IMG/VR virus record: IMGVR_UViG_3300017917_001123
Coordinates: 186,001 to 250,000 of that record
Direction: 5' to 3' (one strand)
From: a virus
Length of the DNA: 64,000 bases
A program made the position numbers and the translations under genes. The stretch's first letter is position 1. Every line of letters begins with the position of its first letter. Shown here one piece after another: positions 1 to 64,000 of the stretch. The notes beneath the pieces are model-generated. The model was not told the origin of the DNA and searched no databases. It saw only the letters and a list, made by a program, of their open reading frames with translations.

Positions 1-2445
1 GCAGACGCAAATCCAGGTTTAGTAACAATTACAGGTACTGCCGCAACATTAAGTGCTCTAGGTATTACAGCAGGAACATATCAGAACGCAGAATTAACTA
101 TTGCTCCTCACACACAATATCCAGACTACACAGGATTCCCAACAGGTTCTGTTTATGTTAAGACAACAAGTCCTAACAATGGCGCAAGCTGGGTAGTAAA
201 ACAATATAGTGGTACTGCTCAAGCATTTAATCAAGTTTCAAGCCCAATCTACACAGATTCAGCATCAGCAATTTACGCAATCGACAGAACAGGCGGTACA
301 GCAATTCCTGTAGGAACAATTTATGTTGAAGGTAACTTCAACGGCGGAACATCTGCTTCTACATCAAGCGGTCTTGTTTCATTAGCTGAATTCCGTGTTC
401 AGCGTCGTGCCGCAGTTGCTCCAACAACAATTACAAGCACAGCAGGTCAAAGCGCACCAGTTCTACCAAACGGTGCTCAACTAACTGTTAAAGAATCTTT
501 AGCTGGTTCAGCAACGTTATCAGCTGCCAAGACAATCGTTCTAAACGGAACAACTGTTGAAGCTCTTGTAACACAAATTAACTCAGCAGGATTTACAAAC
601 GTTTCTGCCGCAGTTAATGGCAATGGCACAATTAGCATTAGCCACAGACTAGGTGGTGAGATTCTATTCAAAGATCCAGGCAACATTATGGGTGCCGCAG
701 GATTTACTGCTTATGCCTATAACTCAAACACTGATGTTTGGGCAGGAACAGAAAATCTATATACAGCAGGTTCAAACATTGCTGACGGCTACACTCATAG
801 AGCAAGTAACTGGCAACCACTAGTTTACACAGCTTCAGCTAGAGCACCAGAAACTGATCCAGTTGACGGAACACTATGGTACAGCTCTGTAATTAACGAA
901 GTTGATATTATGTATCACAACGGTACTACTTGGGTAGGTTACGCAAATGCGTTCCCTCAAACAGATCCAAATGGTCCAATCGTTACAGCAAGCGAGCCAA
1001 CAGCACAAAGCGACGGCACACCTCTAGTAAACGGCGACATCTGGGTCAAGACAGGAAATACTGATCGCTATGGTCAAGATTTCTATGTATTCAACGGTAC
1101 AACATTACGTTGGGAACAACAAGATCCAACAGACCAAACATCACCGAACGGTTGGGTGTTTGACGATGCTCGCTGGGCAACAAGCGGTTCTTCTACAGAG
1201 CCATCAACAATCGTTGCTCTACGTAGTTCAAACTATGTAGATCCAGATTGTCCAGATCCAGCAAACTATCCACGTGGCACACGCCTATGGAACCTACGTC
1301 GTAGTGGTTTCAACGTTAAGAAGTTTGTTAAGAATCATATCGACATTTATAGCAACAACGGACAGAACATTCGTTTCAACAACGAACCAATGGACGGTTC
1401 TAACGCAACTGTTCCATACAGTCCAGATCGTTGGGTTTCTGTAAGTCCAAACAACGCAGACGGTTCAGGCACATTTGGTCGTCACGCACAACGTTCGTTT
1501 GTTGTATCAGCTCTAAAATCAGAATTTGATACAAACCAAGAAATTCGTGATACAGATACATTGATCTTTAACTTAATTGCTTGCCCAGGTTATCCTGAAG
1601 TAATTTCAAATATGGTAAACCTAAATAACGATCGCGCACAAACAGCGTTTGTTATCGGTGATACACCATTCCGCTTACAGCCTACAGGCTCTGAGTTAGC
1701 GGCGTGGGGTGGAAATACAGCAAGAGCAACAGACAACGGCGACAAGGGCGCAGTTACATATAACGAATATATGGCAATGTTCTATCCAAGTGGTTATACA
1801 AATGACAACTTAGGAAACTACATCGTTGTTCCTCCAAGCCACATGATGTTACGTACATTTGTAACAAGTGACCAGAAGAGCTACCAATGGTTTGCTCCAG
1901 CAGGCGCACGTCGTGGTATTGTTGACAACGCAACTGCAGTTGGCTACGTTAACGCAAGCGGCGAGTTTACTCCTGCGGCGCTACCACAAGGCTTGCGCGA
2001 TGTTTTAGCAACTACAGGTAAGATCAACCCGATTGCTACAATGAATGGCGCAGGTATTATGAACTTTGGTAACTATAGCCGTGCTAATGCCGCAAGCTCG
2101 TTAGATAGAATTAACGTTGCTCGCTTAGTAGCATATCTACGTCGTCAGCTAGACGTTCTAGTTCGCCCATTCTTGTTCGAACCAAACGATCAGTTAACAC
2201 GTAACGAAGCTAAGAACGCAGTTGAGAGCTTCTTATTAGAATTAGTCGGTCAACGTGCCCTATACGACTTTATTGTTGTATGTGACACAAGTAATAACAC
2301 TCCAGCAAGAATTGATCGTTCTGAGCTATGGATTGATATTGCTGTTGAACCAGTTAAGGCAGTCGAATTCATTTACATTCCAGTTCGCTTGCTTAACACC
2401 GGCGCTATCAAGTCAGGTAATTTTGGCCAGGTAACAAACGGTTAA
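1..2445 (+). CDS. gp18: Tail sheath protein, gp18-like (5' end outside window)
   Basis: The reading frame is open from base 1 with no stop until 2443-2445, so the ATG at 688 is internal; at least 814 residues are present and the N-terminus lies outside the window. The C-terminal ~150 residues (cell-like NVARLVAYLRRQLDVLVRPF, then RSELWIDIAVEPVKAVEFIYIPV) match the conserved inner domain of contractile sheath proteins. The middle part is beta-rich and repetitive, as in large marine T4-like sheaths. The sheath polymerises around the tail tube and contracts at infection. The tube gene follows directly, as in T4. Identification is by recognised family features and context. Confidence 0.85.
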   Translation, partial: ADANPGLVTITGTAATLSALGITAGTYQNAELTIAPHTQYPDYTGFPTGSVYVKTTSPNNGASWVVKQYSGTAQAFNQVSSPIYTDSASAIYAIDRTGGTAIPVGTIYVEGNFNGGTSASTSSGLVSLAEFRVQRRAAVAPTTITSTAGQSAPVLPNGAQLTVKESLAGSATLSAAKTIVLNGTTVEALVTQINSAGFTNVSAAVNGNGTISISHRLGGEILFKDPGNIMGAAGFTAYAYNSNTDVWAGTENLYTAGSNIADGYTHRASNWQPLVYTASARAPETDPVDGTLWYSSVINEVDIMYHNGTTWVGYANAFPQTDPNGPIVTASEPTAQSDGTPLVNGDIWVKTGNTDRYGQDFYVFNGTTLRWEQQDPTDQTSPNGWVFDDARWATSGSSTEPSTIVALRSSNYVDPDCPDPANYPRGTRLWNLRRSGFNVKKFVKNHIDIYSNNGQNIRFNNEPMDGSNATVPYSPDRWVSVSPNNADGSGTFGRHAQRSFVVSALKSEFDTNQEIRDTDTLIFNLIACPGYPEVISNMVNLNNDRAQTAFVIGDTPFRLQPTGSELAAWGGNTARATDNGDKGAVTYNEYMAMFYPSGYTNDNLGNYIVVPPSHMMLRTFVTSDQKSYQWFAPAGARRGIVDNATAVGYVNASGEFTPAALPQGLRDVLATTGKINPIATMNGAGIMNFGNYSRANAASSLDRINVARLVAYLRRQLDVLVRPFLFEPNDQLTRNEAKNAVESFLLELVGQRALYDFIVVCDTSNNTPARIDRSELWIDIAVEPVKAVEFIYIPVRLLNTGAIKSGNFGQVTNG

Positions 2446-2451
2446 TGGGAT

Positions 2452-2459
2452 GGTAAATA
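2452..2459 (+). promoter_or_regulatory. Possible late promoter (GGTAAATA)
   Basis: A TAAATA core lies 25 bases before the tail tube ATG, leaving room for a short leader with the GGAG site at 2471. It is weaker than the other late boxes in this window. Confidence 0.35.
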
Positions 2460-2484
2460 TTAAGGAACAAGGAGCACATATATT

Positions 2485-3111
2485 ATGGCTATCGCAAGTT
2501 TAAGCAAATTATCAGTACCACTACCGCCAGGCCAGAGTTCTAGCAGTCAAGGTCTACTGATGCCAAAGTTAAAGTACAGATTCCGTGTACTATTTGAAAA
2601 CTTTGGCGTTAGCAAGCCAACTACAGAACTAACCAAGCAGGTAGTTAATGCTGGTCGTCCTAACTTAACATTTGATCAAGTTGAATTGCACGTTTACAAC
2701 TCAAAAGTTAAGTATGCTGGCAAGCACACATGGGAAGACATCAGTGTTGTTATTCGTGACGATGTAACAGGTGCTGTAAGCAAGTTAGTCGGCGAACAAC
2801 TACAGAAGCAATTTGACTTCTTTGAGCAAAGTTCTGCTAGCTCAGGTATTGATTATAAGTTTACAACTAAGATCGAAATCCTAGATGGCGGTAACGGTGC
2901 TTATGAACCAAACGTATTAGAAACATTCGAATTATTAGGTTGTTATCTAAAGCAAGCGCAGTATCAGCAGGGTGATTACAGTTCATCGGATCCAATGGAT
3001 ATTACATTATCTATTGCCTACGATAACGCAATCCAGACAGATGTCTCTGGCAACCCAATTGGAATTGGCGTAGCTGTTGGACGTACTTTAGGTACTCTAG
3101 CAACTGGTTAA
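2485..3111 (+). CDS. gp19: Tail tube protein, gp19-like
   Basis: This 208-residue protein should form the hexameric rings of the inner tail tube through which DNA passes. T4 gp19 is 163 residues. The N-terminal region and the segment around residues 55-95 (PNLTFDQVELHVYNSKVKYAGKH, then a beta hairpin ending in VVIRDD) follow the gp19 fold, and the small C-terminal strand-rich part is also typical. The start has a good ribosome site (AAGGAACAAGGAGC) 9 bases upstream. It sits between the sheath and a second tube-like protein and ends at a strong terminator, so sheath and tube probably form one late transcription unit. Confidence 0.85.
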   Translation: MAIASLSKLSVPLPPGQSSSSQGLLMPKLKYRFRVLFENFGVSKPTTELTKQVVNAGRPNLTFDQVELHVYNSKVKYAGKHTWEDISVVIRDDVTGAVSKLVGEQLQKQFDFFEQSSASSGIDYKFTTKIEILDGGNGAYEPNVLETFELLGCYLKQAQYQQGDYSSSDPMDITLSIAYDNAIQTDVSGNPIGIGVAVGRTLGTLATG

Positions 3112-3152
3112 TCCAAAAAGTTGTTTTAGACAAAGTCTATATAAACTTACAC

Positions 3153-3181
3153 AAGACCCGGGTTTTACCGGGTCTTTTTTT
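3153..3181 (+). terminator. Rho-independent terminator after the tail tube gene
   Basis: A perfect 9-bp stem (AAGACCCGG 3153-3161 / CCGGGTCTT 3168-3176) with a 6-base loop runs into seven T residues. It ends the sheath-tube transcript, and the next late promoter begins 4 bases later. Confidence 0.9.
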
Positions 3182-3184
3182 GTG

Positions 3185-3192
3185 TATAAATA
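3185..3192 (+). promoter_or_regulatory. Late promoter TATAAATA, leaderless
   Basis: This is an exact T4 late-promoter octamer. Exactly five bases separate it from ATG 3198, which puts the expected +1 on the A of the start codon. Confidence 0.8.
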
Positions 3193-3197
3193 TTATC

Positions 3198-4736
3198 ATG
3201 CCATCCATTGTTGATTATCTTGCCGGTTATACTAACCAAGGACAAATGCGTGATTTCCAACACGCTAGTCGCCTATACGTTGATAATATATTTGCTCTTG
3301 CTCCTAAGACGAGCTGGATCTATTATGTTGTCTTTTCTATTGAACCTAGTGCTATTACAGAAGTACAATGGAAGAATCAGCGCAGAGACTACGAAGCAGG
3401 TATGCTCGTTAAAAGTGCTGACCTTCCTAAGTTTCAAATTCAAACAGAAACTTTAAATCAGTACAATAGAAAAACAAACGTACAAACAAAAATTACGTAT
3501 CAGCCTATTTCATTTACATTCCACGACGACCAAAGTAACGTTACTAACAGTTTGTGGGTTAACTATTTTAGATACTACTACAGAGATACATGGCATGGAC
3601 AAAAGGTTGGCACAACTAGTGAACTAACAAACAAACCGTTTGCCTTTAAAAATACAAAATACGAACCTGCTGAAAATACAGCGGCGGCCCCAGACGGCAG
3701 ACCCGGAATTCCAGGCTCTTATGGTCTTAATAACAACCAAAGTAAGCCATTCTTTAATGCAATTACTATCTATCAATTAAATCAAAAAAGATTTACAAGC
3801 TATGTAATTGTAAACCCATTAATCACATCTTGGGAACATGATCGACTTGATCAGACTCAAGGAAGCAAGTTTGCTGAAAATAAAATGACCATTGCCTATG
3901 AAACTGTTTTCTATGGCGAAGGAAAAGTAAGACGAGATACACCGGGCGGCTTTGCTACATTCCATTACGATTTAACTCCTAGTCCGTTAAGTATTGGCGG
4001 AGGTGGCACAAATACAATCTTTGGTCCTGGCGGTATTATTGCCGGCGTTGATAATATATTTGGAGCAGATGACGGTTTATTATCAAGAGGTCTAAACGGA
4101 AATCCTTTGAACTTACTTGGCGTCGGTATTGCTGGCTCTAACTTATTAAGAAATGCTAGAAATATTACACGAGAGAGTTTAAAAGCAGAAGGACAGGCAA
4201 TTACTAAATCAGCTATACAAGGTTTTCTAACCGGAGGCAGTGGCGGATTTACTGGAATGATTAATGGCGGTATTGGCGCATTGAGTAATTCTCTGGGTTT
4301 TGGTCCAAAGACTGGAACACTATTAGTAGGGTCAAACTTTGTTCCAAACAGACCAACAGCAAATCCGGGGGACGTTGTGTCAGGATCTTCTGGAGGGTCT
4401 GCTAGTTCTAAGGCTCCCATAGACACATCAATATATTCTAAAGACGAAATTAATTCTGCGTCAGATGCTGATTTAGTTGACTTCGATTCATCCTTAAAGT
4501 CAAATCAACAAGGTCTAGAACAACGATTAGAAAAAGCAAAAGAACTAGATTCCGAATTCCAAGAAAAATATAACGATGCTCTAGCAACTAATGGCCAAGC
4601 TGCCGCAGATGCTGTAAGAAAAGAATTTTCTTCAAAGGGCTATGAAGATCCTGCTAAACTCCAAGCAAACTTAAACGCAAACCTTGCTAACCAAAAAGCA
4701 GTGAGCGGCAGACTAGAACAATTAATTACACCATAA
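3198..4736 (+). CDS. Tail-tube-like baseplate/tube-initiation protein
   Basis: 512 residues. The frame extends to a TTG at 3180, but ATG 3198 sits 5 bases after a perfect late promoter and is the better start. The N-terminal ~250 residues resemble the tail tube fold (ADLPKFQIQTETLNQYN, ITYQPISFTFHDD), so it may be a gp54/gp48-type protein that starts the tube on the baseplate. The middle is a glycine- and asparagine-rich linker (about 265-420) and the C-terminus a lysine/glutamate coiled coil. It follows the tube gene and precedes head-completion genes. The tube-like fold is visible; the specific gp54 role is inferred. Confidence 0.6.
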   Translation: MPSIVDYLAGYTNQGQMRDFQHASRLYVDNIFALAPKTSWIYYVVFSIEPSAITEVQWKNQRRDYEAGMLVKSADLPKFQIQTETLNQYNRKTNVQTKITYQPISFTFHDDQSNVTNSLWVNYFRYYYRDTWHGQKVGTTSELTNKPFAFKNTKYEPAENTAAAPDGRPGIPGSYGLNNNQSKPFFNAITIYQLNQKRFTSYVIVNPLITSWEHDRLDQTQGSKFAENKMTIAYETVFYGEGKVRRDTPGGFATFHYDLTPSPLSIGGGGTNTIFGPGGIIAGVDNIFGADDGLLSRGLNGNPLNLLGVGIAGSNLLRNARNITRESLKAEGQAITKSAIQGFLTGGSGGFTGMINGGIGALSNSLGFGPKTGTLLVGSNFVPNRPTANPGDVVSGSSGGSASSKAPIDTSIYSKDEINSASDADLVDFDSSLKSNQQGLEQRLEKAKELDSEFQEKYNDALATNGQAAADAVRKEFSSKGYEDPAKLQANLNANLANQKAVSGRLEQLITP

Positions 4737-4737
4737 T

Positions 4738-5115
4738 ATGAAAAAATTTTATAACAATGTTCCTACGTCAACATCTATAGATAGCTCTTACAATTCAAAA
4801 GAAGGCCTATCAAATTTCTACGGAAGCGAACTTCCAATGAACGCATCTGCGTTGGATGCTATGAGAGGTTTTTTTGAAAGTAGAGGATTTAGTACCGAAG
4901 CCGCAGACAGTATTGCGTTCATTATGTTTTATCAAGCAGACATTGACGGCTACAATCCGTTTGATGTATTAGATAATGTAAAAGGGTTAAACAGCGCAGA
5001 GCTAACATTGCTGGTTACTGAAATTTTAAACTTTAATAGATTTAAAACTAGTTTCTTAGGAATGTCAGCTACCTTCACTACACAATCTGAAGTCGAAAGA
5101 GAGATTTTACCTTGA
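4738..5115 (+). CDS. Conserved phage protein, probable virion component
   Basis: 125 residues, not assigned to a T4 gene. The core (DGYNPFDVLDNVKGLNSAEL, LNFNRFKTSFLG) is compact and soluble, with no membrane segment. It begins 1 base after the preceding stop and ends in a TTGA overlap with the head-completion nuclease, so it is cotranslated with virion genes. A structural or assembly role is inferred from position only. Confidence 0.6.
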   Translation: MKKFYNNVPTSTSIDSSYNSKEGLSNFYGSELPMNASALDAMRGFFESRGFSTEAADSIAFIMFYQADIDGYNPFDVLDNVKGLNSAELTLLVTEILNFNRFKTSFLGMSATFTTQSEVEREILP

Positions 5116-5549
5116 GTCTAAAGTTTGCTAAAGGTCCATACAAACTTAAAAACCCAGAAAAATATATCGGAACAGGAACACCGATGTATCGTAGCAGTTG
5201 GGAGCTCGCTGTAATGCGTATGTGTGACAATAATCCATCAATACAGCAATGGGCTAGCGAAAGCATAAAAATTCCTTATAGAGATCCACTAACGGGAAAA
5301 CAAACAGTATATGTGCCCGACTTCCTAGTTGTATATGTTGACCGCAATCAAAAGAAACATGCCGAAGTTTGGGAAATTAAACCAGCTAATCAGATGCTAA
5401 AAGAAAAAGTTGGTAAAAATGTTTATAACCAAGCGCAGTACGTTAAAAATCAAGCAAAGTGGCAGGTTGCTAATCAATGGTGCCGCACTAATGGACTCAA
5501 ATTTAGAGTAATAAACGAGCACGATATTTTCCACACAGGCAAGAAATAA
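5112..5549 (+). CDS. gp4: Head completion nuclease, gp4-like (TnsA-type fold)
   Basis: 145 residues. In T4 this small protein (gene 4, also called 50) completes filled heads before tail joining and has a TnsA-like nuclease fold. Visible here are YRSSWELAVMRMCD near the N-terminus, then PYRDPLTGKQTVYVPDFLV and AEVWEIKPANQ, which fit the D...ExK core of the PD-(D/E)XK superfamily. The only suitable start is TTG 5112, which overlaps the upstream TGA (TTGA), so translation is coupled. Small and large terminase genes lie downstream, which supports a packaging or head role. Confidence 0.75.
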   Translation: MSLKFAKGPYKLKNPEKYIGTGTPMYRSSWELAVMRMCDNNPSIQQWASESIKIPYRDPLTGKQTVYVPDFLVVYVDRNQKKHAEVWEIKPANQMLKEKVGKNVYNQAQYVKNQAKWQVANQWCRTNGLKFRVINEHDIFHTGKK

Positions 5550-5562
5550 GGTAAGTAATAAT

Positions 5563-6042
5563 ATGACTAAAAAGTTAGAAGAACTACTAAACATTTCGCC
5601 TGCGGAACAAAAGCCTATAGAGACGCCCGTAGAAGAAGCAGTTCCTACACATATTGATCTACAGGCAAACTTAGCAGAGTTTGATAAAATTTCTGCGGCA
5701 TTGCCACAAGTTCGCGGACTGGGCGATATTAGCGATTCAGAACTAGATGCCCTAGCAAATAAAGCAGAACAAGCCTATGACGATTTAATGGATTTAGGCA
5801 TGAACGTCGAAGCCCGCTACGGAGCACGTATGTTTGAAGTAGCAGGAACAATGCTACAAGCGGCAATTAACGCTAAATCTGCTAAAATAGACAAAAAATT
5901 AAAGATGGTTGAGCTACAGTTAAAGAAGCTTGCTATTGACAAGAAAGACAACCCCGGAAGTAACGATGGCGTTGTTCCAGGAGAGGGTTACGTAATTGCT
6001 GACCGTAATAGCCTACTCGAAAAATTGAAGAATATGAAATAA
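5563..6042 (+). CDS. gp16: Terminase small subunit, gp16-like
   Basis: 159 residues, close to T4 gp16 (164). The small terminase regulates DNA recognition and the large-subunit motor during head filling. After a proline-rich N-terminal tail, residues ~30-130 are almost entirely helical, with the characteristic run GMNVEARYGARMFEVA and a basic coiled-coil end (KLKMVELQLKKLAI). A ribosome site (AAGGTAAG) precedes ATG. It lies two genes before the large terminase, an order different from T4, where 16 and 17 are adjacent. Confidence 0.75.
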   Translation: MTKKLEELLNISPAEQKPIETPVEEAVPTHIDLQANLAEFDKISAALPQVRGLGDISDSELDALANKAEQAYDDLMDLGMNVEARYGARMFEVAGTMLQAAINAKSAKIDKKLKMVELQLKKLAIDKKDNPGSNDGVVPGEGYVIADRNSLLEKLKNMK

Positions 6043-6045
6043 ATA
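6038..6045 (+). promoter_or_regulatory. Candidate late promoter AATAAATA
   Basis: The octamer is the same as at 9072, 20722, 24655 and 51622, but lies 18 bases before ATG 6064, so this transcript would carry a leader of about 13 bases including AGGGTAGG. Confidence 0.45.
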
Positions 6046-6063
6046 AAGGGTAGGAATTACATT

Positions 6064-6627
6064 ATGAAAACATTTAAAGACTATCTAACAGAGAGCAAGA
6101 AAACCTACAATTTTAAGATTAAAATTGCAGGAGAGCTTGATGCTGGTTACGAAGGATACTTAAAAACTGTCCTAGAAAAGTATTCAGTATCTGGCTTCAA
6201 AAAAGTTGGCAAAACTCCAACACAATCACTACCACTTGATTTCCCAAGAGTTCAAAACGCAGAAGTAAATGTTTACGAAGTAACCCTTGATTATCCTACA
6301 ACATCTTTTGAACTACGTGAATATATTTCTGCTCAATGTAAATTAGGCATGGATCACGTTGTTGTTCGTTCACCTAACGAACCAACTGAAGCATATCAAG
6401 AGCCTGTCAAAGAAGCTGACGGCGCTCTATTAACTAAAGATTATGAACAAGGCATTGATGGCTCAAAATTATATGGCGACAAATACAATGCTAGCTTTGT
6501 AAAAGCACTTAACGACGAATTAAAGGCCAATCGTAAAGAAAGGGGCGAAGTTATTCCTAACACAGCAGACGGAAAGACTACGAACGATGTGGCACCGAAT
6601 AACACAAGCCCTGTAGGGTCAAAATAA
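6064..6627 (+). CDS. Probable prohead internal protein with T4-type capsid-targeting start
   Basis: 187 residues. The N-terminus MKTFKDYLTE closely resembles the capsid-targeting sequence of T4 internal proteins (MKTYQEFIAE), which is cleaved by the prohead protease gp21 after (L/I)xE. Here LTE at residues 8-10 would be the site. The rest is a small alpha/beta domain (residues 15-115) with a charged C-terminal tail. It lies in the packaging/head module before a second protein of this kind. The function after entry into the head is unknown; the targeting role is inferred from the motif. Confidence 0.65.
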   Translation: MKTFKDYLTESKKTYNFKIKIAGELDAGYEGYLKTVLEKYSVSGFKKVGKTPTQSLPLDFPRVQNAEVNVYEVTLDYPTTSFELREYISAQCKLGMDHVVVRSPNEPTEAYQEPVKEADGALLTKDYEQGIDGSKLYGDKYNASFVKALNDELKANRKERGEVIPNTADGKTTNDVAPNNTSPVGSK

Positions 6628-6638
6628 GGAAAACAATC

Positions 6639-7424
6639 ATGCAGATGATCGACGTATTAAAAAGATTGGCAGAATTAGATGACGCCAACGGTGGCATTAA
6701 AGAATCCACAAAAATGATTCAGGATCCAACTGTTGCTGTGATTAACGAATCAACAGTTCAGGAATGCGGTCCGATGGGAATGCCTGGAATGGGCGCACCT
6801 AGTGGACAGCCAGCAAGTTTTAGCATTAACGCAACAGCCGCAAGCGGTAACGAAGTTGCTAGTATGCTAACACAAATCATGACACTAGCTGGAGTTAAAG
6901 CAGGCGGTGACGCAATGGGCGGCGAACCAGAAAAAGGTCCGTTAACTGGCGAACCTCCAATGAAGTCCGCAGGCGACGACATGAAGGCTGCAATCCAAGC
7001 AATCGATCAAGCAGAACAAGAAACTGCCGCAATGGGTAGTGACATGGATGGTCCAGAAATGGAAACTGACATGGATCCAACTGACGGCGCAATGGGCGGA
7101 GAAGAACCTGCTCCAGTTTCTGACATGGCACAAGATGTTCAAAGCATGGCCGACGAATTAGCAGACAAAGATAAAGAAGATTTAGGCTTAGAAAGTTTTG
7201 ATAATACTCCAGAAGTACAAACACGTAAGACAGATCCGTTAAACGATTTTGCTCAAATTATCAATAAAGTTCGTGAGTTTGAGTACACACCTCCAAACAG
7301 TGGATCAAACCCAATGAAGGCAGAAAGCGTAGAATCACAAGAAACTTCAGTTAAAGAAAGCACAGGTATTGTCGATTTAACTACTCAACTTTTTAAAGAA
7401 TATCAATCTTTTAAGGCACAGTAA
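6639..7424 (+). CDS. Prohead core/scaffold-type or internal head protein
   Basis: 261 residues, methionine- and acid-rich in the middle (many MGG, EMETDMD-type runs), low in aromatic residues, with a helical C-terminal tail (STGIVDLTTQLFKEYQSF). The N-terminus MQMIDVLKRLAELD contains an LAE at residues 10-12 that could be cut by the gp21 prohead protease, and VQE at 40-42 is another possible site. Such acidic, low-complexity proteins with protease sites are typical of the cores of T4-like proheads. It shares the operon with the previous gene and ends at a strong terminator. Confidence 0.55.
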   Translation: MQMIDVLKRLAELDDANGGIKESTKMIQDPTVAVINESTVQECGPMGMPGMGAPSGQPASFSINATAASGNEVASMLTQIMTLAGVKAGGDAMGGEPEKGPLTGEPPMKSAGDDMKAAIQAIDQAEQETAAMGSDMDGPEMETDMDPTDGAMGGEEPAPVSDMAQDVQSMADELADKDKEDLGLESFDNTPEVQTRKTDPLNDFAQIINKVREFEYTPPNSGSNPMKAESVESQETSVKESTGIVDLTTQLFKEYQSFKAQ

Positions 7425-7441
7425 TAGTTTCAAGTATTACC

Positions 7442-7469
7442 AAATAGGCTCTTCGGAGCCTATTTTTTT
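7442..7469 (+). terminator. Rho-independent terminator with TTCG loop
   Basis: A perfect 10-bp stem (7442-7451 / 7456-7465) closed by a TTCG tetraloop is followed by a T run to 7469. It separates the prohead genes from the large terminase. Confidence 0.92.
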
Positions 7470-7470
7470 C

Positions 7471-7478
7471 ATTAAATA
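7471..7478 (+). promoter_or_regulatory. Late promoter ATTAAATA, leaderless
   Basis: Five bases (AATGT) separate the box from ATG 7484 of the large terminase. It follows the terminator by one base. Confidence 0.7.
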
Positions 7479-7483
7479 AATGT

Positions 7484-9073
7484 ATGGCTTTAAACAGTTC
7501 TAGCACCCTAATCAAGACTGCTAATAAAACGCAGAAATGGACTGAACAAGATATTCAGGACATTATGCTGTGTTCTGACATGGAAAATGGACACAAGTAT
7601 TTCTTACGAAATTTCTTTGCTATCCAGCATCCAACACGCGGTCAAATCAAATACGAAGCATACGGATATCAGGATGCTCTAGTAGATAGTTTACACAAGT
7701 ATCGTTTTAATATTAATATGCTACCACGTCAGAGTGGTAAAACTACTACTGCGGTTGGATACCTACTATGGTATGCGATGTTTAAACCAGACCAAACAAT
7801 TCTAATTGCCGCGCACAAATACACAGGTGCTCAGGAAATTATGCAACGTATTCGTTATGCCTACGAATTATGTCCTGATCACATTAGATGCGGTGTTGTA
7901 AGTTATAACAAACAGTCAATCGAATTTGACAATGGCTCTCGTATTGTAGCGCAGACAACTACTGAAAACACAGGTCGTGGTATGTCTATTTCATTACTAT
8001 ACTGTGACGAGTTTGCGTTCGTTGCTCCTAACATTGCCAACGAGTTCTGGACTTCTATTTCGCCTACACTAGCAACTGGTGGTAAGGCGATTATTACATC
8101 GACACCTAACTCGGACGAAGACCAATTTGCGGAAATTTGGTTTGGCGCAATTAAAACTGAAGACGAATTTGGTAACCAACGTGAAGACAGCATTGGTGTA
8201 AACGGTTTCCATGCGTATAAGTCAAACTGGTGGGATCACCCCGATCGTAACGAAGAGTGGAAGCAAGTTGAAATGGGCCGTATCGGTGAAGAACGCTTCC
8301 GTCGTGAATACGGTTGCGAATTCTTAGTCTATGATGAAACACTGATTAGTTCTGTGTTCATGGCACAAATGGAAAGCAAAGAGCCTATTATGAAAATGGG
8401 ACAAGCACGTTGGTACAAGAAAATTGATCCTAAATGTACATACATTGTTGCCCTTGACCCTAGCTTAGGAACAGGCGGCAACTATTCAGCAATCGAAGTT
8501 ATTGAAATTCCGTCAATGATTCAAGCGGGCGAATGGCACCACAATTTAACACCAATTCAAAGTCAGGTAAAAATTATGCGTGACATGTGTCGTTTTATTA
8601 ATGACGCATGTGAAGAAAAGGGTGTTCAAGCAAGCATTTATTATTCTGTAGAAAACAATACCGTTGGTGAAGCCGCACTTGTTGCTATCGCCGAACTGGG
8701 TGAAGAAACATTCCCGGGCATGTTCCTAAGCGAGCCTATTAAAAAGGGACACGTTAGACGCTATCGCAAAGGCTACAATACTACAGAAAAAGCCAAGGTT
8801 GCTACGTGTGCTAAAATGAAGCACCTTATAGAAACTCGCAAATTATCAATTAACAGTAGATCATTTATTAGTCAGCTAAAAACCTACATTGCCCAAGGTG
8901 TAAGTTTTGGTGGTAAAAACGAAGAACCTGACGATTTAGTATCTGCTATGCTTGTTGCTATCCGTATGATTATGCAACTACAAGATTGGGATCCTTCAGT
9001 TTACGACACAATGCACGACTACGTAAACGACGAAATGGAGCTCCCGCTACCAATTTACATCAGCAGTTTTTAA
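7484..9073 (+). CDS. gp17: Terminase large subunit, gp17-like
   Basis: 529 residues. This is the ATP-driven packaging motor and headful nuclease. The Walker A motif LPRQSGKTTT lies at ~80-89 (T4-type, with Q before SGKT), Walker B SLLYCDEFAF at ~170-179 with the catalytic DE, and the coupling motif TSTPNS near 206. The C-terminal RNase H-like nuclease begins near residue 320 with IVALDPSLG (first metal-binding Asp) and ends with PDDLVSAML (last Asp). Length is slightly under T4 gp17 (610). The stop codon is the first base triplet of the next late promoter region. Confidence 0.95.
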   Translation: MALNSSSTLIKTANKTQKWTEQDIQDIMLCSDMENGHKYFLRNFFAIQHPTRGQIKYEAYGYQDALVDSLHKYRFNINMLPRQSGKTTTAVGYLLWYAMFKPDQTILIAAHKYTGAQEIMQRIRYAYELCPDHIRCGVVSYNKQSIEFDNGSRIVAQTTTENTGRGMSISLLYCDEFAFVAPNIANEFWTSISPTLATGGKAIITSTPNSDEDQFAEIWFGAIKTEDEFGNQREDSIGVNGFHAYKSNWWDHPDRNEEWKQVEMGRIGEERFRREYGCEFLVYDETLISSVFMAQMESKEPIMKMGQARWYKKIDPKCTYIVALDPSLGTGGNYSAIEVIEIPSMIQAGEWHHNLTPIQSQVKIMRDMCRFINDACEEKGVQASIYYSVENNTVGEAALVAIAELGEETFPGMFLSEPIKKGHVRRYRKGYNTTEKAKVATCAKMKHLIETRKLSINSRSFISQLKTYIAQGVSFGGKNEEPDDLVSAMLVAIRMIMQLQDWDPSVYDTMHDYVNDEMELPLPIYISSF

Positions 9074-9079
9074 TAAATA
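9072..9079 (+). promoter_or_regulatory. Late promoter AATAAATA, leaderless
   Basis: The box overlaps the terminase stop codon and stands 5 bases (TACTC) before ATG 9085. Confidence 0.72.
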
Positions 9080-9084
9080 TACTC

Positions 9085-11292
9085 ATGAACGCCTTAGAAC
9101 TTATTGCCCAAGATTTATTTGACAAAGTACGCAGTCGCTTCTCTAACCTACAAATGGGCGGAGAAAGTGGGTCTGTAACTGTACAGCCTACAGAAGCACG
9201 TTTCTTTGATTTTGACTTTGTTGTAGAGGGCAACAACTTAGGCCGTGTTAGCATCAGCATTAACGATGTTGGCACATTAAAAGTATATTACAGCCAGGGC
9301 ATTGTTGAAGATCGTGATTCGATTACACAAGGCTTTTGGTTTGATTTTTTAAGAGAAATGCGTCAGTTTGCTAAACGCAGAATGTTACGATTTGATACTC
9401 GCGACATTACAAAAGGCAATCTAGACAAAAACGATTTTGCTTATCTAGCACAGCAAGGAGCACAGCAACAGCCTGCTCCAACACAAGTACAACAACCAGT
9501 CGCACAGGAATCTAACATGACCGAATCTTCAATGTACGGTAGCTCAAAGAGCTCTTACCGCCCACTAGACAAAACTCTTTTAATTGTTCGCCACAATCAC
9601 AAAGTCGGCGAAGACAGAGGAGCTCGTAGCCGTAGCAACAACATCCAGTCAATTTTCATTCAAAATGAAGCAGGCGAGCGTTTTAAATATCCGTTTGTAC
9701 ACATGGCTGGTGCTAAGGCAATGCAACGTCACGTTGCTAACGGTGGTACACCATTTGACACAGCAGGTTCCGCAATCATTGGAATGAGCGAGCAAATTAA
9801 TCAGCTAGGTAAGTTTAAGCGCCAAGTAGGTAATGTTGAACAACTAACAACAGAAGCACGTGGTATTGTTGATCGTGTTGGTCAGAAGTTATCCAGCCTA
9901 CGTTCAACAATGGAATCTATTGCTAAACAAACACACTATGAAGCATGGCGTGAAAGTTTAGAAGAAGCACACGCAGACCTCAGTGACATTGACGAAGCAA
10001 CAATCGAAGATTACAAGAGCAAGTTTACAGTAAGTTCTTTCAAAGAAGACTTAACACAATATTTCCCATTACTTTATAAAGTAATGCAAGAAACAAGCAC
10101 AGTTGACCTAGACGACTATGTTGGCGAGGCAAAAGATGATGCTTGTGACGACTGCGGCAAAGATCCTTGTGAGTGCGAAGAAGACACTAAAGAAAGCATG
10201 GACGCATTTGAAGCATGGGCAGAAGAAGTAACAGAAGGTCCTTTTGAAGACGCAATGGAAGAGGGTGCTAATAAAGTAGATATTCCTGCTTACAAGCGCA
10301 AAGCTAGCGGCGATAAAGATTGGAAAGTTACACAAAAAGATCTCGACGCTGCCGACGAGAAGAACATTTCTAGTCGTGCTGGTTTACAAAAACTTAAGAG
10401 AGATCTTAAAGTTGAAGGCTATTATATTGGCGCAGAAGATTTGCCAGATTGGACACGCGATGCCCTACACCGTGTTAGCCGCGGCGAAGTTCAAGATTGG
10501 ACTGAACTATATGGCGAGCTAATGAACTTTATTGACGACGAAAGCAAAGCAGAACGTATTGCTAAGTTAACATTTGCCAAAGGCGGCGGCGTTGATTCAA
10601 TGGCACAGCATCGTGTTAAAGCAGAGCCAGAGATGGATGTTCCAAAAGACGACAGTGAAGACGATGACGATTCTTTCTTAAACAAACTACGTGCTCAAGC
10701 ACGTTCTGGTTCTATCAAGCCAGGTCTAGATACAGGTGAAAAAGAATCAATGGAAGAGCCAAAAGGCAATCCATACAAAGAAATCGCCGAAGTAGTACTA
10801 AGTCATTTTGATCGTGAAACTGGAAAATTCCCACTAGGTGAAACTGGTGTTGTTGTTAAGATCAGCAAAGAGTTTGGAGACAGAGCAGGACAATTAGCAG
10901 AAAAGCTAATCCAGCATCTACAGTCAACTCACGAAGCACAAACTCAAATGGAAGCAATTCGTAGACTAAGTGGTTTACCTCCGCTAACAGAAGCAGAAAA
11001 GAAAACAATGAGTCGTGCCGCTAAAGGTAACGAGAAATATGGTAAAGACGGAATGAAGGCATTAGCCAAAGCCGGTCGCGACGGTGCTAGCGAAAAGAAG
11101 TTAGATTCTATTAGAAATAAATTTGACAAATATGATGAATCAACTGGTGACTACTCTGCAAAGAAAGCCGCCGCTGGTAAAGACTTAGGCAAGCCTGGTA
11201 AAAACTTTGCTAAGATTGCAAAGAAGTCCGGTGGCGGAGAGAAAGGCGAGCGTATTGCTGGCGCAGTTCTAGCTAAATTACGTAAAAAATAA
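9085..11292 (+). CDS. Large virion-associated protein, basic C-terminal tail
   Basis: 735 residues. The frame is open further upstream inside the terminase gene, but ATG 9085 lies 5 bases after a late promoter. Residues 1-110 form an alpha/beta domain; a Q/P linker follows, then a domain with HNHKVGEDRGARSR and a helical region. A cysteine cluster CDDCGKDPCEC lies near 350 and long acidic stretches follow. The last ~110 residues are lysine- and glycine-rich (MSRAAKGNEKYGKDGM, KLDSIRNKFDKYDE), which suggests DNA contact. It is a late gene beside the terminase, so a head-internal or packaging-associated protein is likely, but the family is not named. Confidence 0.6.
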   Translation: MNALELIAQDLFDKVRSRFSNLQMGGESGSVTVQPTEARFFDFDFVVEGNNLGRVSISINDVGTLKVYYSQGIVEDRDSITQGFWFDFLREMRQFAKRRMLRFDTRDITKGNLDKNDFAYLAQQGAQQQPAPTQVQQPVAQESNMTESSMYGSSKSSYRPLDKTLLIVRHNHKVGEDRGARSRSNNIQSIFIQNEAGERFKYPFVHMAGAKAMQRHVANGGTPFDTAGSAIIGMSEQINQLGKFKRQVGNVEQLTTEARGIVDRVGQKLSSLRSTMESIAKQTHYEAWRESLEEAHADLSDIDEATIEDYKSKFTVSSFKEDLTQYFPLLYKVMQETSTVDLDDYVGEAKDDACDDCGKDPCECEEDTKESMDAFEAWAEEVTEGPFEDAMEEGANKVDIPAYKRKASGDKDWKVTQKDLDAADEKNISSRAGLQKLKRDLKVEGYYIGAEDLPDWTRDALHRVSRGEVQDWTELYGELMNFIDDESKAERIAKLTFAKGGGVDSMAQHRVKAEPEMDVPKDDSEDDDDSFLNKLRAQARSGSIKPGLDTGEKESMEEPKGNPYKEIAEVVLSHFDRETGKFPLGETGVVVKISKEFGDRAGQLAEKLIQHLQSTHEAQTQMEAIRRLSGLPPLTEAEKKTMSRAAKGNEKYGKDGMKALAKAGRDGASEKKLDSIRNKFDKYDESTGDYSAKKAAAGKDLGKPGKNFAKIAKKSGGGEKGERIAGAVLAKLRKK

Positions 11293-11328
11293 TTGGCTCA
11301 TTTAACCACAAAATCAGTCGACTAAAAG

Positions 11329-11357
11329 TTGACAGGATAAATAAAAGCGCATACAAT
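11329..11357 (+). promoter_or_regulatory. Sigma-70-type promoter for gp32
   Basis: TTGACA (11329-11334), a 17-bp spacer and TACAAT (11352-11357). A GATAAATA late-like box lies in the spacer at 11336-11343, and the -10 falls inside a hairpin, so early start, late start and termination signals overlap here. Confidence 0.55.
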
Positions 11358-11375
11358 AACATGTATGCGTTTTTT
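11348..11375 (+). terminator. Rho-independent terminator upstream of gp32
   Basis: An 8-bp stem CGCATACA / TGTATGCG (11348-11355, 11362-11369) with a 6-base loop is followed by six T. It should stop late transcripts from the 9.1-11.3 kb gene before the replication genes. Confidence 0.8.
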
Positions 11376-11439
11376 CTTTTTAGTCAGTTGGCTTTAAAGA
11401 AATGGCAAATACTAAAGGCATATTATAAGGAGAAACATT

Positions 11440-12450
11440 ATGGCATCTTTAGCAGAAATTCGTGCGAAACTTCAAGAAGCACAAAATCGTCAAGGCGGGC
11501 AATCCGCACAAGCAGGCGACAACGCAATTTACCCCCACTGGAACATCTCAGAGAACTCAGAAGCAGTAGTTCGCTTCCTTCCTGACGGCGATCCAGATAA
11601 CACATTCTTCTGGGTAGAACGTGCTATGATCAAGCTACCTTTCGCAGGTATCAAAGGCGAGACAAATAGCAAACCAGTAACTGTACAAGTTCCCTGTATG
11701 GAAATGTGGGGCGAAACTTGCCCAATTCTAACTGAAGTACGTCCTTGGTTTAAGGATAAGTCTTTGGAAGACATGGGTCGTAAGTACTGGAAGAAGCGTT
11801 CATACCTGTTCCAGGGCTTTGTTGTTGACAGCCCACTGAAGGAAGATAAAACTCCTGAGAATCCAATTCGTCGATTCATCATCGGTAGCCAAATCTTTAA
11901 CATTGTTAAAGCGGCTCTAATGGATCCAGAAATGGAAGATCTGCCAACCGATTACCTACGTGGTGTTGATTTCAAAATCACTAAAACTAGCAAGGGCGGT
12001 TACGCAGACTATTCTACTTCTAAGTATGCTCGCCGTGAGCGCAGTCTTACTGACGAAGAAAAAGCCGCAGTTGAGCAACATGGTTTGTTCAATCTAAAGG
12101 ACTTCCTACCTAAGAAGCCAGGTGAAGTTGAACTTAAGGTTATCAAGGAAATGTTTGAAGCATCTGTTGATGGTGAAGCATTTGACATGGAACGTTGGGG
12201 TCAATACTACAAGCCTAGCGGTATGGGTGGAAGTGGTTCCGCAACAGGATCTACAACAGCACCAAAGGCATCTGCTCCAGCAGATGAAGATGACGCCCCT
12301 TTTGAATCAGCGGCTTCAGCACCCGCGGTAAAAGTTGCTGAAACAGCGCCTGCTCCAAAGGCAGAAGCTCCAGCGGCATCTAGCGGAAACGAAGCAAGCC
12401 AACGTGCTCAAGACATTTTGGCAATGATCCGTAACCGTCAAAAATCTTAA
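11440..12450 (+). CDS. gp32: Single-stranded DNA-binding protein, gp32-like
   Basis: 336 residues. It binds single-stranded DNA cooperatively and organises replication and recombination. The N-terminal basic helix (SLAEIRAKLQEA, residues 3-14) serves cooperativity. The OB core includes YPHWNISENSEAVVRFLPDGD and CMEMWGETCPIL, which may supply the zinc-site cysteines, and RRFIIGSQIFNIV. The C-terminal third is Ala/Pro-rich and ends in an acidic then basic helix (ASQRAQDILAMIRNRQ), used in T4 for partner contacts. A strong AAGGAG site precedes the ATG, and an upstream leader of about 75 bases could hold regulation. UvsX, UvsY and UvsW follow in the same operon. Confidence 0.92.
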   Translation: MASLAEIRAKLQEAQNRQGGQSAQAGDNAIYPHWNISENSEAVVRFLPDGDPDNTFFWVERAMIKLPFAGIKGETNSKPVTVQVPCMEMWGETCPILTEVRPWFKDKSLEDMGRKYWKKRSYLFQGFVVDSPLKEDKTPENPIRRFIIGSQIFNIVKAALMDPEMEDLPTDYLRGVDFKITKTSKGGYADYSTSKYARRERSLTDEEKAAVEQHGLFNLKDFLPKKPGEVELKVIKEMFEASVDGEAFDMERWGQYYKPSGMGGSGSATGSTTAPKASAPADEDDAPFESAASAPAVKVAETAPAPKAEAPAASSGNEASQRAQDILAMIRNRQKS

Positions 12451-12465
12451 TTTGGGAGATAGACT

Positions 12466-13530
12466 ATGGGAAAAGCCTTCGATATTTCGAAGTTCCGTAA
12501 GTCTATCACCAAGTCTATTGACGGACTTGGTATAGGCTTCAATGATCCAACTGATTGGATCAGTACAGGGAACTATGCGTTAAATTACCTAATCAGCGGC
12601 GACTTCTTTAAAGGAGTACCACTGGGTAAGGTTACTGTGTTTGCTGGTGAATCCGGCGCAGGTAAGTCATACATCTGCTCTGGTAACATTATCAGACACG
12701 CACAAGAACAAGGCATTTATGTTGTTCTAGTTGATAGCGAAAACGCTCTTGACGAAGAATGGCTAAAGGCTTTGGGTGTAGATACAAGTGAAGATAAGTT
12801 GCTGAAACTTAACATGGCAATGATTGACGACGTTGCTAAGACTATCAGCGAATTCATGAAGGAATACAAGTCAATGCCGGACGAAGATCGTCCAAAGGTA
12901 TTGTTTGTTATCGATTCGCTAGGTATGTTGCTTACTCCGACTGACGTTAATCAGTTTGAAGCAGGCGAAATGAAGGGTGACTTAGGTCGCAAGCCTAAAG
13001 CACTGACAGCACTTGTTCGTAACTGTGTAAACACTTTTGGATCGTATAACGTTGGTCTAGTTTGTACTAACCACACATACGCATCACAAGATATGTTTGA
13101 TCCAGATGACAAGATCAGCGGTGGTCAAGGATTTATCTACGCAAGCTCGATCGTTGTTGCTATGAAAAAGCTCAAACTCAAAGAGGATGAGGACGGCAAC
13201 AAAGTATCCGATGTTTTGGGTATCCGTTCAGCATGTAAGGTTATGAAGACTCGCTATGCGAAGCCCTTCGAATCTGTTCAAGTTAAAATTCCATACTCAA
13301 CTGGTATGAGTCCTACATCCGGACTTGTTGACATGTTCGAGAAAATGGGTGTATTATCTAAAGTAGGTAACAAACTTGCCTACACTGATAAAGAATCAGG
13401 TGAGATTATGGCCGAGTTCCGCAAAAACTGGACCGAAGATAAGCTCATGCTAATTATGAAGCAATGGGACGAAAAAGCAGTAACAGCTAGCCCACAACTT
13501 GAAGAGGACGAAGAGGCATCAAATGGATGA
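12466..13530 (+). CDS. uvsX: UvsX, RecA-like recombinase
   Basis: 354 residues. It forms filaments on single-stranded DNA and carries out strand exchange for recombination-dependent replication. Walker A GESGAGKS lies at 61-68, Walker B KVLFVIDSLG near 144-153, and GLVCTNHTY and SGGQGFIYASS form the later RecA motifs and loop L2. The start has a GGGAG site. The gene lies between gp32 and uvsY, as expected for a recombination module, and its last 8 bases overlap the next gene. Confidence 0.95.
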   Translation: MGKAFDISKFRKSITKSIDGLGIGFNDPTDWISTGNYALNYLISGDFFKGVPLGKVTVFAGESGAGKSYICSGNIIRHAQEQGIYVVLVDSENALDEEWLKALGVDTSEDKLLKLNMAMIDDVAKTISEFMKEYKSMPDEDRPKVLFVIDSLGMLLTPTDVNQFEAGEMKGDLGRKPKALTALVRNCVNTFGSYNVGLVCTNHTYASQDMFDPDDKISGGQGFIYASSIVVAMKKLKLKEDEDGNKVSDVLGIRSACKVMKTRYAKPFESVQVKIPYSTGMSPTSGLVDMFEKMGVLSKVGNKLAYTDKESGEIMAEFRKNWTEDKLMLIMKQWDEKAVTASPQLEEDEEASNG

Positions 13531-13771
13531 AAATCTAATCATGACAATTTGGGATCTATTCCGTGAATACATCCCTGAAAAGAATCGCGAAATGGCCGCA
13601 AACCAGTACGTCGATTTCCTAGCGAACGAGTTTGACCCGGAAGTACTAGCAGGGTTCATGGGGTATGATGCCCAATTGGATGATGCTATCAAGTTAGTCA
13701 TTCAAGAAGAAGGTCTAGAAGAAGAGACCTACGACGAAGATGACTACGGATACGATGACGAGGACTATTAA
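13523..13771 (+). CDS. Small acidic protein between uvsX and uvsY
   Basis: 82 residues. The start is ATG 13523, overlapping the uvsX stop by 8 bases. It has a helical N-terminal part (IMTIWDLFREYIPEKNREMAA is the core) and an extremely acidic C-terminus (EEETYDEDDYGYDDEDY). Acidic tails of this type often bind basic partners or mimic DNA. It is translationally coupled on both sides (ends on the ATG of uvsY), so a link to recombination is likely. No family was recognised. Confidence 0.65.
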   Translation: MDENLIMTIWDLFREYIPEKNREMAANQYVDFLANEFDPEVLAGFMGYDAQLDDAIKLVIQEEGLEEETYDEDDYGYDDEDY

Positions 13772-14226
13772 TGAGCTGGTACAGTAAAGTTAGTCGAGAT
13801 ATCGCCAACTTACCAGACTGTATTGATTATTACTATACTCAACTGGAGGAGGCAAGGAAGGAAGTAAAGGTTTACGGTAACCTTGAAAAGGCTTCTGCGG
13901 CTCTTCCGGGCATTGTAGAACAGCGTTTCAACCAGCTTCAAGAAATTGAAGCTGTGTTGGAATACTTGAACATCGAGCTACGTCGAACACGTAGCAAAGT
14001 TTTTAGAAAATACTTAGAGAATTATCAGCGAGCACTGAGTAGTAGAGATTGCGAAAAGTTTGCTGAAGGTGAGGCCGACGTAGTCGATCTAGAAAAAATT
14101 GTTAACGAGTTTGCCTTGTTACGCAATCAATGGCTAGGGATTATTAAAGGTCTTGATATTAAACAATGGCAGATTTCTAACATTATCAAACTTAGAACTG
14201 CTGGAATGGAAGATGTGCAGGTCTAA
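13771..14226 (+). CDS. uvsY: UvsY-like recombination mediator
   Basis: 151 residues (T4 UvsY 137). UvsY helps load UvsX on gp32-coated single strands. The protein is all helical with many basic residues (NIELRRTRSKVFRKYLENY at ~72-90) and ends in WLGIIKGLDIKQWQISNIIKL, matching the UvsY pattern of a Trp followed by a small helical repeat. Overlap with the preceding gene (TAATG) and closeness to uvsX and gp32 support the call. Similarity to T4 is weak at residue level, so the name rests on pattern plus context. Confidence 0.7.
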   Translation: MSWYSKVSRDIANLPDCIDYYYTQLEEARKEVKVYGNLEKASAALPGIVEQRFNQLQEIEAVLEYLNIELRRTRSKVFRKYLENYQRALSSRDCEKFAEGEADVVDLEKIVNEFALLRNQWLGIIKGLDIKQWQISNIIKLRTAGMEDVQV

Positions 14227-14228
14227 TC

Positions 14229-15458
14229 ATGTACGTAGAAGACTTAGTCGAACGACTTGTTGGTTATGGCAAGTACCTATTCGAACCTAATATCATTCAA
14301 GGTAACGGGTGGGAATATAACTTTGCTACATCCGTTGCTAATCAGCTATCAAACGGAAACTCACTAACCGAAAAACAAGCCACAATGGCTGTTAAGATTC
14401 TCAAGAAGTACAAACGAGAACTTGAAGCATATTTTAACAAACCAATTGACTTAGACAATCCTGTCTTTAGGAATCCGTTTAGACAACTTACAGAAGAAAA
14501 GTCAATTAGGATTGAAGAAGTCAATGGCGAAAAGCAAATCCTTGTTAGATTTTCCTACAATCAAGATATTGTTAAGCAGTTTCAAGATTATGTTAACAGT
14601 TCAGAGTGGAAGAGCTTCCGGTGGGGAAGTGTCCTAAAACAAGAAGTAGGTGCGTGGAATCACGACCTTCGAGCATGGACGTTTAAGCTCAAAGAAGACA
14701 ACATTTTCTGGTTACACAATAACTTACTCGATAAGGGCTTTATTGAAGACGAGCAATTTAAGCAGTATGTTGAAGAGATAACAAGTGTTATCGAAAAAAT
14801 GTATGACTATGCTCCTTGTGTGGTAAAAGAAGACGGAGTCTACAAATATAAAAACGTTTCTCATAAAATTCCGGACATTAATTCTGACAATGTCTTAGAA
14901 GTTTTGTTTAAGGCTAAGAGCGCAGGAGTAACAGCGTGGAGTGAGGAGGTTGATAGAGATTTAAGAGCAAATTCTTGCTCTTCGGTTACTATGGCCGTAT
15001 TAAATTCATCTAAAGCACTATACGTTGATAATTCTGCTTATACTACAGCTGAATTTAAGGATATCATTAAGCACGGTGGTCCAGTCCTTATAATCATTCC
15101 CGGCGGAAGTGAGACTCAATATACAATGGCTTGGCATAAACTAGCACAAGACTGGGGCATTCCTAGTTCAGAAATGAGTGTGATGTTTAGAATGCCAAAC
15201 GAAAGTCACGGCACCTTTAACAAATACGTTCGTGATAACTTGCTGAACAATGAAATTACTGAAAATACCAAAATTGTATTTGTTAGCACAAAGTTACCGA
15301 AGCCTCTGATCAAATCCGGTATTAGATTCAATTCAGTAATAAATCTAGGTTACTATAGAGATCTACATTTTTCCATGTCTGTGGTCTTGAATTCAACCAC
15401 CAATGTGTGTTATTATAACAACAAGCAACCATATGGGGTAACTGTTGTCAACAGCTAA
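14229..15458 (+). CDS. Unrecognised replication-operon protein, partner of UvsW
   Basis: 409 residues, located between uvsY and uvsW with 14 bases of overlap to uvsW. Residues 90-180 (RFSYNQDIVKQFQDYV, SVLKQEVGAWNHDLRAWTFKL) resemble the small HARP-like DNA-binding modules found before SNF2 helicases. The C-terminal part (VLIIIPGG, TKIVFVSTKLPKPLI, FNSVINLGYY) looks like the second RecA lobe of a helicase without visible Walker A or DExH motifs. It could be an inactive helicase-like partner of UvsW. This is inference only. Confidence 0.55.
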   Translation: MYVEDLVERLVGYGKYLFEPNIIQGNGWEYNFATSVANQLSNGNSLTEKQATMAVKILKKYKRELEAYFNKPIDLDNPVFRNPFRQLTEEKSIRIEEVNGEKQILVRFSYNQDIVKQFQDYVNSSEWKSFRWGSVLKQEVGAWNHDLRAWTFKLKEDNIFWLHNNLLDKGFIEDEQFKQYVEEITSVIEKMYDYAPCVVKEDGVYKYKNVSHKIPDINSDNVLEVLFKAKSAGVTAWSEEVDRDLRANSCSSVTMAVLNSSKALYVDNSAYTTAEFKDIIKHGGPVLIIIPGGSETQYTMAWHKLAQDWGIPSSEMSVMFRMPNESHGTFNKYVRDNLLNNEITENTKIVFVSTKLPKPLIKSGIRFNSVINLGYYRDLHFSMSVVLNSTTNVCYYNNKQPYGVTVVNS

Positions 15459-16896
15459 ATTAATCATTAAAGACGAGATCAATGTTAAGTTCGAAGGACT
15501 TGATTTAGATACTCGTAAAGAACTTACAAAGAAATTTAAATTCTTTGATCCAGCCGCACGATATATGCCTGCGTTTAAACTAGGGCGTTGGGACGGCTGT
15601 ACTCCATTTTTTGGTCTAGGCGGTACAACCTACGTCAGTATGCTAGACAGAGTCCTTCCACTGTTAACTCAATGGGGTTATCATATTGAAGTAGAAGATT
15701 TACGTAAACATAATCAATTACAGTTTGAAAAAGTAACAGAAGAATACTGGGGAGAAAAGTGTTGGCCCGAAGGACATAGATTTGAAGGCGAACCAATCCG
15801 ATTACGTGACGACCAAGTTGAAGTTGTAAACAAGTTTTTAGAAAATCCACAATGCCTACAAGAAGTTGCTACAGGCGCAGGTAAGACAATTATGACTGCG
15901 ACTCTAGCAAAGATTTGTGAGAAGTATGGCCGAACAATGGTTATTGTTCCGAACAAAGATCTTGTTATTCAAACCGAAGAAGATTTTCGGAACGTGGGAT
16001 TAGACGTCGGCGTTTACTTTGGCGATCGCAAAGAACTAGGAAAAACACATACAATTTGTACGTGGCAAAGTCTAAACATCTTAGATAAAAAATCGCACGA
16101 CAATAGTGAGGTTCTAACACTAGCAGAATTCATTGACGGCGTTAACGCAATTATTGTTGACGAAGTACATATGGCTAAAGCCGAAGTTCTTAAAAAATTG
16201 TTAACTGTTAACTTTGCCAATGCTCCTATTCGTTGGGGTCTAACAGGAACAGTCCCTAAAGATGATCTTAGTTTTGAAAGCATTAAGTGTGCTTTAGGTG
16301 ATGTCGTACACCGTGTGAGTGCGTACGATCTACAGCAAAAGGGTGTGCTGAGTGAATGTCACGTGAACATAGTTCAAACGCAAGAATGGAAAGAGTTCGA
16401 AAGCTATCCAGCTGAACTTAAATTCCTTGTTAGTGACGAAGATAGAATGAGCTGGGTAGCAAAATTAGTCAACGGCATTAAGGATTCGGGAAATACGTTA
16501 GTTTTAGTAGACAGAATCGACACTGGAAACTTCTTAATTAATGAGCTTCCTGATGCTGTGTTTATTAGTGGTAAAATTAAATCAACAACCCGAAAGGAAC
16601 AGTATCGTGAAGTGGCAACCGCAGATGACAAGATTATTGTGGCGACTTACGGTGTGGCCGCTGTGGGTATTAATATTCCAAGGATTTTTAATTTGGTTCT
16701 TATTGAGCCCGGAAAGAGCTTTGTCCGCGTTATACAAAGCATTGGACGAGGCATTCGAAAAGCAGAAGATAAAGACTTCGTCCAAATCTGGGATATCACA
16801 GCCAACACCAAGTACGCCAAGAGGCACCTCACTGAACGGAAGAGGTACTATAAAGAAGCAAGGTATCCGTTCACTATTGAGAAGGTAAAATATTAA
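15445..16896 (+). CDS. uvsW: UvsW-like DNA/RNA-DNA helicase
   Basis: 483 residues. UvsW (superfamily 2) unwinds branched DNA and R-loops and promotes the switch from origin to recombination-dependent replication. The N-terminal domain includes FKLGRWDGCTPFF (~44-56; T4 has GNWDG). Motif I ATGAGKT lies at ~142-148, motif II DEVH at ~239-242, motif III GLTGT near 265, and motif VI QSIGRGIRK near 430. The start must be TTG 15445, because an in-frame ATG 12 bases upstream runs at once into a stop; TTG also agrees with the T4 N-terminus. Confidence 0.92.
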   Translation: MSTAKLIIKDEINVKFEGLDLDTRKELTKKFKFFDPAARYMPAFKLGRWDGCTPFFGLGGTTYVSMLDRVLPLLTQWGYHIEVEDLRKHNQLQFEKVTEEYWGEKCWPEGHRFEGEPIRLRDDQVEVVNKFLENPQCLQEVATGAGKTIMTATLAKICEKYGRTMVIVPNKDLVIQTEEDFRNVGLDVGVYFGDRKELGKTHTICTWQSLNILDKKSHDNSEVLTLAEFIDGVNAIIVDEVHMAKAEVLKKLLTVNFANAPIRWGLTGTVPKDDLSFESIKCALGDVVHRVSAYDLQQKGVLSECHVNIVQTQEWKEFESYPAELKFLVSDEDRMSWVAKLVNGIKDSGNTLVLVDRIDTGNFLINELPDAVFISGKIKSTTRKEQYREVATADDKIIVATYGVAAVGINIPRIFNLVLIEPGKSFVRVIQSIGRGIRKAEDKDFVQIWDITANTKYAKRHLTERKRYYKEARYPFTIEKVKY

Positions 16897-17399
16897 TGCA
16901 AATACTAACATTAGAAAACAAAACTTTTTATCTAAATGATCTTCCTGAAGAGATAGATGAGGATTTTCGTTACAGCGTTTTAGATAACAGCGATAACCAA
17001 AATCCCGATTACTTTTTTCTTCCTTTGATTTTTCTAGAAAGTTTTACTGGTCCTGCGGCAGTTTTGCGTGTCGGTCCTCACGAAGTTACAATGCCACTTG
17101 ATTGGTGTACTATTGTTGGAGATCCTACAGGGCCTGATATGGAAGTATTACCTCTTACTAGTTTAAATGATAGAGGATTTAAAACTTTCTGCTTCAATCC
17201 GTTAAGTAGCTTCCGCCCGGAGTTTCATGAGATTGATATTATTAATGTCTACCCAGATGTTAAATGGTACTTCCCTAAAATGAAACCAGGTCAGCTTCTA
17301 ACTACTCCGCTTCATCCTGGCGAGAAACCACTATGTGCTTATTTTGTTAAAGAAGTTAGTCGCCAAAGTGAGATTGTGAACTACTCAGCTTGTTGGTAA
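16896..17399 (+). CDS. Conserved hypothetical protein downstream of uvsW
   Basis: 167 residues, overlapping the uvsW stop by one base (TAATG). It is soluble and strand-rich, with notable motifs LRVGPHEVTMPLDWCTIVGD and PDVKWYFPKMKPGQLLTTPLHPG. The conserved W, C and GD positions suggest a small fold rather than a disordered protein. It lies between uvsW and a clamp-loader-like gene, so a role in replication or transcription control is possible. No family was recognised. Confidence 0.6.
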   Translation: MQILTLENKTFYLNDLPEEIDEDFRYSVLDNSDNQNPDYFFLPLIFLESFTGPAAVLRVGPHEVTMPLDWCTIVGDPTGPDMEVLPLTSLNDRGFKTFCFNPLSSFRPEFHEIDIINVYPDVKWYFPKMKPGQLLTTPLHPGEKPLCAYFVKEVSRQSEIVNYSACW

Positions 17400-17400
17400 A

Positions 17401-17643
17401 ATGGGAAACTTAAAGCCAGGTGCTACTTACATATATGAAAGAGCTAATGGTGTGACCTATGCCCGCGAAGTTGGCCAGACTGATAGGATAGTAATTGGTT
17501 ATGACGCAGACGCTATAGTAAATCCTTACAATTCTCTTTGGAAAGATGTACTTGAAGCGTCTAAACATAACCCTGATTTACACAGAGCACTAGAACGTGT
17601 TATAATATTGTATCATCTAACTAAGGACAAAAATGGCTCTTGA
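17401..17643 (+). CDS. Small conserved protein upstream of the clamp-loader gene
   Basis: 80 residues. The N-terminal half is strand-like (GATYIYERANGVTYAREVG), the C-terminal half a helix (HNPDLHRALERVIILYHLT). It starts one base after the preceding stop and overlaps the next gene by 11 bases. This pattern of short beta then helix is common in T4-like phages next to gene 62, but its job is unknown. Confidence 0.6.
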   Translation: MGNLKPGATYIYERANGVTYAREVGQTDRIVIGYDADAIVNPYNSLWKDVLEASKHNPDLHRALERVIILYHLTKDKNGS

Positions 17644-18088
17644 TATTAAACGTGAATTAAATGCTGTAGACAGAAAAGTCTACGACTTTTACGACAATCT
17701 TACGGATCAAGAAAAGAAAGAGTTTAGTCCTTATATATTGATGCGCTATGTCTCAAACGTACAAGGTGATAGAGATATTCAAGAGTGGTTTGTTGAAATG
17801 ACCAATGAACTTGTGAATAAACATCACTGGGTACTGAGTAAAAATCACAAAGCACTTCTATGGAAATTGTTTGCCGGAACTGGCGCAGGCGTTAATTGCT
17901 ATCATCCGTATCTTAAAGCAGGCACTAAAGAAAAAGCAAACAAGATCGAAAAGTTGTTGGTTGAAATTTACCCAGCAATGAAACTTAGCGAAATTAAAAT
18001 GCTAGCATCTATGATGACTAAAGCAGATAAAGAAGAGCTCTTTGATAAAATGGGCTTTGATAAGAAGCAAAGAAAAGACTATGAGTAA
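17633..18088 (+). CDS. gp62: Clamp-loader small subunit-like (gp62)
   Basis: 151 residues. In T4 gp62 joins four gp44 ATPases to load the gp45 sliding clamp. The protein is all-helical: FSPYILMRYVSNVQGDRDIQ resembles the gp62 segment that precedes a conserved helical core, followed by WVLSKNHKALLWKLF, and the C-terminal end (MTKADKEELFDKMGFDKKQ) is a helix-turn pattern typical of the family. gp44 and gp45 were not seen in this window. The name rests on pattern and location among replication genes. Confidence 0.5.
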   Translation: MALDIKRELNAVDRKVYDFYDNLTDQEKKEFSPYILMRYVSNVQGDRDIQEWFVEMTNELVNKHHWVLSKNHKALLWKLFAGTGAGVNCYHPYLKAGTKEKANKIEKLLVEIYPAMKLSEIKMLASMMTKADKEELFDKMGFDKKQRKDYE

Positions 18089-18755
18089 CTATTGTCTAAC
18101 TCCGATGACTGTAACTGAGATTAACAGTCTTTTGGGTAAAAATTTTGCTAAGACATTTCAGAAAGAAATGGATCTTATTATCGATCCCTTACGCAAATAT
18201 ATTGCTAAAGGTTATCCGCTTGCTTTAGGAAAAGAGCAATGGGAATATGTTGTAGCAGAAAGTATTCCTAAGGGAAAATGGTGCGGTGCTGGTAAGAGTA
18301 TTATTGACGTTCGTGTTGATGACAAAGGCATGGACGTAAAAGGCGTCAGTAAACAAAACAAGTCTTCGGCATCAACTGAAGCAAGTATGTATCAAACTTT
18401 TCAAGATGAAGCAAAGGCATTTTTTAATGCTAAAGATCCAGAAAAGATTTGGAATCTGTTTGTAAATGGTTGGCTAGAAAAAGTTAAGTCAGTTAAAGAA
18501 TACTACTTGATTGGTATTGTTCGTCAAAAAGAAACATTAGATTGCTCGCTGTGTGCTTTTAAAGTAACAAACACTAGTCTGCCATTTGATACAGAAAATT
18601 GTAAGTTTTCCAGCAAATCTATGAAGGTTTTGGGACTAGCAGATCCTGCTCTTTTAGAAACAAGAGTGTATATTAGTAAGACTAGACTCGAACTAAAACT
18701 TAAAAAGAAAATTTGGAACGATCCGTTGTACTCACTACCGATATATAAATTTTAA
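18081..18755 (+). CDS. Putative nuclease-like protein (possible PD-(D/E)XK)
   Basis: 224 residues. ATG 18081 overlaps the clamp-loader stop by 8 bases; an upstream in-frame ATG at 18042 would lie deep inside that gene. The segment IIDVRVDDKGMDVKGVSK (~75-92) has the spacing of a PD-(D/E)XK core (D, then MDVK in place of ExK), preceded by a conserved GKWCGAGKS. Long helices follow. It could be a structure-specific or restriction-like endonuclease used in replication, but the catalytic assignment is a guess from one motif. Confidence 0.5.
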   Translation: MSNYCLTPMTVTEINSLLGKNFAKTFQKEMDLIIDPLRKYIAKGYPLALGKEQWEYVVAESIPKGKWCGAGKSIIDVRVDDKGMDVKGVSKQNKSSASTEASMYQTFQDEAKAFFNAKDPEKIWNLFVNGWLEKVKSVKEYYLIGIVRQKETLDCSLCAFKVTNTSLPFDTENCKFSSKSMKVLGLADPALLETRVYISKTRLELKLKKKIWNDPLYSLPIYKF

Positions 18756-18757
18756 TA

Positions 18758-19450
18758 ATGGAATTAGCAGAACAACCTTTCAAATGTGTACATTGCGGTA
18801 AGCGTTTTATGCAGGAAAAGACGCTAATGGCTCATATGTGCGAGCCGAAACGTCGAGCGATGCAGAAAAACGAAAAGCGAGTCCAGGCTGGCTATATGGC
18901 ATGGAATCGTTGGTACGAACTTAGCCAGAACCAACGTAAACCAAAGAGCTATGAAGATTTTTGTAAGAGTTCTTATTATAACGCATTCGTTAAGTTTGGC
19001 AGTTTTGTTACAAACGTAAATCCGTTGTATCCGGAGAAGTTTATCGACTTTGTTATTCGCAGTGGAGTGAAACTTGACCACTGGTGTAGGGATGAACTTT
19101 ATGAGCAGTACCTATACGAGATGCTAAAGATTGAACCCGTAGAGAACGCAGTACAAAGAACACTTACAACAATGCTCGAATGGGCAGATGCTAACAATGC
19201 CGCATGGACACACTACTTCAGATATGTTAACGCAAACAGATTAGTTCAACATATTAAAGATGGCAAAGTAAGTGCGTGGGTAATTCTTAACTGTTCTACA
19301 GGCAAAGCCGCATTAGAGTCCATGAATGACGAACAGTTAGAAATGATTCAGCCTGCTCTTGATATCCCTCACTGGTTGAGAGAATTTAGAAAGAGACACA
19401 CTGATGTAGACTTTGTAAAAGAAGTCTGTAAGGAAAGTGGAATAGAATGA
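18758..19450 (+). CDS. C2H2/C2HC zinc-finger protein in replication operon
   Basis: 230 residues. The N-terminal finger CVHCGKRF...LMAHMC (residues 10-28) has the C-x2-C...H-x-C pattern. A basic stretch follows (PKRRAMQKNEKR), then a helical domain to the end. A finger at the extreme N-terminus with a basic linker suggests nucleic-acid binding. It starts 2 bases after the upstream stop and overlaps the next gene by 4 bases, so it belongs to the replication operon. The target is unknown. Confidence 0.65.
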   Translation: MELAEQPFKCVHCGKRFMQEKTLMAHMCEPKRRAMQKNEKRVQAGYMAWNRWYELSQNQRKPKSYEDFCKSSYYNAFVKFGSFVTNVNPLYPEKFIDFVIRSGVKLDHWCRDELYEQYLYEMLKIEPVENAVQRTLTTMLEWADANNAAWTHYFRYVNANRLVQHIKDGKVSAWVILNCSTGKAALESMNDEQLEMIQPALDIPHWLREFRKRHTDVDFVKEVCKESGIE

Positions 19451-19791
19451 ATAAGAAATACTACCTCGACGATATTGTAAAAACGTTTGACGGTCATATA
19501 GAACGCAGTCCTATGAAATTTAGGAGAGTACAATACGATACTCGAGAATGGTGGCAAGATCCAAAATCAACAGCAACAGATGTTTTAAATTCTTACAGGT
19601 TTGAAACTATTGGCGGCGTTGCTATTCATATTCCAGACGACAAGGTACAAGACTTTGTTAGCTTTATGAGTCCTAGACTAAAGGCCAAAGAGATGGAAAT
19701 TAGAGCTAATGTACCTGCCGTACAGAAAGCATACGAACATTATCAGTTACTTTTAAAAATGTGTGGAGGGGATTACGATGCCGGATATTGA
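19447..19791 (+). CDS. Conserved hypothetical protein upstream of mini-DnaE
   Basis: 114 residues, in ATGA overlap with the zinc-finger gene and overlapping the DnaE-like gene by 14 bases. Residues 15-40 contain a Trp/Arg-rich segment (RVQYDTREWWQDPKST), then GGVAIHIPDDKVQDFVSFM, and a C-terminal helix. Tight coupling to the polymerase-like gene hints that the two proteins act together. No family was recognised. Confidence 0.6.
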   Translation: MNKKYYLDDIVKTFDGHIERSPMKFRRVQYDTREWWQDPKSTATDVLNSYRFETIGGVAIHIPDDKVQDFVSFMSPRLKAKEMEIRANVPAVQKAYEHYQLLLKMCGGDYDAGY

Positions 19792-20347
19792 TATTGACTT
19801 CGCAGACAGAACCCGAGCACTTGAGATAATTAAGCATGTACCTGCGGCGATGGCAGGCGGCAAAAAACATAACACAGGTGTTTATTGCCACGAGATTCCT
19901 GTAAATCCACTTACAGGATTGAGTAGTATTGAATATCAAGAAGCAGAAGAAAGAGGTTATTTTAAGATAGACTTTCTTAACGTAAGCATCTATAATGACG
20001 TTAAGGATGAAGCGCATCTCAAACAACTAATGGAGGCTGAACCGCTATGGGATCTTTTGGAACAAGACGACTTCACAAATTTACTATTCCACGTAAATGG
20101 GCATGGCTCCTTGATGAGGCAGATGAAGCCCCGGAGTATCGAAGAATTGGCAATGTGTCTAGCTTTAATCCGCCCTGCGAAGAAACACCTAATTGGGAAG
20201 AGCTTTACGGAGATTGGGCAGACGATATGGGAGAAGCCGGAGAACGGTGATTACTACTTTAAGAAGGCACATGCTATTGCGTATGCCCATGTTATTGTAG
20301 TTCAGATGAATTTAATCTGCGAAGGTATTAGCTACGGACACTCTTAG
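19778..20347 (+). CDS. Miniature DnaE-like DNA polymerase III alpha fragment
   Basis: 189 residues, against ~1100 in bacterial DnaE. The start is ATG 19778 with GGAGGGG 7 bases upstream. Motifs of the C-family polymerase palm appear in the right order: PDIDIDF at 2-8 (catalytic Asp pair), KIDFL at 63-67 (third catalytic Asp), then LLFHVNGHGSLMRQMKPRSIEELAMCLALIRP (FQLES...M...L.P..FED...ALRPG in DnaE), and KKAHAIAYA (SHAxAYA). The PHP domain, fingers and clamp-binding parts are absent. All three metal-binding aspartates are kept. Whether it polymerises DNA or has another role is unknown. Confidence 0.75.
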   Translation: MPDIDIDFADRTRALEIIKHVPAAMAGGKKHNTGVYCHEIPVNPLTGLSSIEYQEAEERGYFKIDFLNVSIYNDVKDEAHLKQLMEAEPLWDLLEQDDFTNLLFHVNGHGSLMRQMKPRSIEELAMCLALIRPAKKHLIGKSFTEIGQTIWEKPENGDYYFKKAHAIAYAHVIVVQMNLICEGISYGHS

Positions 20348-20717
20348 GGCTACGGACAAGCTGGATTGACTTGCGCTTGATTCGTTTTTCAGCAATTTCG
20401 CTCAAGTTAACGGTGGGCCCAAAAACTATCGTAACATCTTTACTGTTAAAGGTTTTGATGTAAGGCCTAAAAATTGTCATTTCTTGTTTTAGAAAAATAT
20501 TGATAGGAATTTTACGATTTGACTCCCACCACCAGCTTTCGCCGAACTCTAAAAACATGCTTTTTTCTTGTTCCGTGCGAATTACCCCAAAATCGTAGAT
20601 ACTTGTAACGTTAGAATCGTAGTTTATAATAATACCTACGTATTCGTCCTCGTTACATTTAATACAAGTGATAAACGGAAACTTTTCCTGGAATTCCTGA
20701 TCTTTTCGTGACGTCAT
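20328..20717 (-). CDS. Hypothetical protein, convergent with mini-DnaE
   Basis: 129 residues from ATG 20717 (a second ATG at 20723 is possible). It is mixed alpha/beta with CIKCNEDEYVGIIINYD near residues 18-34 and a basic C-terminus (AEKRIKRKSIQLVR). It overlaps the 3' end of the polymerase-like gene by 20 bases. It stands alone on the minus strand inside a plus-strand region, and no clear promoter box is present on its own strand. Function unknown. Confidence 0.55.
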   Translation of the reverse strand: MTSRKDQEFQEKFPFITCIKCNEDEYVGIIINYDSNVTSIYDFGVIRTEQEKSMFLEFGESWWWESNRKIPINIFLKQEMTIFRPYIKTFNSKDVTIVFGPTVNLSEIAEKRIKRKSIQLVRSPKSVRS

Positions 20718-20721
20718 GTAC

Positions 20722-20729
20722 AATAAATA
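20722..20729 (+). promoter_or_regulatory. Late promoter AATAAATA, leaderless
   Basis: Five bases (TGCTT) lie between the box and ATG 20735 of the structural gene; the box also overlaps the 5' side of the divergent minus-strand gene. Confidence 0.7.
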
Positions 20730-20734
20730 TGCTT

Positions 20735-21643
20735 ATGCAAAAATTACCTGTCTATTTATATACCAATCGCTATAGTGTAATATTAGATCTGGACAACATT
20801 CGAGGTGTGAACAACGTCATGTATCAACGCAACCTAATATTTCAAAAAGGACTTAAAAATAAAGTCCGTATTGAGTTTAAAAACTCCGATCAAAAGCCAG
20901 TAGACATTAGTTCTGGCACATTTTATTTCAAAATGTTTGGTCAAGGCAATGTTATGCCGTTTGCTCCGAAGCAACTCACAGTATTAGATGACGGAGTGAC
21001 CACAAGCACCAGAGGATTGGCGGTTCTTACGCTATCAGAGAGCGATACAGTAGACATTCTTCCTCAAAGTTACAATTTTGCGATTACTAGTTTAGACAGC
21101 GAAGGCAATTATAACCCAACCTATGCCAACACATATTATAATGTTCAGGGTACTGCCGAAATTCGTGACGACGTTGAGCCATATCTAACTGAAAGTGTTG
21201 AGATGAGCTCGTTCCTTGCTTACCGAGACAGTCCAACCGACCGAAATGGCCAGGTACAGCACAACTGGTGGAGCTTCCATAGCGGTAACATGGATGCCGA
21301 TCCTTCATTTAATACCAATACTGGACTACAGACACTGGCATTTTATCTATCTAACTTCAAAGGTCATATCGACGTCTACGCTACTCTTCAAAATGACCCA
21401 TCCGGTTCGGGGAACGACAATGAAGATTACGCTCTAGTCAAAACAGTGACCTATTCAACCAATACAACAGGTACCAAGTACACTAACATCACCGGAAATT
21501 ATACCCATCTTAAGGTAAAATATGTTCCAGACGCCGATGTTACTGGTACAAACTGGTACGGAGCATCCTCGGGTGGTAATCCAACACCAGGTGAGCAATA
21601 TTGGCCTAACGGAAAAGTTGACAAGATCCTGTTTAGAAGCTAA
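20735..21643 (+). CDS. Virion structural protein, beta-rich
   Basis: 302 residues. The frame reaches back to GTG 20708, but ATG 20735 has the fixed 5-base distance to a late promoter. It is entirely soluble and beta-rich, with QKLPVYLYTNRYSVILD at the N-terminus, a domain with FKNSDQKPVDISSGTFYF, and a C-terminal jelly-roll-like half with many Asn, Thr and Tyr (HIDVYATLQND, YALVKTVTYSTN). This look is typical of fibre, baseplate or neck decoration proteins. It lies between replication genes but is driven by a late promoter, which supports a virion role. Confidence 0.6.
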   Translation: MQKLPVYLYTNRYSVILDLDNIRGVNNVMYQRNLIFQKGLKNKVRIEFKNSDQKPVDISSGTFYFKMFGQGNVMPFAPKQLTVLDDGVTTSTRGLAVLTLSESDTVDILPQSYNFAITSLDSEGNYNPTYANTYYNVQGTAEIRDDVEPYLTESVEMSSFLAYRDSPTDRNGQVQHNWWSFHSGNMDADPSFNTNTGLQTLAFYLSNFKGHIDVYATLQNDPSGSGNDNEDYALVKTVTYSTNTTGTKYTNITGNYTHLKVKYVPDADVTGTNWYGASSGGNPTPGEQYWPNGKVDKILFRS

Positions 21644-21646
21644 AAT
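21618..21646 (+). promoter_or_regulatory. Sigma-70-type promoter for gp61
   Basis: TTGACA (21618-21623), a 17-bp spacer and TAAAAT (21641-21646). The -10 overlaps the stop codon of the structural gene. Six bases separate it from ATG 21653, so the predicted start of transcription falls on or next to the start codon. Confidence 0.6.
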
Positions 21647-21652
21647 AACTGT

Positions 21653-22651
21653 ATGAACCTCATACAGGCAACCTTCTTACAATATTTGCCTCCGAAAAGA
21701 AAACAAACACCCAGTGGTTGGGTCAGTTTTAACGCCCCTTGTTGCGTACATAACGGAGAAAGGCAAGACAAACGCCAACGTGGCGGTGTTTTGACCAGCG
21801 GAGAAGGTGGTTTCCAATACCATTGCTTCAACTGTAACTTCAAAGCCGGTTGGCAACCAGGAAAATTACTCAGTAAGAACACAAAAAACCTCATGAGATG
21901 GTTGGGAATGCCAGACGATGAGGTTAGTAAGCTCAGCCTCGAAGCTCTTAAGAACAAAGAAGAGCTAGACAAAACACCCATACCGCTAAATTTCAGCCTT
22001 GAGCCGAAAAATTTGCCAGAAAATTGCCTTTCTATTGAAGAATGGATTCAAGCAGGTTGTGAAGAACCAGAATTTTTAGAAGTTGTCGGTTACATTTTAG
22101 ACAGAGGTATGGAGCTCGACTGGTATAACTGGATGTGGACTCCTGAAGCAGGTTATAGTGACCGCGTCATTGTGCCGTTTTATCATGAAAAAGTGGTTGT
22201 AGGGTGGACAGGACGAAAAATTCGTGACGGAAAGCCAAAATATTTGACCACAGCACAACCGGGATATGTGTTTAACATTGACGCACAGACGCATGACAGA
22301 AAATTTGTCATAGTCACGGAAGGGCAATTTGATGCTATTGCTATTGATGGTGTAGCAATTGGTCATAATGACCCAAATCAGACACAAATTGCCAGAATTA
22401 ACCAGCTAGGGAAAGAAGTTATTGTTGTCCCTGATAACGACAAGCCCGGTGCTCAAATGATTGAAAAGGCACTAGAGGCGGGATGGACGGTAAGTTTGCC
22501 AGATTGGGGTCCGGGTGTTAAAGACGTAGCAGACGCAGTAAAGAAATTTGGAAGAATTTACACACTTTTCACGATTTTACAGTATCGAGAACAAGGTGAA
22601 GTAAGTATCAAGCTAATACAAAAGAAACTAGAACATAAGAATGAAGAATAA
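21653..22651 (+). CDS. gp61: DNA primase, gp61-like
   Basis: 332 residues (T4 gp61 342). It makes RNA primers on the lagging strand together with gp41. The N-terminal zinc domain has C30, C31, H33 and C58-x2-C61 (CCVHNG, CFNCNF). The TOPRIM domain has VTEGQFDAIA near 221 and VVPDNDKPG near 248 with the metal-binding D-x-D. The C-terminus is a helical, Lys-rich tail. It overlaps the helicase start, giving the gp61-gp41 primosome pair in one operon. No ribosome site is visible at the predicted +1 start. Confidence 0.92.
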   Translation: MNLIQATFLQYLPPKRKQTPSGWVSFNAPCCVHNGERQDKRQRGGVLTSGEGGFQYHCFNCNFKAGWQPGKLLSKNTKNLMRWLGMPDDEVSKLSLEALKNKEELDKTPIPLNFSLEPKNLPENCLSIEEWIQAGCEEPEFLEVVGYILDRGMELDWYNWMWTPEAGYSDRVIVPFYHEKVVVGWTGRKIRDGKPKYLTTAQPGYVFNIDAQTHDRKFVIVTEGQFDAIAIDGVAIGHNDPNQTQIARINQLGKEVIVVPDNDKPGAQMIEKALEAGWTVSLPDWGPGVKDVADAVKKFGRIYTLFTILQYREQGEVSIKLIQKKLEHKNEE

Positions 22652-24083
22652 TCCAACGACAAATTACAGTTACGACGTTCAAAAATTATATATTGAAATG
22701 TTCATGAGCAATGCCGAGACATTTGTGCGTTGCCAGAACATATTTGACCCCGAAAATTTCGACAGAAAGCTCCAAGAAACAGCGAGTTTTATCAACACTT
22801 ATGTAAACGAATACAAGGTCATGCCAGAGGCGGCAATCGTCAATGCCGCATGTAACACAACACTTCAACCAGCAGAACTTCCTGAGGAAAATTATGAATG
22901 GCTGATGGACGAATTTGAGCGTTTTTCACGTCACAAGGCGCTCGAAAGGGCAATTTTAAAGTCAGCAGAAATGCTAGATAAAGGCGAGTATGGTCCTGTT
23001 GAAAAAATGATCAAAGACGCTGTACAAATTTCTTTAAACAAAGATATGGGTACAGATTATTTTGAAGATCCAAGAGCACGCCTTGAAGCATTGAAGAACA
23101 GTAACGGTCAAATTTCCACAGGTTGGCCATCAGTTGACAAAAAATTGTATGGTGGATTTAACAGGGGTGAATTGAACATTTGGTGTGCGGCGTCAGGTGG
23201 CGGTAAATCTTTGTTCCTTGCTAACTTAGGAATTAACTGGGCATTAGCAGGTTTGAATGTTTTGTATCTAACATTCGAACTTAGTGAAAATTTAGTGTCA
23301 ATGCGTATGGATAGTATGTTAACAGGCGTTGCCGCACGTGAAATTTTTAAGAATCTTGAGGACGTTGAACTTAAGGTTAAAATGACAGGCAAGAAGTCAG
23401 GTAACATTCAAATCAAGTATATGCCGTCTGGCAAGAACGCAAACGACATTAGAGCATACTTGAAAGAATATCAGGTTAAAAAAGGCTTCAAGCCAGACAT
23501 TATTTTAATTGACTACTTGGACTTGATGATGCCAATGAGCGTTAAGGTTAGCCCGAGTGACTTGTTCGTTAAGGACAAATATGTATCGGAAGAACTTCGT
23601 AACCTTGCGATGGAAACACAGGCGATTGTTTGTACAGCATCACAGTTAAACCGTTCAGCAGTTGAAGAAATTGAGTTTGATCACAGCCATATTTCAGGAG
23701 GCTTGTCAAAGATTCAAACAGCGGATAACGTGATTGGTATTTTTACAAGTCGTGCTATGAAGGAACGCGGACGTTATCAAATTCAATTTATGAAGACACG
23801 TTCGTCGTCTGGTGTGGGTCAAAAAGTCGACTTAGAATTTGACGTTGATACACTGAAAATTAATGACTTAATGGAAGATGATGATACTGGTAGTGGATTT
23901 AAGAAACCAGTTGGCTCAAGCATCTATGAGTCGCTAAAGAAGACTTCAACTGTTGTTGATCAAAGCACAGGGGAAATTAAATCCGATCCTACTGAAGGAA
24001 TTAGTGTAGGCAAAATTAAGGGAGTTCAAGGCACATCTAAAGTGCGAGAATTGCTTGCTGGATTAAATCCCGAAAAGGATTAA
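22641..24083 (+). CDS. gp41: Replicative DNA helicase, gp41-like (DnaB type)
   Basis: 480 residues. A hexameric 5'-3' helicase that drives the phage fork. The N-terminal helical domain runs to ~150, the RecA core starts with GWPSVDKKLYGGFNRGEL, Walker A ASGGGKS lies at ~184-190, Walker B IILIDYLDLM near 287, and ASQLNR is the DnaB H4-type motif near 332. ATG 22641 overlaps the primase stop by 11 bases. Its 3' end overlaps the YqgE-like gene on the other strand by 4 bases. Confidence 0.95.
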   Translation: MKNNPTTNYSYDVQKLYIEMFMSNAETFVRCQNIFDPENFDRKLQETASFINTYVNEYKVMPEAAIVNAACNTTLQPAELPEENYEWLMDEFERFSRHKALERAILKSAEMLDKGEYGPVEKMIKDAVQISLNKDMGTDYFEDPRARLEALKNSNGQISTGWPSVDKKLYGGFNRGELNIWCAASGGGKSLFLANLGINWALAGLNVLYLTFELSENLVSMRMDSMLTGVAAREIFKNLEDVELKVKMTGKKSGNIQIKYMPSGKNANDIRAYLKEYQVKKGFKPDIILIDYLDLMMPMSVKVSPSDLFVKDKYVSEELRNLAMETQAIVCTASQLNRSAVEEIEFDHSHISGGLSKIQTADNVIGIFTSRAMKERGRYQIQFMKTRSSSGVGQKVDLEFDVDTLKINDLMEDDDTGSGFKKPVGSSIYESLKKTSTVVDQSTGEIKSDPTEGISVGKIKGVQGTSKVRELLAGLNPEKD

Positions 24084-24640
24084 AATAGATCGGCGATCTT
24101 GTTATTAACACAATGACTGATCGCCCGTTGCCATTGTTCTTCCCCGGAACCCATTAAACAAATATCTAAAGCGGCAGGTGCTGTGAGCCATCTATGATCT
24201 GGTGTCCACGGTGCTATGCCGCTTTGTTCACCTTCTAATTGGCCTGCGCTCCATGCGGCTAAGCCAACTCCTGCTCTCCAAAATTTAGGACCTTCTCCTT
24301 GACTAATTGCGGCCAAAACTGAAAGGTCCCCTGTAATTCCAATATCGTGTGTTATTTGTAAAGTACTTGAACTAGACCAGTCCATACTATGGACAACATG
24401 TACTCTAGCAGGCTCAACTGGGCCACCTAAATACACTCTTTCATTACCCCTGTACTCAATTCCTGCAGCGTTCATAACCGTGGGCATATCGAGCGTATGT
24501 GACTCTTTGTTAACAATAACACCCCATGCTCCATTGACTCCATGCTGAACTACCAAAACAATGCTTTTGGCGAAATGTGGACTGGTATTTTTAGGTTGGC
24601 TTACGAGTATTTGTCCTGATAATGAATTAAAACCGGTCAT
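24080..24640 (-). CDS. YqgE/AlgH-like protein (UPF0301 family)
   Basis: 186 residues, the usual length of bacterial YqgE. Motifs in order: GQILVSQPK, SIVLVVQHGVNGAWGVIVNK (family NxGxxGxVVNR), YLGGPVEPARVHVVHSMDW (family GGPV......LH), DIGITGDLSVLAAI, and WRAGVGLAAWSAGQLEGE (family G.aGW.pGQLE.E). In bacteria this family is linked to regulation and redox processes, but its reaction is unknown. It is convergent with gp41 and driven by a late box on the minus strand, divergent from the nucleotidyltransferase gene. Confidence 0.85.
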   Translation of the reverse strand: MTGFNSLSGQILVSQPKNTSPHFAKSIVLVVQHGVNGAWGVIVNKESHTLDMPTVMNAAGIEYRGNERVYLGGPVEPARVHVVHSMDWSSSSTLQITHDIGITGDLSVLAAISQGEGPKFWRAGVGLAAWSAGQLEGEQSGIAPWTPDHRWLTAPAALDICLMGSGEEQWQRAISHCVNNKIADLF

Positions 24641-24645
24641 GCTGA

Positions 24646-24653
24646 TATTTAAG
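24646..24653 (-). promoter_or_regulatory. Late promoter CTTAAATA (minus), leaderless
   Basis: It lies 5 bases (TCAGC) before ATG 24640 of the YqgE-like gene and faces away from the promoter at 24655-24662, with only one base between the two boxes. Confidence 0.7.
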
Positions 24654-24654
24654 C

Positions 24655-24662
24655 AATAAATA
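24655..24662 (+). promoter_or_regulatory. Late promoter AATAAATA, 7 bases from ATG
   Basis: Drives the nucleotidyltransferase-fold gene at 24670. Divergent partner of the box at 24646-24653. Confidence 0.65.
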
Positions 24663-24669
24663 TACCTAT

Positions 24670-25359
24670 ATGTATATCTTTGAGTTTAATTCCCCAATAG
24701 AGGTCCACGATAGCCTAAACCCTGTGTTATGGGACGGCGAAGAAATTCGGCGCGAAATCCAGGTCAAACTGTTAAAAATCGCCAAAGAATTCTATAGTTT
24801 TTTGGGGATTTCGACTCGAATTGACGACGTTTTAATCACTGGCTCGCAAGCCAACTACAACTACACTAAACAGAGCGATATTGATCTTCATTTAATTGTA
24901 GATTTTAGCCAAGTAGAATGCGAAGGAGAAGTTCGCGCTTTGTTTGATGCTAAACGCAGATTATGGAAACAGAACCACGATATTACAATTAAGGGTATTC
25001 CTGTCGAATGTTATGTTGAAGATTTAAATGATCCGGCAGTTACAGCAAGTTATAGCATCATTACCCAAAGCTGGATTAAGCAACCAAATCGAGACATTAA
25101 AGACTATGACAAACAGCGTGTTGAAGAACTTGCTACAATGTGGTCAAAAGTTATCGATCAAGCAATTGAGTCTAGGGATTTAGGTGTAATCGAGGCCGTA
25201 AAAAATTCCCTAGCAATCTTTCGCAGAAAGAGTCTTGCTAAGGACGGTGAATTTGGTTCTGGAAATTTAGCGTTTAAGGCGCTGAGAAATAGTGATTATG
25301 TAGGCCGCCTAATGACAGCCTACAATGATGCTAAAGATCAATCTTTAAGCCTGTCCTAA
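24670..25359 (+). CDS. Nucleotidyltransferase-fold protein
   Basis: 229 residues. The core ITGSQANYNYTKQSDIDLHL (~57-76) has the GS...DxD signature of the Pol beta/MNT nucleotidyltransferase fold, and a third acidic strand may be VECYVED near 116. The C-terminal half is helical. Such proteins transfer nucleoside monophosphates to proteins, RNA or antibiotics; the substrate here is unknown. It is late, stands alone, and its 3' end overlaps the next minus-strand gene by 15 bases. Confidence 0.7.
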   Translation: MYIFEFNSPIEVHDSLNPVLWDGEEIRREIQVKLLKIAKEFYSFLGISTRIDDVLITGSQANYNYTKQSDIDLHLIVDFSQVECEGEVRALFDAKRRLWKQNHDITIKGIPVECYVEDLNDPAVTASYSIITQSWIKQPNRDIKDYDKQRVEELATMWSKVIDQAIESRDLGVIEAVKNSLAIFRRKSLAKDGEFGSGNLAFKALRNSDYVGRLMTAYNDAKDQSLSLS

Positions 25360-25707
25360 CCAGGGTGGCGGTTCTGTCGTAACCTGGTTTTCTCGAAGTT
25401 GTTGTAACTGAATTTTTAAATTATCAGTTAGTTCAGCAATTTTATCTTCCCCTAATTGGTCTTCTAAAATTACCTCAACATCTTCTTTTGTTAAGTTCTT
25501 GTAGGCAACATAATTTTCTTGTGTTGCTCCTGCCTTTAGGGCATCAACAGCAATTTCAGTTTCGCCGTACAACGGAGCACGATTACCGTGCTCGTCTGAA
25601 CCCCACAGCGTCCAGTAGACTCTAGTAACTACGTTTTCATAGTTACCGACCTTAGCTGTGGATTCTAGCTTATCGATATCCCAATCGAAAAAATACTGTT
25701 CTTCCAT
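25345..25707 (-). CDS. Conserved phage protein, possible structural accessory
   Basis: 120 residues. The conserved middle VYWTLWGSDEHGNRAPLYGE (29-48) and a helical C-terminal half (LTKEDVEVILEDQLG) match a pattern seen often beside fibre genes of T4-like marine phages. It ends in a proline-rich tail. It is 1 base downstream of the glutaredoxin-like gene and belongs to the minus-strand unit of the fibre gene. Function unknown. Confidence 0.6.
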   Translation of the reverse strand: MEEQYFFDWDIDKLESTAKVGNYENVVTRVYWTLWGSDEHGNRAPLYGETEIAVDALKAGATQENYVAYKNLTKEDVEVILEDQLGEDKIAELTDNLKIQLQQLRENQVTTEPPPWLGQA

Positions 25708-25708
25708 T

Positions 25709-25993
25709 TTATCTAGGTGCCCAAGGCTTTACTTCTGGGTTATAAATTGAGCTTGGCTTGCCAAACTCTGCTTCAACTTCTTTTTGGTTACGTAATAAGC
25801 GACCGTCTGGTAGTTGAATAACTGGCAGGTTGCTCCAGTTAGGGCTTGCTGATTTAAATTGATCCCAAGTCCATAAAGCATTATCGATTGGACGCTCTTC
25901 TACGTCAACATCTAGTTCCTTAAGAATTTTAACAACTTTCATTGAAAGCGAATCTAGAGGTCTAGTCCAAATAATACATTTTTTCTTTTCCAT
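25709..25993 (-). CDS. Glutaredoxin-like protein lacking the CxxC site
   Basis: 94 residues. The fold is that of phage glutaredoxins: IIWTRPLDSLSMKVVKILKELDVDVEER at the N-terminus, cis-proline NLPVIQLPDGRLLRNQKEVEAE near 55-76. The redox pair CxxC, which should follow the first strand, is replaced by RPLDSL; only one cysteine (residue 6) lies before it. It probably does not do thiol-disulfide exchange and may serve as a binding module. A site AAGGGTAAAG precedes ATG. It lies between the fibre gene and a structural accessory. Confidence 0.65.
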   Translation of the reverse strand: MEKKKCIIWTRPLDSLSMKVVKILKELDVDVEERPIDNALWTWDQFKSASPNWSNLPVIQLPDGRLLRNQKEVEAEFGKPSSIYNPEVKPWAPR

Positions 25994-26005
25994 GTTTCTT
26001 TACCC

Positions 26006-27910
26006 TTAAATGTTACTTCTAATTAACCAAGAATATTTAATATTCGTAATAGAGCAGGTTGTGTTAGTTAGATTGGTTGCTTGATTAAAGTCTGTGTTGA
26101 ACACAGGAATCTTAATCAACGCAGGATTTGTATAAGGTGCGTTGGCGCCTGATGTAAATCCAATACCAATTCTATCTGTCTTGTTACCTGCTGTGTTAGG
26201 TTGGATGATGTAAGTATTGTCAGGATATAAGTGAACTTCTAAAGTACCCTTGTAATACTCAGTGTTGGTTGAGTCAGTGAAGCTAACAGCAAGCTCACCG
26301 AACGTAACTCCAGTACAGTCTAGAACAAACATAGTAGCAGTTGTACCGTATGGTTGGCCTGCTGGTAATGTAATAGGATCTCCGCCGACTGTTGCGGCAT
26401 TTAGACCGCCAATGCTTGCTGACTGTGTTCCGTAGTCGTCCATCTGAGCAACACGCGACCATGTATCTGCTTGTTGTAGATAGAAAGTTTCACTTATTCC
26501 GTATGTGATTGCTGTATCAATAGTTACATAAGCAACCCCTGCGGCTGTGGCAATGTTTGTAATAGCATAGCTAGTGTTTTTAGCATTGTTATATAATCTC
26601 CAAGTTCCTGAAGAATAACCTGCTTTAGAATTATCAATAGTTGCTAACCACTGGCTGGCCGCACTTGTAACAATATTAGTTGAAGTTGTTGCTGCCGCAT
26701 TAGTTGTGTAAGGACTTGGATTGAAGTCTGACTTAGCAAAGTATAGATAATTTACATCGCCACGAATTTGTCCTGCTTCTTGATTTAATTGACCCTTTAA
26801 TGTTGTAGGAGGAATCAACTCAACTTTAACAGTTGATGTATTGATACTAATACGTCCAGTCTGATCAAACGTTAGACCAGCACCAATAATAACACCACCG
26901 AGTGAAGAACCGGTTGCTGGTGAAATTTGGAATGTTTGTGGCTTGTCTACTAGATCGTTATAGCTACCAGATACTGCGACTGTGGCAAGACCTAAGTTTG
27001 TTACCGCGTTGGCTTTTTGTTCGGTTGTTAAGTTTTGTGTGTTAACGTCAACACGAAGTCTGTTTGCTAGAGCATCAGTTACTGATGTTGATGTGCTAGC
27101 TGCAGATAACTCTTGTAATACCTGATAGAATGTACCAGATGTAGCAATTGCCGCATCAATTTGTTGACCAACAATTTGATCAACTTGACTTGTTGTTACA
27201 TAAGATGCTAGTGTAACTGTGCTTACATAGCCAACGTCGTTTTGGAATTGAGAAACAAGTGTTGGAACATCTAATAGGTCTTTGTAATTGCCTGTTAGAG
27301 CAACAGCAAACTGACCAACACGCTTAACAGTACCATTACCGCCGGCAACAGCGCCGTTGTTAAGAGCAGTAAAGACTGTTCCTGTATTGCTATTTGCCGC
27401 ACCTGCTAAGGTCCAGTTACTGCTTCCTGGGTTAACAATTTCATACTGATATGTTTCAACTAAGGATCCAGGGCTAATTGGAGCAGGGCTAAATTCACGT
27501 AGGTTACCTGTGGCAAATGTTGGACGTTGATTTAGGTCTCCGTAGTTGCCTGTAGTAGCAACTAGAGCAAGACCGCCTGCGCCACTAACAGTGGTCCATT
27601 GGAATTGTCCACTGCCATTAATACCTAAAACCTGGCCTGTTTCAGCATTATTTGCCGCACGAATGTGGCTTGGAATAATAACCGCATTCTGTCCAGTTGG
27701 AATTTGTGTTTCGCCAATTGTACCAGAAAGGCCGCTAAATGCCGATGCACCGCCTTCAAAGTAGGGAAGTTCGTTCCAGTAGGCAACGCCATTACCGATT
27801 TTAAACTTACCTGTGTTAATTTCATACCCAAGCTCACCTTGGCTTAGGATTGGGTTAACGGAAGCCCAGTTAGCTACCGTATCTCTTCTAAATTGAATCT
27901 TTTGTGCCAT
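26006..27910 (-). CDS. Tail fibre/receptor-binding-like protein
   Basis: 634 residues from ATG 27910, which follows the preceding stop by one base and has GGCGGAGC upstream. The first 55 residues (KIQFRRDTVANWASVNPILS, GELGYEINTGKFKIGNG) are the fibre-attachment module also seen in major tropism determinants and cyanophage fibres. The rest is Thr/Ser/Ala/Gly-rich with repeats of the type VALTGNYKDLLDVPT, VAVSGSYNDLVDKPQ and VATTGNYGDLNQRPT, a periodic fibre shaft. The C-terminal ~150 residues form a compact beta domain, perhaps the tip. It likely contributes to host recognition. Confidence 0.75.
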   Translation of the reverse strand: MAQKIQFRRDTVANWASVNPILSQGELGYEINTGKFKIGNGVAYWNELPYFEGGASAFSGLSGTIGETQIPTGQNAVIIPSHIRAANNAETGQVLGINGSGQFQWTTVSGAGGLALVATTGNYGDLNQRPTFATGNLREFSPAPISPGSLVETYQYEIVNPGSSNWTLAGAANSNTGTVFTALNNGAVAGGNGTVKRVGQFAVALTGNYKDLLDVPTLVSQFQNDVGYVSTVTLASYVTTSQVDQIVGQQIDAAIATSGTFYQVLQELSAASTSTSVTDALANRLRVDVNTQNLTTEQKANAVTNLGLATVAVSGSYNDLVDKPQTFQISPATGSSLGGVIIGAGLTFDQTGRISINTSTVKVELIPPTTLKGQLNQEAGQIRGDVNYLYFAKSDFNPSPYTTNAAATTSTNIVTSAASQWLATIDNSKAGYSSGTWRLYNNAKNTSYAITNIATAAGVAYVTIDTAITYGISETFYLQQADTWSRVAQMDDYGTQSASIGGLNAATVGGDPITLPAGQPYGTTATMFVLDCTGVTFGELAVSFTDSTNTEYYKGTLEVHLYPDNTYIIQPNTAGNKTDRIGIGFTSGANAPYTNPALIKIPVFNTDFNQATNLTNTTCSITNIKYSWLIRSNI

Positions 27911-27911
27911 T

Positions 27912-28142
27912 TTATGCTCCGCCTCCGTCGAGGGTCTCGTCTGGTGTAAAAACTGTAGCAGCCGAACCACCATCTACGGCTGTTGGACTTATCCCGGTAA
28001 CACTAATAGGAACTCCGCCTGGTGTTGCGCCGTCGCCTACATAAGCGTCAAGGGTGTTTAGATCAACAAAAATCTGCCCACGAGGCAGAACTAGGGCATC
28101 GTCTGTTAAGACTTCTTTTCCCTGATAAATTCTATATGGCAT
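27912..28142 (-). CDS. Small fibre-associated protein
   Basis: 76 residues with a Mtd-type attachment pattern (RGQIFVDLNTLDAYVGDG) that repeats the N-terminal logic of the following fibre gene, then a Gly/Thr-rich tail. Stop and next ATG are one base apart, so both are translated together. A site AAGGAAC precedes ATG. It may be a short adaptor of the fibre; this is inferred from similarity and position. Confidence 0.6.
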   Translation of the reverse strand: MPYRIYQGKEVLTDDALVLPRGQIFVDLNTLDAYVGDGATPGGVPISVTGISPTAVDGGSAATVFTPDETLDGGGA

Positions 28143-28169
28143 GCGAATAGTTCCTTACAAGTGTATTAG

Positions 28170-28177
28170 GTTAAATA
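28170..28177 (+). promoter_or_regulatory. Late promoter GTTAAATA, 7 bases from ATG
   Basis: Located 7 bases before ATG 28185 and 27 bases from the divergent fibre-associated gene. Confidence 0.6.
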
Positions 28178-28184
28178 CGTTACT

Positions 28185-28619
28185 ATGCTATTTACCGTCA
28201 ACGTCGAAACAATTGACTTTCCGACCCCAATGTTATTGAAAAATTTAGTACCCGGATACGGTACTAAAAGCCGCCCTTTTACCCTTTCTAAGGGCAAATT
28301 GGGCTATGATTATAACCTACCACAGGAAAGCGAAACAGGCCGTGAAGTTATTCCGGGAAAAATTGAACTGGAAAAGTTAATTGAGCTTTTTAACCGTTGT
28401 GTAAACTTTGTCAACGTTAAAGAAGCACGTATGCTGGGCTATAAAAACTTCCACTGGCCCGGGCACGTTTTTGCCAATCAGCCAATCTATGTACAATATA
28501 CTGTACAGCGATTAAAGCCTAGACTGATGTGTACAGATGTTGACTGGCTATGCGAGCTTAAAGATGCCAGTGATAAAACCGCTTGCTCGCTGACAATCAA
28601 ACAACGTGTCTATCCCTAA
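28185..28619 (+). CDS. Conserved hypothetical late protein
   Basis: 144 residues. Conserved-looking segments are PTPMLLKNLVPGYGTKSRPF, LGYKNFHWPGHVFANQPIY and a C-terminal VDWLCELKDASDK. No membrane segment. It is the first gene of a late unit with a GT9-like enzyme. Function unknown. Confidence 0.55.
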   Translation: MLFTVNVETIDFPTPMLLKNLVPGYGTKSRPFTLSKGKLGYDYNLPQESETGREVIPGKIELEKLIELFNRCVNFVNVKEARMLGYKNFHWPGHVFANQPIYVQYTVQRLKPRLMCTDVDWLCELKDASDKTACSLTIKQRVYP

Positions 28620-28627
28620 TATCTGAT

Positions 28628-28635
28628 CTTAAATA
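28628..28635 (+). promoter_or_regulatory. Late promoter CTTAAATA with normal leader
   Basis: Expected +1 near 28641 gives a leader of ~26 bases containing AAAGGA before ATG 28667, unlike the leaderless late genes. Confidence 0.5.
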
Positions 28636-28666
28636 GTTCTATTAACTTAGCACTTAAAGGATCACG

Positions 28667-29494
28667 ATGTTTTATAAATTCAAACCAGGCCCATACGAGC
28701 CAGCAACTCCAAAAGCAAATCAACCCTTGACTTTTAGCCAGACATGGACGTTTGGGGACATCATTTACTCTATGATTCCTATTAGACTTCTAGGGGGCGG
28801 TGAATTTTACCTACGCCTAGAAAACCTGGACAATCTATGTAAAAACGTCATTGGTTGGCCCAACGGTGGCACACACTCGGGTCGTATGCGCCAAAAAGAC
28901 TTTGAACTACTAGCACCCCTAATCGAAGCACAGCCCTATATTAAAAAGTGGGCAGTATGGAACGGGGAAGAAATCACTCATCCTTTGGATAATATCTGTT
29001 GCTGGTTCTATGGCAACGTCATTGACAAGGGACACTATGGGCGCCTGTACAGCCTAGCCGTTGGTCTCGACCCTGACCAGTGGGAACCAGAAATTACTCG
29101 TCCTTGGCTGACCAACGTTAAAAAGACTCACGTAGCGGGTAAACACATTGTGATCAGCAAGACTGATCGCTATGGCAACGGACAGGTACATCCAGTATGG
29201 CAGCGGATTGTTTCTGATGAGTGGTACAAACAGGCTGTATTTGTGGGCACCAAAGAAGAACATCAGGCCTACGAAGAAGACTTTAAAATTTCAATTCAAC
29301 ATTATCCTACAGAAGACCTACTAGAGCTAGCAGAAGTTATCAACGGCGCAGAGCTCTACATCGGAAACCAATCCGTGGGCATGGCCATTGCTCAGGGCTT
29401 GGGTGTTAATTTCTGGTGTGATCACCGCAAGGACAACTGTACTCTAGAAGGTTGCGAAACTTACTTCCGGAGACCAAATGGATCATACTTCTAA
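28667..29494 (+). CDS. Glycosyltransferase family 9-like protein
   Basis: 275 residues. The N-terminal half has FGDIIYSMIPIRLLGGG (the GDxIxxxPxxxxL pattern of heptosyltransferases). The C-terminal half is a Rossmann-like domain with QAVFVGTKEEHQAYEEDF and DLLELAEVINGAELYIGNQSVGMAIAQGLG, the sugar-nucleotide site of GT9 enzymes. Bacterial members add heptose to lipopolysaccharide. Two other GT9-like genes lie in this window (43903 and 49684). It probably modifies a phage or host glycan; the sugar is unknown. Confidence 0.7.
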   Translation: MFYKFKPGPYEPATPKANQPLTFSQTWTFGDIIYSMIPIRLLGGGEFYLRLENLDNLCKNVIGWPNGGTHSGRMRQKDFELLAPLIEAQPYIKKWAVWNGEEITHPLDNICCWFYGNVIDKGHYGRLYSLAVGLDPDQWEPEITRPWLTNVKKTHVAGKHIVISKTDRYGNGQVHPVWQRIVSDEWYKQAVFVGTKEEHQAYEEDFKISIQHYPTEDLLELAEVINGAELYIGNQSVGMAIAQGLGVNFWCDHRKDNCTLEGCETYFRRPNGSYF

Positions 29495-30077
29495 TCGTAC
29501 ACCAATCAATTTAGACTCAAACGGTGACGAAATCACCTTTGAGGGCTGGGAATTACTGTATCGTAGCTTTTACGATCTGTGGCTCAGCCCCTGTAAGACC
29601 TATCTAGTTGAGCACTACCCGCACGGTAATCGTGAAACAGACCGACTGATGAAAACTGCTCACAATCAGGCCTGTTTTATACACGACTCGAAACTGCGTA
29701 ACATTAACCGCATGGGCCAGATCATAGGTGTCAAGAACTGGGAATATATGCTGGTCCATGAATTTACCGGCTGTCATTGGTATGGCAACGAAGATTGGCC
29801 CGAGGACTTTCCCCAACTACTTAAAGATCTAGAACGAGCAGAAGTAGCGTGGCCCACAATCAAGCCAGCTAATCTATACCGCAATCCCGAAGGTGAACTG
29901 CGCTGTATAGCACCCGCCCTGGCACAGGAATACCAATCACAGCCCACTAACCTACGCTTCTGGGGTCAATACCTAGACCGCGACGAGGAGCGTGAGATCA
30001 ATCAACTGCCCATTCAGGACAACTATCTAGATTTTAGAATTTGGATGGATCAGAAGTTCGGGCCGGCACTCCTGTAA
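29478..30077 (+). CDS. Hypothetical late protein, coupled to the GT9-like gene
   Basis: 199 residues, overlapping the preceding gene by 17 bases. Rich in Trp, Tyr and acidic residues (FEGWELLYRSFYDLWLSPCK, VHEFTGCHWYGNEDWPEDF), no membrane segment. Tight coupling suggests the two products act on the same substrate. Not recognised as a family. Confidence 0.55.
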   Translation: MDHTSNRTPINLDSNGDEITFEGWELLYRSFYDLWLSPCKTYLVEHYPHGNRETDRLMKTAHNQACFIHDSKLRNINRMGQIIGVKNWEYMLVHEFTGCHWYGNEDWPEDFPQLLKDLERAEVAWPTIKPANLYRNPEGELRCIAPALAQEYQSQPTNLRFWGQYLDRDEEREINQLPIQDNYLDFRIWMDQKFGPALL

Positions 30078-30116
30078 ACAGCGGCGAAGCCGCGGTAGCG
30101 CACTACGCAAAAAATT

Positions 30117-30138
30117 AGGGCCTTTAAAGCCCTATTTT
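30117..30138. terminator. Bidirectional terminator between convergent genes
   Basis: Stem AGGGC / GCCCT (30117-30121, 30129-30133) with A-rich 5' and T-rich 3' flanks ends the plus-strand unit at 30077 and the minus-strand unit at 30137. A separate GCGGC-GAA-GCCGC hairpin sits at 30081-30093. Confidence 0.7.
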
Positions 30139-30349
30139 ATTCACTCTTAAGTCCCCAGCGTATCCGCAACCATATCCGCTCGTGTATATAGTAGTCTATG
30201 CTTAATAATACATGTAGAGCAGTAGCAAATCCCGTAGCACTAGCCAAGTTCCCGGTAAACATCCAAGTCCATAGAATAGTAAACAACCATGCTGTTAAGC
30301 GATAGGTCAGCATACGAACTAGGGTGCGTTGATGTGTTTCCTGTATCAT
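30137..30349 (-). CDS. DUF2061-type membrane protein
   Basis: 70 residues. Pattern: RTLVRMLTYRLTAWLFTILWTW, a Thr-Gly motif (MFTGNLASATG), a second hydrophobic helix, then YYIHERIWLRIRWG at the C-terminus, the family signature YY.HERIW. Two membrane helices are expected. Bacterial members are small inner-membrane proteins of unknown function. The gene is the last of a minus-strand unit and overlaps the next upstream gene by 4 bases. Confidence 0.8.
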   Translation of the reverse strand: MIQETHQRTLVRMLTYRLTAWLFTILWTWMFTGNLASATGFATALHVLLSIDYYIHERIWLRIRWGLKSE

Positions 30350-30576
30350 TTCTGTAGTGAATTAATGTGATCCAGTTTGGTCTGATACTGGGTGATCTGA
30401 TTGTTAATACGCTGTATGCTGAGCTCGATATCCTGTATGCGCTTGCGAGTATCAAAACTAACGTGCAGTGGATTCTCCGGCAGACCCGAGCGTATGCTTT
30501 CTAAGTAAGCAGTAATCTTTGTTTTACGTTGCTCTAACAATTTAATGTGAGCTGATATTTTGGCGGCTAGGAACAT
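30346..30576 (-). CDS. Small coiled-coil protein
   Basis: 76 residues from ATG 30576, chosen because it follows the upstream stop (30581) by a few bases. It is predicted fully helical with heptad-like hydrophobics (IKLLEQRKTKITAYLES, IQDIELSIQRINNQITQYQ). Function unknown. Confidence 0.55.
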   Translation of the reverse strand: MFLAAKISAHIKLLEQRKTKITAYLESIRSGLPENPLHVSFDTRKRIQDIELSIQRINNQITQYQTKLDHINSLQK

Positions 30577-30580
30577 AAAC

Positions 30581-30781
30581 TTAGTTAGTCCAGCGTAGAA
30601 CGTACATGGTAAGATCTGACTCGCGAGCAAACTCAATACAGTAGTTAGATCCTACTTGTACATAGTTCCACCCGGGTGTATAACGATCTAGCCATGATTC
30701 TAACTCTACCCACTGGTTAAACCAATTGTTGTCTACTATACCGTTATTGTGTAGGAAGTCACATTTGATGCGTGTTGCCAT
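30581..30781 (-). CDS. Small late protein, ELESWL family member A
   Basis: 66 residues from ATG 30781 (7 bases after a late box). It shares ELESWLDRYTP and TMYVLRW with the neighbouring gene at 30792-31055, so the two are tandem paralogs. The family pattern is WV.LESWL.R ... (A/R)..TM.VL.W. Function unknown. Confidence 0.6.
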   Translation of the reverse strand: MATRIKCDFLHNNGIVDNNWFNQWVELESWLDRYTPGWNYVQVGSNYCIEFARESDLTMYVLRWTN

Positions 30782-30788
30782 AGTCAAG

Positions 30789-30796
30789 TATTTAAG
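30789..30796 (-). promoter_or_regulatory. Late promoter CTTAAATA (minus)
   Basis: Seven bases before ATG 30781, overlapping the 3' end of the neighbouring paralog. Confidence 0.55.
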
Positions 30797-31055
30797 ATGA
30801 CCATTTAAGCACAAACATAGTTCGATCACGGGCTAGAGCAAAGGCTACGCAGGCTTGCCAATATTCCTGCTCTTGTGTAGTAGCGTAGGCCCAGCGTGAG
30901 TAATGAGGACCAACAAAACGTTCTAGCCACGACTCTAGCTCTAAGACAGAGTCTACCCAATCTATCTGTAATGAGGGCCCCGAGAGTTTAGGCCACGGTG
31001 CTACAGCTATGTGGGGAAAATACGGTTGTATAGGATGATCTATAATACAGCGCAT
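30792..31055 (-). CDS. Small late protein, ELESWL family member B
   Basis: 87 residues from ATG 31055. It resembles the gene at 30581 (LELESWLERFVGPHY, RTMFVLKW) but has an N-terminal extension rich in Pro and Trp. Start preceded by a TGTAAATA box. The pair looks like a recent duplication. Function unknown. Confidence 0.6.
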   Translation of the reverse strand: MRCIIDHPIQPYFPHIAVAPWPKLSGPSLQIDWVDSVLELESWLERFVGPHYSRWAYATTQEQEYWQACVAFALARDRTMFVLKWSS

Positions 31056-31445
31056 GATGAAATATTTACATCGAGACTGTATTCTACTGTACAAAGGCCG
31101 CTATAGCAGCCTAATTTTCGCTAGCGCAAAAATTTTTAAAACCCGATTTCACACATATACATCAATATTTGTGCCCTTGGGTCTACGGTTTTTTCGATCG
31201 AATTGATATTGAAGTGTTAGATAACGATACATAGACTTAGTTATCAGGCCGGTCTATGCACAGAGTAAAAATTTTGCTGTAAAAAATTCACCATTGGTCA
31301 AGATCTCGGCCCCTGGTGATCTAGTCTAACTCATGGTTGAATTTTTGGCATGCCCGCAAAAGTTGCGCTTGCTTGCTTGTTAAAAAGGGACCCCAGGTAC
31401 CCCCAGAGCCCCCCACCGGTCGCCCTCTCGGGCTCTCTCACCACC
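31056..31445. other. Gene-free gap
   Basis: About 390 bases with no convincing ORF on either strand. It is AT-rich from 31120 to 31350 with a run of T/A tracts, contains partial dyads around GATC (31301-31325) and a GC-rich stretch at 31385-31435 (GGTACC and GCCC-TCTC-GGGC) before the stop of the gene at 31446. It may hold transcription signals or an origin; nothing definite can be named. Confidence 0.4.
31063..31070 (-). promoter_or_regulatory. Late promoter TGTAAATA (minus)
   Basis: Seven bases before ATG 31055; the box deviates at position 2 (G) from the usual form. Confidence 0.5.
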
Positions 31446-31736
31446 TCAGACCAGTTCTTCGTCTACGGCCTTAAGGTCGAAGTCAAAGCCTTCTGCTTCC
31501 AGCTCAGCGATCGCTTCGTTGAACAGACTCTCTAACTGACGCAGGCTAGCCGCACGGGCCCGGTCCTTTGTACGCTTACGTAGTGCACTGCCCTTAGCGT
31601 AGACTATAGCATAGTGCTCACTACAGTAGCTCTTGCCTGCGAGTGTAGCACAGCCGCAGTAGGGTGTAGGCTTAAGCCTGTTAGACATGTCCTGTGGATC
31701 GTAGTCTGGGCCTAGGTATTGGCATGTGTTAGTCAT
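31446..31736 (-). CDS. GcrA-like zinc-binding protein
   Basis: 96 residues from ATG 31736 with AAGGAC upstream. Residues 5-40 show CQYLGPDYD...PYCGCATLAGKSYCSEHYAIVY, the pattern of the GcrA C-terminal zinc domain (CxWP...FCG...G..YCEEH..IAY). The N-terminal helix-turn-helix of full GcrA is absent. In alphaproteobacteria GcrA works with sigma-70 at methylated promoters. A regulatory role is a family-based guess. The C-terminal half is a charged helix. Confidence 0.6.
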   Translation of the reverse strand: MTNTCQYLGPDYDPQDMSNRLKPTPYCGCATLAGKSYCSEHYAIVYAKGSALRKRTKDRARAASLRQLESLFNEAIAELEAEGFDFDLKAVDEELV

Positions 31737-31747
31737 AGTGTTAGTCC

Positions 31748-32617
31748 TTAAGCACGACGCATACAAGTAGTCTTAGCCATAGCCTTCCACGTCTTGGGGA
31801 AGCTCTTGCGCAGGTCAGCTACCTTGAGTACCATACGCAGGCTCAGCTCACGAAGTTGGGTTTGGTTAGCTTCAATGAACTCTACGACTTCAGCTTTGAC
31901 TGAGTCTTCGAACTCGTATGAGTCCAGCATGCCTTTGTCGTTTACCACTTGCTTGATGCGGAGGATCTTCTCACGGTTAGTGTCCATCTGCAGATCGATG
32001 TAGTGACAGCGTGACTCAAGCGCATCCAAGTGATCGCGAAGCTTCTTAGACTTTACGTGCTCGAACTTAATATTAGTAATAAAGATAGCCGCACCCTTGA
32101 ACTCGAACTTGTCCGGGATACCTTCTGAACGGAGCAGGCGGCTGTCAGTGTTCCAAGCGATCGTACGCTTCTTGCTGGAGTCCAAGGCACCCTTAAGGAT
32201 GTTCAAGCTGAGGTCGTCGAGCAGTACAGAGTCGCAGTCGTCAAAGACTAGAACGTGCTTGGCATCCGAGAACTCGTAGAGTTTGGCGTACAAGCCCAGA
32301 GCTGACATGGCACCCTTGACGATCTCATACTTGGGCTTGCGCTCGCCAAGTACATCGAACAGGCCGTCTTTGGACAGTACTTCTTCAACACCAAAGCTCT
32401 TGCCCACACCAGGAGGGCCACTGACAATCATAGCACGGACATCACCCGACTTAACGGCCTTGGTCATCTCAGTGAGGATTTCAAAACGCTCGCCCAGGCG
32501 CTCCAGGATCTCTTGATCAGTCTCTTTGTTAACTTCTGCTTCACGGGCTTTGATAGCGTCCGTGTCGAATTCTAGAATAGTTGCGCCCTTGCTAGCTTTT
32601 GCGGTTGCTTTTGCCAT
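31748..32617 (-). CDS. AAA+ ATPase
   Basis: 289 residues. Walker A GPPGVGKS at 67-74, Walker B HVLVFDDCDS at 121-130, then a sensor-1-like IFITNIKF near 178. The N-terminus carries an Ala/Lys-rich tail (MAKATAKASKGA). A C-terminal helical lid follows. Such single-domain ATPases occur in the early regions of many large aquatic phages; the remodelled substrate is unknown. Expression is from the consensus promoter at 32651-32679. Confidence 0.85.
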   Translation of the reverse strand: MAKATAKASKGATILEFDTDAIKAREAEVNKETDQEILERLGERFEILTEMTKAVKSGDVRAMIVSGPPGVGKSFGVEEVLSKDGLFDVLGERKPKYEIVKGAMSALGLYAKLYEFSDAKHVLVFDDCDSVLLDDLSLNILKGALDSSKKRTIAWNTDSRLLRSEGIPDKFEFKGAAIFITNIKFEHVKSKKLRDHLDALESRCHYIDLQMDTNREKILRIKQVVNDKGMLDSYEFEDSVKAEVVEFIEANQTQLRELSLRMVLKVADLRKSFPKTWKAMAKTTCMRRA

Positions 32618-32650
32618 TTGTGGTGTCCTTATGTAGTTGTCTAAGTGTGT

Positions 32651-32679
32651 ATTATACTGCCGTTATCGGTAGCTGTCAA
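32651..32679 (-). promoter_or_regulatory. Early sigma-70 promoter for the AAA+ gene
   Basis: TTGACA and TATAAT separated by 17 bases on the minus strand. The spacer lacks the GGTAAA common to other copies. It overlaps the 3' end of the next gene. Confidence 0.85.
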
Positions 32680-32884
32680 TCAATTCTTTTACCGAATTGT
32701 CGACTTCGTTGACCTCGTCCAGGAATGCCCAAAGCATCATAGTGATCACAATGCGAGCATCAACGGCGTCTGCTTCGGGGAGTGTGCGGACAAAACGATC
32801 CACATCCTCCCGGGAGCCCATGCCCCAAATCAGATCAGCCAGAATGCGCTGTTTGGCGTTCAGGCCCTCGATCTGGATCATCAT
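32663..32884 (-). CDS. Small early protein
   Basis: 73 residues, largely helical, with QRILADLIWGMGSREDVDRF and a long acidic C-terminal helix. A GGAGG site lies before ATG, and it overlaps the upstream gene (ATGA). The stop lies in the promoter of the AAA+ gene. Unknown function. Confidence 0.6.
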   Translation of the reverse strand: MMIQIEGLNAKQRILADLIWGMGSREDVDRFVRTLPEADAVDARIVITMMLWAFLDEVNEVDNSVKELIDSYR

Positions 32885-33153
32885 ACTGCCTCCAGCATGT
32901 TAGCTGGCACTCGCCACAGACCCTGTGCGGTACGGACTGTGATGTACTTGATGGCGATCTTTTCCACAGAACCCGTCATGTCCACACCGCGCTTGGTAGA
33001 GTGGAAACGAACGGCCTGCCCAATCTTCAGTGAGCGTTTTACACTCTTCTGGAGGCTAGCACGGGCAAATTTGATGGCATCGATCATGCTTCCCAGTTCA
33101 GTGTCAGTCCAGTTGCCAAACATGATCGCAGAGTTGACTTGCTTGATATCCAT
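32881..33153 (-). CDS. Small early protein with SH3/KOW-like C-terminal domain
   Basis: 90 residues. A helical N-terminal half (FGNWTDTELGSMIDAIKFAR) is followed by KIGQAVRFHSTKRGVDMTGSV and IKYITVRTAQGLWRVP, strands that look like a small beta barrel found in several phage early proteins. RBS AGGAGC. Unknown function. Confidence 0.6.
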   Translation of the reverse strand: MDIKQVNSAIMFGNWTDTELGSMIDAIKFARASLQKSVKRSLKIGQAVRFHSTKRGVDMTGSVEKIAIKYITVRTAQGLWRVPANMLEAV

Positions 33154-33185
33154 TTGTGAGCTCCTTTGTTTCAGTGTATGTGTGT

Positions 33186-33214
33186 ATTATACGGTCTAGA
33201 ATTGGTTTTGTCAA
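33186..33214 (-). promoter_or_regulatory. Early sigma-70 promoter
   Basis: TTGACA/TATAAT with a 17-bp spacer; drives the gene ending at 32881. Leader ACACACATACACTGAAAC as in other copies. Confidence 0.85.
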
Positions 33215-33225
33215 CCAAAGACCCT

Positions 33226-33435
33226 TCAACAATCAGGGTCAAAATCCATCCACTCAGTGAGCTCATCGGGCTGGCCGTCGTCCTCGTATTCGTCTTCGTC
33301 GAGGATGTCGTTGGCACGCATCATATCAGCCACATCGTCTTCACTCATGTAAGCCAGGGCCATCTCTGCGACTGCTTGGGCAGAGATCAAACCTTCGTCC
33401 ATCATCTCAATCAGCTTGTTGGTCTGTGTACGCAT
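33226..33435 (-). CDS. Small acidic early protein
   Basis: 69 residues: a helical N-terminal part (TNKLIEMMDEGLISAQAVAE) and a strongly acidic C-terminus (DEDEYEDDGQPDE). RBS AAGGAGC. It may mimic DNA or bind a host factor; no direct evidence. Confidence 0.6.
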   Translation of the reverse strand: MRTQTNKLIEMMDEGLISAQAVAEMALAYMSEDDVADMMRANDILDEDEYEDDGQPDELTEWMDFDPDC

Positions 33436-33466
33436 CTTGGGCTCCTTTTGTTTAGTGTATGTGTGT

Positions 33467-33495
33467 ATTATACGGCCAATTTACCAGTTTGTCAA
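33467..33495 (-). promoter_or_regulatory. Early sigma-70 promoter, GGTAAA spacer
   Basis: TTGACA-aact-GGTAAA-ttggccg-TATAAT on the minus strand; drives the acidic gene at 33226. Confidence 0.9.
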
Positions 33496-33504
33496 CCCCT
33501 TTGA

Positions 33505-33523
33505 CTGTTGTATTTTTGCCACA
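33505..33523 (-). repeat. 19-base repeat upstream of an early promoter, copy 1
   Basis: Reads CTGTTGTATTTTTGCCACA on the plus strand; identical to 34556-34574, in both cases about 10 bases upstream of a TTGACA box. Confidence 0.7.
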
Positions 33524-33709
33524 CTAGTCAATCTGTACGTCAATCAGCTTGCCGTCCCTAAAGATGTAGTACTCGTTGATGCGACCGTAATAGGCCCAGA
33601 TACAGCCATTGCCTTCTGTGAGGGTATAGCTGGTGATGCCCTTTTGCTTGAGTTCCTCTGTGACAACCATGACTTCCAGAGGATTGAGCCTAGGATGAAT
33701 GCTGATCAT
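33524..33709 (-). CDS. Small early protein
   Basis: 61 residues from ATG 33709, just after the upstream stop (TGATATG). Compact alpha/beta with HPRLNPLEVMVVTEELKQKG and EYYIFRDGKLIDVQ. Unknown function. Confidence 0.55.
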   Translation of the reverse strand: MISIHPRLNPLEVMVVTEELKQKGITSYTLTEGNGCIWAYYGRINEYYIFRDGKLIDVQID

Positions 33710-33710
33710 A

Positions 33711-33959
33711 TCAACCCCAGTCCTTCTTGTCGCCGTTGCGTTCGTTGTCGTCGTATCCGGCCATGTACTCAGTGACTTCATCCTCAGTCAAGTCAGTGAC
33801 TTCTGGGAAGTTGTAGGTACCGTTGGGGAACCAGTGAGGCTTAGGGCCACGGCCGTAATAGCTGTCGGCACTTCCACGATCGTAGAGGCTACCATGACGA
33901 CCACGATCAAACTGGACGCCCTTAAGGGCACGAACAACCTTTTCCTTTTCGGTAAACAT
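33711..33959 (-). CDS. Conserved phage early protein
   Basis: 82 residues. The segment DRGSADSYYGRGPKPHWFP and the ending GYDDNERNGDKKDWG are very regular and recur in many phages. Overlaps its upstream neighbour by one base (TAATG). Function unknown. Confidence 0.65.
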   Translation of the reverse strand: MFTEKEKVVRALKGVQFDRGRHGSLYDRGSADSYYGRGPKPHWFPNGTYNFPEVTDLTEDEVTEYMAGYDDNERNGDKKDWG

Positions 33960-34135
33960 TAGATTTCCTCCTTGATCATCAGTGTGCCCATGTACATCAA
34001 CATCAGGCTAGTCACTGCCACGCCAATGCTGGCAATCAGGTGCGATGTTTCGATGCTGTTCTCAACACCACCGACTCCGAAGCCTGCGCCAACCAAGCCA
34101 ACGATAAATGCCACTGCGCCAATCTTTTGTTTCAT
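33959..34135 (-). CDS. Small two-helix membrane protein
   Basis: 58 residues from ATG 34135 with CAGGAGC upstream. Two hydrophobic helices: IGAVAFIVGLVGAGFGVGG and LIASIGVAVTSLMLMYMG. Probably inserted in the inner membrane. Unknown function. Confidence 0.6.
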   Translation of the reverse strand: MKQKIGAVAFIVGLVGAGFGVGGVENSIETSHLIASIGVAVTSLMLMYMGTLMIKEEI

Positions 34136-34167
34136 ATTCAGCTCCTGTTTGTTTAGTGTATGTGTGT

Positions 34168-34196
34168 AGTATAGCTTCAATTTACCACTTTGTCAA
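34168..34196 (-). promoter_or_regulatory. Early sigma-70 promoter, GGTAAA spacer
   Basis: TTGACA-aagt-GGTAAA-ttgaagc-TATACT; leader ACACACATACACTAAAC; drives the membrane protein at 33959. It overlaps the 3' end of the next gene. Confidence 0.9.
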
Positions 34197-34317
34197 CCGT
34201 TTTTAGGACCTGTTGTGTAAAAACAACACCCCCTTCGATTCGCTGATAAAGCTCTGCGACTGCCTGTACATAGAAACGCATAATGCGGCCCTTGCTGGTA
34301 ATCAGTGTGTATTCCAT
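34177..34317 (-). CDS. Very small early protein (46 residues)
   Basis: A 46-codon frame from ATG 34317 that overlaps the TGA of the upstream gene by one base (TGATG). Sequence begins MEYTLITSKGRIMRFYVQ and ends with KTVDKVVN. Coupling to its neighbour and a stop placed in the next promoter fit the rest of the block. Alpha/beta, function unknown. Confidence 0.6.
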   Translation of the reverse strand: MEYTLITSKGRIMRFYVQAVAELYQRIEGGVVFTQQVLKTVDKVVN

Positions 34318-34493
34318 CAACGATCCTTCATACGCTTGAACACAGCCATCATCTCTTTGTCATTCTCCAGCTTCTTGCGGAGCTTCTCCCAAGCACGATC
34401 CTCATCCAAGTGTTCGTTGTTCACAGAACGGCCGTTGCTCAGGTCCATGTTCCGCTTGTCCCACTTGGCCTGTTGCTTCTTGGAAATCTTCAT
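34317..34493 (-). CDS. Small basic helical early protein
   Basis: 58 residues from ATG 34493, RBS AAGGAGC. Lys/Arg-rich N-terminus (KISKKQQAKWDKRN) and a helical C-terminal half. Possibly a nucleic-acid binder; unknown. Confidence 0.6.
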   Translation of the reverse strand: MKISKKQQAKWDKRNMDLSNGRSVNNEHLDEDRAWEKLRKKLENDKEMMAVFKRMKDR

Positions 34494-34517
34494 TGCTTTG
34501 CTCCTTGCTATGTGTGT

Positions 34518-34546
34518 ATTATACAACCGGTTTTACCAAATGTCAA
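34518..34546 (-). promoter_or_regulatory. Early sigma-70 promoter, GGTAAA spacer
   Basis: TTGACA-ttt-GGTAAA-accggttg-TATAAT; drives the basic gene at 34317. Confidence 0.9.
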
Positions 34547-34555
34547 CCAAAAGAT

Positions 34556-34574
34556 CTGTTGTATTTTTGCCACA
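34556..34574 (-). repeat. 19-base repeat upstream of an early promoter, copy 2
   Basis: Identical to 33505-33523; placed between the -35 box and a GC-rich CCCGGG dyad (34621-34640). Confidence 0.7.
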
Positions 34575-34656
34575 AAAGGTGAACCCCGCGTACTTCACAG
34601 TAGGCAGGGTTCGGGGGTTGCCCGGGACACTACCCCCGGGACTTTGGAGCGATCGT

Positions 34657-34932
34657 TTAGAGTGTGATGCCCATTGCTTCGGCTTTGTAGCCTAGAGCAA
34701 CGATACGGCGTGATGGGCGACCCAACTCGTATTCAGTAACGGTAACGCCATTGCCTGCTGTGCGTGAGTTCGCATAAACAGCATAACCAGCTTGGCGGAT
34801 ACGGCTTGCTTCTGCGCTGATGTTGCCAATGCCGAAACGCTTCTTGGCTTCGCTTTGCGTCAACTTCTGACCAGCTTGAAGTGCTGTAAACAATTTACCT
34901 GTTTTTGTTTCTGGATTAATTCTCTTTAACAT
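34657..34932 (-). CDS. Winged-helix-type DNA-binding protein
   Basis: 91 residues from ATG 34932 with GAGGAAAA upstream. A helix-turn-helix pattern spans TGKLFTALQAGQKLTQSEAKKRFG and NISAEASRIRQAGY, followed by two strands (YAVYANSR and TEYELG), which form a small wing. This layout recurs in many phage early genes. A transcription regulator of this phage or the host is possible. Confidence 0.65.
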   Translation of the reverse strand: MLKRINPETKTGKLFTALQAGQKLTQSEAKKRFGIGNISAEASRIRQAGYAVYANSRTAGNGVTVTEYELGRPSRRIVALGYKAEAMGITL

Positions 34933-34977
34933 ATTTTTTTCCTCTATATAAAGGCTGACTACTGCCAGCGTTCTACT

Positions 34978-35006
34978 ATTATAGCACCTAGGCCAGGCCT
35001 TGTCTA
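34978..35006 (-). promoter_or_regulatory. Early promoter, -35 TAGACA
   Basis: TAGACA-17 bp-TATAAT; the spacer and leader differ from the common copies. Drives the DNA-binding protein gene. Confidence 0.7.
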
Positions 35007-35434
35007 GCTTTTTGGAGTTTTTCCTCCTGCGCCATTGCCCAAGCCCGATCAAAATTAGGGCTAGAAACTCTATCTGTAAGCCAATTGGTAAATCCATCAA
35101 TCAAAGGCAGGCGCATAGCTATTTCGTCTGACTTCTCCCACCAACTGTAATCAATATCAGGGCCTTCACGGGTAACACCTACTTGGCGCAGACCTGATTG
35201 CTTGAGCAGGACGGTGTGCTTCCATTTGCGTAGGACAACATCCTCAACCTCACGCCAATGACGTAGTGCCCAGGACTCTACTTCATCGCCCCGCTGTTCT
35301 AGCTCAACAATGAGTCCACGAACAGCATCCAGTCTACGACCAAGGGCTTCAATCTCAGCATCTGCTTGAGCCCAGTCCTTATAGAACTGTGGAGTTACAT
35401 ATTCAACTGTTCTTTTTGATCGAAACATTGGCAC
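34988..35434 (-). CDS. Hypothetical early protein, helical
   Basis: 148 residues, from GTG 35434 with AGGAGC 8 bases upstream (ATG 35428 is the alternative). Mostly helical with an N-terminal coiled coil (ADAEIEALGRRLDAVRGLI) and Trp-rich middle. It overlaps the membrane protein gene upstream by 32 bases. Unknown function. Confidence 0.55.
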   Translation of the reverse strand: MPMFRSKRTVEYVTPQFYKDWAQADAEIEALGRRLDAVRGLIVELEQRGDEVESWALRHWREVEDVVLRKWKHTVLLKQSGLRQVGVTREGPDIDYSWWEKSDEIAMRLPLIDGFTNWLTDRVSSPNFDRAWAMAQEEKLQKARQGLA

Positions 35435-35606
35435 GGAAGAAGGCTCCTAGGATAACCACGGCAAACCAGTTGTAGAGTGTGTAAGGGTCTTGACCAAGCA
35501 CGCCGGGGAAGAGTTGATTGAATGCCCAGATCGTTAGCAAAGGCCCGATAGCAACCACAAGGATGACTAGAGCAACGACACTGGCGATGGTAAACAGACT
35601 TTTCAT
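35403..35606 (-). CDS. Small membrane protein
   Basis: 67 residues with two hydrophobic segments, IASVVALVILVVAIGPLLTIW and FAVVILGAFF, and a short basic C-terminus. RBS TTGGAGAAT. Could be a membrane protein affecting the host envelope; no family recognised. Confidence 0.6.
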   Translation of the reverse strand: MKSLFTIASVVALVILVVAIGPLLTIWAFNQLFPGVLGQDPYTLYNWFAVVILGAFFRANVSIKKNS

Positions 35607-35620
35607 GTATTCTCCAAGAA

Positions 35621-35638
35621 AGGGGCACTCTGGCCCCT
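35621..35638 (-). terminator. Hairpin between early genes
   Basis: AGGGGC / GCCCCT stem with 6-base loop followed on the minus strand by TTTCTT; weak terminator or processing site between 35643 and 35606. Confidence 0.5.
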
Positions 35639-35642
35639 ACTA

Positions 35643-36080
35643 TCACATCAATGCTGGTTCAGCGTTGGCCAAAATGTCCTCGACCTTAGACATTGCTTCT
35701 GCCTCAGACTGAACAGCAGTCTTGACAGAGGCCTGACCAGTCTTGGTCTTAGCCTTAGCTTCCTTCTTAGCAGGAGCCTTAGCCTTAGCCTTAGTTGCCT
35801 TAGCCTTAGGAGCAGCCTTAGCCGGCTTAGCAGTAACGCCACGCTTGTCAGCCGCCGCTTCGAGAGCCGCTTGGACTTCTTTGTTACCGTTGGCAAAGTC
35901 GATGCTCAACAGGAACGCTACAGCGTCTTCCTTAGACATCGGGTGACGCAACTCGACGATGTCAATGTCCTTGTGGCCATTCTTGGCAAGTACTTTGACA
36001 CGCAGGGCATCGTTACAGAAACGAACCTTGAACTCACCATTCAAGCGCGAAACACCAGCATGAGAAAAAACGTTAGACAT
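35643..36080 (-). CDS. Histone H1-like basic-tailed early protein
   Basis: 145 residues. A folded N-terminal domain (residues 1-70) is followed by a strongly basic Ala/Lys/Pro tail (AAPKAKATKAKAKAPAKK) and a short acidic helix. This tail resembles those of histone H1 and bacterial H1-like nucleoid proteins, so DNA compaction or host-nucleoid takeover is plausible. The start follows a 36-base leader from the promoter at 36137. The composition is visible; the role is inferred. Confidence 0.7.
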   Translation of the reverse strand: MSNVFSHAGVSRLNGEFKVRFCNDALRVKVLAKNGHKDIDIVELRHPMSKEDAVAFLLSIDFANGNKEVQAALEAAADKRGVTAKPAKAAPKAKATKAKAKAPAKKEAKAKTKTGQASVKTAVQSEAEAMSKVEDILANAEPALM

Positions 36081-36136
36081 AAAATACCTTTCTGTGTGTG
36101 TTTAAAAAGTTAACAGCAATCTCTTACTGTTTTAAT

Positions 36137-36165
36137 AGTATAGCACCAAAATGCCCAAAAGTCAA
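36137..36165 (-). promoter_or_regulatory. Early sigma-70 promoter, variant spacer
   Basis: TTGACT-17 bp-TATACT, with GGGCAT in place of GGTAAA; drives the H1-like gene. Confidence 0.8.
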
Positions 36166-36169
36166 CCCC

Positions 36170-36340
36170 TTAGGCGCCATAGTAAGGGCTGAATTCCTCA
36201 TCGGATTGTGGCTTAAATGCCACATCTTTGAGTTGTTTAACGGTCCAATCCATTGCCGCCGGATTGGGCTCAAATTCCGGCACTCCGTCCTCAGAAACAT
36301 CGTAGTCCGTGTCCTCGGTGATCATTGCGAAACGACTCAT
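36170..36340 (-). CDS. Very small early protein (56 residues)
   Basis: A 56-codon frame from ATG 36340, in ATGA overlap with the gene at 36337. Contains a long acidic start (TEDTDYDVSEDG), a Trp-centred helix (AAMDWTVKQLKDVAF) and ends FSPYYGA. Soluble; function unknown. Confidence 0.6.
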   Translation of the reverse strand: MSRFAMITEDTDYDVSEDGVPEFEPNPAAMDWTVKQLKDVAFKPQSDEEFSPYYGA

Positions 36341-36525
36341 AGCTCTACCTCCTCATCAATTACTTCAATGTCAGTGATCCGAAACTCACCTGCGTCTGTG
36401 CTGACCCCACAAAACGCATCTCGGAAACTTTGGTTCTCAGCTAGGAAGTTATAGACATCCTGCTTGTCAGTGCCCTCAGGCACTTCAATCTCTTGCCTAA
36501 GGGTTGTGGTTACCATTACCTTCAT
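36337..36525 (-). CDS. Small early protein
   Basis: 62 residues, beta-alpha-beta-like (VMVTTTLRQEIEVPEGTDKQ, then EFRITDIEVIDEEVEL). ATGA overlap with both neighbours, so it is cotranslated. Unknown function. Confidence 0.6.
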   Translation of the reverse strand: MKVMVTTTLRQEIEVPEGTDKQDVYNFLAENQSFRDAFCGVSTDAGEFRITDIEVIDEEVEL

Positions 36526-36908
36526 TCGTCTGCCTCCAGTGCTTCGTGTTCAAACGCATCAGTCAGCAAGCCGTTAAACTCGCCGTAGAACTCAACATAC
36601 CACTTGCCGTCTTTGCGGAGGATGTAGTTGTATTCCTCTCCTTGTGCTTCGCGACGGTACTCTGCGAAGTCCTTGTACATACGCTGAGGGCAGTCCTCGC
36701 CACGTTCCTTGTAGAAAGTACAACCGCTAACAGTTTCGTCCAGCGAGCTCATGTCGCCGTTGTCCAACAGCTCGCGGACCAGGAACGGGTCTGTGTAGTG
36801 GTTCTGCAGAATCTTGCCGTTGTGATCCAAGTAGCCGTCCCAGTGGCAGTAAATTTGACCAACAGTACCGTCTGCGTACTCCAGGGCGATAGTAGAACGA
36901 GTTGCCAT
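36522..36908 (-). CDS. Conserved phage early protein (MATRSTI family)
   Basis: 128 residues. The N-terminus MATRSTIALEYADGTVGQIY with CHWDGYLDHNGKIL is a recurrent phage signature; the C-terminal half has YNYILRKDGKWYVEFYG. Function unknown, probably a small enzyme-like or binding fold. RBS AAGGAGC. Confidence 0.7.
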   Translation of the reverse strand: MATRSTIALEYADGTVGQIYCHWDGYLDHNGKILQNHYTDPFLVRELLDNGDMSSLDETVSGCTFYKERGEDCPQRMYKDFAEYRREAQGEEYNYILRKDGKWYVEFYGEFNGLLTDAFEHEALEADE

Positions 36909-36939
36909 TTATGAGCTCCTTTTGTTTCAGTGTGTATGT

Positions 36940-36968
36940 ATTATATGACCAATTTACCAGTTTGTCAA
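36940..36968 (-). promoter_or_regulatory. Early sigma-70 promoter, GGTAAA spacer
   Basis: TTGACA-aact-GGTAAA-ttggtca-TATAAT; drives the gene at 36522. Confidence 0.9.
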
Positions 36969-36970
36969 CC

Positions 36971-36991
36971 AACCCTACAGCCTGTAGGGTT
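36971..36991 (-). repeat. Perfect hairpin at gene end
   Basis: 10-bp inverted repeat (AACCCTACAG / CTGTAGGGTT) with one central base, overlapping the stop of the gene at 36990 and lying just upstream of the next -35. No T run, so a weak terminator or processing site. Confidence 0.6.
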
Positions 36992-37352
36992 ATTGTTGCT
37001 CAAAAGCCACAGTAACGTCGACCTCAATGTCCGTAACATCGCCAGCAAGGTCAAACTTCAAGCCGGTAACAGCCGCGCCGTATTGTGCGGCCTTAAGGCG
37101 GCGCTCAACTTCGTGGCGCAGGTCGCCCAGCATATCGTTGAGAAAGTCCTGTGCGCTGTCTTTAACGCCTTTCAGCGTCTCTTGGATGCCGTTGCGGCTC
37201 ATGTCCTCTTGCCCGTCTACGATCATGTCGATAAACGCTTCGGTCTGACCAACGAGGGCTTGCTCAACAATAGCGTCGATCAGCTCGCGCTTTGCCCACA
37301 GGATCTCGCTGGCCTTAAAGGTCTGCTCACGTGCCTTGTAAACAACAGTCAT
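36990..37352 (-). CDS. Hypothetical early protein
   Basis: 120 residues. A helical first half (ASEILWAKRELIDAIVEQALV) leads to an amphipathic middle and a beta-rich end (VTDIEVDVTVAFEQQ). RBS AAGGAGC. Unknown function. Confidence 0.6.
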   Translation of the reverse strand: MTVVYKAREQTFKASEILWAKRELIDAIVEQALVGQTEAFIDMIVDGQEDMSRNGIQETLKGVKDSAQDFLNDMLGDLRHEVERRLKAAQYGAAVTGLKFDLAGDVTDIEVDVTVAFEQQ

Positions 37353-37384
37353 TTCTTGCTCCTTTTCCTAACTGTCTAGCCTAT

Positions 37385-37413
37385 AGTATAACACCGGTTT
37401 TACCACTTGTCAA
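37385..37413 (-). promoter_or_regulatory. Early sigma-70 promoter, GGTAAA spacer
   Basis: TTGACA-agt-GGTAAA-accggtgt-TATACT; drives the gene at 36990; overlaps the stop of the gene at 37410. Confidence 0.9.
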
Positions 37414-37655
37414 CCGATATCTGCAGTAACCCTGTTCTCTGTAGGGTTATAGGTCAGGAACACTTTGCCAAAGGTAGCACCGCGCCCGTCTTCGTCGTGG
37501 TACTCTACTTTGTAGCAAAACTGTCCGCCGTTGGTTATGCCCAGGAACTTGGCACCCTTGAACGCCATCATCTTGTAACCGCAGGAGTCCAAGGTCATAG
37601 CTAAGGTGTGGGTGCTGTAGCTGGTTAGGAGTTTGAGTGTTTCAGCAGTAATCAT
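37410..37655 (-). CDS. Small early protein
   Basis: 81 residues; a helical start (TAETLKLLTSYST) then strands with GGQFCYKVEYHDEDG. Its stop TGA is part of the TTGACA box of the promoter at 37385-37413. ATGA overlap with the upstream gene. Unknown function. Confidence 0.6.
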   Translation of the reverse strand: MITAETLKLLTSYSTHTLAMTLDSCGYKMMAFKGAKFLGITNGGQFCYKVEYHDEDGRGATFGKVFLTYNPTENRVTADIG

Positions 37656-37897
37656 CCCAGCACCACCACTTCTGTGCCCTCAACAACAGGCTCGCCTTCG
37701 TCATCGTAGTCAAAGTCGTCTTGGTCTACGACCTTGTGCATACGGTGGTAGTCGCTGTACTTGACATAGCCTACCTCTACGCTGTCTACAGTAGGAGCCA
37801 CTTGAGTGCGCCAGTGGTCGCCGTAGTTGTATTGGAAGTGGACTTCGGCGTCCGGGTTCTCCATTTGTAGCAGTTCAATGAGCTCGGAAACTTTCAT
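37652..37897 (-). CDS. Conserved phage early protein (MKVSELIELL family)
   Basis: 81 residues beginning MKVSELIELLQMENPDAEVH with the conserved NYGDHWRTQV; acidic C-terminus. A pattern seen in several aquatic phages. Function unknown. Confidence 0.65.
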   Translation of the reverse strand: MKVSELIELLQMENPDAEVHFQYNYGDHWRTQVAPTVDSVEVGYVKYSDYHRMHKVVDQDDFDYDDEGEPVVEGTEVVVLG

Positions 37898-38142
37898 GCT
37901 TGCTCCTTAAAGTAAACGACTTTGATGCGTCCGTTAGTTTGTACGAAAGCACAGTTGTCTTCAAACTGTACATCCGGATGGGCTAGGACCTGCTTAGTAA
38001 ACATTTTAACAGTTCGCACGTTAACGGCACCCTGCCAATCCTCGCGGGCCACGCCCTCATTGTAACTGTACTTGCCGCGGCAACCGCACATGCAACCTAC
38101 TTTGCCCGAATAAACTTTTGCAACTTTGCTGACGTTTAACAT
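37894..38142 (-). CDS. Small early protein with cysteine cluster
   Basis: 82 residues from ATG 38142 with CAGGAGC upstream. CMCGCRGKY near residue 17 may bind zinc. Alpha/beta C-terminal part. ATGA overlap downstream. Unknown function. Confidence 0.6.
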   Translation of the reverse strand: MLNVSKVAKVYSGKVGCMCGCRGKYSYNEGVAREDWQGAVNVRTVKMFTKQVLAHPDVQFEDNCAFVQTNGRIKVVYFKEQA

Positions 38143-38173
38143 TTCTGCTCCTGCTTGTTTAGTGTATGTGTGT

Positions 38174-38202
38174 AGTATAACACAAATGGTTTTACCTGTC
38201 AA
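38174..38202 (-). promoter_or_regulatory. Early sigma-70 promoter, GGTAAA shifted
   Basis: TTGACA-GGTAAA-accatttgtgt-TATACT; GGTAAA follows the -35 directly. Drives the gene at 37894. Confidence 0.85.
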
Positions 38203-38215
38203 CCCCTTTTATAAA

Positions 38216-38229
38216 AGCCCTTTCGGGCT
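38216..38229 (-). terminator. Short hairpin AGCCC-TTTC-GGGCT
   Basis: A 5-bp stem followed on the minus strand by TTTTAT; weak terminator between the 49-residue gene and the next promoter. Confidence 0.5.
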
Positions 38230-38238
38230 GTAGGGTTA

Positions 38239-38388
38239 TTAGGCAGGTACTACTTTAATAAGCATAAAACTGTTTAGGCTGTTAAGTTCCTGATGGAACG
38301 CGGCTACAGCTTGTTTACGTGTGCAAGGGCGTGTTAGGGCTGTATGCACTTGGTTTTTGTAGTAGTAATGTATAACGTATTGTTTCAT
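38239..38388 (-). CDS. Very small early protein (49 residues)
   Basis: A 49-codon frame from ATG 38388 with AAGGAGC 5 bases upstream and its own early promoter. Begins MKQYVIHYYYKNQVHTALTR, then a helix AVAAFHQELNSL, ending IKVVPA. Beta-alpha-beta look. Function unknown. Confidence 0.65.
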   Translation of the reverse strand: MKQYVIHYYYKNQVHTALTRPCTRKQAVAAFHQELNSLNSFMLIKVVPA

Positions 38389-38413
38389 GGTCGCTCCTTT
38401 AGTGTATGTGTGT

Positions 38414-38442
38414 AGTATAACACACTTTTACCAAAGTGTCAA
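38414..38442 (-). promoter_or_regulatory. Early sigma-70 promoter, GGTAAA spacer
   Basis: TTGACA-cttt-GGTAAA-agtgtgt-TATACT; drives the 49-residue gene. The TGA of the membrane gene at 38439 is inside the -35. Confidence 0.9.
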
Positions 38443-38660
38443 CCCCAAGCGTTATATAACCCTATAGCGCATACGGATATAGCTACAACGTTAACAATGA
38501 ACTGTGGCTTATTTGCCACACGTATAGTCCATGTCAAGTACAGTAGCCCGCCTAGCAAACCAAACAGGGGGTCCAACTTTAGCTCCCTGTAAAAGTTCAT
38601 CAACACGTACATTGCCAAGATGCAGGCAGTGCCTGCCCACTGTAGTACTGTATTAAGCAT
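38439..38660 (-). CDS. Small membrane protein, about three helices
   Basis: 73 residues from ATG 38660, overlapping the upstream gene by 8 bases (a TTG 6 bases earlier is possible). Hydrophobic stretches TVLQWAGTACILAMYVLMN, LFGLLGGLLYLTWTI and IVNVVAISVCAIGLYN. Likely inner-membrane. Function unknown. Confidence 0.65.
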   Translation of the reverse strand: MLNTVLQWAGTACILAMYVLMNFYRELKLDPLFGLLGGLLYLTWTIRVANKPQFIVNVVAISVCAIGLYNAWG

Positions 38661-38832
38661 TGTCAAATTCCATTACGTCACAACGCAAGTCGTCTACAAT
38701 GTCCTCAATCCTATTGTGCGTCTCATAGCACACGTCACTGTCACCCAGCACCTCTTGTATTAATGCGTCCGCATCCTCTAGCAAATCTATTGCCTCACGC
38801 AGTTTAGCTGCCTTTTGTTTTGCTGTTAACAT
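38653..38832 (-). CDS. Very small helical early protein (59 residues)
   Basis: A 59-codon frame from ATG 38832 with AAGGAGC upstream and its own early promoter. Helical with acidic surface (AKLREAIDLLEDADALIQEV, NRIEDIVDDLRCD). Function unknown. Confidence 0.65.
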   Translation of the reverse strand: MLTAKQKAAKLREAIDLLEDADALIQEVLGDSDVCYETHNRIEDIVDDLRCDVMEFDNA

Positions 38833-38863
38833 GTTCGCTCCTTGTTGTTTAGTGTATGTGTGT

Positions 38864-38892
38864 AGTATAGCACAGTTTTACCACTTTGTCAA
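38864..38892 (-). promoter_or_regulatory. Early sigma-70 promoter, GGTAAA spacer
   Basis: TTGACA-aagt-GGTAAA-actgtgc-TATACT; drives the 59-residue gene. Confidence 0.9.
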
Positions 38893-38917
38893 CTGTGCTA
38901 TACAATAACCCTATGCT

Positions 38918-39283
38918 TTAGTCAACTACGTGCACGTCAGCAAAACTAGCATAGCCAAACTTAGCTTCCCAGCTAGCAATAAAGTCTCTGCCTACGTCTA
39001 AGCTAACAAAGTCATCACCCTGCATGCCCTGCTCGCTATAGCACAAGTCTACAACAAGCCCATGCTCTGTAATAAACTGCATTAAGTCTATTTTAAATTG
39101 TTTGTCTGTGTAAATTAGCCCGTCTTTATAAACGTCCCAAGTGTCTGTGTTAAAAAACACACGCAGTTCCCCATACTCCTTGTCCTCGCTAACAAAGCCC
39201 AAGCGCATGTCTGTAATCTCTACAGCTTTTTGCACGTTGCTCCAGTAGCCATCGCCGCTAGTGTTAAAAATAACTTTTTGCAT
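38918..39283 (-). CDS. Hypothetical early protein
   Basis: 121 residues from ATG 39283 with AAGGAGC upstream. Mixed alpha/beta with IFNTSGDGYWSNVQKAVE and FNTDTWDVYKDGLIY. Unknown function. Confidence 0.6.
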   Translation of the reverse strand: MQKVIFNTSGDGYWSNVQKAVEITDMRLGFVSEDKEYGELRVFFNTDTWDVYKDGLIYTDKQFKIDLMQFITEHGLVVDLCYSEQGMQGDDFVSLDVGRDFIASWEAKFGYASFADVHVVD

Positions 39284-39313
39284 TTGTTTGCTCCTTGCAG
39301 TGTTTAAGTGTGT

Positions 39314-39342
39314 AGTATAGCACCAATTTACCACTTTGTCAA
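39314..39342 (-). promoter_or_regulatory. Early sigma-70 promoter, GGTAAA spacer
   Basis: TTGACA-aagt-GGTAAA-ttggtgc-TATACT; drives the gene at 38918. Confidence 0.9.
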
Positions 39343-39351
39343 CTACTACGT

Positions 39352-39375
39352 AAAAAAACCCTACGCAGGGTAGGG
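39352..39375 (-). terminator. Rho-independent terminator (minus)
   Basis: Stem CCCTAC / GTAGGG (39359-39364, 39370-39375) followed on the minus strand by seven T; ends the gene at 39383 before the next promoter. Confidence 0.85.
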
Positions 39376-39382
39376 CTATTGT

Positions 39383-39655
39383 TTAAATGTTAGCTATAAC
39401 ACGAACGTATTGGAATCCGGCGCAACGGGTAGCAAAATTGCGTACAGAACCCGAACGCTTTACAGGGTTTTTAATTGTACTACGCAAAAAGTTATACAAT
39501 ACATCGGCGGAACTGGCATTGTTTAAAACAAAAGTAACACTACGACGCGGATTACTAGTGTTTGCTTTTGTTTTAAGCGTACGGTCGGTATATGTACGTA
39601 CATAGTTTACATTTGCTGCACGTGCTACAGCGCGGACTTGTTTAGTGCTTAACAT
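39383..39655 (-). CDS. Basic early protein
   Basis: 90 residues from ATG 39655, RBS AGGAGC. Rich in Arg/Lys (KQVRAVARAANVNYVRTYTD, SVRNFATRC). Could bind nucleic acid. Unknown function. Confidence 0.6.
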   Translation of the reverse strand: MLSTKQVRAVARAANVNYVRTYTDRTLKTKANTSNPRRSVTFVLNNASSADVLYNFLRSTIKNPVKRSGSVRNFATRCAGFQYVRVIANI

Positions 39656-39678
39656 ACTTGCTCCTTTAGTGTCTGTGT

Positions 39679-39707
39679 AGTATAGCACCAATTTACCAGT
39701 TTGTCAA
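39679..39707 (-). promoter_or_regulatory. Early sigma-70 promoter, GGTAAA spacer
   Basis: TTGACA-aact-GGTAAA-ttggtgc-TATACT; drives the gene at 39383. The upstream SleB-type gene ends with TGA inside this -35. Confidence 0.9.
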
Positions 39708-40228
39708 GTCTTTTTGTAAAAAATATGCTGTCCAATCTGTTGTATTTTCACAACACTCCTTGACCAAATAGGTTCTTTAATGTAGTCCGCATGATAGAAG
39801 GTACTATGTTCCAACCCTGCTACCCTATAGCCCTCCTGGAGCACCTTGTGAGCAACCTCCTTGCTTTCTGCCCACAAAGGCCCTTTAGGTTGAGCATAGC
39901 GTTTCTTCTTGTCCAATGTCCAGCTGAACTGAGCCCGAGCATAGACAACCTTACATATATCAGTACCCCAGCGTTTCTCCTTTAGTCGATTGAGTGTTAC
40001 CTGTGCGACAGCAAACTTACCTAACCGGTCCTCCACACCGGCTTCATAGAAAATGTTCTTGGCCAAACAGTCTGCTTCAGCAGAAGTATGCTGAACACGC
40101 TGTTGAGTCTTGATCAAATAGATCTTGATCTCTTGTATGTCATCGTGAAGGGTAGAGATCTCCAGTTGCTGGAACGCCAGGATGGCGAACATGGCCACCC
40201 CAGCTAGGATCTTCCATATGCCGTTCAC
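39704..40228 (-). CDS. SleB-type cell-wall hydrolase, membrane-anchored
   Basis: 174 residues. A signal-anchor-like N-terminus (ILAGVAMFAILAFQQLEI) is followed by the Hydrolase_2/SleB domain: CLAKNIFYEAGVEDRLGKFAV (54-74; the Glu in YEA is the likely catalytic residue), VTLNRLKEKRWG, ICKVVY and AQFSWT. The family cleaves peptidoglycan. An anchor rather than a cleavable signal suggests delayed release, but it sits in the early block, so superinfection exclusion or wall remodelling is also possible. A second copy lies at 50952. Confidence 0.8.
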   Translation of the reverse strand: MNGIWKILAGVAMFAILAFQQLEISTLHDDIQEIKIYLIKTQQRVQHTSAEADCLAKNIFYEAGVEDRLGKFAVAQVTLNRLKEKRWGTDICKVVYARAQFSWTLDKKKRYAQPKGPLWAESKEVAHKVLQEGYRVAGLEHSTFYHADYIKEPIWSRSVVKIQQIGQHIFYKKT

Positions 40229-40851
40229 TTGTGTGGCTCCAAGTTGTTCTTCTCTACACCGTCCTTATACCAGTCGGTGAGTTCCTCGTCCTCTTCGTCC
40301 TCATACTCGGCCATAGACTCGGAGATGCCATACTCATCATCCAGTTCGTCGCCAACGACATCACGCACGGTTTTAGAAGTCTCACCGCCGAACTCAATAC
40401 ACTCGTCACTGCCGTTATACCAACGACCTACATAGGCCATGCCTGGTTCGTAGTAGGTAGCCTCTACTTCAAAGCCGTCATCTACTAGGGCCTCGTAGAT
40501 GCCTACGGGCGGGGCCCACGCAGAGTCAAAGCCGAACTCAATGGTGTTGTTCTCAATCTTTATATCAGGGTCGTAGGCATCAACATCCCACTTGGTGCCC
40601 CAATGATTCACGCAGAAGTCATACCAGTTGGCCACACCATATTTGGCAATGTTCTCGGCACTCCGGCGCTCGAGCTCAATCTGGTCCGGATTCGTTTCGT
40701 CACCAACTCGACCTGCTACAATGTTCAGGTCCTCTGGAATCGGAACCACATGCTTACAGAAGTTGCCTTCCTTAATGGCCTCAACGAGGGCTTCAAGTTT
40801 CTGGGTATCTTCGTGGCTGATTACCACACGGTTGTTGCACCAATTAGGCAT
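40225..40851 (-). CDS. Api92-like early protein
   Basis: 208 residues from ATG 40851 (RBS AAGGAGC); the open frame upstream is a shadow. The N-terminus MPNWCNNRVVISHEDTQKLE is the family hallmark. It continues with VNHWGTKWDVDAY and FDSAWAPPVGIYEALVDDG, then a long acidic tail (YEDEEDEELTDW). Family members are common on phages and plasmids; the function is unknown. The acidic tail may mimic DNA. Confidence 0.75.
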   Translation of the reverse strand: MPNWCNNRVVISHEDTQKLEALVEAIKEGNFCKHVVPIPEDLNIVAGRVGDETNPDQIELERRSAENIAKYGVANWYDFCVNHWGTKWDVDAYDPDIKIENNTIEFGFDSAWAPPVGIYEALVDDGFEVEATYYEPGMAYVGRWYNGSDECIEFGGETSKTVRDVVGDELDDEYGISESMAEYEDEEDEELTDWYKDGVEKNNLEPHK

Positions 40852-40861
40852 AGTAGGCTCC

Positions 40862-41125
40862 TTAGTTGAATTCGTAGAAAGTGACGCTAGGATCGATGCT
40901 TTGGAGTTCTTGAGCACAACGGCGCAGGAACTGGGCACGGGCACGGACTTGGCTTGCGGGCAGTTCGCCATCGCAGGTAAGGTTCTCTGGGCTAAGATCC
41001 GCATCCAGCGAATCCGCAATCTTTTGACGGTCCTGGGCGTTGAGCAGGCTGAGCTCCTTGCCGTTGAAAATTTTGGACCAGCTGTTTTTCATTTCAACAT
41101 AGGTTTCCAAGTTCTGAATATTCAT
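40862..41125 (-). CDS. Hypothetical early protein
   Basis: 87 residues from ATG 41125, RBS CAGGAGC. Helical (NLETYVEMKNSWSKIFNG, VRARAQFLRRCAQELQ). Unknown function. Confidence 0.6.
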   Translation of the reverse strand: MNIQNLETYVEMKNSWSKIFNGKELSLLNAQDRQKIADSLDADLSPENLTCDGELPASQVRARAQFLRRCAQELQSIDPSVTFYEFN

Positions 41126-41157
41126 TTTCGCTCCTGTTTCGTTAGTGTCTAGTGTAT

Positions 41158-41186
41158 AGTATAACATCGGTTTTACCGGATGTCAA
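41158..41186 (-). promoter_or_regulatory. Early sigma-70 promoter, GGTAAA spacer
   Basis: TTGACA-tcc-GGTAAA-accgatgt-TATACT; drives the gene at 40862. Confidence 0.9.
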
Positions 41187-41377
41187 CCCCTTTTGGTAAC
41201 TTTTTTAACTAATACGAAAGTACGACCACGCAAATCGAACTTCAAAGGCTTATTGAACACCTTGTGCTCGTTGGTGTCTTTTTTGACATAGGCTAGGCAC
41301 TTGTCCCCGTCTAGGAGGTACAGGTGGTTACAGTCCGACCCGTCCTCCCAAACTGTAGTCTCACGCATCCACTTCAT
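41183..41377 (-). CDS. Small early protein
   Basis: 64 residues from ATG 41377, which overlaps the upstream stop (TAATG). Strand-rich with CNHLYLLDGDKCLAYVKK and a basic end (LVKKVTKRG). Its TGA is inside the TTGACA at 41181-41186. Unknown function. Confidence 0.6.
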   Translation of the reverse strand: MKWMRETTVWEDGSDCNHLYLLDGDKCLAYVKKDTNEHKVFNKPLKFDLRGRTFVLVKKVTKRG

Positions 41378-41631
41378 TACATGCTCCAGTAGGCTTCTGA
41401 GCTGGGCGAGCAATAGCGCGGAGTGTCATAGCGTTCCTTATACTCAGCACCGCCCATCAAGTTCTTGCGAGTTACATAAGTTTCGTGGATTTCGCGAATG
41501 TATCCTGGGCGAACTGGGTTGGCTCGCTCCACAGCCGCCAGCGTCATGTCCGCAAAGTCCGTCTTGGACACCAGCTTCATGCCCTCTTTGCATCGCTTGT
41601 CCAACTTATAAATTTCTACGGTATATTCCAT
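41377..41631 (-). CDS. Small early protein
   Basis: 84 residues from ATG 41631, RBS AAGGAGA. N-terminal strand-helix (YTVEIYKLDKRCKEGMKL) and a Tyr-rich, disordered end. Unknown function. Confidence 0.6.
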   Translation of the reverse strand: MEYTVEIYKLDKRCKEGMKLVSKTDFADMTLAAVERANPVRPGYIREIHETYVTRKNLMGGAEYKERYDTPRYCSPSSEAYWSM

Positions 41632-41657
41632 GTCGCTCTCCTTAGTGTCTAGTGTAT

Positions 41658-41686
41658 AGTATAACACAGGTTTTACCACTTGTCAA
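41658..41686 (-). promoter_or_regulatory. Early sigma-70 promoter, GGTAAA spacer
   Basis: TTGACA-agt-GGTAAA-acctgtgt-TATACT; drives the gene at 41377. Confidence 0.9.
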
Positions 41687-41688
41687 CC

Positions 41689-41721
41689 AAAAAAAGAGGG
41701 TGTTGCTTTTATACAACACCC
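41689..41721 (-). terminator. Rho-independent terminator (minus)
   Basis: 8-bp stem GGGTGTTG / CAACACCC (41698-41705, 41714-41721) with an A run at 41689-41695 (T run on the minus strand); ends the gene at 41756. Confidence 0.9.
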
Positions 41722-41755
41722 CCATAAAGGGCCTGCGTTGCACAGGCCGGAGCAA

Positions 41756-42103
41756 TTAATCCAATCGGCTACCTGCGTAGGCTTCCACGCCCAACATCTG
41801 CTTCAGGAACTCTGCGGCCGCCTCGGCACCCGCTTCCAAAGTGTCCACGTTCTGGACGCCCAAACCACTGGGGTTCCACAGCTGAAGTCCACCACCGTAA
41901 GCAGGACGGAAACCTGCCTCCTTCAGTGCCATACCCAGTTTGGTGTTGCCACGAACCTTGTAGACCGTAACCCAAGCAAAGCCACAGGCGTATTGGTCAC
42001 GTCCGCCCAGCTTCTCCTGGAAGAACTTGGTTGCCGCTTGACGGGCTTCCTGCTTGGCACCCTCAACAAAACTCAGAACCTGCTCTTTAGTGAATCCACT
42101 CAT
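41756..42103 (-). CDS. Conserved phage protein (CGFAWV family)
   Basis: 115 residues. The conserved core YACGFAWVTVYKVRGNTKLG and LQLWNPSGLGVQNVD recurs in many aquatic phages without assigned function. N- and C-terminal helices flank it. It has its own early promoter and terminator, so it is a stand-alone unit. RBS AGGAGC. Confidence 0.7.
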   Translation of the reverse strand: MSGFTKEQVLSFVEGAKQEARQAATKFFQEKLGGRDQYACGFAWVTVYKVRGNTKLGMALKEAGFRPAYGGGLQLWNPSGLGVQNVDTLEAGAEAAAEFLKQMLGVEAYAGSRLD

Positions 42104-42135
42104 CTTTCGCTCCTTTAGTTAACTATCTAGCCTAT

Positions 42136-42164
42136 AGTATAGCACCGGTTTTACCTTTTGTCAA
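42136..42164 (-). promoter_or_regulatory. Early sigma-70 promoter, GGTAAA spacer
   Basis: TTGACA-aaa-GGTAAA-accggtgc-TATACT; drives the gene at 41756. The TGA of the Gp88-like gene lies in the -35. Confidence 0.9.
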
Positions 42165-42859
42165 CCGACAATTGGAATAACCCTACGAACGAATCCGGTA
42201 TTGTCCTTCTTAGCACGGCCCTTGGCTTTCAACCCAGCGATAACACCCTTAGGGTCCAAAAAGCGCAGGTCAGTGTCATCAGCATTGAAAACAGGGCGGC
42301 CCATGTAAGCTTCGGGCAGTTTATCAAAGACCATAGCCACGTTCATGCCCTGCGCCACAGCCTTAGCCACGTCCGCATCGTTACCGTCTGCGGCACTGAA
42401 GGTCAAGTGGTAGTTCTTAAGGTGCGACACTTTGCGGCCCAGGACCTTAGTGTAGTCATAGAACTGTACTTCCGGAAACTTCTCAATGATACCGTACTTC
42501 TCCCAGCTCAAGTCCGATGTACCATTCAAGCGGAACACGGGCGTCAAACCCAACTTCGCGGCCTGCTTGATGCCCAGTTTAATGTCTGCTTCCAAGTCCT
42601 TCATGAAAGCATCGCGGTTCTCAAAGAAGTACTTGGTCTTGCGGATGCGAGCCTGCTGGATCACGTTGGTGTTCTCACCTTTGCGGAACATGCCGCCACG
42701 ACCGGCAGTATTAAGGCAAGCGGCTGTACAACCTGCGGTGCGCTTAGGGCATACTTCTTTGCCCGACAAGTCAGCAGGAGCAAGGTGTAGGATGTAGCTC
42801 AGGTAACCCAGCTTCGTACCCTTCTGGATCTTAGGATTTGCAGTGCTCAATAGTTTCAT
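42161..42859 (-). CDS. Gp88-like (DUF7227-type) early protein
   Basis: 232 residues from ATG 42859. Characteristic features: MKLLSTANPKIQKG, LGYLSYILHLAPADLSG, CPKRTAGCTAACLNTAGRG (four cysteines, possible metal site), ARIRKTKYFF, FRLNGTSDLSWEK and VQFYDYTK. The family occurs on mycobacteriophages (gp88) and many aquatic phages; its biochemical role is unknown. The cysteine pattern and the TIM-barrel-like order of strands resemble a minimal radical-enzyme-like fold, but this is only a suggestion. Confidence 0.8.
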   Translation of the reverse strand: MKLLSTANPKIQKGTKLGYLSYILHLAPADLSGKEVCPKRTAGCTAACLNTAGRGGMFRKGENTNVIQQARIRKTKYFFENRDAFMKDLEADIKLGIKQAAKLGLTPVFRLNGTSDLSWEKYGIIEKFPEVQFYDYTKVLGRKVSHLKNYHLTFSAADGNDADVAKAVAQGMNVAMVFDKLPEAYMGRPVFNADDTDLRFLDPKGVIAGLKAKGRAKKDNTGFVRRVIPIVG

Positions 42860-42890
42860 CTCTTGCTCCTTATTAATGTTTCTAGTCTCT

Positions 42891-42919
42891 AGTATAACAC
42901 CGGTTTTACCACTTGTCAA
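42891..42919 (-). promoter_or_regulatory. Early sigma-70 promoter, GGTAAA spacer
   Basis: TTGACA-agt-GGTAAA-accggtgt-TATACT; drives the Gp88-like gene. Confidence 0.9.
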
Positions 42920-42930
42920 CCAATACCCGT

Positions 42931-43269
42931 TCAATCTCCACGGGTATCTGTATTCAGCATGGGCTTCAACTTGCGGCGGAGTTCCACTTCCAAGTCGTGT
43001 CCTGCCTGCTTGCCACGTGCCGTGCCCAGAACGCGAACACCTATTTCAGTCTTGTCGTTGAGCTCACGCAGGGCCACGCAAAGGAGCCAATTCTTGCTTT
43101 CAGTCTTTGCGCGATAGAAATGCTTGGCTGCACGTGTCCGTGCGCTCTTAAGAGCTGTGGACTCTGTTTTGGCTGTGACACCAACATAAGTCATGCCGTT
43201 GACCGTAAGCTCATAGACTACATGAGTACGATCTGCACGCTTTTTACGGGGACGCTTTTCTAAGTTCAT
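42931..43269 (-). CDS. GIY-YIG-like endonuclease, leaderless start
   Basis: 112 residues from ATG 43269; upstream frame is not used. The pattern VVYELTVNGMTYVGVTAK (GIY...YVG), R/H residues (ARTRAAKHF), LEVELRRKLKP with the catalytic Glu candidate, and a terminal KPMLNTD match short single-domain GIY-YIG nucleases. The basic N-terminus (EKRPRKKRADR) may touch DNA. The ATG lies 6 bases after the -10 of its early promoter, so the mRNA is probably leaderless. It could be a homing or host-DNA nuclease. Confidence 0.65.
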   Translation of the reverse strand: MNLEKRPRKKRADRTHVVYELTVNGMTYVGVTAKTESTALKSARTRAAKHFYRAKTESKNWLLCVALRELNDKTEIGVRVLGTARGKQAGHDLEVELRRKLKPMLNTDTRGD

Positions 43270-43275
43270 GAGTGT

Positions 43276-43304
43276 AGTATAACACGGTTTTACCACTCTG
43301 TCAA
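43276..43304 (-). promoter_or_regulatory. Early sigma-70 promoter, GGTAAA spacer, leaderless
   Basis: TTGACA-gagt-GGTAAA-accgtgt-TATACT, then ACACTC and ATG 43269; the expected +1 is at the start codon. Confidence 0.85.
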
Positions 43305-43350
43305 CCCCTAAAGAATACCCGAGTGGGCCGTAGGGTTTCAGAAATTCCGG

Positions 43351-43379
43351 TTGACATTCGGTAAAACCTGTGCTATACT
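43351..43379 (+). promoter_or_regulatory. Plus-strand early promoter of the same family
   Basis: TTGACA-ttc-GGTAAA-acctgtgc-TATACT on the plus strand, divergent from 43276-43304. It is the only GGTAAA-type early promoter pointing right. Confidence 0.85.
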
Positions 43380-43388
43380 GTAGGCACA

Positions 43389-43493
43389 ATGAGAGATAAG
43401 AAGAAAGCCATAAGGGCACGAGGGTTCGAACAGACTTGCTGGGGATGGACGGCGAGGGCCACCCCCCTATTTGGCTCGGTGATGAAAATATAG
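43389..43493 (+). CDS. Candidate 34-residue peptide
   Basis: ATG 43389 lies 9 bases after a perfect -10 box. The 34 codons start with MRDKKKAIRARGFEQT and end with SVMKI; the N-terminus is strongly basic. No ribosome site is visible, so it may be leaderless or the promoter may make a regulatory RNA. Coding is uncertain. Confidence 0.35.
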   Translation: MRDKKKAIRARGFEQTCWGWTARATPLFGSVMKI

Positions 43494-43514
43494 TAGGCTG
43501 CTCAAAATAGCCGC

Positions 43515-43546
43515 AAAAAAACCCTAGGCCAAATACCTCCTAGGGT
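43515..43546 (-). terminator. Rho-independent terminator (minus)
   Basis: 8-bp stem ACCCTAGG / CCTAGGGT (43521-43528, 43539-43546), 10-base loop, then an A run at 43515-43520 that is a T run on the minus strand. Stops transcripts coming from the tRNA. Confidence 0.85.
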
Positions 43547-43802
43547 CTCCCTGCCCGGGTCTACCGCAACGTGACTCCGAACCGTTTGCGCTCAGTCTAC
43601 TCTAGGCCCAGGGCCTTCGACTCTAGCACAGTGACTTCTGTGGCAATTCACAGCACCTAAGGTCTGTACTGTTACCAGTATTCTTTCACGCTAGGCGTTT
43701 AACCGCATTATCAGTCTAGAGCAATTCCGTCACCTTAGTCATCGGCCGAATTGTTAACTGTTTCGTGTGCTGTTACGGCACAAAATACTTAGCTCTGCCC
43801 GG
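43547..43802 (-). ncRNA. Candidate non-coding RNA downstream of the tRNA
   Basis: About 256 bases between the tRNA 3' end and a terminator, without a convincing ORF on either strand. It holds short inverted repeats such as CTGTG-AATTGC-CACAG and is on the same transcript as the tRNA. No known RNA family (tmRNA, 6S, RNase P) was recognised. Confidence 0.35.
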
Positions 43803-43879
43803 TGGTGGGCCCAACAGGACTCGAACCTGTGACCAAGCGATTATGAGTCGCCTGCTCTAACCAACTGAGCTATAGGCCC
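43803..43879 (-). tRNA. tRNA-Ile2 (anticodon CAU, AUA decoding)
   Basis: 77 bases with an encoded CCA. Acceptor GGGCCTA pairs with TGGGCCC; the D arm is GCTC-AGTTGGTTA-GAGC; the anticodon stem-loop GGCGA-CTCATAA-TCGCT has CAT; the T loop is TTCGAGT. The core from GAGC through TTGGTC is the same as bacterial tRNA-Ile2, whose C34 is changed to lysidine so that it reads AUA. An elongator or initiator Met tRNA is less likely. Confidence 0.9.
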
Positions 43880-43902
43880 CCGGGATTAATATTATACAGG
43901 AT

Positions 43903-44853
43903 TTACTTCCTTAATCCTAGTGCGGCCTGTAGCTTTTGGGCGGCATTCATAGTATTAGCAGTCTGCCCGTAGGGTGTATATGTTTGTCCCGCACCTGTGC
44001 CGTTGGGTTTTTCTGCTGATCCTAGGGCCTGTGCAGCGGGGTCACCAGTGGCCTGTGCAGCGGGGTTGGGTATGCCCGTGTCTACAAGCGATCTAACCTG
44101 TACACCTTCTGGATCCGCAATGTCTACGAAGGTCCAGTTGCCCAACAGCACAGGATTACCATCTACACGACGATTCCACTTACGCATATAGTACTTGTCT
44201 GCAGCGGGGTTCAGCCCGAGCTGGTCTACAAGGTTAGCAAACACAGAGTCGATCAGGATCATTGTCTCCGCACCTTCTAGAACTCGTAACCAATCGAATA
44301 CGGAATAACCTTCTAGCTCCCGCAACTCAATACATTGTACACCCGGTTCAACAATGGACAGATCAATGTCATAGCTCATATCACTAGCATGACCCTGATA
44401 TACCATATAGCGTTCTTGTGTGACTACACTATTATACAGTGATTTTTCTGCAGCGGGGTCCCGGTCTATACACTCGGCCAACTCCCACTTGTGACTAAAT
44501 GGTACTTCCGCTTGAGCATACTTGTATTGATCGAACTTAAACTGGGCAAAGTGACTCTTATTAGTACGCTCTGGATGACTACTCAAATACTGATACAACC
44601 ACAATTCCTCAGTTACTCCAATAGCGGTCAACTGCTTGTGCGGATTCTCATAAAAGAAAGCGCCATATTCATCTACGGGCACTGACATCCAACGAACCCA
44701 GGGAGCCGCTCGAACCATTTGTTGATAAAAGGGTTCACATACGGGCCAATATACTTCGTAGCCTCTACGTGTATATTCCTTAGCGATAGGTAGAGCAATG
44801 ATGATATCACCAAGTCCTCTACTCTGAATAAAACCAATTCTTTGTTGTGACAT
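43903..44853 (-). CDS. Glycosyltransferase family 9-like protein with PAA repeats
   Basis: 316 residues. The N-terminus IGFIQSRGLGDIIIALPIAKEY fits the GT9 start (GDxIxxxPxA). A C-terminal sugar-nucleotide region includes DWLRVLEGAETMILIDSVFANLVDQLG. The short motif [D/N]PAA occurs four times (near residues 132, 216, 267 and 275), each from the same 11-base DNA repeat in the same frame. The last ~50 residues are Pro/Ala/Gly-rich and disordered. It is likely a glycosyl transfer enzyme of unknown acceptor. Start with AAGGATC upstream. Confidence 0.65.
   Translation of the reverse strand: MSQQRIGFIQSRGLGDIIIALPIAKEYTRRGYEVYWPVCEPFYQQMVRAAPWVRWMSVPVDEYGAFFYENPHKQLTAIGVTEELWLYQYLSSHPERTNKSHFAQFKFDQYKYAQAEVPFSHKWELAECIDRDPAAEKSLYNSVVTQERYMVYQGHASDMSYDIDLSIVEPGVQCIELRELEGYSVFDWLRVLEGAETMILIDSVFANLVDQLGLNPAADKYYMRKWNRRVDGNPVLLGNWTFVDIADPEGVQVRSLVDTGIPNPAAQATGDPAAQALGSAEKPNGTGAGQTYTPYGQTANTMNAAQKLQAALGLRK
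44032..44042 (+). repeat. TGCAGCGGGGT repeat, copy 1
   Basis: Inside the GT9-like gene, encoding DPAA on the minus strand. Confidence 0.7.
44056..44066 (+). repeat. TGCAGCGGGGT repeat, copy 2
   Basis: Inside the GT9-like gene, encoding NPAA. Confidence 0.7.
44200..44210 (+). repeat. TGCAGCGGGGT repeat, copy 3
   Basis: Inside the GT9-like gene, encoding NPAA. Confidence 0.7.
44449..44459 (+). repeat. TGCAGCGGGGT repeat, copy 4
   Basis: Inside the GT9-like gene, encoding DPAA. Confidence 0.7.
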
Positions 44854-44872
44854 TTAAAGATCCTTATACGTG

Positions 44873-44883
44873 TGCAGCGGGGT
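44873..44883 (+). repeat. TGCAGCGGGGT repeat, copy 5 (intergenic)
   Basis: The same 11-mer in the gap between the GT9-like gene and the lipoprotein gene; a ninth-of-length partial copy CAGCGGGGT is at 45075-45083. Confidence 0.65.
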
Positions 44884-44891
44884 CCCTACTA

Positions 44892-45098
44892 TTAACATTC
44901 TGTAGGGTTCTGTAGACAATACTTACCACCCCATCCATCTGGCGCACGTATATACTGACGCGGACCATCACGCTCTAAGCAGTAGTCACGACCATAACAA
45001 CCTCGAGTAGTGATACAACCACTCAGTGATACCATAGCAAATATCACGATCAAAGATCTGCATGCATGCAAGAACAGCGGGGTATTAGCTTTCAACAT
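44892..45098 (-). CDS. Small lipoprotein
   Basis: 68 residues. A hydrophobic signal (SLIVIFAMVSLSGC) ends in a lipobox LSGC at ~24-27, giving a mature chain of about 42 residues with four more cysteines (GCYGRDYCLERD, YCLQNPTEC). Size and lipobox fit an outer-membrane lipoprotein such as a small spanin or an exclusion factor, but the usual proline-rich spanin region is missing. It overlaps the preceding gene by 14 bases. Confidence 0.6.
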   Translation of the reverse strand: MLKANTPLFLHACRSLIVIFAMVSLSGCITTRGCYGRDYCLERDGPRQYIRAPDGWGGKYCLQNPTEC

Positions 45099-45222
45099 AT
45101 ACTAAGAGATCTCCGTACTGTGACCGAGCTATAACAAGCGCATCATTATATGATTCAGCCAGTACGCCCACTCTAGTAGTGCCCCCGAACTGACTCTTTA
45201 CTGTAGCTGTGTATGTTTTCAT
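45085..45222 (-). CDS. Very small early protein (45 residues)
   Basis: Starts at ATG 45222 nine bases after an early -10 box; begins MKTYTATVKSQFGGTTRVGV and ends GDLLVYVES. Strand-helix-strand. Followed by the lipoprotein in an overlapping frame. Unknown function. Confidence 0.55.
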   Translation of the reverse strand: MKTYTATVKSQFGGTTRVGVLAESYNDALVIARSQYGDLLVYVES

Positions 45223-45231
45223 AGTGTATAT

Positions 45232-45260
45232 AGTATAGCACCACCGCATGGTTTTGTCAA
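45232..45260 (-). promoter_or_regulatory. Early sigma-70 promoter without GGTAAA
   Basis: TTGACA-17 bp-TATACT; probably reads through the 45-residue gene, lipoprotein, GT9-like gene and tRNA to the terminator at 43515. Confidence 0.8.
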
Positions 45261-45268
45261 TGATCAAT

Positions 45269-45320
45269 GGTAAAAACGGTGGAAAAAGGTGGTGAAAATG
45301 GTGGGGAAAGGTGGTAAAAT
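45269..45320 (+). repeat. G-rich tandem imperfect repeat
   Basis: Five units of the form GGTGG-N(0-3)-AAA in 52 bases next to an early promoter. The rest of the 45261-45480 gap has no gene and contains further G runs near 45385. Confidence 0.6.
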
Positions 45321-45480
45321 TCAGGGATTTTGGGGCAGTTTTTGTGGCTTTTCAGCGATTTTTAGGCTAAAAAATTTTGGATCAGGGTGGGGGTGACAGG
45401 CATTACTGCAATACTTTCTACTGTTTTTCACAGTTTCCTGACTGTATTACCAGGCCCCCTAGAGCCTAATACCATTGTGC

Positions 45481-45741
45481 TTACACGTAGTAAGTGCCCA
45501 TGATGTTCTCTACACAGTTGCTGAACTGTAGTAGGAATAGTGTTTGAAGTTTGCTGTTAGTAGGTAATTCCACTACCCACGCTATGTTTGAGTATGTTAT
45601 TCGTGTCTTATAGCAGTCCACTCCGATCTGCTGACAGTATAGAAAAATGTCATCTAGTCTACTGTTGATTCTGTATAGAGTGGTTTTTCTGACGGAAGTG
45701 CTTGAGTTTGTTTTTGACATGGACACGTACAGCAGAGTCAT
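45481..45741 (-). CDS. Hypothetical small protein
   Basis: 86 residues, overlapping the upstream gene by 83 bases (ATG 45720 would reduce this). Mixed helix and strand (LYRINSRLDDIFLYCQQIGV). Weak ribosome site. Coding is plausible but uncertain. Confidence 0.4.
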   Translation of the reverse strand: MTLLYVSMSKTNSSTSVRKTTLYRINSRLDDIFLYCQQIGVDCYKTRITYSNIAWVVELPTNSKLQTLFLLQFSNCVENIMGTYYV

Positions 45742-45889
45742 TACGCATAAGATCTACTATAACACCTATTAAGAACCCGACCATCCACGCATAGGCCAGA
45801 GCACGTACACGGTACTTCTTATTGGTAATTGTGCACATTTCCTGCCATAACCATTCGTGTTCCGGGTCTTTATATACGGGCTGGTTCAT
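45659..45889 (-). CDS. Small membrane protein
   Basis: 76 residues with one strong hydrophobic helix (ALAYAWMVGFLIGVIVDLM) and a basic cytoplasmic tail (VKNKLKHFRQK). Starts 5 bases after the preceding stop. Function unknown. Confidence 0.5.
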   Translation of the reverse strand: MNQPVYKDPEHEWLWQEMCTITNKKYRVRALAYAWMVGFLIGVIVDLMRNDSAVRVHVKNKLKHFRQKNHSIQNQQ

Positions 45890-45893
45890 CTGT

Positions 45894-46037
45894 TTAATTG
45901 TGCTTTACATATAGCACGTATTTGCCCCAACGCTCTTTGGCCATCATTTGTGCTTCTAGATAGCTACTGGCTTCCACTGTCTGCGTCCAGTTTTGTGTGG
46001 GCTGTGCTGGATTGTTTAGGACTACTGTATAAGTCAT
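45894..46037 (-). CDS. Very small protein (47 residues)
   Basis: ATG 46037 with GGAGC upstream; starts MTYTVVLNNPAQPTQNWTQT and contains a helix SSYLEAQMMAKERWGKY. Driven by a CTAAATA box on the minus strand. Unknown function. Confidence 0.6.
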   Translation of the reverse strand: MTYTVVLNNPAQPTQNWTQTVEASSYLEAQMMAKERWGKYVLYVKHN

Positions 46038-46065
46038 TGGTCTGCTCCAAAATGCTTGTATATGC

Positions 46066-46073
46066 TATTTAGT
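46066..46073 (-). promoter_or_regulatory. Late promoter ACTAAATA (minus)
   Basis: Divergent from the box at 46078; leader of about 23 bases with GGAGC before ATG 46037. Confidence 0.5.
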
Positions 46074-46077
46074 GGTG

Positions 46078-46085
46078 GTTAAATA
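46078..46085 (+). promoter_or_regulatory. Late promoter GTTAAATA, leaderless
   Basis: Five bases (TCCGC) before ATG 46091. Confidence 0.7.
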
Positions 46086-46090
46086 TCCGC

Positions 46091-46549
46091 ATGAGTCAAG
46101 ATAACAGTCAACCATTTTGGAAATCTATACGTGGTGTAGGCCGTCCCGGAACACATCGTCCTTTGTGGGAAGTAGAGTCTAAATCGGTTCCCTATAAAGA
46201 ATACGATGATCTTGAAGTCCGTCCCGCAGAGCATATTCCCGTGCCCGCTCCCATACATCAACGCTGTGGGCTCCCAGCAGATCGTGATTGGCCCAATCGT
46301 TGGTGGTGTCACTTCTGCTGGGAAGAAGTAAAAGCACCCATTAATCCCAATGCTATGATACCCAAGGCTGCAGTACCTGAGGGTGGACTATTGGAACCCA
46401 CATTGTCGGATCCCCGAGGGGAAACTATCTGTCCTAAGTGTGCTCAGAGTCGCAGACCTCGAGCGGATAATCGGGGTTGGGAATGTGGTTGTGGGGAAAC
46501 ATGGAATCCCGAGGGTGTGCGTCGTGTATCGCCGACTAATGGTTTTTAA
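46091..46549 (+). CDS. Zinc-ribbon late protein
   Basis: 152 residues. A CHFCW pair near 73 and a C-terminal ribbon (CPKCAQSRRP then CGCGETW) suggest one or two zinc sites. Otherwise Pro-rich with many Arg and Trp. Late. It heads the unit with the following oxygenase. Function unknown. Confidence 0.55.
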   Translation: MSQDNSQPFWKSIRGVGRPGTHRPLWEVESKSVPYKEYDDLEVRPAEHIPVPAPIHQRCGLPADRDWPNRWWCHFCWEEVKAPINPNAMIPKAAVPEGGLLEPTLSDPRGETICPKCAQSRRPRADNRGWECGCGETWNPEGVRRVSPTNGF

Positions 46550-46563
46550 AAGAGAGAATTATA

Positions 46564-47193
46564 ATGAGTTTTAATGGTAATCCAAATATTGAACAGCATC
46601 GTCTAAAGCCCCAGGGCGAACGCTACTACTATTCTAGTACTGAGTGGTTTTTTAACCTACAGGATCTAGATCGTTTGCGGGGTCTAGTGGGGCAGTTAGA
46701 AGCTGGTACTGTTCGCGCCTCGCATGAGCCGCAGAGTGTACAGCCTGAACTTAGATCTAGTATGGTTTCGTTTATCGAACCTACTGCGGATTCTGGTTGG
46801 CTATACGAAAAGATTGGGGAAGCTATACGTTTCCATAATCAGACCTACTATGGCTACGATATCACGGGTATTGAGCATCTACAGTTTACCGAATACCCTG
46901 CGGGCGAAGGCTTCTATAAGCCGCATATGGACTGGGGTTCTGGTATGGTTATGGGCCGCGGCGATCTTTGCCGTAAGCTATCCTTTAGCATACAGTTATC
47001 TAATCCTGATAGCTACGAAGGTGGCGACTTCCGTATTCTTAATGGGCAGGACTTTACGCAACAAAGTGAAAAATTACGGCAGTTTGGTACTATCGTTGTA
47101 TTCCCTAGCTGGATCCTACACGAAGTTACTCCTGTAACACGGGGTACTCGTCGAAGCCTAGTTGGCTGGTGTGTGGGTCCGGATTTCCGTTAA
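46564..47193 (+). CDS. Fe(II)/2-oxoglutarate-type dioxygenase (PKHD-like)
   Basis: 209 residues. HxD of the iron site is H121-x-D123 (KPHMDWG), the distal His is H186 (SWILHEVTPV), and the Arg that would hold 2-oxoglutarate lies about 10 residues later (GTRRSLVGW). YPAGEGFYKPHMDWG is typical of prolyl-hydroxylase-like phage oxygenases. The enzyme would hydroxylate a protein or small molecule during late infection. RBS AGAGAG. Confidence 0.85.
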   Translation: MSFNGNPNIEQHRLKPQGERYYYSSTEWFFNLQDLDRLRGLVGQLEAGTVRASHEPQSVQPELRSSMVSFIEPTADSGWLYEKIGEAIRFHNQTYYGYDITGIEHLQFTEYPAGEGFYKPHMDWGSGMVMGRGDLCRKLSFSIQLSNPDSYEGGDFRILNGQDFTQQSEKLRQFGTIVVFPSWILHEVTPVTRGTRRSLVGWCVGPDFR

Positions 47194-47265
47194 AATTTTG
47201 TCTACCCCGATTTTTCTTTTGCAAGCCGCTTCGCGGAAGAGGGTTGGGTATAACGGAGTGGTAAA

Positions 47266-47823
47266 TTGACCCTGAAAATTGCTCAAAGCCTATTTGATCT
47301 TGTAGAAGGTTCTGTGCTAGAGCTGGGCTCGCATGACGGGTCGTGGTTTACCCAGTATCTAGTTGATCGTGCTGGTAGTGTCTGCTGTATAGAGCTAGAT
47401 GGTATTGCCCTAGCCCGTGTACGTGAACAATGGCCTAGAGTGCGCTGTCTACAAGCAGACTTTCATCAGGCTGTTTCGGGAGTGGGTTGTTACGATAACG
47501 TAGTTCTCTTTGGTGTGTTAGGTCATACCCCCAACCCACTGGGCTTGTTAGAAGATATTGTACACTATGTCAAACCCCGGCGTATATTCCTAGAAGCAGA
47601 GCCCGGAGGTGTTGTGCGTTGCGTTAGGGAGGGTGTTAATCAACCCGGACAGCGTCAAAGTCGTAGGGCTACCTGTGGACTCAGCATACAGTTAGGCACA
47701 CGCATATATACGGATGCTCTGGCTAATTTGGGCTACAAGCCCATTAGGACTTATAGGGAGTCAGAGGGCATCAAACAAGGATTAGAATACACAGTCTATG
47801 ATCTACACACAACAAGCACGTAG
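47266..47823 (+). CDS. SAM-dependent methyltransferase-like protein
   Basis: 185 residues, start TTG 47266 with CGGAG upstream. Motif I VLELGSHDGSW (~17-27), then CCIELDGIALARV, QADF and VVLFGVLGHTPNP form a class I methyltransferase fold. Overlaps the next gene by 26 bases. Acceptor unknown. Confidence 0.65.
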   Translation: MTLKIAQSLFDLVEGSVLELGSHDGSWFTQYLVDRAGSVCCIELDGIALARVREQWPRVRCLQADFHQAVSGVGCYDNVVLFGVLGHTPNPLGLLEDIVHYVKPRRIFLEAEPGGVVRCVREGVNQPGQRQSRRATCGLSIQLGTRIYTDALANLGYKPIRTYRESEGIKQGLEYTVYDLHTTST

Positions 47824-48934
47824 CATTCCGCCCTATACAAATACCCAGGCCTACGATAAGTTTACTAGGTTGGACAATCAGCCCGTGTTTCTCTACGATG
47901 AGTTGGACAGTACCGTACACGGAGTAGAGCCCGTAGATGCTTTCAATGAGCAGGTATGGGCAGAACTAAGGGTAAATCCTGAAGCCCGACTCTTGATCAA
48001 CTTCCCCGGGGACTTTCTAAATCTACACGATATATCTAAACTAAAGCTGGCCCAAGAGCAACACTCTATACCCGCAGATCGTATCTGGGTCATAGTCATG
48101 GACGCTAACGTTGTGGACTTTGTGGAACAGCGTTGGCAGGGTGTTAGGGTCTGTGCCTATAACTTATTGTTGGCTAGAATACAGATACCACACGTTGGTA
48201 ATCCAGGCGATCAGCGTTTCAGTGTCCTGAGCCGTAACTATAGACCCTGGCGTTTAGAGTTTTACCTACATCTGCTCAAGGCAGGGGTGCTGGATCGCAC
48301 GGTCTACAGCTTTCACAACATAGACCCTTACCTTACTGGCAAAAGCATCTACACCGCAGAAGATCTCTACAACGATGCTCGCAATGCGGGCTTTGACATC
48401 AAGGACAGCCAACTTAGAAACTGGTTTGCGGGCATACCCTACGATCTACCCAACAGCAATAAGTTCAACAAACATCACAATGCTACCTACGATGCTATCC
48501 GTCGTGCGGGGGTACACCTGTTAATTGAAAGCCATTTTGATCCCTACATTTACTGGCCCAGCTACAGGCATATGGACCCTCGTGAGTTTAGCCCAGGATT
48601 CCCTACAGAAAAGACCTACAAGGCCATGGCCTGTGCTCGTCCATTTATTGCTGTGACCACACCTTACTTCTTAGAAAGTGTTAGGGCTCTGGGCTTTAAA
48701 ACATTCAGCCCTTGGATAGACGAAAGCTATGATACTATTGTAGATAACCGGGCTCGTATGCGGGCCATTGCTGATGAAGTAGCCAGACTAAACAGCCTAG
48801 ACCCAGAAGAGTTTCAGACCCTGTTCTATAATCTAAGCTCTGTAATTCTACACAATTATAATTGGGTACAAGAACTACAACGCAGAAACACCCTGCCCGA
48901 TAACTGGGCCTGGCTCAAGGAACACATAGAATGA
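47798..48934 (+). CDS. Glycosyltransferase-like protein
   Basis: 378 residues. The central FSVLSRNYRPWRLEFYLHLLK and the C-terminal FPTEKTYKAMACARPFIAV with VRALGFKTFSPWIDESYD resemble the GT10-type donor half and phage glycosyltransferase families. It lies between a methyltransferase and an oxygenase in a coupled operon. Acceptor unknown; the family call is moderate. Confidence 0.5.
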   Translation: MIYTQQARSIPPYTNTQAYDKFTRLDNQPVFLYDELDSTVHGVEPVDAFNEQVWAELRVNPEARLLINFPGDFLNLHDISKLKLAQEQHSIPADRIWVIVMDANVVDFVEQRWQGVRVCAYNLLLARIQIPHVGNPGDQRFSVLSRNYRPWRLEFYLHLLKAGVLDRTVYSFHNIDPYLTGKSIYTAEDLYNDARNAGFDIKDSQLRNWFAGIPYDLPNSNKFNKHHNATYDAIRRAGVHLLIESHFDPYIYWPSYRHMDPREFSPGFPTEKTYKAMACARPFIAVTTPYFLESVRALGFKTFSPWIDESYDTIVDNRARMRAIADEVARLNSLDPEEFQTLFYNLSSVILHNYNWVQELQRRNTLPDNWAWLKEHIE

Positions 48935-49683
48935 AACTAGCACAAGAGCTCTACGAATACTTTAATACCCTACACGTCAAATACCCACCCAAGGAGTATA
49001 GGGTAGATTGGCAAGAAGGTAAACCCGTACCCTACCTAGTTATAGATAACTTCTTACCTGATCATATCTACAGGGCCGCACAGGCAGAGATAAAAGATAT
49101 ACCCCCACATCAATGGACACAGTTCACACGTAGGGGTAGCCTAATGAATGAGTGTAAAAATCTAGCAGGTGCGCCCATACTACAGACCTTAACCCACTGC
49201 TTTAATAGCGGTGTGTTCTTAGATTGGCTAGAGGGCTTTACAGGCTTAGAACGTGTTATATCGGATCCACGACTTGTGGGTGCGGGCTTGAGCACATGCC
49301 AACCCGGGCATAGCCTAAAGCTACACACAGACTTTAACTGGAACGAACAGCTACATCTTAATAGGGCTATGAGCCTTATTCTATACCTAGCCCCTGAATG
49401 GGACCCTGCTTGGGGTGGGGGACTAGAGTTCTGGGACTTTGAGCGTACCCAATGTGTTAGCAAAGTGGACTGTTTGCCTAATCGCTTGTTGTTGTGGCTA
49501 TATGACGAGCGCCTAATACACGGCTACCCAGAGCCTATTCAATGCCCCCAAGGGCATCAACGTGAAAACCTGCGCTTGTTCTACTACAAGAGTAACAGCA
49601 CCCCCGAGAGCCAGCCACATCGCTCACTGTACTGGTGGGACGAGGCCCTAAAGGCCCCGTACGATGTTAGAACTGAAAAGTAA
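48931..49683 (+). CDS. Fe(II)/2-oxoglutarate-type prolyl-hydroxylase-like oxygenase
   Basis: 250 residues. HxD at H132/D134 (LKLHTDFNWN), a long double-stranded beta helix with GGGLEFWDF, distal His H197 (LIHGYP), and Arg in RENLRLFYYK as 2-oxoglutarate anchor. ATGA overlap with the preceding gene. Likely hydroxylates a protein side chain or sugar. Its stop is back to back with the stop of the GT9-like gene on the other strand. Confidence 0.85.
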   Translation: MKLAQELYEYFNTLHVKYPPKEYRVDWQEGKPVPYLVIDNFLPDHIYRAAQAEIKDIPPHQWTQFTRRGSLMNECKNLAGAPILQTLTHCFNSGVFLDWLEGFTGLERVISDPRLVGAGLSTCQPGHSLKLHTDFNWNEQLHLNRAMSLILYLAPEWDPAWGGGLEFWDFERTQCVSKVDCLPNRLLLWLYDERLIHGYPEPIQCPQGHQRENLRLFYYKSNSTPESQPHRSLYWWDEALKAPYDVRTEK

Positions 49684-50511
49684 TTAGAATGTGCCGTTGT
49701 TAGCACGTTCCGCTAGAACAAAAGGATTATTCCATTGCTGTAGTTCTGGAATGCTCTGTACTAGATAGGGCTTGTTAAGGGCTTGAGCAATAGCACAGAC
49801 CCAACCGTTTGGTGTACAGATAGTTTGGTTCATACCACTGATCCACTGTGCTAGTTCTCCAGGGTGATCTACTTCTACGTGGCTAGTTTGAATTTTAGTT
49901 ACATTCTTGAACTCTTGATATTCGGACTTTGTGCCTACAAATACGCTGACAGCACCTACGTTCTGTTGGGCCCATTGACTGTAGACATCTCTATCTTCCC
50001 ACCCAGAACCGGCAAACACAACACCCTTGCCCTGCGGGCGTCCTGGAATAGCAGGAATGTCTAGCCAGCTGTTCATACGGATCTGTTGCCACTTGGTCCA
50101 GTGAACATGCGTTACTTTACCAAAGCGATCCATGGGATGCATGTTAAAGCGATTGTCCATGTCTATAGTATAATCAATCTTATCTAAGTCATGATCTACA
50201 ATTTCGCCTGCCCATACATTCACACTCTTAACCCACTTTTGGTTTTGTACCAATGAGCAGATAACATCAAAGTCATCTTGATTTAGACGACCCTGCCATT
50301 CCGGTGTAGCGTACTGCCCTTTGTAGTATAGGGTCTTTGGCGGAATCAACCCTAGGGCAATATAAACATGCCCACCCCCAAGTGCTTTGACATAGGCCAT
50401 TGCTTGGATTACTTCAATGGGTGTTCCAGAAATCTTAAATGTAGTTTCCCCGTAAGCGTGTTCAGGGTTGAACAAGGGGTTTGCGCTGTGATCGGTATGT
50501 TCTAGTTTCAT
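49684..50511 (-). CDS. Glycosyltransferase family 9-like protein
   Basis: 275 residues, same length as the gene at 28667. Features are GTPIEVIQAMAYVKALGG, GKGVVFAGSGWEDRDVY, SVFVGTKSEYQEF (as in 28667) and NQTICTPNGWVCAIAQAL. The two probably derive from one gene. Late-type promoter 5 bases before ATG. Sugar and acceptor unknown. Confidence 0.65.
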   Translation of the reverse strand: MKLEHTDHSANPLFNPEHAYGETTFKISGTPIEVIQAMAYVKALGGGHVYIALGLIPPKTLYYKGQYATPEWQGRLNQDDFDVICSLVQNQKWVKSVNVWAGEIVDHDLDKIDYTIDMDNRFNMHPMDRFGKVTHVHWTKWQQIRMNSWLDIPAIPGRPQGKGVVFAGSGWEDRDVYSQWAQQNVGAVSVFVGTKSEYQEFKNVTKIQTSHVEVDHPGELAQWISGMNQTICTPNGWVCAIAQALNKPYLVQSIPELQQWNNPFVLAERANNGTF

Positions 50512-50516
50512 ATGGA

Positions 50517-50524
50517 TATTTAAC
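50517..50524 (-). promoter_or_regulatory. Late promoter GTTAAATA (minus), leaderless
   Basis: Five bases (TCCAT) before ATG 50511; divergent from the consensus sigma-70 promoter at 50537. Confidence 0.7.
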
Positions 50525-50536
50525 TTGGTATATAAC

Positions 50537-50565
50537 TTGACAGAAAATTTTCTGCCTCGTATAAT
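50537..50565 (+). promoter_or_regulatory. Consensus sigma-70 promoter (plus)
   Basis: TTGACA-17 bp-TATAAT, both boxes perfect; spacer without GGTAAA. Drives the 64-residue gene at 50601. Confidence 0.9.
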
Positions 50566-50600
50566 TCTAACATAACTATTATAAAGGAGTCAAACTTAAT

Positions 50601-50795
50601 ATGTTAAAACCAGGTCCAAACTACAGGATGAGCGCACAGGCAAAACGTTTTCTTGCTACCATCATCGATCCGCACAAACGTGGCGAGTTTAAACGTGCTA
50701 CTATTCAAGCAGAATTAGCCGCTCAACTTCAACCTAAGCGTGAGAAAAAACCACGTAATGGTAACTTCGTCCAAGACAGTAGCGCAGACGAATAA
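50601..50795 (+). CDS. Small basic early protein
   Basis: 64 residues, strong AAAGGAG site. MLKPGPNYRMSAQAKRFLA, then DPHKRGEFKRATIQAELAAQ and a basic tail. Conserved-looking and probably nucleic-acid binding. Strongly expressed from a consensus promoter and ended by a terminator, so it is a single-gene unit. Function unknown. Confidence 0.7.
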   Translation: MLKPGPNYRMSAQAKRFLATIIDPHKRGEFKRATIQAELAAQLQPKREKKPRNGNFVQDSSADE

Positions 50796-50817
50796 AACCC
50801 GTTATAATAGAGTGAAT

Positions 50818-50848
50818 GGCCAAAAATGACCGTTTTTGGCCTATTATT
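50818..50848 (+). terminator. Terminator-like hairpin
   Basis: 9-bp stem GGCCAAAAA / TTTTTGGCC (50818-50826, 50833-50841) followed by TATTATTTT; ends the 50601 unit. Confidence 0.75.
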
Positions 50849-50951
50849 TTGCCCGATATTAAAATAGGGCACTAACTAAAACTACGCTCTTTAAATTTTT
50901 GGAGTTTACACACACTGACAGCGTAAAAATAACTTAAAGGAGGACAGCGAC

Positions 50952-51623
50952 ATGTCTAAAATACACAGAGTTTTTACTGTGCTATTAGCATTAGCGGCCC
51001 TGACCGTAACGGTACCCGGTCAAGCCGAGACCCCGACTCAAGAGGGTCAATATTTTGTAGTCTCAGAAGTTAGCGATAGACTACAATCTTTTGTATCATC
51101 GATAACACAACCTGTTATCAACGTAAAAGACCTAACATGTCTTGCTCGTAACATTTTCTTCGAAGCGGCGAATGAGCCTGAAGAAGGTAAAGTAGCAGTT
51201 GGTCTAGTCACATTGAATAGAGTACAAGACGGACGTTTTGGTAATTCTATTTGCGGTGTAGTAGATCAGCGTTCTACAAGAGTAGTCGAACGTGAGAATA
51301 CCCGTGTTGTTAAAACAGTATGGGGTACTAAGACAGAGAAGTTTACAGTCTTAGAAAAGATCACGACATGCCAATTTAGTTGGCGTTGTATGTCTACTAG
51401 AAATCCCAAACCTCATGATGAAAGATGGCTTGAAAGTCAAGAAATAGCACGAAACTTGCTTGCCAGCAAATACACCTACGAGGATTGGAGATACAAATAT
51501 GCTGAAGCTTTATATTTCCACGCAACCGGTATTCGCCCTTCTTGGGCAAAACAAAAGGAACACGTAGGTCGTATAGGCGGGCATAAATTTTACGCAGAAA
51601 AGGAGAAGCTTGTCAGTTTCTAA
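50952..51623 (+). CDS. SleB-type cell-wall hydrolase with signal peptide
   Basis: 223 residues. A cleavable signal (VFTVLLALAALTVTVPGQA, cut near residue 25) is followed by the SleB domain: CLARNIFFEAANEPEEGKVA (63-82), VTLNRVQDGRFG, ICGVV and CQFSWRC, with GHKFYAEKEK at the end. A signal peptide places it in the periplasm, so it probably degrades peptidoglycan. It is a second, longer copy of the gene at 39704. RBS AAGGAGGAC. Confidence 0.85.
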   Translation: MSKIHRVFTVLLALAALTVTVPGQAETPTQEGQYFVVSEVSDRLQSFVSSITQPVINVKDLTCLARNIFFEAANEPEEGKVAVGLVTLNRVQDGRFGNSICGVVDQRSTRVVERENTRVVKTVWGTKTEKFTVLEKITTCQFSWRCMSTRNPKPHDERWLESQEIARNLLASKYTYEDWRYKYAEALYFHATGIRPSWAKQKEHVGRIGGHKFYAEKEKLVSF

Positions 51624-51629
51624 TAAATA
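51622..51629 (+). promoter_or_regulatory. Late promoter AATAAATA, leaderless
   Basis: Overlaps the SleB stop codon; five bases (CTGAC) before ATG 51635. Confidence 0.72.
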
Positions 51630-51634
51630 CTGAC

Positions 51635-51847
51635 ATGAGAGCACATGAATTCATTACTGAAAAAACAGACCCAAAACTTTGTCGTTCTACCAAACGTCTT
51701 GGAAGAAGCGACCAGAGTAGTTGCGTGTCTCAGGGATTACGTCCACACCATAGTGGTAAAACTTTTAGAGGTCAGCCTATCAAGCACAAAAAGATAAAAG
51801 GCTCTAAGTATGGTGGACCACTTCCCGATTATGACGGTAAAGAGTAA
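51635..51847 (+). CDS. Small basic protein with capsid-targeting-like start
   Basis: 70 residues. The start MRAHEFITE resembles the T4 capsid-targeting sequence (cut after ITE, residues 7-9). The rest is very basic and Gly/Ser-rich (KLCRSTKRLGRSDQSSCVSQ, KHKKIKGSKYGG), so the mature ~61-residue peptide could be packed with DNA and injected. It has a leaderless late promoter. Role after entry unknown. Confidence 0.6.
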   Translation: MRAHEFITEKTDPKLCRSTKRLGRSDQSSCVSQGLRPHHSGKTFRGQPIKHKKIKGSKYGGPLPDYDGKE

Positions 51848-51892
51848 ACCATAAAACGTTTTTAACCACTTGGCCCCCGGCTAATTAAGATT

Positions 51893-52651
51893 ATGAAAAT
51901 AGTTTTAGTTACCGGGGGTTTCGACCCTATACACTCTGGACACATTGAATATCTTGAAGCCGCAAAGGAATTGGGCGATGAGTTAGTTGTCGGACTTAAC
52001 TCCGATGAATGGTTAGAACGTAAAAAGGGCAGAGCATTTATGCCCTTTGAAGAACGTCAAGCCATTATGCTTAGTATCAGACCAGTCAACTGGGTAATCA
52101 ACTTTGATGACGAAGACGGCTCTGCTAGATTTGCTATCCATGCGGTCCGTGAAAAGTTTCCGGATGCTACAATTATTTTTGCCAACGGCGGAGACCGCAC
52201 AGAAGATAATATTCCTGAAATGGATGTCGAAGATGACAATATTGAATTTGTATTTGGTGTTGGTGGCAAAAACAAAAAGAACTCTAGCAGTTGGATATTA
52301 GAAGAATGGAAGGCACCTAAAACAGAACGTCCTTGGGGATACTATCGTGTATTACATGAAGTACCTGGTACTAAGGTTAAAGAGTTAACAATTGAGCCTG
52401 GGCAGAGTTTGAGTATGCAACGCCATGCCGATCGAGCAGAGTTTTGGTTAGTAACAGAAGGGCAATGTGAAGTACGTCAACAGATGTCTAGTGGATACAC
52501 CATTCCGCCTGTTGTATTACAAACACACGACGGTATAGAAATATCAAAAGGCGAATGGCATCAACTAGTGAACCCTTTTAAGAAACCATGTCGCATTGTT
52601 GAAATACAATTTGGCGATCGATGTGTGGAAGAAGATATCGAGAGGAAGTAA
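51893..52651 (+). CDS. Cytidylyltransferase-like plus cupin fusion
   Basis: 252 residues. The N-terminal ~140 residues have the nucleotidyltransferase HxGH site in GGFDPIHSGH (8-17) and later NSSSWILEEW in place of the KMSKS-like loop. The C-terminal ~105 residues are a cupin of the mannose-6-phosphate isomerase type (RPWGYYRVLHEVPGTKVKEL, PGQSLSMQRHADRAEFW). It probably activates a sugar or alditol with CTP and changes or binds it. It starts the tailoring cluster with an SGNH hydrolase in TAATG overlap. Confidence 0.75.
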   Translation: MKIVLVTGGFDPIHSGHIEYLEAAKELGDELVVGLNSDEWLERKKGRAFMPFEERQAIMLSIRPVNWVINFDDEDGSARFAIHAVREKFPDATIIFANGGDRTEDNIPEMDVEDDNIEFVFGVGGKNKKNSSSWILEEWKAPKTERPWGYYRVLHEVPGTKVKELTIEPGQSLSMQRHADRAEFWLVTEGQCEVRQQMSSGYTIPPVVLQTHDGIEISKGEWHQLVNPFKKPCRIVEIQFGDRCVEEDIERK

Positions 52652-53544
52652 TGTATAAGTTTATCGATCCAAAGATTAACTCAGGCGACAAACTTATTAT
52701 TGGAATTGGCGACAGTTACACACAGGGTATTGGTGCTTACACAGATGCTACTTGGAAGAAACACAATGGCCGTATTCCTGTATATACTAGCGATAAAGAT
52801 CTAATTAAAGAGCAGTACGAAGGAAGTTGGGTCAATCAAATACAATCTTTGATGCCGGGTTGGAAAGGCCTTAACTTAGGTGTAGCAGGAACAGGCAATC
52901 GTTCGGCATTGAAAGAATTATACTTCCATGAACCAACGATAGCAAAAGCTAGCGAAGCCGTTGTTGTTTATCTGTTAAGTGGGTTTGAACGTTTTGATTT
53001 TATCTCAAAAGAGTTTGTCAGCGAACACGCACACTTTGAAGCTATGTGGCCAAACTATTGGGATACAGGCTGTAAAGTTCCTGAGCTGTGGAAAGCCTAT
53101 GCTGACCATGTACACTCAGATAGATTTATGGCCGGCGAGGCAATGTTAAACATTTTAGAAGCACAGATGTACTGCCAAGCTAAGGGATTTAAACTCTTGG
53201 TCATTAGCGCATTTGATACTCGCTTTCAACGTAGATGGTTTGATAGAAATTTAGTACAAGGTCTGTTTAATCTAAAGCCAACAGGAACAAACATAGACTT
53301 TATAGATCAGTTTGATTGGTCACAGGCAGTATATCCACAAGGGTGTTCTACAATTATTCATTTGTTAACTAGACTAGAAGGACACGATGATTCTATGGCC
53401 GAAGGCAGATTCTACGGTCATTATAGTAAATTGGATTTTCCATCAGAATATATCACCACTTGTGTTCACCCAACCCGCAAAGGTCATGCTATAATAGCAG
53501 AAGAAGTTGTAAAAGCAATTAAAGAACGCGGCTATGAAAATTGA
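52651..53544 (+). CDS. SGNH/GDSL-family hydrolase-like protein
   Basis: 297 residues from ATG 52651 (TAATG with the preceding gene). IGIGDSYTQG (block I Ser), LNLGVAGTGNR (blocks II/III) and CVHPTRKGHAIIAEE (block V, Asp replaced in part: HPTRKGH) fit the SGNH fold. Probably an esterase or acetyl transfer enzyme on a glycan or peptide; catalytic Asp is not clear. Confidence 0.7.
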   Translation: MYKFIDPKINSGDKLIIGIGDSYTQGIGAYTDATWKKHNGRIPVYTSDKDLIKEQYEGSWVNQIQSLMPGWKGLNLGVAGTGNRSALKELYFHEPTIAKASEAVVVYLLSGFERFDFISKEFVSEHAHFEAMWPNYWDTGCKVPELWKAYADHVHSDRFMAGEAMLNILEAQMYCQAKGFKLLVISAFDTRFQRRWFDRNLVQGLFNLKPTGTNIDFIDQFDWSQAVYPQGCSTIIHLLTRLEGHDDSMAEGRFYGHYSKLDFPSEYITTCVHPTRKGHAIIAEEVVKAIKERGYEN

Positions 53545-54127
53545 TACTGAACACTTACATTATTGGATGATGGCTATTAGACAAAGTCCAGATCCTATTC
53601 GTACAATGGATGCCTTTTGGCAAGGACAAATGAAAAGCAAGGAATGGCTTGTTGATGAACTCCGTGCTTCTGTCAACAGTCCTGTGAGCATTGACATACA
53701 CGGCGGCTGGGTAGGGGTCTTAGCAAGTATGATATTCCAAAGCGATATCATTACCAAACACATTCGTAGTGTTGATATTGATCCTACATGCGAGCCTATT
53801 GCTACAATGATGAATAAAGGCGAAGAGATAGTAGGTAAGTTCCGTGCTGTTACCGCCGACATGTGTGCTATCCGTAGCGATGCTGATGTTGTTATTAATA
53901 CAAGTTGTGAACACATTACACAAGAACAATTTGACTTTTGGAAGACTGGCATTCCTCACAATAGTCTTGTTGTACTACAGAGCAACAATTACAATATACC
54001 AGAACATGTTCGTATTGCTAATAGCCTAGATGAGTTTAACAAACAATGCGACCTACGTATTGTTTATTACAAAGGCGAACTTAAACTGCCCAACTATACT
54101 AGATACATGATTATTGGTTACGCATGA
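53534..54127 (+). CDS. Class I methyltransferase-like protein
   Basis: 197 residues. IDIHGGWVGVLASMI (motif I variant), IRSVDIDPTCEPIATM (motif II) and RAVTADMCAI, INTSCEHIT. It overlaps its neighbours and lies between the SGNH hydrolase and a radical SAM gene. Acceptor unknown. Confidence 0.6.
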   Translation: MKIDTEHLHYWMMAIRQSPDPIRTMDAFWQGQMKSKEWLVDELRASVNSPVSIDIHGGWVGVLASMIFQSDIITKHIRSVDIDPTCEPIATMMNKGEEIVGKFRAVTADMCAIRSDADVVINTSCEHITQEQFDFWKTGIPHNSLVVLQSNNYNIPEHVRIANSLDEFNKQCDLRIVYYKGELKLPNYTRYMIIGYA

Positions 54128-55179
54128 CATACCCTTCAGACATTAAAGCACTAGCAATGGAACTAACTGACAAGTGTCAGGCTAGTTGCCCTATGTGTCT
54201 GCGTAATCATTTTGGTGGAGCAGAAAGAGATATTGTCAACAATGTAGAAATAACATTGGCTGACTTCAAGCAATGGTTTCCTCCAGAGTTTATTTCTAAC
54301 TTAGAAAACTTTTATTGCTGTGGTAACTTAGGCGATCCTGCTATTGCTAAAGACTGTTTAGAGATATATCAATACGTCCGTAGTTGTAATCCTACTACAC
54401 GAATGGCTCTACACACAAATGGCAGTATGCGTAATCCTGAATGGTGGGCTAAGTTTGCTGAGATCAACACACAGATTATCTTTGGCATTGACGGGTTTAA
54501 AGGAGAGCATGAACTGTATCGCAAAGGAACTAATTGGGATAAGATAATTGCCAATGCTCGTGCGTTTATAGATGCCGGTGGCGATGCTAGATCTGATACC
54601 ATTGTATTCAAACACAACGAAGCACGTATTGATGAACTAAAGGCTTATCTAGAAAGCATCGGCTTTAAGGGTGTTAATGTATTTGCTACTAATCGGTTTT
54701 ATTCTCTGCCTGTGTTTCCTGTACAAGATAGAAACGGTAATCACATCTACGACTTAGAGCCCCCTACAGATCCAAAGTGGCATCCTGTAGTGTTTAAGCC
54801 TAACACAGTAAAGCTAGTTCAAAAAGAAGAATATCAAAAGCTAATTGATCACAGCGTTATTGAACCTAGCTGTGCTATTAAGAAAGAGATATACATCACA
54901 GCCAAGGGCGATGTGTATCCTTGTTGCTGGGCAGTTAACCATAACGACTACGATCACAAAGAACTAGATCCCAATCTTTCTATCCTGCGTGACAGATTAG
55001 TAAAGTCTACATTTGACCTAATGAGTGATATTGGGTTGCCTAACCTACACGGCAGTAATATCTTTACTGTAATGAGCAAGCACAATTGGCAAAGCAAGTT
55101 GCCTAAGCATTGGGATACAGACAAGAAGTTAATCTGTATTAAGAACTGTGCTAAGAACTTAAAACAACTCGCAGAGTAA
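54124..55179 (+). CDS. Radical SAM/SPASM-type enzyme 1
   Basis: 351 residues. The [4Fe-4S] site CQASCPMC is C18-x3-C22-x2-C25. GNLGDPAIA, LHTNGSMRNPEWWA and GIDGF follow in the TIM barrel. The C-terminal part carries SPASM-like cysteines (SCAIKKEIYITAKGDVYPCC, ICIKNC). Same spacing and strong likeness (VFKHNEARIDELK) to the gene at 63142. It likely makes a 5'-deoxyadenosyl radical to modify a peptide or sugar. Ends convergent with the oxygenase at 55159. Confidence 0.9.
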   Translation: MTYPSDIKALAMELTDKCQASCPMCLRNHFGGAERDIVNNVEITLADFKQWFPPEFISNLENFYCCGNLGDPAIAKDCLEIYQYVRSCNPTTRMALHTNGSMRNPEWWAKFAEINTQIIFGIDGFKGEHELYRKGTNWDKIIANARAFIDAGGDARSDTIVFKHNEARIDELKAYLESIGFKGVNVFATNRFYSLPVFPVQDRNGNHIYDLEPPTDPKWHPVVFKPNTVKLVQKEEYQKLIDHSVIEPSCAIKKEIYITAKGDVYPCCWAVNHNDYDHKELDPNLSILRDRLVKSTFDLMSDIGLPNLHGSNIFTVMSKHNWQSKLPKHWDTDKKLICIKNCAKNLKQLAE

Positions 55180-55833
55180 TTCTACTCCGCGCTGTCTAAT
55201 TCTTTCAATAACAGGGTTAATGACTTCATGGTCGCAGTTTAGGAATAGTTCCTTTTCGTTTGGTGATTCAAAGCCAGTGACCTGTTTGCTCTTAACAAGT
55301 TTGTTGATAGTGCCCATTAGTTCAATATAACTAGCCTGCTTCCAATCAATAGGACCATCTACTACTTTAAGATGTACTCCTTGTTTATTTGATTCGAAGT
55401 GTGGCAATAGAACTCTAATGTTAAGATGTATTCTAGGCACACCACCCCAGTTAGCCGCAACGTGTGTTTGACTAGTGTCCATATACCATGTGCGTCCGTC
55501 TGCGGGGATATGATGTAGGCGATTGTTTGTAATATCTACAAGGTAACTGTGTTCGTTAGTTATAATTGGTAAATGTATTCTATCATCTGGATCGGTGTGT
55601 GCTGTATAACTTTCTCCACTACCTAGTGTTAATAGTCTTGCTTGTCCTATATTAGGTAACACAGCTAATACATTGCCTAAAGGTGTGCCAACAAACTCTT
55701 CCTTTGTTTGCCAAGGGTCGTTAAAGAATTTACCAGTGGGCCTATTAAGATCGTATCGCTTATCTAATGTAAGGCTAAGCACTTGATCTACAATAGGTTG
55801 AATTGGAAATTTGTGTTGGAGTTCTGTTAGCAT
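55159..55833 (-). CDS. Aspartyl beta-hydroxylase-like oxygenase 1
   Basis: 224 residues. HxD H79/D81 (YTAHTDPDDRIHLP), PADGRTWYMDTSQTH with distal H123, and R133 (VPRIHLNIRV) fit the Asp/Asn beta-hydroxylase family. It is related to the gene at 62483. Overlaps the radical SAM gene on the other strand by 21 bases. Substrate unknown. Confidence 0.8.
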   Translation of the reverse strand: MLTELQHKFPIQPIVDQVLSLTLDKRYDLNRPTGKFFNDPWQTKEEFVGTPLGNVLAVLPNIGQARLLTLGSGESYTAHTDPDDRIHLPIITNEHSYLVDITNNRLHHIPADGRTWYMDTSQTHVAANWGGVPRIHLNIRVLLPHFESNKQGVHLKVVDGPIDWKQASYIELMGTINKLVKSKQVTGFESPNEKELFLNCDHEVINPVIERIRQRGVELLCELF

Positions 55834-55840
55834 TTAAATA
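55833..55840 (+). promoter_or_regulatory. Late promoter TTTAAATA, leaderless
   Basis: Five bases (TATTT) before ATG 55846 of the QueC-like gene. Confidence 0.68.
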
Positions 55841-55848
55841 TATTTATG
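55841..55848 (-). promoter_or_regulatory. Late promoter CATAAATA (minus), 7 bases from ATG
   Basis: Serves the oxygenase at 55833. Only 12 bases lie between the two divergent start codons, so the two promoters overlap each other's gene starts. Confidence 0.65.
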
Positions 55849-56553
55849 GACCTAAAAATACCCTTTGATACAAGCTGGCGTAGTGTTGCTATTGCCATGA
55901 GTGGCGGAGCAGACAGCACAATGTTAGCATACCTGATTTGTAATAACATTCCTAGCAATCGGTTGTTTACTGTTCATGTAATCAATAATATCCGTTGCTG
56001 GAAAACTAAACCTTGGCAACAATACGACTTTAATAGTGTATTGCGTTGGCTGGAGGATCGCTTTCAAAACATTACCTTTGTTGTACATAGAAACTTTGTT
56101 CCACCTGAAATGGAGTATGCTTATGGTACAATGATTACAGACGAATATGGTAAAACAGTTAGTGGCGATACTATCGAACTGCGGGCCTTTGCTGAGTATG
56201 TTTGCCTTGCTCAGGATGTTGATGCGTACTTCAATGGTGTTACCAAAAATCCAAAAGATATAGAAGGAATGCCTGCTCGTGATGTAGAGCCTACAGAAGA
56301 CAACAAACATTTAGAGCAAATGGTACATATGGGCAAATTAGTTTACCACCCATTTAGATTTGTAGATAAGAGCGAAATTGTGTTACAATATAAAGCATTG
56401 GGTTTAGATGATCTCTTTAGTTTAACTAGAAGTTGCGAAGGAGAATTTGAAAATATCACATACAAGACATATACTCCTGGACAATATGTTCCTGTATGCG
56501 GCAAATGCTTTTGGTGTAAAGAACGTGAGTGGGCAATTGAACGAACGGTTTAA
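55846..56553 (+). CDS. QueC/ExsB-like PP-loop ATPase
   Basis: 235 residues. PP-loop SGGADS at 19-24 for ATP, and a C-terminal zinc-site candidate (RSCEGEFENITY, VCGKCFWCKER) like QueC (7-cyano-7-deazaguanine synthase). FolE, QueD and QueE were not seen in the window, so it might act alone or in another pathway, for example amidation or adenylation. Its 3' end overlaps the next gene. Confidence 0.75.
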   Translation: MDLKIPFDTSWRSVAIAMSGGADSTMLAYLICNNIPSNRLFTVHVINNIRCWKTKPWQQYDFNSVLRWLEDRFQNITFVVHRNFVPPEMEYAYGTMITDEYGKTVSGDTIELRAFAEYVCLAQDVDAYFNGVTKNPKDIEGMPARDVEPTEDNKHLEQMVHMGKLVYHPFRFVDKSEIVLQYKALGLDDLFSLTRSCEGEFENITYKTYTPGQYVPVCGKCFWCKEREWAIERTV

Positions 56554-57802
56554 AACATTTTGTATGCATCCCTTTACGGGATTAGCAACACGCGAAGACG
56601 GCGCAGTTAAGATCTGTTGCCGTAGTCTTCCTATTGGCTGGATACAAGAACAAAGCCTAGAAGAAATATGGAACGGTGAAAAGATGCGTGAAGTTCGCCG
56701 CCAAGTACAAAACGGAGAACGACCTGATGTATGTAAGCCTTGTTTTGATTTAGAAGATCAAGGAGTTGAAAGTCTACGTCAGCGTCACATCAAAGGCGAC
56801 ATCCCAGAAGCACGTATTAATCTATATCCTAGTGCTCTTACCAAGTTGACTAACAATTACACAATGCCTTTTGAATTTCCTACAATGGAAATCAAACTAA
56901 ACAATCTATGTAATTTAAAATGTCGAATGTGTAACCCTTTAGACAGCACTAATTGGAAAGACTGGGATGCTGTTGTTCCGTTCTATAAAAAAGAAAACAA
57001 TTATCTTGTTCCTACAATTGACAGGCTTGTAGATACACCAGGCAAATACATTGGTCCTTTTGATGACAGCGATAATTGGTGGAAGAGTTTTGAGAAACTA
57101 ATTCCACATTTTAAACGAGTAGAGTTTGCCGGCGGCGAACCCTTGATGGATCCTAACCACTACAAGATACTAGACATGCTAAAGCCCTACGGCAAGAACA
57201 TGGAAATCAAATATGCTACAAACGGAACTACTCTAGGAATTAGCAAAGGAAGAACTATTCATGACTATTGGCCACATTTTAAGTCAGTTGCCGTTAACGT
57301 CTCTTTGGACGGCATTGGCTCTGTTTATGACTACATTCGGACTAACAGTAGCTTTAGCCAAGTTGAAGAAAACATTAAAGAAATCAAATCAATCCCAAAT
57401 GTAAGTAGGGTAGTTGGGGCATTTACAGCACAAGCTGGTAACATACTACAAGCCGCAGACTGTATAGATTATTTCTTAAACAAAATGGGCATTGTATTTT
57501 ATTCACACAGAGTGAGTTATCCAAACGTGTTGTCCGCACAGGTATTGCCTAATGAACTAAAACAAGTAGCAATTGATAGATTGCGAGAAGTTAGTATGCG
57601 TGTGCCTACATTTGATATTGTAAAACAACATCCTATCCTAGAAAAGATTACACAGCAACAGATACAAGACAACATTAACTATCTACAGGCTAAGGACGAA
57701 AGCGATCGTTGGCAAGAGTTCTTAGACTTTAACTTTGCTTTAGATGCCACACGTGGACAAAGTTTGTTAGACGCTGTTCCAGAATTTAAGGCGTATGTAT
57801 GA
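56537..57802 (+). CDS. Radical SAM enzyme 2 with N-terminal twitch domain
   Basis: About 421 residues. Start codon uncertain: TTG 56537 (used here), GTG 56525 or ATG 56564; an ATG at 56447 lies deep in the QueC-like gene. The N-terminal block FCMHPFTGLATREDGAVKICC with C...C pairs (VCKPCF) is the auxiliary cluster (twitch), and C125-x3-C129-x2-C132 (CNLKCRMC) is the SAM cluster. EFAGGEPLM and NVSLDG belong to the barrel. Related to the gene at 60449. Confidence 0.85.
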   Translation: MNERFKTFCMHPFTGLATREDGAVKICCRSLPIGWIQEQSLEEIWNGEKMREVRRQVQNGERPDVCKPCFDLEDQGVESLRQRHIKGDIPEARINLYPSALTKLTNNYTMPFEFPTMEIKLNNLCNLKCRMCNPLDSTNWKDWDAVVPFYKKENNYLVPTIDRLVDTPGKYIGPFDDSDNWWKSFEKLIPHFKRVEFAGGEPLMDPNHYKILDMLKPYGKNMEIKYATNGTTLGISKGRTIHDYWPHFKSVAVNVSLDGIGSVYDYIRTNSSFSQVEENIKEIKSIPNVSRVVGAFTAQAGNILQAADCIDYFLNKMGIVFYSHRVSYPNVLSAQVLPNELKQVAIDRLREVSMRVPTFDIVKQHPILEKITQQQIQDNINYLQAKDESDRWQEFLDFNFALDATRGQSLLDAVPEFKAYV

Positions 57803-58605
57803 GATTGTCTTTGTGGGCAGGCAATACTGAACTAACTTTCAAAGTTCGTGATACAGATATAGCACAACGTTGGGCACAGGAAGTTGCTAAGAACTATCCA
57901 CTATATGAAACAGATAGATTTCAAGGATGGCCCACAGATAAAGATATTAAATGGTACAAAGAACAGCTACAGCATCAAGTAGATGTTATCTTCGAGCATA
58001 GAGGATATCCGAGACTAGAAGTAACTACAATAGATCAAAACACACTAAACTATCTACATAAGATATTTGAAACTGTTCGTGGAGAGATTAACACAGGCAC
58101 AGACATCTACATGACAGGAGATGCTAATTTTCAATATGCTGTAGATAGACTTAATATTCTAGTACACGAATGCGAACACTTTATGCGTAACACAGCCTAC
58201 CCTAGCATTGTTGTTACATTTAAGGATAGACCTAGAATACCTTTACTAGAAGAAGACTACAATCACTTTACCTTTGCTTGGGAATACGGTGCTGTCTACA
58301 TTAACTATTGTGAAGTAGGCAAGCCTATTCTAGATGTTATCAAAGACGGTGATGACCTAGTAGGCGAAGATAACATTCGTCCGTTAGAATATTATAGTTC
58401 TGACTTTATGGTAAAGCTGGGTCCTAGCACAAACAGCGACGACTGGCATAAGAAAGCAGAAGTTGTATCTAAATGGCTACAGAACCATCCACGTAAGTTT
58501 AAACACACATCGCTAGGACTTATTCCTGTAGCAGACTTAGATCCCGTACAGTTCTTTGACTTATCAAAGATAGAACCAAAGGTTACTCGTGTATGTATAG
58601 TGTAA
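57799..58605 (+). CDS. Unrecognised cluster protein with HExxH-like motif
   Basis: 268 residues, ATGA overlap with the radical SAM gene and 13 bases with the next one. LVHECEHFMRN at ~121-131 has HExxH spacing, seen in metallopeptidases, but the rest does not show a peptidase pattern. DYNHFTFAWEYGAVYINYCEVGKPI is a conserved-looking region. Its tight placement among radical SAM genes suggests a partner or substrate-binding protein. Confidence 0.5.
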   Translation: MRLSLWAGNTELTFKVRDTDIAQRWAQEVAKNYPLYETDRFQGWPTDKDIKWYKEQLQHQVDVIFEHRGYPRLEVTTIDQNTLNYLHKIFETVRGEINTGTDIYMTGDANFQYAVDRLNILVHECEHFMRNTAYPSIVVTFKDRPRIPLLEEDYNHFTFAWEYGAVYINYCEVGKPILDVIKDGDDLVGEDNIRPLEYYSSDFMVKLGPSTNSDDWHKKAEVVSKWLQNHPRKFKHTSLGLIPVADLDPVQFFDLSKIEPKVTRVCIV

Positions 58606-59489
58606 CTAGTCGATGGCCGCATCAGAATAGTATTAAGGTAGAATGGAACCTTGGCAAGCGTTGTAACTACGACTGCTCCTACTGCCCCAGTTCTATACAC
58701 GATAATACAAGTCCGCACACTGACATAGAGATATTAAAGTCTGTAGTAGACAAACTAATGACTTTGGGTAAACCTATTCGTTTAAGTTTTACAGGTGGCG
58801 AGCCATGCGTACATCCTAAATTTGCTGACCTTGTACGATATGCCAAACAACAAGGAGTAAGTTGGATCAGTGTAACAACTAACGGCACATTGCCTTACGA
58901 GTTCTATGCTAGCCTACCTGTTGATCAGTATGTATTCAGCATACACTTAGAATACGATTGGCGCCGGGTGTTTAATACTGTAGAAAGTGTAGTAGACTTA
59001 ACCAAGAGTAAAGTCATTGCCCAAATTATGGCACATCATGATTACATGGATGCGGCCAGACAGTTACGATCTAGATGTTTGTTAGCAGAGATTCCAAATA
59101 CAGTTAGACGCATACGTTGGACAGAAGGCGACCACGATCTATTTGATGACATGCGTTATCATCCAGACGATTTAAAGTGGATCAAAGAACAAGAAGCAAC
59201 AGTACAAGGTAATTGTGTTGTTGACGATAAGATAATACACGCTAACGATGTAATTAAACTACATCTAAACAAATTTAAAGGTTGGACTTGTCACGCAGGT
59301 ATAGAAAGCCTAATGATAAATTGGGACGGTGACGTACATCGTGCTACTTGTAGAGTAGGTGGTAGTCTAGGCAACATATACGAAGGTACCTTTGTTGTCC
59401 CTAGCGATCCAGTCACTTGTGACCGTAACTTCTGTACCTGCGCGGCAGACATTCCATTAACCAAATATGATCCAAACCACAGCAATTAA
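58593..59489 (+). CDS. Radical SAM enzyme 3
   Basis: 298 residues. C24-x3-C28-x2-C31 (CNYDCSYC), SFTGGEPCVHPKF and TTNGT. C-terminal cysteines (TCHAGIESLMINWDGDVHRATC, CDRNFCTC) fit an auxiliary cluster. Close relative of the next gene. It probably acts on a peptide, tRNA or sugar; unknown. Confidence 0.9.
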   Translation: MYSVTSRWPHQNSIKVEWNLGKRCNYDCSYCPSSIHDNTSPHTDIEILKSVVDKLMTLGKPIRLSFTGGEPCVHPKFADLVRYAKQQGVSWISVTTNGTLPYEFYASLPVDQYVFSIHLEYDWRRVFNTVESVVDLTKSKVIAQIMAHHDYMDAARQLRSRCLLAEIPNTVRRIRWTEGDHDLFDDMRYHPDDLKWIKEQEATVQGNCVVDDKIIHANDVIKLHLNKFKGWTCHAGIESLMINWDGDVHRATCRVGGSLGNIYEGTFVVPSDPVTCDRNFCTCAADIPLTKYDPNHSN

Positions 59490-60579
59490 TCTAAGCACGG
59501 ACGAAGGCATGATGGTTACCTGGGATATAGGTAAGCGTTGTAACTACGACTGTACCTATTGTGATGCTACACGACACACAAACACAAGTCCACACGCTAG
59601 TCTAGAAGAACTTGTTGAAACGTTTGAGTTTATTCGTGCTTGGACGGATCTATACAACAGCAAACGTAAAACTCCTACCTACATTAACATTAACTTCACA
59701 GGCGGAGAGCCTACAGTTAATCCAAACTTCTGGAAACTTGTAGATTACATTAAACAGTTTCCTAACTTCCATATGGGCCTAACAACTAATGGCACATGGG
59801 ACATAAGACGCTTGCCTAACATTATAGATAACTTTGTAGGTGTTACTGTTAGTTGGCATGCCGAAGCTGATCAAAAGTTACGAACACGGGCATTGAACAA
59901 TATACTTGCTATCAGTAAGAGTCATTTGTGGCTACAGGTAAATGTAATGCTACACACAGACTTATGGGACGAAACAATGGAAGCCTGTAAGTTTTTAGAT
60001 GACAACAATATCAATTACAATCCTGTGCCTATTGGTGATGGCCCGGATACTGCTACATGGGTTGCGGATAAGAACGGAGTAATGCGTAGAACTACGCATA
60101 CCTATACAGCAGAACAACAGCAATGGTTCTTTAACAAAATGAACATCACTGCCAAGATAGCAGAAGCAAAGAAAGGCAACAAGGTAGGACGCACTTGTTG
60201 TGGAGGACGTTGCCTAACTGCTAAAGTAGACAACGAATGGCAACCAGTTAAGTTAGTTAATACAGAGTTTAAAGAATGGAACTGTATGGTTGATTGGTAC
60301 TTCCTACACATTGATCAAGAGGTAGGAGAAGTATACCATCATCAGACTTGTCAAGCCCTGCGTGGAGGTAAGCGCGGTGCTATTGGTAAGTTAAGCGATA
60401 AGACTGTTCTACTAGATAATCTGCGTCAACTACTAGAACAGCCTAGCATTACGCCTGTTGTATGTCCAAATCAGCGATGTGGATGTGGGATGTGTGTTCC
60501 GAAAGCAAAGAGCTTTGATGACTTTGAACTGATGTGGAACAATCTAATAAGTGTGCCAGTTCAGGGAACACAGTCTTAA
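59467..60579 (+). CDS. Radical SAM enzyme 4
   Basis: 370 residues. C25-x3-C29-x2-C32 (CNYDCTYC), NFTGGEPTVNPNF and LTTNGTW. A C-terminal cysteine-rich part (TCCGGRC, CPNQRCGCGMC) would hold auxiliary clusters. Overlaps the upstream gene by 23 bases and the convergent radical SAM gene by 131 bases. Confidence 0.9.
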   Translation: MIQTTAINLSTDEGMMVTWDIGKRCNYDCTYCDATRHTNTSPHASLEELVETFEFIRAWTDLYNSKRKTPTYININFTGGEPTVNPNFWKLVDYIKQFPNFHMGLTTNGTWDIRRLPNIIDNFVGVTVSWHAEADQKLRTRALNNILAISKSHLWLQVNVMLHTDLWDETMEACKFLDDNNINYNPVPIGDGPDTATWVADKNGVMRRTTHTYTAEQQQWFFNKMNITAKIAEAKKGNKVGRTCCGGRCLTAKVDNEWQPVKLVNTEFKEWNCMVDWYFLHIDQEVGEVYHHQTCQALRGGKRGAIGKLSDKTVLLDNLRQLLEQPSITPVVCPNQRCGCGMCVPKAKSFDDFELMWNNLISVPVQGTQS

Positions 60580-61921
60580 AGTCTGTTCCTCTAATACTAT
60601 CTAAGTTCTTAATGTATTCAGCAAACGCAGGCAATTGACTGCTATGGTCTTCGCTGTCCATAAAGTCTAACACCGCTTGCCAACGCTTCCACCCGTATGG
60701 ATTGATCTTCCAGAAGTCTTCGTCCTGTCTGTAGTTCTCGTGTAGCCAGTTGGCTAGTTCACCAAACAGTTTGCGTACTTCTGCTTTGTCTGCTTGTGGC
60801 AAGCATTTGATGCTTAAGAACGTAGGCAAGTACAGCAAGTGCATGTTAACTAAGCCACCGCCCATCTGTACATCTCCCGGAACAAGTCCTAGATTAATCT
60901 TCTTAAAGTTCTCTTTCACCTTCCAACGGATAAAGTCTGGTAGATGTTTAACATTAAGGATTTGAATAGCAGTAGCAATACTAACCTGTATGTTGTCTGG
61001 AGTGTTGTCTAGTTTGTGTAGGTTCTTAACAATAGTATCCCAATCGCTAGGATAACGAATATAATAGTTGCGAGCATCTGTAGCATCTAAACTTACAGCA
61101 AACTTTACTTTAGAAAAGTTCTTCCATAAGTCAATAGTTTCGTCGTCTAGCAATAATGCGTTACTATTGTAACGAATAAGGATCTTGTCTGCGTAGCCTT
61201 GTCTAATAATCTCTTGTAGGAACTTCTTGTGTTCCTTAATCATTAACGGCTCGCCTCCGGCAAAGTAAACTTGTTTTAAGTTTGGAATCTGTGCGTTAAT
61301 CTGTTCCCAGAAGTCCGGGTTCTCGTACCATACATTATTAAATGTATCTGCGTCCCAACGCATCTGTTCTGCTACAATTGGAAAGGTTGTGCGCTTTAAT
61401 AGTTTATCATGGTCCTGTACCCAACGACTGCTATCGTGCGGTGAGCACATCACACACTTGAGGTTACAGGTATGCCCTAGTCGTAGATCTAAGTAGGTTA
61501 GTTTATCTGGAACAACTCCATCGACTGTGTTAGCAACAAGTTCTTCTAGATCAATGCCGTCATTCATCCATGTGTATGTTTCCCATAGGCGTTTACTGAT
61601 AACATCTTTGTCTTCTTCGGCAATACACTTTGAACAGCTAGCAGGGATTTGTCCAGCAAGCATTGTCTTACGAACATCGCGCATGTATTCGTTGTTCCAT
61701 GCTTCTAAGGGCTTGCTGTTACCAAAGTTAGCAGGTTGTCCTGATTCGTTCTTAACTAGGCCTACTGTATGATCTGTGCCTGCTCCGCTAGCGTTAGCCG
61801 AACAACATAGTCGCATATCGCCGTTAGGTCTTGTAGCAAAGTGAATCCAAGGTAGTACGCAGAAGGTACGACTACCTGTCTTCTCTTCAAGTATTTGGTA
61901 GAATTTTTCTTTTCGTGTCAT
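60449..61921 (-). CDS. Radical SAM enzyme 5 with N-terminal twitch domain
   Basis: 490 residues. Twitch block FCVLPWIHFATRPNGDMRLCC at ~20-40, C96/C99 (SCSKC), SAM cluster C152-x3-C156-x2-C159 (CNLKCVMC), YFAGGEPLM. The last ~35 residues (after VFPEL) lie over the end of the convergent gene and have no counterpart in the gene at 56537, so the C-terminus may have been lengthened by a lost stop. Confidence 0.85.
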   Translation of the reverse strand: MTRKEKFYQILEEKTGSRTFCVLPWIHFATRPNGDMRLCCSANASGAGTDHTVGLVKNESGQPANFGNSKPLEAWNNEYMRDVRKTMLAGQIPASCSKCIAEEDKDVISKRLWETYTWMNDGIDLEELVANTVDGVVPDKLTYLDLRLGHTCNLKCVMCSPHDSSRWVQDHDKLLKRTTFPIVAEQMRWDADTFNNVWYENPDFWEQINAQIPNLKQVYFAGGEPLMIKEHKKFLQEIIRQGYADKILIRYNSNALLLDDETIDLWKNFSKVKFAVSLDATDARNYYIRYPSDWDTIVKNLHKLDNTPDNIQVSIATAIQILNVKHLPDFIRWKVKENFKKINLGLVPGDVQMGGGLVNMHLLYLPTFLSIKCLPQADKAEVRKLFGELANWLHENYRQDEDFWKINPYGWKRWQAVLDFMDSEDHSSQLPAFAEYIKNLDSIRGTDFKTVFPELAHLLDCSTSVQSHQSSLLSEHTSHIHIADLDIQQA

Positions 61922-62486
61922 TGCACATATTCGAAGTTAGTCGCTTGATGCTTTCATCTGTAGCACCAAACTTAGTTTTAATCTGCTCTATGGTAAAAGG
62001 AGTTAACTTAAATTCAAAGTCTACGTTATTATAACACGAATTGTTAATCCAGTCATTAATTACTTTATAAACATCGGTAAAAGGAATACCTGTATCTGTG
62101 CTAACCGCATCTTCTAACATTGAAATGGTTAAATGTAATAGAGTTACTTTTGGATCTAGGCTCAGTGAACGGCAACGTTCTGCTAGCAGTTTCTTTTTAC
62201 GGCTGTAGTCGCTCTGTATAAGTTGGTCATACTGCCCTGCGATACTGCCCATAACTACAAGATTAGTTTTACCAGCAAGCGCATCTAGCAAAGGCAGTTG
62301 TCCTGCGTTAGTGTTCAAGATTACTATGTCGCAAGTTTCTGCTACTGGTATAACCTTGCTAACGTCTTGCTCTAAGTCTAATCCTGAAAGTCTGCTAGCA
62401 CCAATAACTTCGTGCCCGTCCTTAATAAATTGACCAAAGAGGTACTTACCTAGCCCACTAGTGTGGCCTGTAATGAATATTCTCAT
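61887..62486 (-). CDS. Short-chain dehydrogenase-like protein
   Basis: 199 residues. TGHTSGLG (7-14) is the NAD(P) site, NTNAG and the active YxxxK fits YSRKKK near 93. Overlaps its neighbours (ATGA upstream, 35 bases downstream). Likely reduces or oxidises a small-molecule intermediate. Confidence 0.75.
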   Translation of the reverse strand: MRIFITGHTSGLGKYLFGQFIKDGHEVIGASRLSGLDLEQDVSKVIPVAETCDIVILNTNAGQLPLLDALAGKTNLVVMGSIAGQYDQLIQSDYSRKKKLLAERCRSLSLDPKVTLLHLTISMLEDAVSTDTGIPFTDVYKVINDWINNSCYNNVDFEFKLTPFTIEQIKTKFGATDESIKRLTSNMCNDTKRKILPNT

Positions 62487-63100
62487 ATCTGTCCTGTTAT
62501 TTTTAATAGAGCAGGCATGTCTTCTCTCTTAACTGAAAAGAACATGTGTACTCTAGGAGTTGTATCTTGGTTCTTAACGCTGTGCATTAATGTTGTATCT
62601 AATGCCCAAGAGGATCCATCTGCCGGATAGTGTTCCCAACTTATAGGTTGTCTGTTCTCGTCGTCCCACGTGAAGAAACTCTTAGGAGGACTGTAAATTG
62701 GAAAGTGTATGTGCCAAGCATCGTCGGTATGCGACTCGATATAGTTTCCCCCGGGTGTTTCTGATATGCCTAGTCTATAGGCCATTGGGATCTTTTCTAA
62801 CAATCGTTCGGCAATACCGAAAACCATATCAGTTCTTTTCTTGCCGTCTGTAAAGTCGCTGGTTAAAACATTCCACGGAGCACATATCTGATCGTCATTC
62901 TTTAGATATGTTGTCAAAGCCCAACCGCTGGCCATCTTTGTTAAATCGATGTTTGGATCGTTGTAGGCTTCGCGCTTGATGTATTGCTTCTGTTCTGTCG
63001 CAACCCATTTACGATCAGCAAACTTAGTCTTAATGATATCATAGAACTCTCTTAGTTCGTTAATATCTGCTGTGATGTTTAACTTTATTTGCCTATCCAT
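62483..63100 (-). CDS. Aspartyl beta-hydroxylase-like oxygenase 2
   Basis: 205 residues. H124-x-D126 (YIESHTDDAWHIHFP), PADGSSWALDTTLMH with H173, and R183 (TPRVHMFFSV). Related to 55159. Leaderless late promoter TATAAATA. Confidence 0.8.
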   Translation of the reverse strand: MDRQIKLNITADINELREFYDIIKTKFADRKWVATEQKQYIKREAYNDPNIDLTKMASGWALTTYLKNDDQICAPWNVLTSDFTDGKKRTDMVFGIAERLLEKIPMAYRLGISETPGGNYIESHTDDAWHIHFPIYSPPKSFFTWDDENRQPISWEHYPADGSSWALDTTLMHSVKNQDTTPRVHMFFSVKREDMPALLKITGQI

Positions 63101-63105
63101 GAAAA

Positions 63106-63113
63106 TATTTATA
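63106..63113 (-). promoter_or_regulatory. Late promoter TATAAATA (minus), leaderless
   Basis: Perfect octamer, five bases (TTTTC) before ATG 63100; divergent with 63129. Confidence 0.8.
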
Positions 63114-63128
63114 GGTGCTCTAGCCTAG

Positions 63129-63136
63129 CTTAAATA
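63129..63136 (+). promoter_or_regulatory. Late promoter CTTAAATA, leaderless
   Basis: Five bases (TTTGT) before ATG 63142. Confidence 0.7.
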
Positions 63137-63141
63137 TTTGT

Positions 63142-64000
63142 ATGGCCTTCTACAACACAATCAAAGAGTTAGACATAGAACACAGCGCAGTTTGTAATGC
63201 GGCCTGTCCTCAGTGTACAAGAGAGCTTCGCCCCGGAGACTACAGTTGGTTTAACCAAACATGGCTTCCTACAGAGTTTTACCAAGAGCGTATTCCACAA
63301 TATGTATTAGACAACTTAGAAACTATCTTCTTTAGTGGCATGGTAGGCGATCCTTGTGCGGCTCCTAACTTCTTAGAAGTGTGTAAGGTTATTAAAGAAC
63401 GTGCTCCGCATATCCATATTAAGATTAGTACTAATGGAGGTATGCGTAGTCCTGCTTGGTGGGCAGAGCTTGCTAGTATATTAGGGCAAGGTAGTTGGGT
63501 TCGTTTTGCTATTGACGGACTAGCAGACACTAATCATATCTATCGTGTTAATGTAAGTTGGAATAAAGTTGTTGCTAACGTAGATGCGTTTATTAAATCT
63601 GGCGGAGAAGCAGAATGGCAGTATATTGTGTTCAAACACAACGAGCATCAAGTAGAAGAAGCAAAGAAATTATCTGAAGATATGGGCTTTGCTAGATTTG
63701 TTATTAGACGCAGTCATCGCTTCTTGCTAGATGCTCTATTTGAAACACAGTACGTGGGTATCTCTGTTCCTACTAATGACAAATATGTACATCCGTTGAT
63801 TCTACAAAAGAAGAAAGTGTTTAACATTGTAGATGCGTTAAAAGTATCCAACGATAGTAGTGTAACTTGTGAAGTACAAGGACGCAAGAGTGTTTACATA
63901 TCAGCAGATGGTTGGGTGTTTCCTTGTGTATATACAGGAACATGTGTTCACTTAATGAAGACACGCAGTCTACATGACGGTTGGACTAAGTTATGGGAAG
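63142..64000 (+). CDS. Radical SAM enzyme 6 (3' end outside window)
   Basis: At least 286 residues, frame open to the window end. C18-x3-C22-x2-C25 (CNAACPQC), as in the gene at 54124 (same residue numbers), ISTNGGMRSPAWW and AIDGL, then VFKHNEHQVEEAKKL. A close paralog of radical SAM enzyme 1. No stop is seen, so the C-terminal part is unknown. Confidence 0.85.
   Translation, partial: MAFYNTIKELDIEHSAVCNAACPQCTRELRPGDYSWFNQTWLPTEFYQERIPQYVLDNLETIFFSGMVGDPCAAPNFLEVCKVIKERAPHIHIKISTNGGMRSPAWWAELASILGQGSWVRFAIDGLADTNHIYRVNVSWNKVVANVDAFIKSGGEAEWQYIVFKHNEHQVEEAKKLSEDMGFARFVIRRSHRFLLDALFETQYVGISVPTNDKYVHPLILQKKKVFNIVDALKVSNDSSVTCEVQGRKSVYISADGWVFPCVYTGTCVHLMKTRSLHDGWTKLWE

Follow-up and report, generated by a model that had tools for sequence, protein, structure and literature searches.

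The window considered here, a 64-kb stretch of viral DNA, belongs to a 331.6-kb record (331,570 bp) of an uncultivated giant phage; coordinates in the window are preceded by w, and plain numbers refer to the record. The island part of the window begins with a fusion of a cytidylyltransferase-like domain and a mannose-6-phosphate-isomerase-C/cupin domain, of nucleotide-sugar type (w51893..52651, + strand; PF01467 4e-16, PF01050 6e-21), which also matches the heptose adenylyltransferase family phrog_7878 (7e-29) and agrees with the nucleotidyltransferase-cupin fusion named in a preliminary description of this DNA. The two methyltransferase-like or hydrolase-like genes of that description fared differently: w53534 (w53534..54127, + strand), a core protein of 197 aa, has a confidently predicted class-I SAM-dependent transferase fold (pLDDT 96) with no Pfam or PHROG family found, while the SGNH/GDSL-like assignment of w52621..53544 (+ strand; start possibly at 52651) is weak and under the cut-off (PF00657 E 8.5e-4). 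Both proposed beta-hydroxylase-like oxygenases lie above the PF05118 cut-off as Asp/Asn beta-hydroxylase-like 2OG oxygenases (w55159..55833, − strand, 26.0 bits; w62483..63100, − strand, 34.1 bits), and so does, for PF06508, the QueC-like PP-loop ATPase with its C-terminal Cys motif (w55846..56553, + strand; 3.8e-5, 23.7 bits versus a cut-off of 22). The putative SDR could not be sustained, since the weak Rossmann/SDR-like gene at w61887..62486 (− strand) reaches only E 0.006 with PF00106 and 0.006 with PF01370, under the cut-off. A 268-aa protein (w57799..58605, + strand) has no family above the cut-offs of Pfam and PHROG. To the left of the island lie two 2OG-Fe(II) oxygenases (w46564..47193 and w48931..49683, both + strand; PF13640 3e-16 and 6e-12) and a methyltransferase (w47266..47823, + strand; PF13489 2.4e-7, above the cut-off). 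An IscU-like gene (1.6e-55) and two A-type Fe-S carriers adjoin the island; a NodU-like carbamoyltransferase, a class-III aminotransferase, methyltransferases, 2OG oxygenases and GT-A-like proteins are encoded in or beside it. The dense packing noted previously is borne out, with 54 ORFs in 45.7 kb, a total of 429 bp of intergenic sequence and a largest gap of 81 bp. Late-type promoters had also been proposed, but the window has three copies of TATAAATA, where 3.5 would be expected, and just one of them (63106, − strand) falls inside the claimed region; this is a chance frequency and leaves late expression unsupported.

The main feature of the island is its radical SAM (rSAM) genes. The preliminary description counted six and suspected that the cluster continued beyond 64 kb; it does, and the count was an understatement. 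All 15 PF04055 matches in the record lie at 240157-277001 (36.8 kb), with none in the rest of the 331,570 bp. Such clustering has a chance probability of ~7e-13 if the 15 genes were placed independently; when duplication is allowed for by counting only five subfamilies, our own arithmetic gives ~8e-4. The PF04055 core with an intact CxxxCxxC in 15 of 15 assigns them to the radical SAM superfamily, and their predicted activity is the generation of a 5'-deoxyadenosyl radical by SAM cleavage. The Pfam cut-off is exceeded by 14 of them; 276030 falls under it, yet scores 313 bits with N_Twi_rSAM (NCBIfam NF033640). All six in the window carry the motif and score 37.0-50.9 bits with PF04055 (cut-off 29.5), and they form the three pairs described before: w54124 (w54124..55179, + strand; SPASM-like; 37.0 bits) with w63142 (w63142..64000, + strand, ending at 250194 beyond the window; 40.5 bits) at 31% identity (E 7e-44), w58593 (w58593..59489, + strand; 46.1 bits) with w59467 (w59467..60579, + strand; 50.9 bits) at 28% (E 2e-23), and w56447 (w56447..57802, + strand; start uncertain, 56447-56537) with w60449 (w60449..61921, − strand) at 26% (E 2e-35). 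The members of the last pair score 324 and 397 bits with NF033640, whose curated cut-off is 170 bits and which matches six of the 15 essentially at full length (242-397 bits); the other nine fall under its cut-off. The name of this family carries no reaction. In the N_Twi_rSAM set A1, the N-terminal cysteines C21, C96 and C99 are invariant. Three further rSAM enzymes of the island are cobalamin-type. Median dN/dS values of 0.05-0.16 in five core families show purifying selection.

With w60449 as query, 67 related loci were recovered from IMG/VR, and they show a linked set, as the preliminary description had supposed, rather than the individually scattered genes that would have refuted it: w60449 is accompanied by w53534 in 65 of the 67 loci, by w54124 in 64, and by w58593 and 270153 in 55 each. 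Every one of 30 fragments holds several rSAM genes (5-13 per record). The core stays linked across phages at 62-86% identity; accessory genes are confined to close relatives, and repertoires and flanking backbone genes vary. Megablast against annotated phages found no close relative, tblastn with 270153 and 274180 gave no match, and N_Twi relatives in annotated phages reach only 23-29% identity; the cobalamin-type 253348 had no match when used as a query against viral contigs. No literature was found on huge phages with multiple rSAM genes. The QueC-like gene, together with FolE elsewhere in the genome, would fit hypermodification of DNA or RNA of the 7-deazaguanine or hydroxymethyl-pyrimidine type. 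This is highly improbable, however, given that the QueC-like gene is present in just about half of the loci, that no QueE equivalog was assigned, and that the record has neither a thymidylate-synthase-type gene nor a TGT/DpdA-type gene (PF01702), of which a very divergent DpdA might escape detection.

The module is shared with bacteria. On chromosomes of Bdellovibrionota (islands L099, L103, L109, L110 and others), the trio w60449/w54124/270153 is linked in unrelated housekeeping contexts, often with genes for SAM-transferase-fold and GT-A-like proteins, so that the linkage holds for bacterial chromosomes too; w60449 shares 45-49% identity with its homologues there. The trio also has GT2 proteins beside it, and some of these contain a CxxxCxxC themselves. 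Of 291 Bdellovibrionota genomes sampled, 17 have a gene of the 270153 type, and the genomes with islands contain no phage terminase. Two metagenome-assembled genomes labelled Rickettsiales (L113) and Gammaproteobacteria (L135) were dropped as bacterial carriers because they contain terminases of this phage type, and a 3.5-kb contig labelled Thermoplasmata (L098; 65% identity) was left out as archaeal evidence. A heterogeneous collection of auxiliary genes gathered by recombination, with no common pathway, would account for the variable flanks and repertoires and the narrow distribution of accessory genes, but is very unlikely in view of a core under purifying selection that stays linked among phages and across the boundary between phage and bacterium. 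A pathway to a diffusible metabolite, a modified lipid or a cofactor that helps infection is likewise unlikely. It would suit the cobalamin-type enzymes, whose best, sub-threshold matches are lipid- and P-methyl-type enzymes (257558 weakly resembles TrsS/Tes), as well as a Trp-halogenase-like flavoenzyme near the island and the fold of w53534, for which nicotianamine synthase ranks first by Foldseek (3fpe, 2e-10, TMq 0.58). Those enzyme matches, however, are at superfamily level and far under cut-offs, and the minimal chromosomal islands carry GT-like genes, not transport or assembly-line genes.

The most likely explanation, to which we assign a probability of about 0.45, is that this hypervariable island of a PA5oct-related jumbo myophage tailors a glycan of the infected-cell surface or of the virion, the substrate being putative. 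A glycan is favored by a core protein of GT-A-like type, by GT2 proteins that occur in the islands on bacterial chromosomes, and by tailoring genes of sugar type. The GT-A-like fold of 274180 is predicted (pLDDT 93), and its PDB matches are mostly glycosyltransferases; against this reading, the GT-A match has a moderate score (best E 2e-4, TMq 0.37-0.42), neither a flippase nor a polymerase could be recognised, non-twitch rSAM proteins are under every NCBIfam cut-off, no model assigns a sugar substrate to any enzyme here, and the QueC and Asp/Asn-hydroxylase families can act on proteins too. Two other observations also count against it: a 344-kb relative with 13 rSAM genes has no orthologue of 270153, and in relative G020 the IscU/A genes do not adjoin the island. 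Pfam GT models had no match among the scanned island proteins, and profile searches of the PDB with the two uncharacterised core proteins gave nothing useful.

PF05118 proteins hydroxylate Asp/Asn residues in proteins, and twitch/SPASM-type rSAM enzymes are frequent among peptide and protein maturases; SkfB is among the matches here. These features, with a tail/fibre-like gene to the right of the island (289958, tail/minor-tail-like), would suit modification of a virion protein, such as a tail fibre, or of a host protein by the rSAM enzymes and hydroxylases. We regard this as doubtful, since Pfam scans found no RRE/PqqD-type domain, the trio on chromosomes is accompanied by GT-like proteins, and the island has no room for a separate precursor gene. 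A RiPP precursor was rejected on the same ground, for the island rather than for the whole genome. The genes 280784 and 281670 have no assignment. Of the targets suggested in the preliminary description (virion protein, glycan or peptide), the class thus remains reasonable, with a glycan preferred and a peptide encoded by a precursor gene in the island unsupported.

In the glycan-tailoring model, the core (the rSAM proteins w60449, w54124, w58593, w56447 and 270153, with w53534 and often 274180) would make or alter a glycan or an activated sugar, to which exchangeable accessories (further rSAM enzymes, the carbamoyltransferase, aminotransferase, methyltransferases and 2OG oxygenases) could add decoration. 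The product, an unusual sugar structure, would then most probably change glycans on the surface of infected cells, in host takeover or superinfection exclusion, or a glycan of the virion; the timing of expression is likewise putative, and the phage IscU/A-type proteins may aid Fe-S cluster supply. Radical SAM enzymes perform difficult chemistry and require costly Fe-S clusters; therefore, the presence of fifteen in a single island of a phage implies that their product is valuable. Dozens of viral contigs from metagenomes share the gene set, as do some chromosomes of predatory bacteria, and its linked core is a small, testable set with bacterial counterparts that could lead to new chemistry on glycans or proteins and to a new way in which phages remodel their host or themselves. 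Tentatively, the rSAM core with the SAM-transferase-fold and GT-A-like proteins may represent an undescribed dedicated pathway, perhaps of new radical glycan chemistry, exchanged between jumbo phages and predatory Bdellovibrionota and expanded in phages to as many as 15 rSAM genes.

Two published systems are comparable and, together with the tail/fibre-like 289958, support the glycan reading. The T4-like Campylobacter phages CP220 and CPt10 (Timms et al. 2010, PMC2853527) belong to another lineage and have 11-12 rSAM genes, fewer than the 15 found here, five of them within an exchangeable block. The CP220 module adjoins an amidinotransferase and two nucleotide-diphospho-sugar transferases, and the profile of the w54124 family finds three of its proteins (gp080, gp083 and gp084; 3e-27 to 6e-23). 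Homologous rSAM genes thus stand beside nucleotide-sugar transferase folds in both, with a moderate score for the GT fold here; the CP220 stretch, however, matches the 270153 profile only weakly (6e-8) and has no match to the w53534 and 274180 profiles, and orthology does not extend to the non-rSAM core. The second system is the large, hypervariable host-recognition cluster of pelagimyophages (mean 44.6 kb), which contains tail fibres, many glycosyltransferases and rSAM cassettes and has been argued to modify the O-chain (PMC7029224). Gene homology to these phages is limited to one distant match, to phage Mosig (25%). As in that cluster, content and place are hypervariable among relatives of the island, in which accessory genes and flanks vary; here, in contrast, the 15 rSAM genes dominate, and a conserved core is held in common with Bdellovibrionota.

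Fifteen radical-SAM (rSAM) genes with matches to PF04055 lie at genome positions 240157-277001, and none was found in the remainder of the 331,570-bp virus record (IMG/VR) that carries the window at positions 186001-250000. CxxxCxxC is present in all 15. Genes are designated here by their start in the window (w) or, as bare six-digit numbers, by their start in the genome. The six rSAM genes and the three pairings among them named in the preliminary description were all borne out, and its suggestion that the cluster might run beyond 64 kb proved correct. Six genes belong to the N_Twi_rSAM type (w56447, w60449, 262058, 263184, 264367, and 276030), three have cobalamin-type models as best matches (250191, 251753, and 253348), four are non-twitch (w54124, w58593, w59467, and w63142), and 257558 and 270153 complete the set. 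The record has three PF05118 genes, and every one of them also falls inside this island. Assuming uniform independent placement, the probability that all 15 rSAMs would cluster by chance is near 7e-13; because rSAM genes have duplicated, the figure obtained by our own arithmetic after collapse to five subfamilies (about 8e-4) is preferred. That the island genes share no common pathway is considered quite improbable.

Intergenic DNA amounts to 429 bp in 45.7 kb with 54 ORFs, and strands alternate across the island, implying several transcription units. Across the island and its right border, the other genes encode a methyltransferase (256829), a class-III aminotransferase (260895), a NodU-like carbamoyltransferase (272623), 2OG oxygenases, a tryptophan-halogenase-like flavoenzyme (283679), and a tail-like protein (289958). 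A 2OG-oxygenase-like gene follows the flavoenzyme, the two spanning genome 283679-285645 (L017:14679-16645). The phage also encodes Fe-S carriers at genome 282581-283670 (L017:13581-14670), namely an IscU-like protein (282968), 89% identical to that of a relative (G020), and two A-type carriers (282581 and 283344).

Model matches to sheath, UvsX, terminase, single-strand binding protein, and helicase identify the virus as a T4-like jumbo myophage. The closest relatives with annotation are Pseudomonas phages of the PA5oct/Paride type, with which it shares 50% terminase identity; no DNA-level similarity across the island was found among annotated phages. Elsewhere in the genome, long ORFs are sparse at window positions 30000-46000, where GC reaches 0.505 compared with approximately 0.40 around it and where a tRNA-Met is located (window 43803-43879), and FolE adjoins a UDP-glucose/GDP-mannose dehydrogenase-like gene (L179, genome about 72-73 kb).

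A search with w60449 retrieved 67 IMG/VR loci; identity is 62-86% in 66 and 25% in the remaining one (L097). When all island proteins were compared with these loci by tblastn, the loci with a match numbered 65 for w53534, 64 for w54124, 55 for each of 270153 and w58593, 46 for w56447, and 36 for the QueC-like gene, counts that are lower bounds since many contigs are short fragments. Accessory genes, among them 253348, 250191, and the aminotransferase, were restricted to a few loci. Each of the 30 records searched contained 5-13 rSAM matches. Backbone genes are common to the phage and five longer relatives, and the genes flanking the island differ. A 344-kb relative (terminase identity 57%) carries 13 rSAM genes that are more scattered, and no orthologue of 270153 was found in it. 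Median dN/dS values (ungapped NG86 estimates) were 0.047 for w60449, 0.12 for w54124, 0.13 for w53534, 0.16 for 274180, and, from only four pairs, 0.16 for 270153. A gene annotated as "hypothetical" in Vibrio phage K566 (L177:17349-18620) matches the N_Twi profile at 5e-25.

Two core proteins lie outside the rSAM set. The predicted structure of w53534 (pLDDT 96) is a class-I SAM-transferase fold; ranked by E-value, its structural matches are led by nicotianamine synthase (2e-10, TMq 0.58), and methyltransferases follow closely. The PDB matches of 274180 (pLDDT 93) are mostly glycosyltransferases with moderate scores; of its putative DxD aspartates, D59 is invariant and D57 almost so.

When 84,980 genomes were searched with a profile for bacterial counterparts, w60449 relatives at 45-49% identity were found on Bdellovibrionota chromosomes, on contigs of up to 936 kb. 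Genes of the 240124 (w54124), 270153, 274180, and 239534 (w53534) types are linked to them, no phage terminase was found in the Bdellovibrionota genomes carrying the island, and the housekeeping neighbourhoods of minimal islands differ. The 270153-type gene occurs in 17 of 291 sampled genomes of the phylum and is therefore an accessory trait. Pairwise distances among w60449, w54124, and 270153 correlate (r 0.50-0.83), as expected for joint travel, a correlation that shared ancestry alone also gives. Bdellovibrionota members of the w53534 family (L103:8030-9271 and L105:7797-8753) have an N-terminal extension. GT2 proteins are also present in the bacterial islands; some bear their own CxxxCxxC (L107:13684-15186, L102:14171-15676, and L111:5128-8076) and may be rSAM-glycosyltransferase fusions. 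The MAGs of two further loci, L113 (labelled Rickettsiales) and L135 (labelled Gammaproteobacteria), include contigs with terminases of this phage type and are regarded as phage-contaminated.

The island may serve the tailoring of a surface or virion glycan (probability roughly 0.45). This reading is favoured by the glycosyltransferase-like partners in both phages and bacteria and by the nucleotidyltransferase-cupin, the carbamoyl-, amino-, and methyltransferases, and the tail-like neighbour. Modification of a protein or peptide is a doubtful alternative, a small-molecule or lipid pathway is less likely than that, and modification of nucleic acid is the least probable of all the readings. Glycan tailoring is in line with the published interpretation of pelagimyophage host-recognition clusters (PMC7029224). 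A parallel is found in CP220, a phage of another lineage, whose rSAM module was suggested by its authors to confer a metabolic benefit on the host (PMC2853527). Three CP220 rSAMs (gp080, gp083, and gp084) match the w54124 profile, and two nucleotide-diphospho-sugar transferases adjoin the module.
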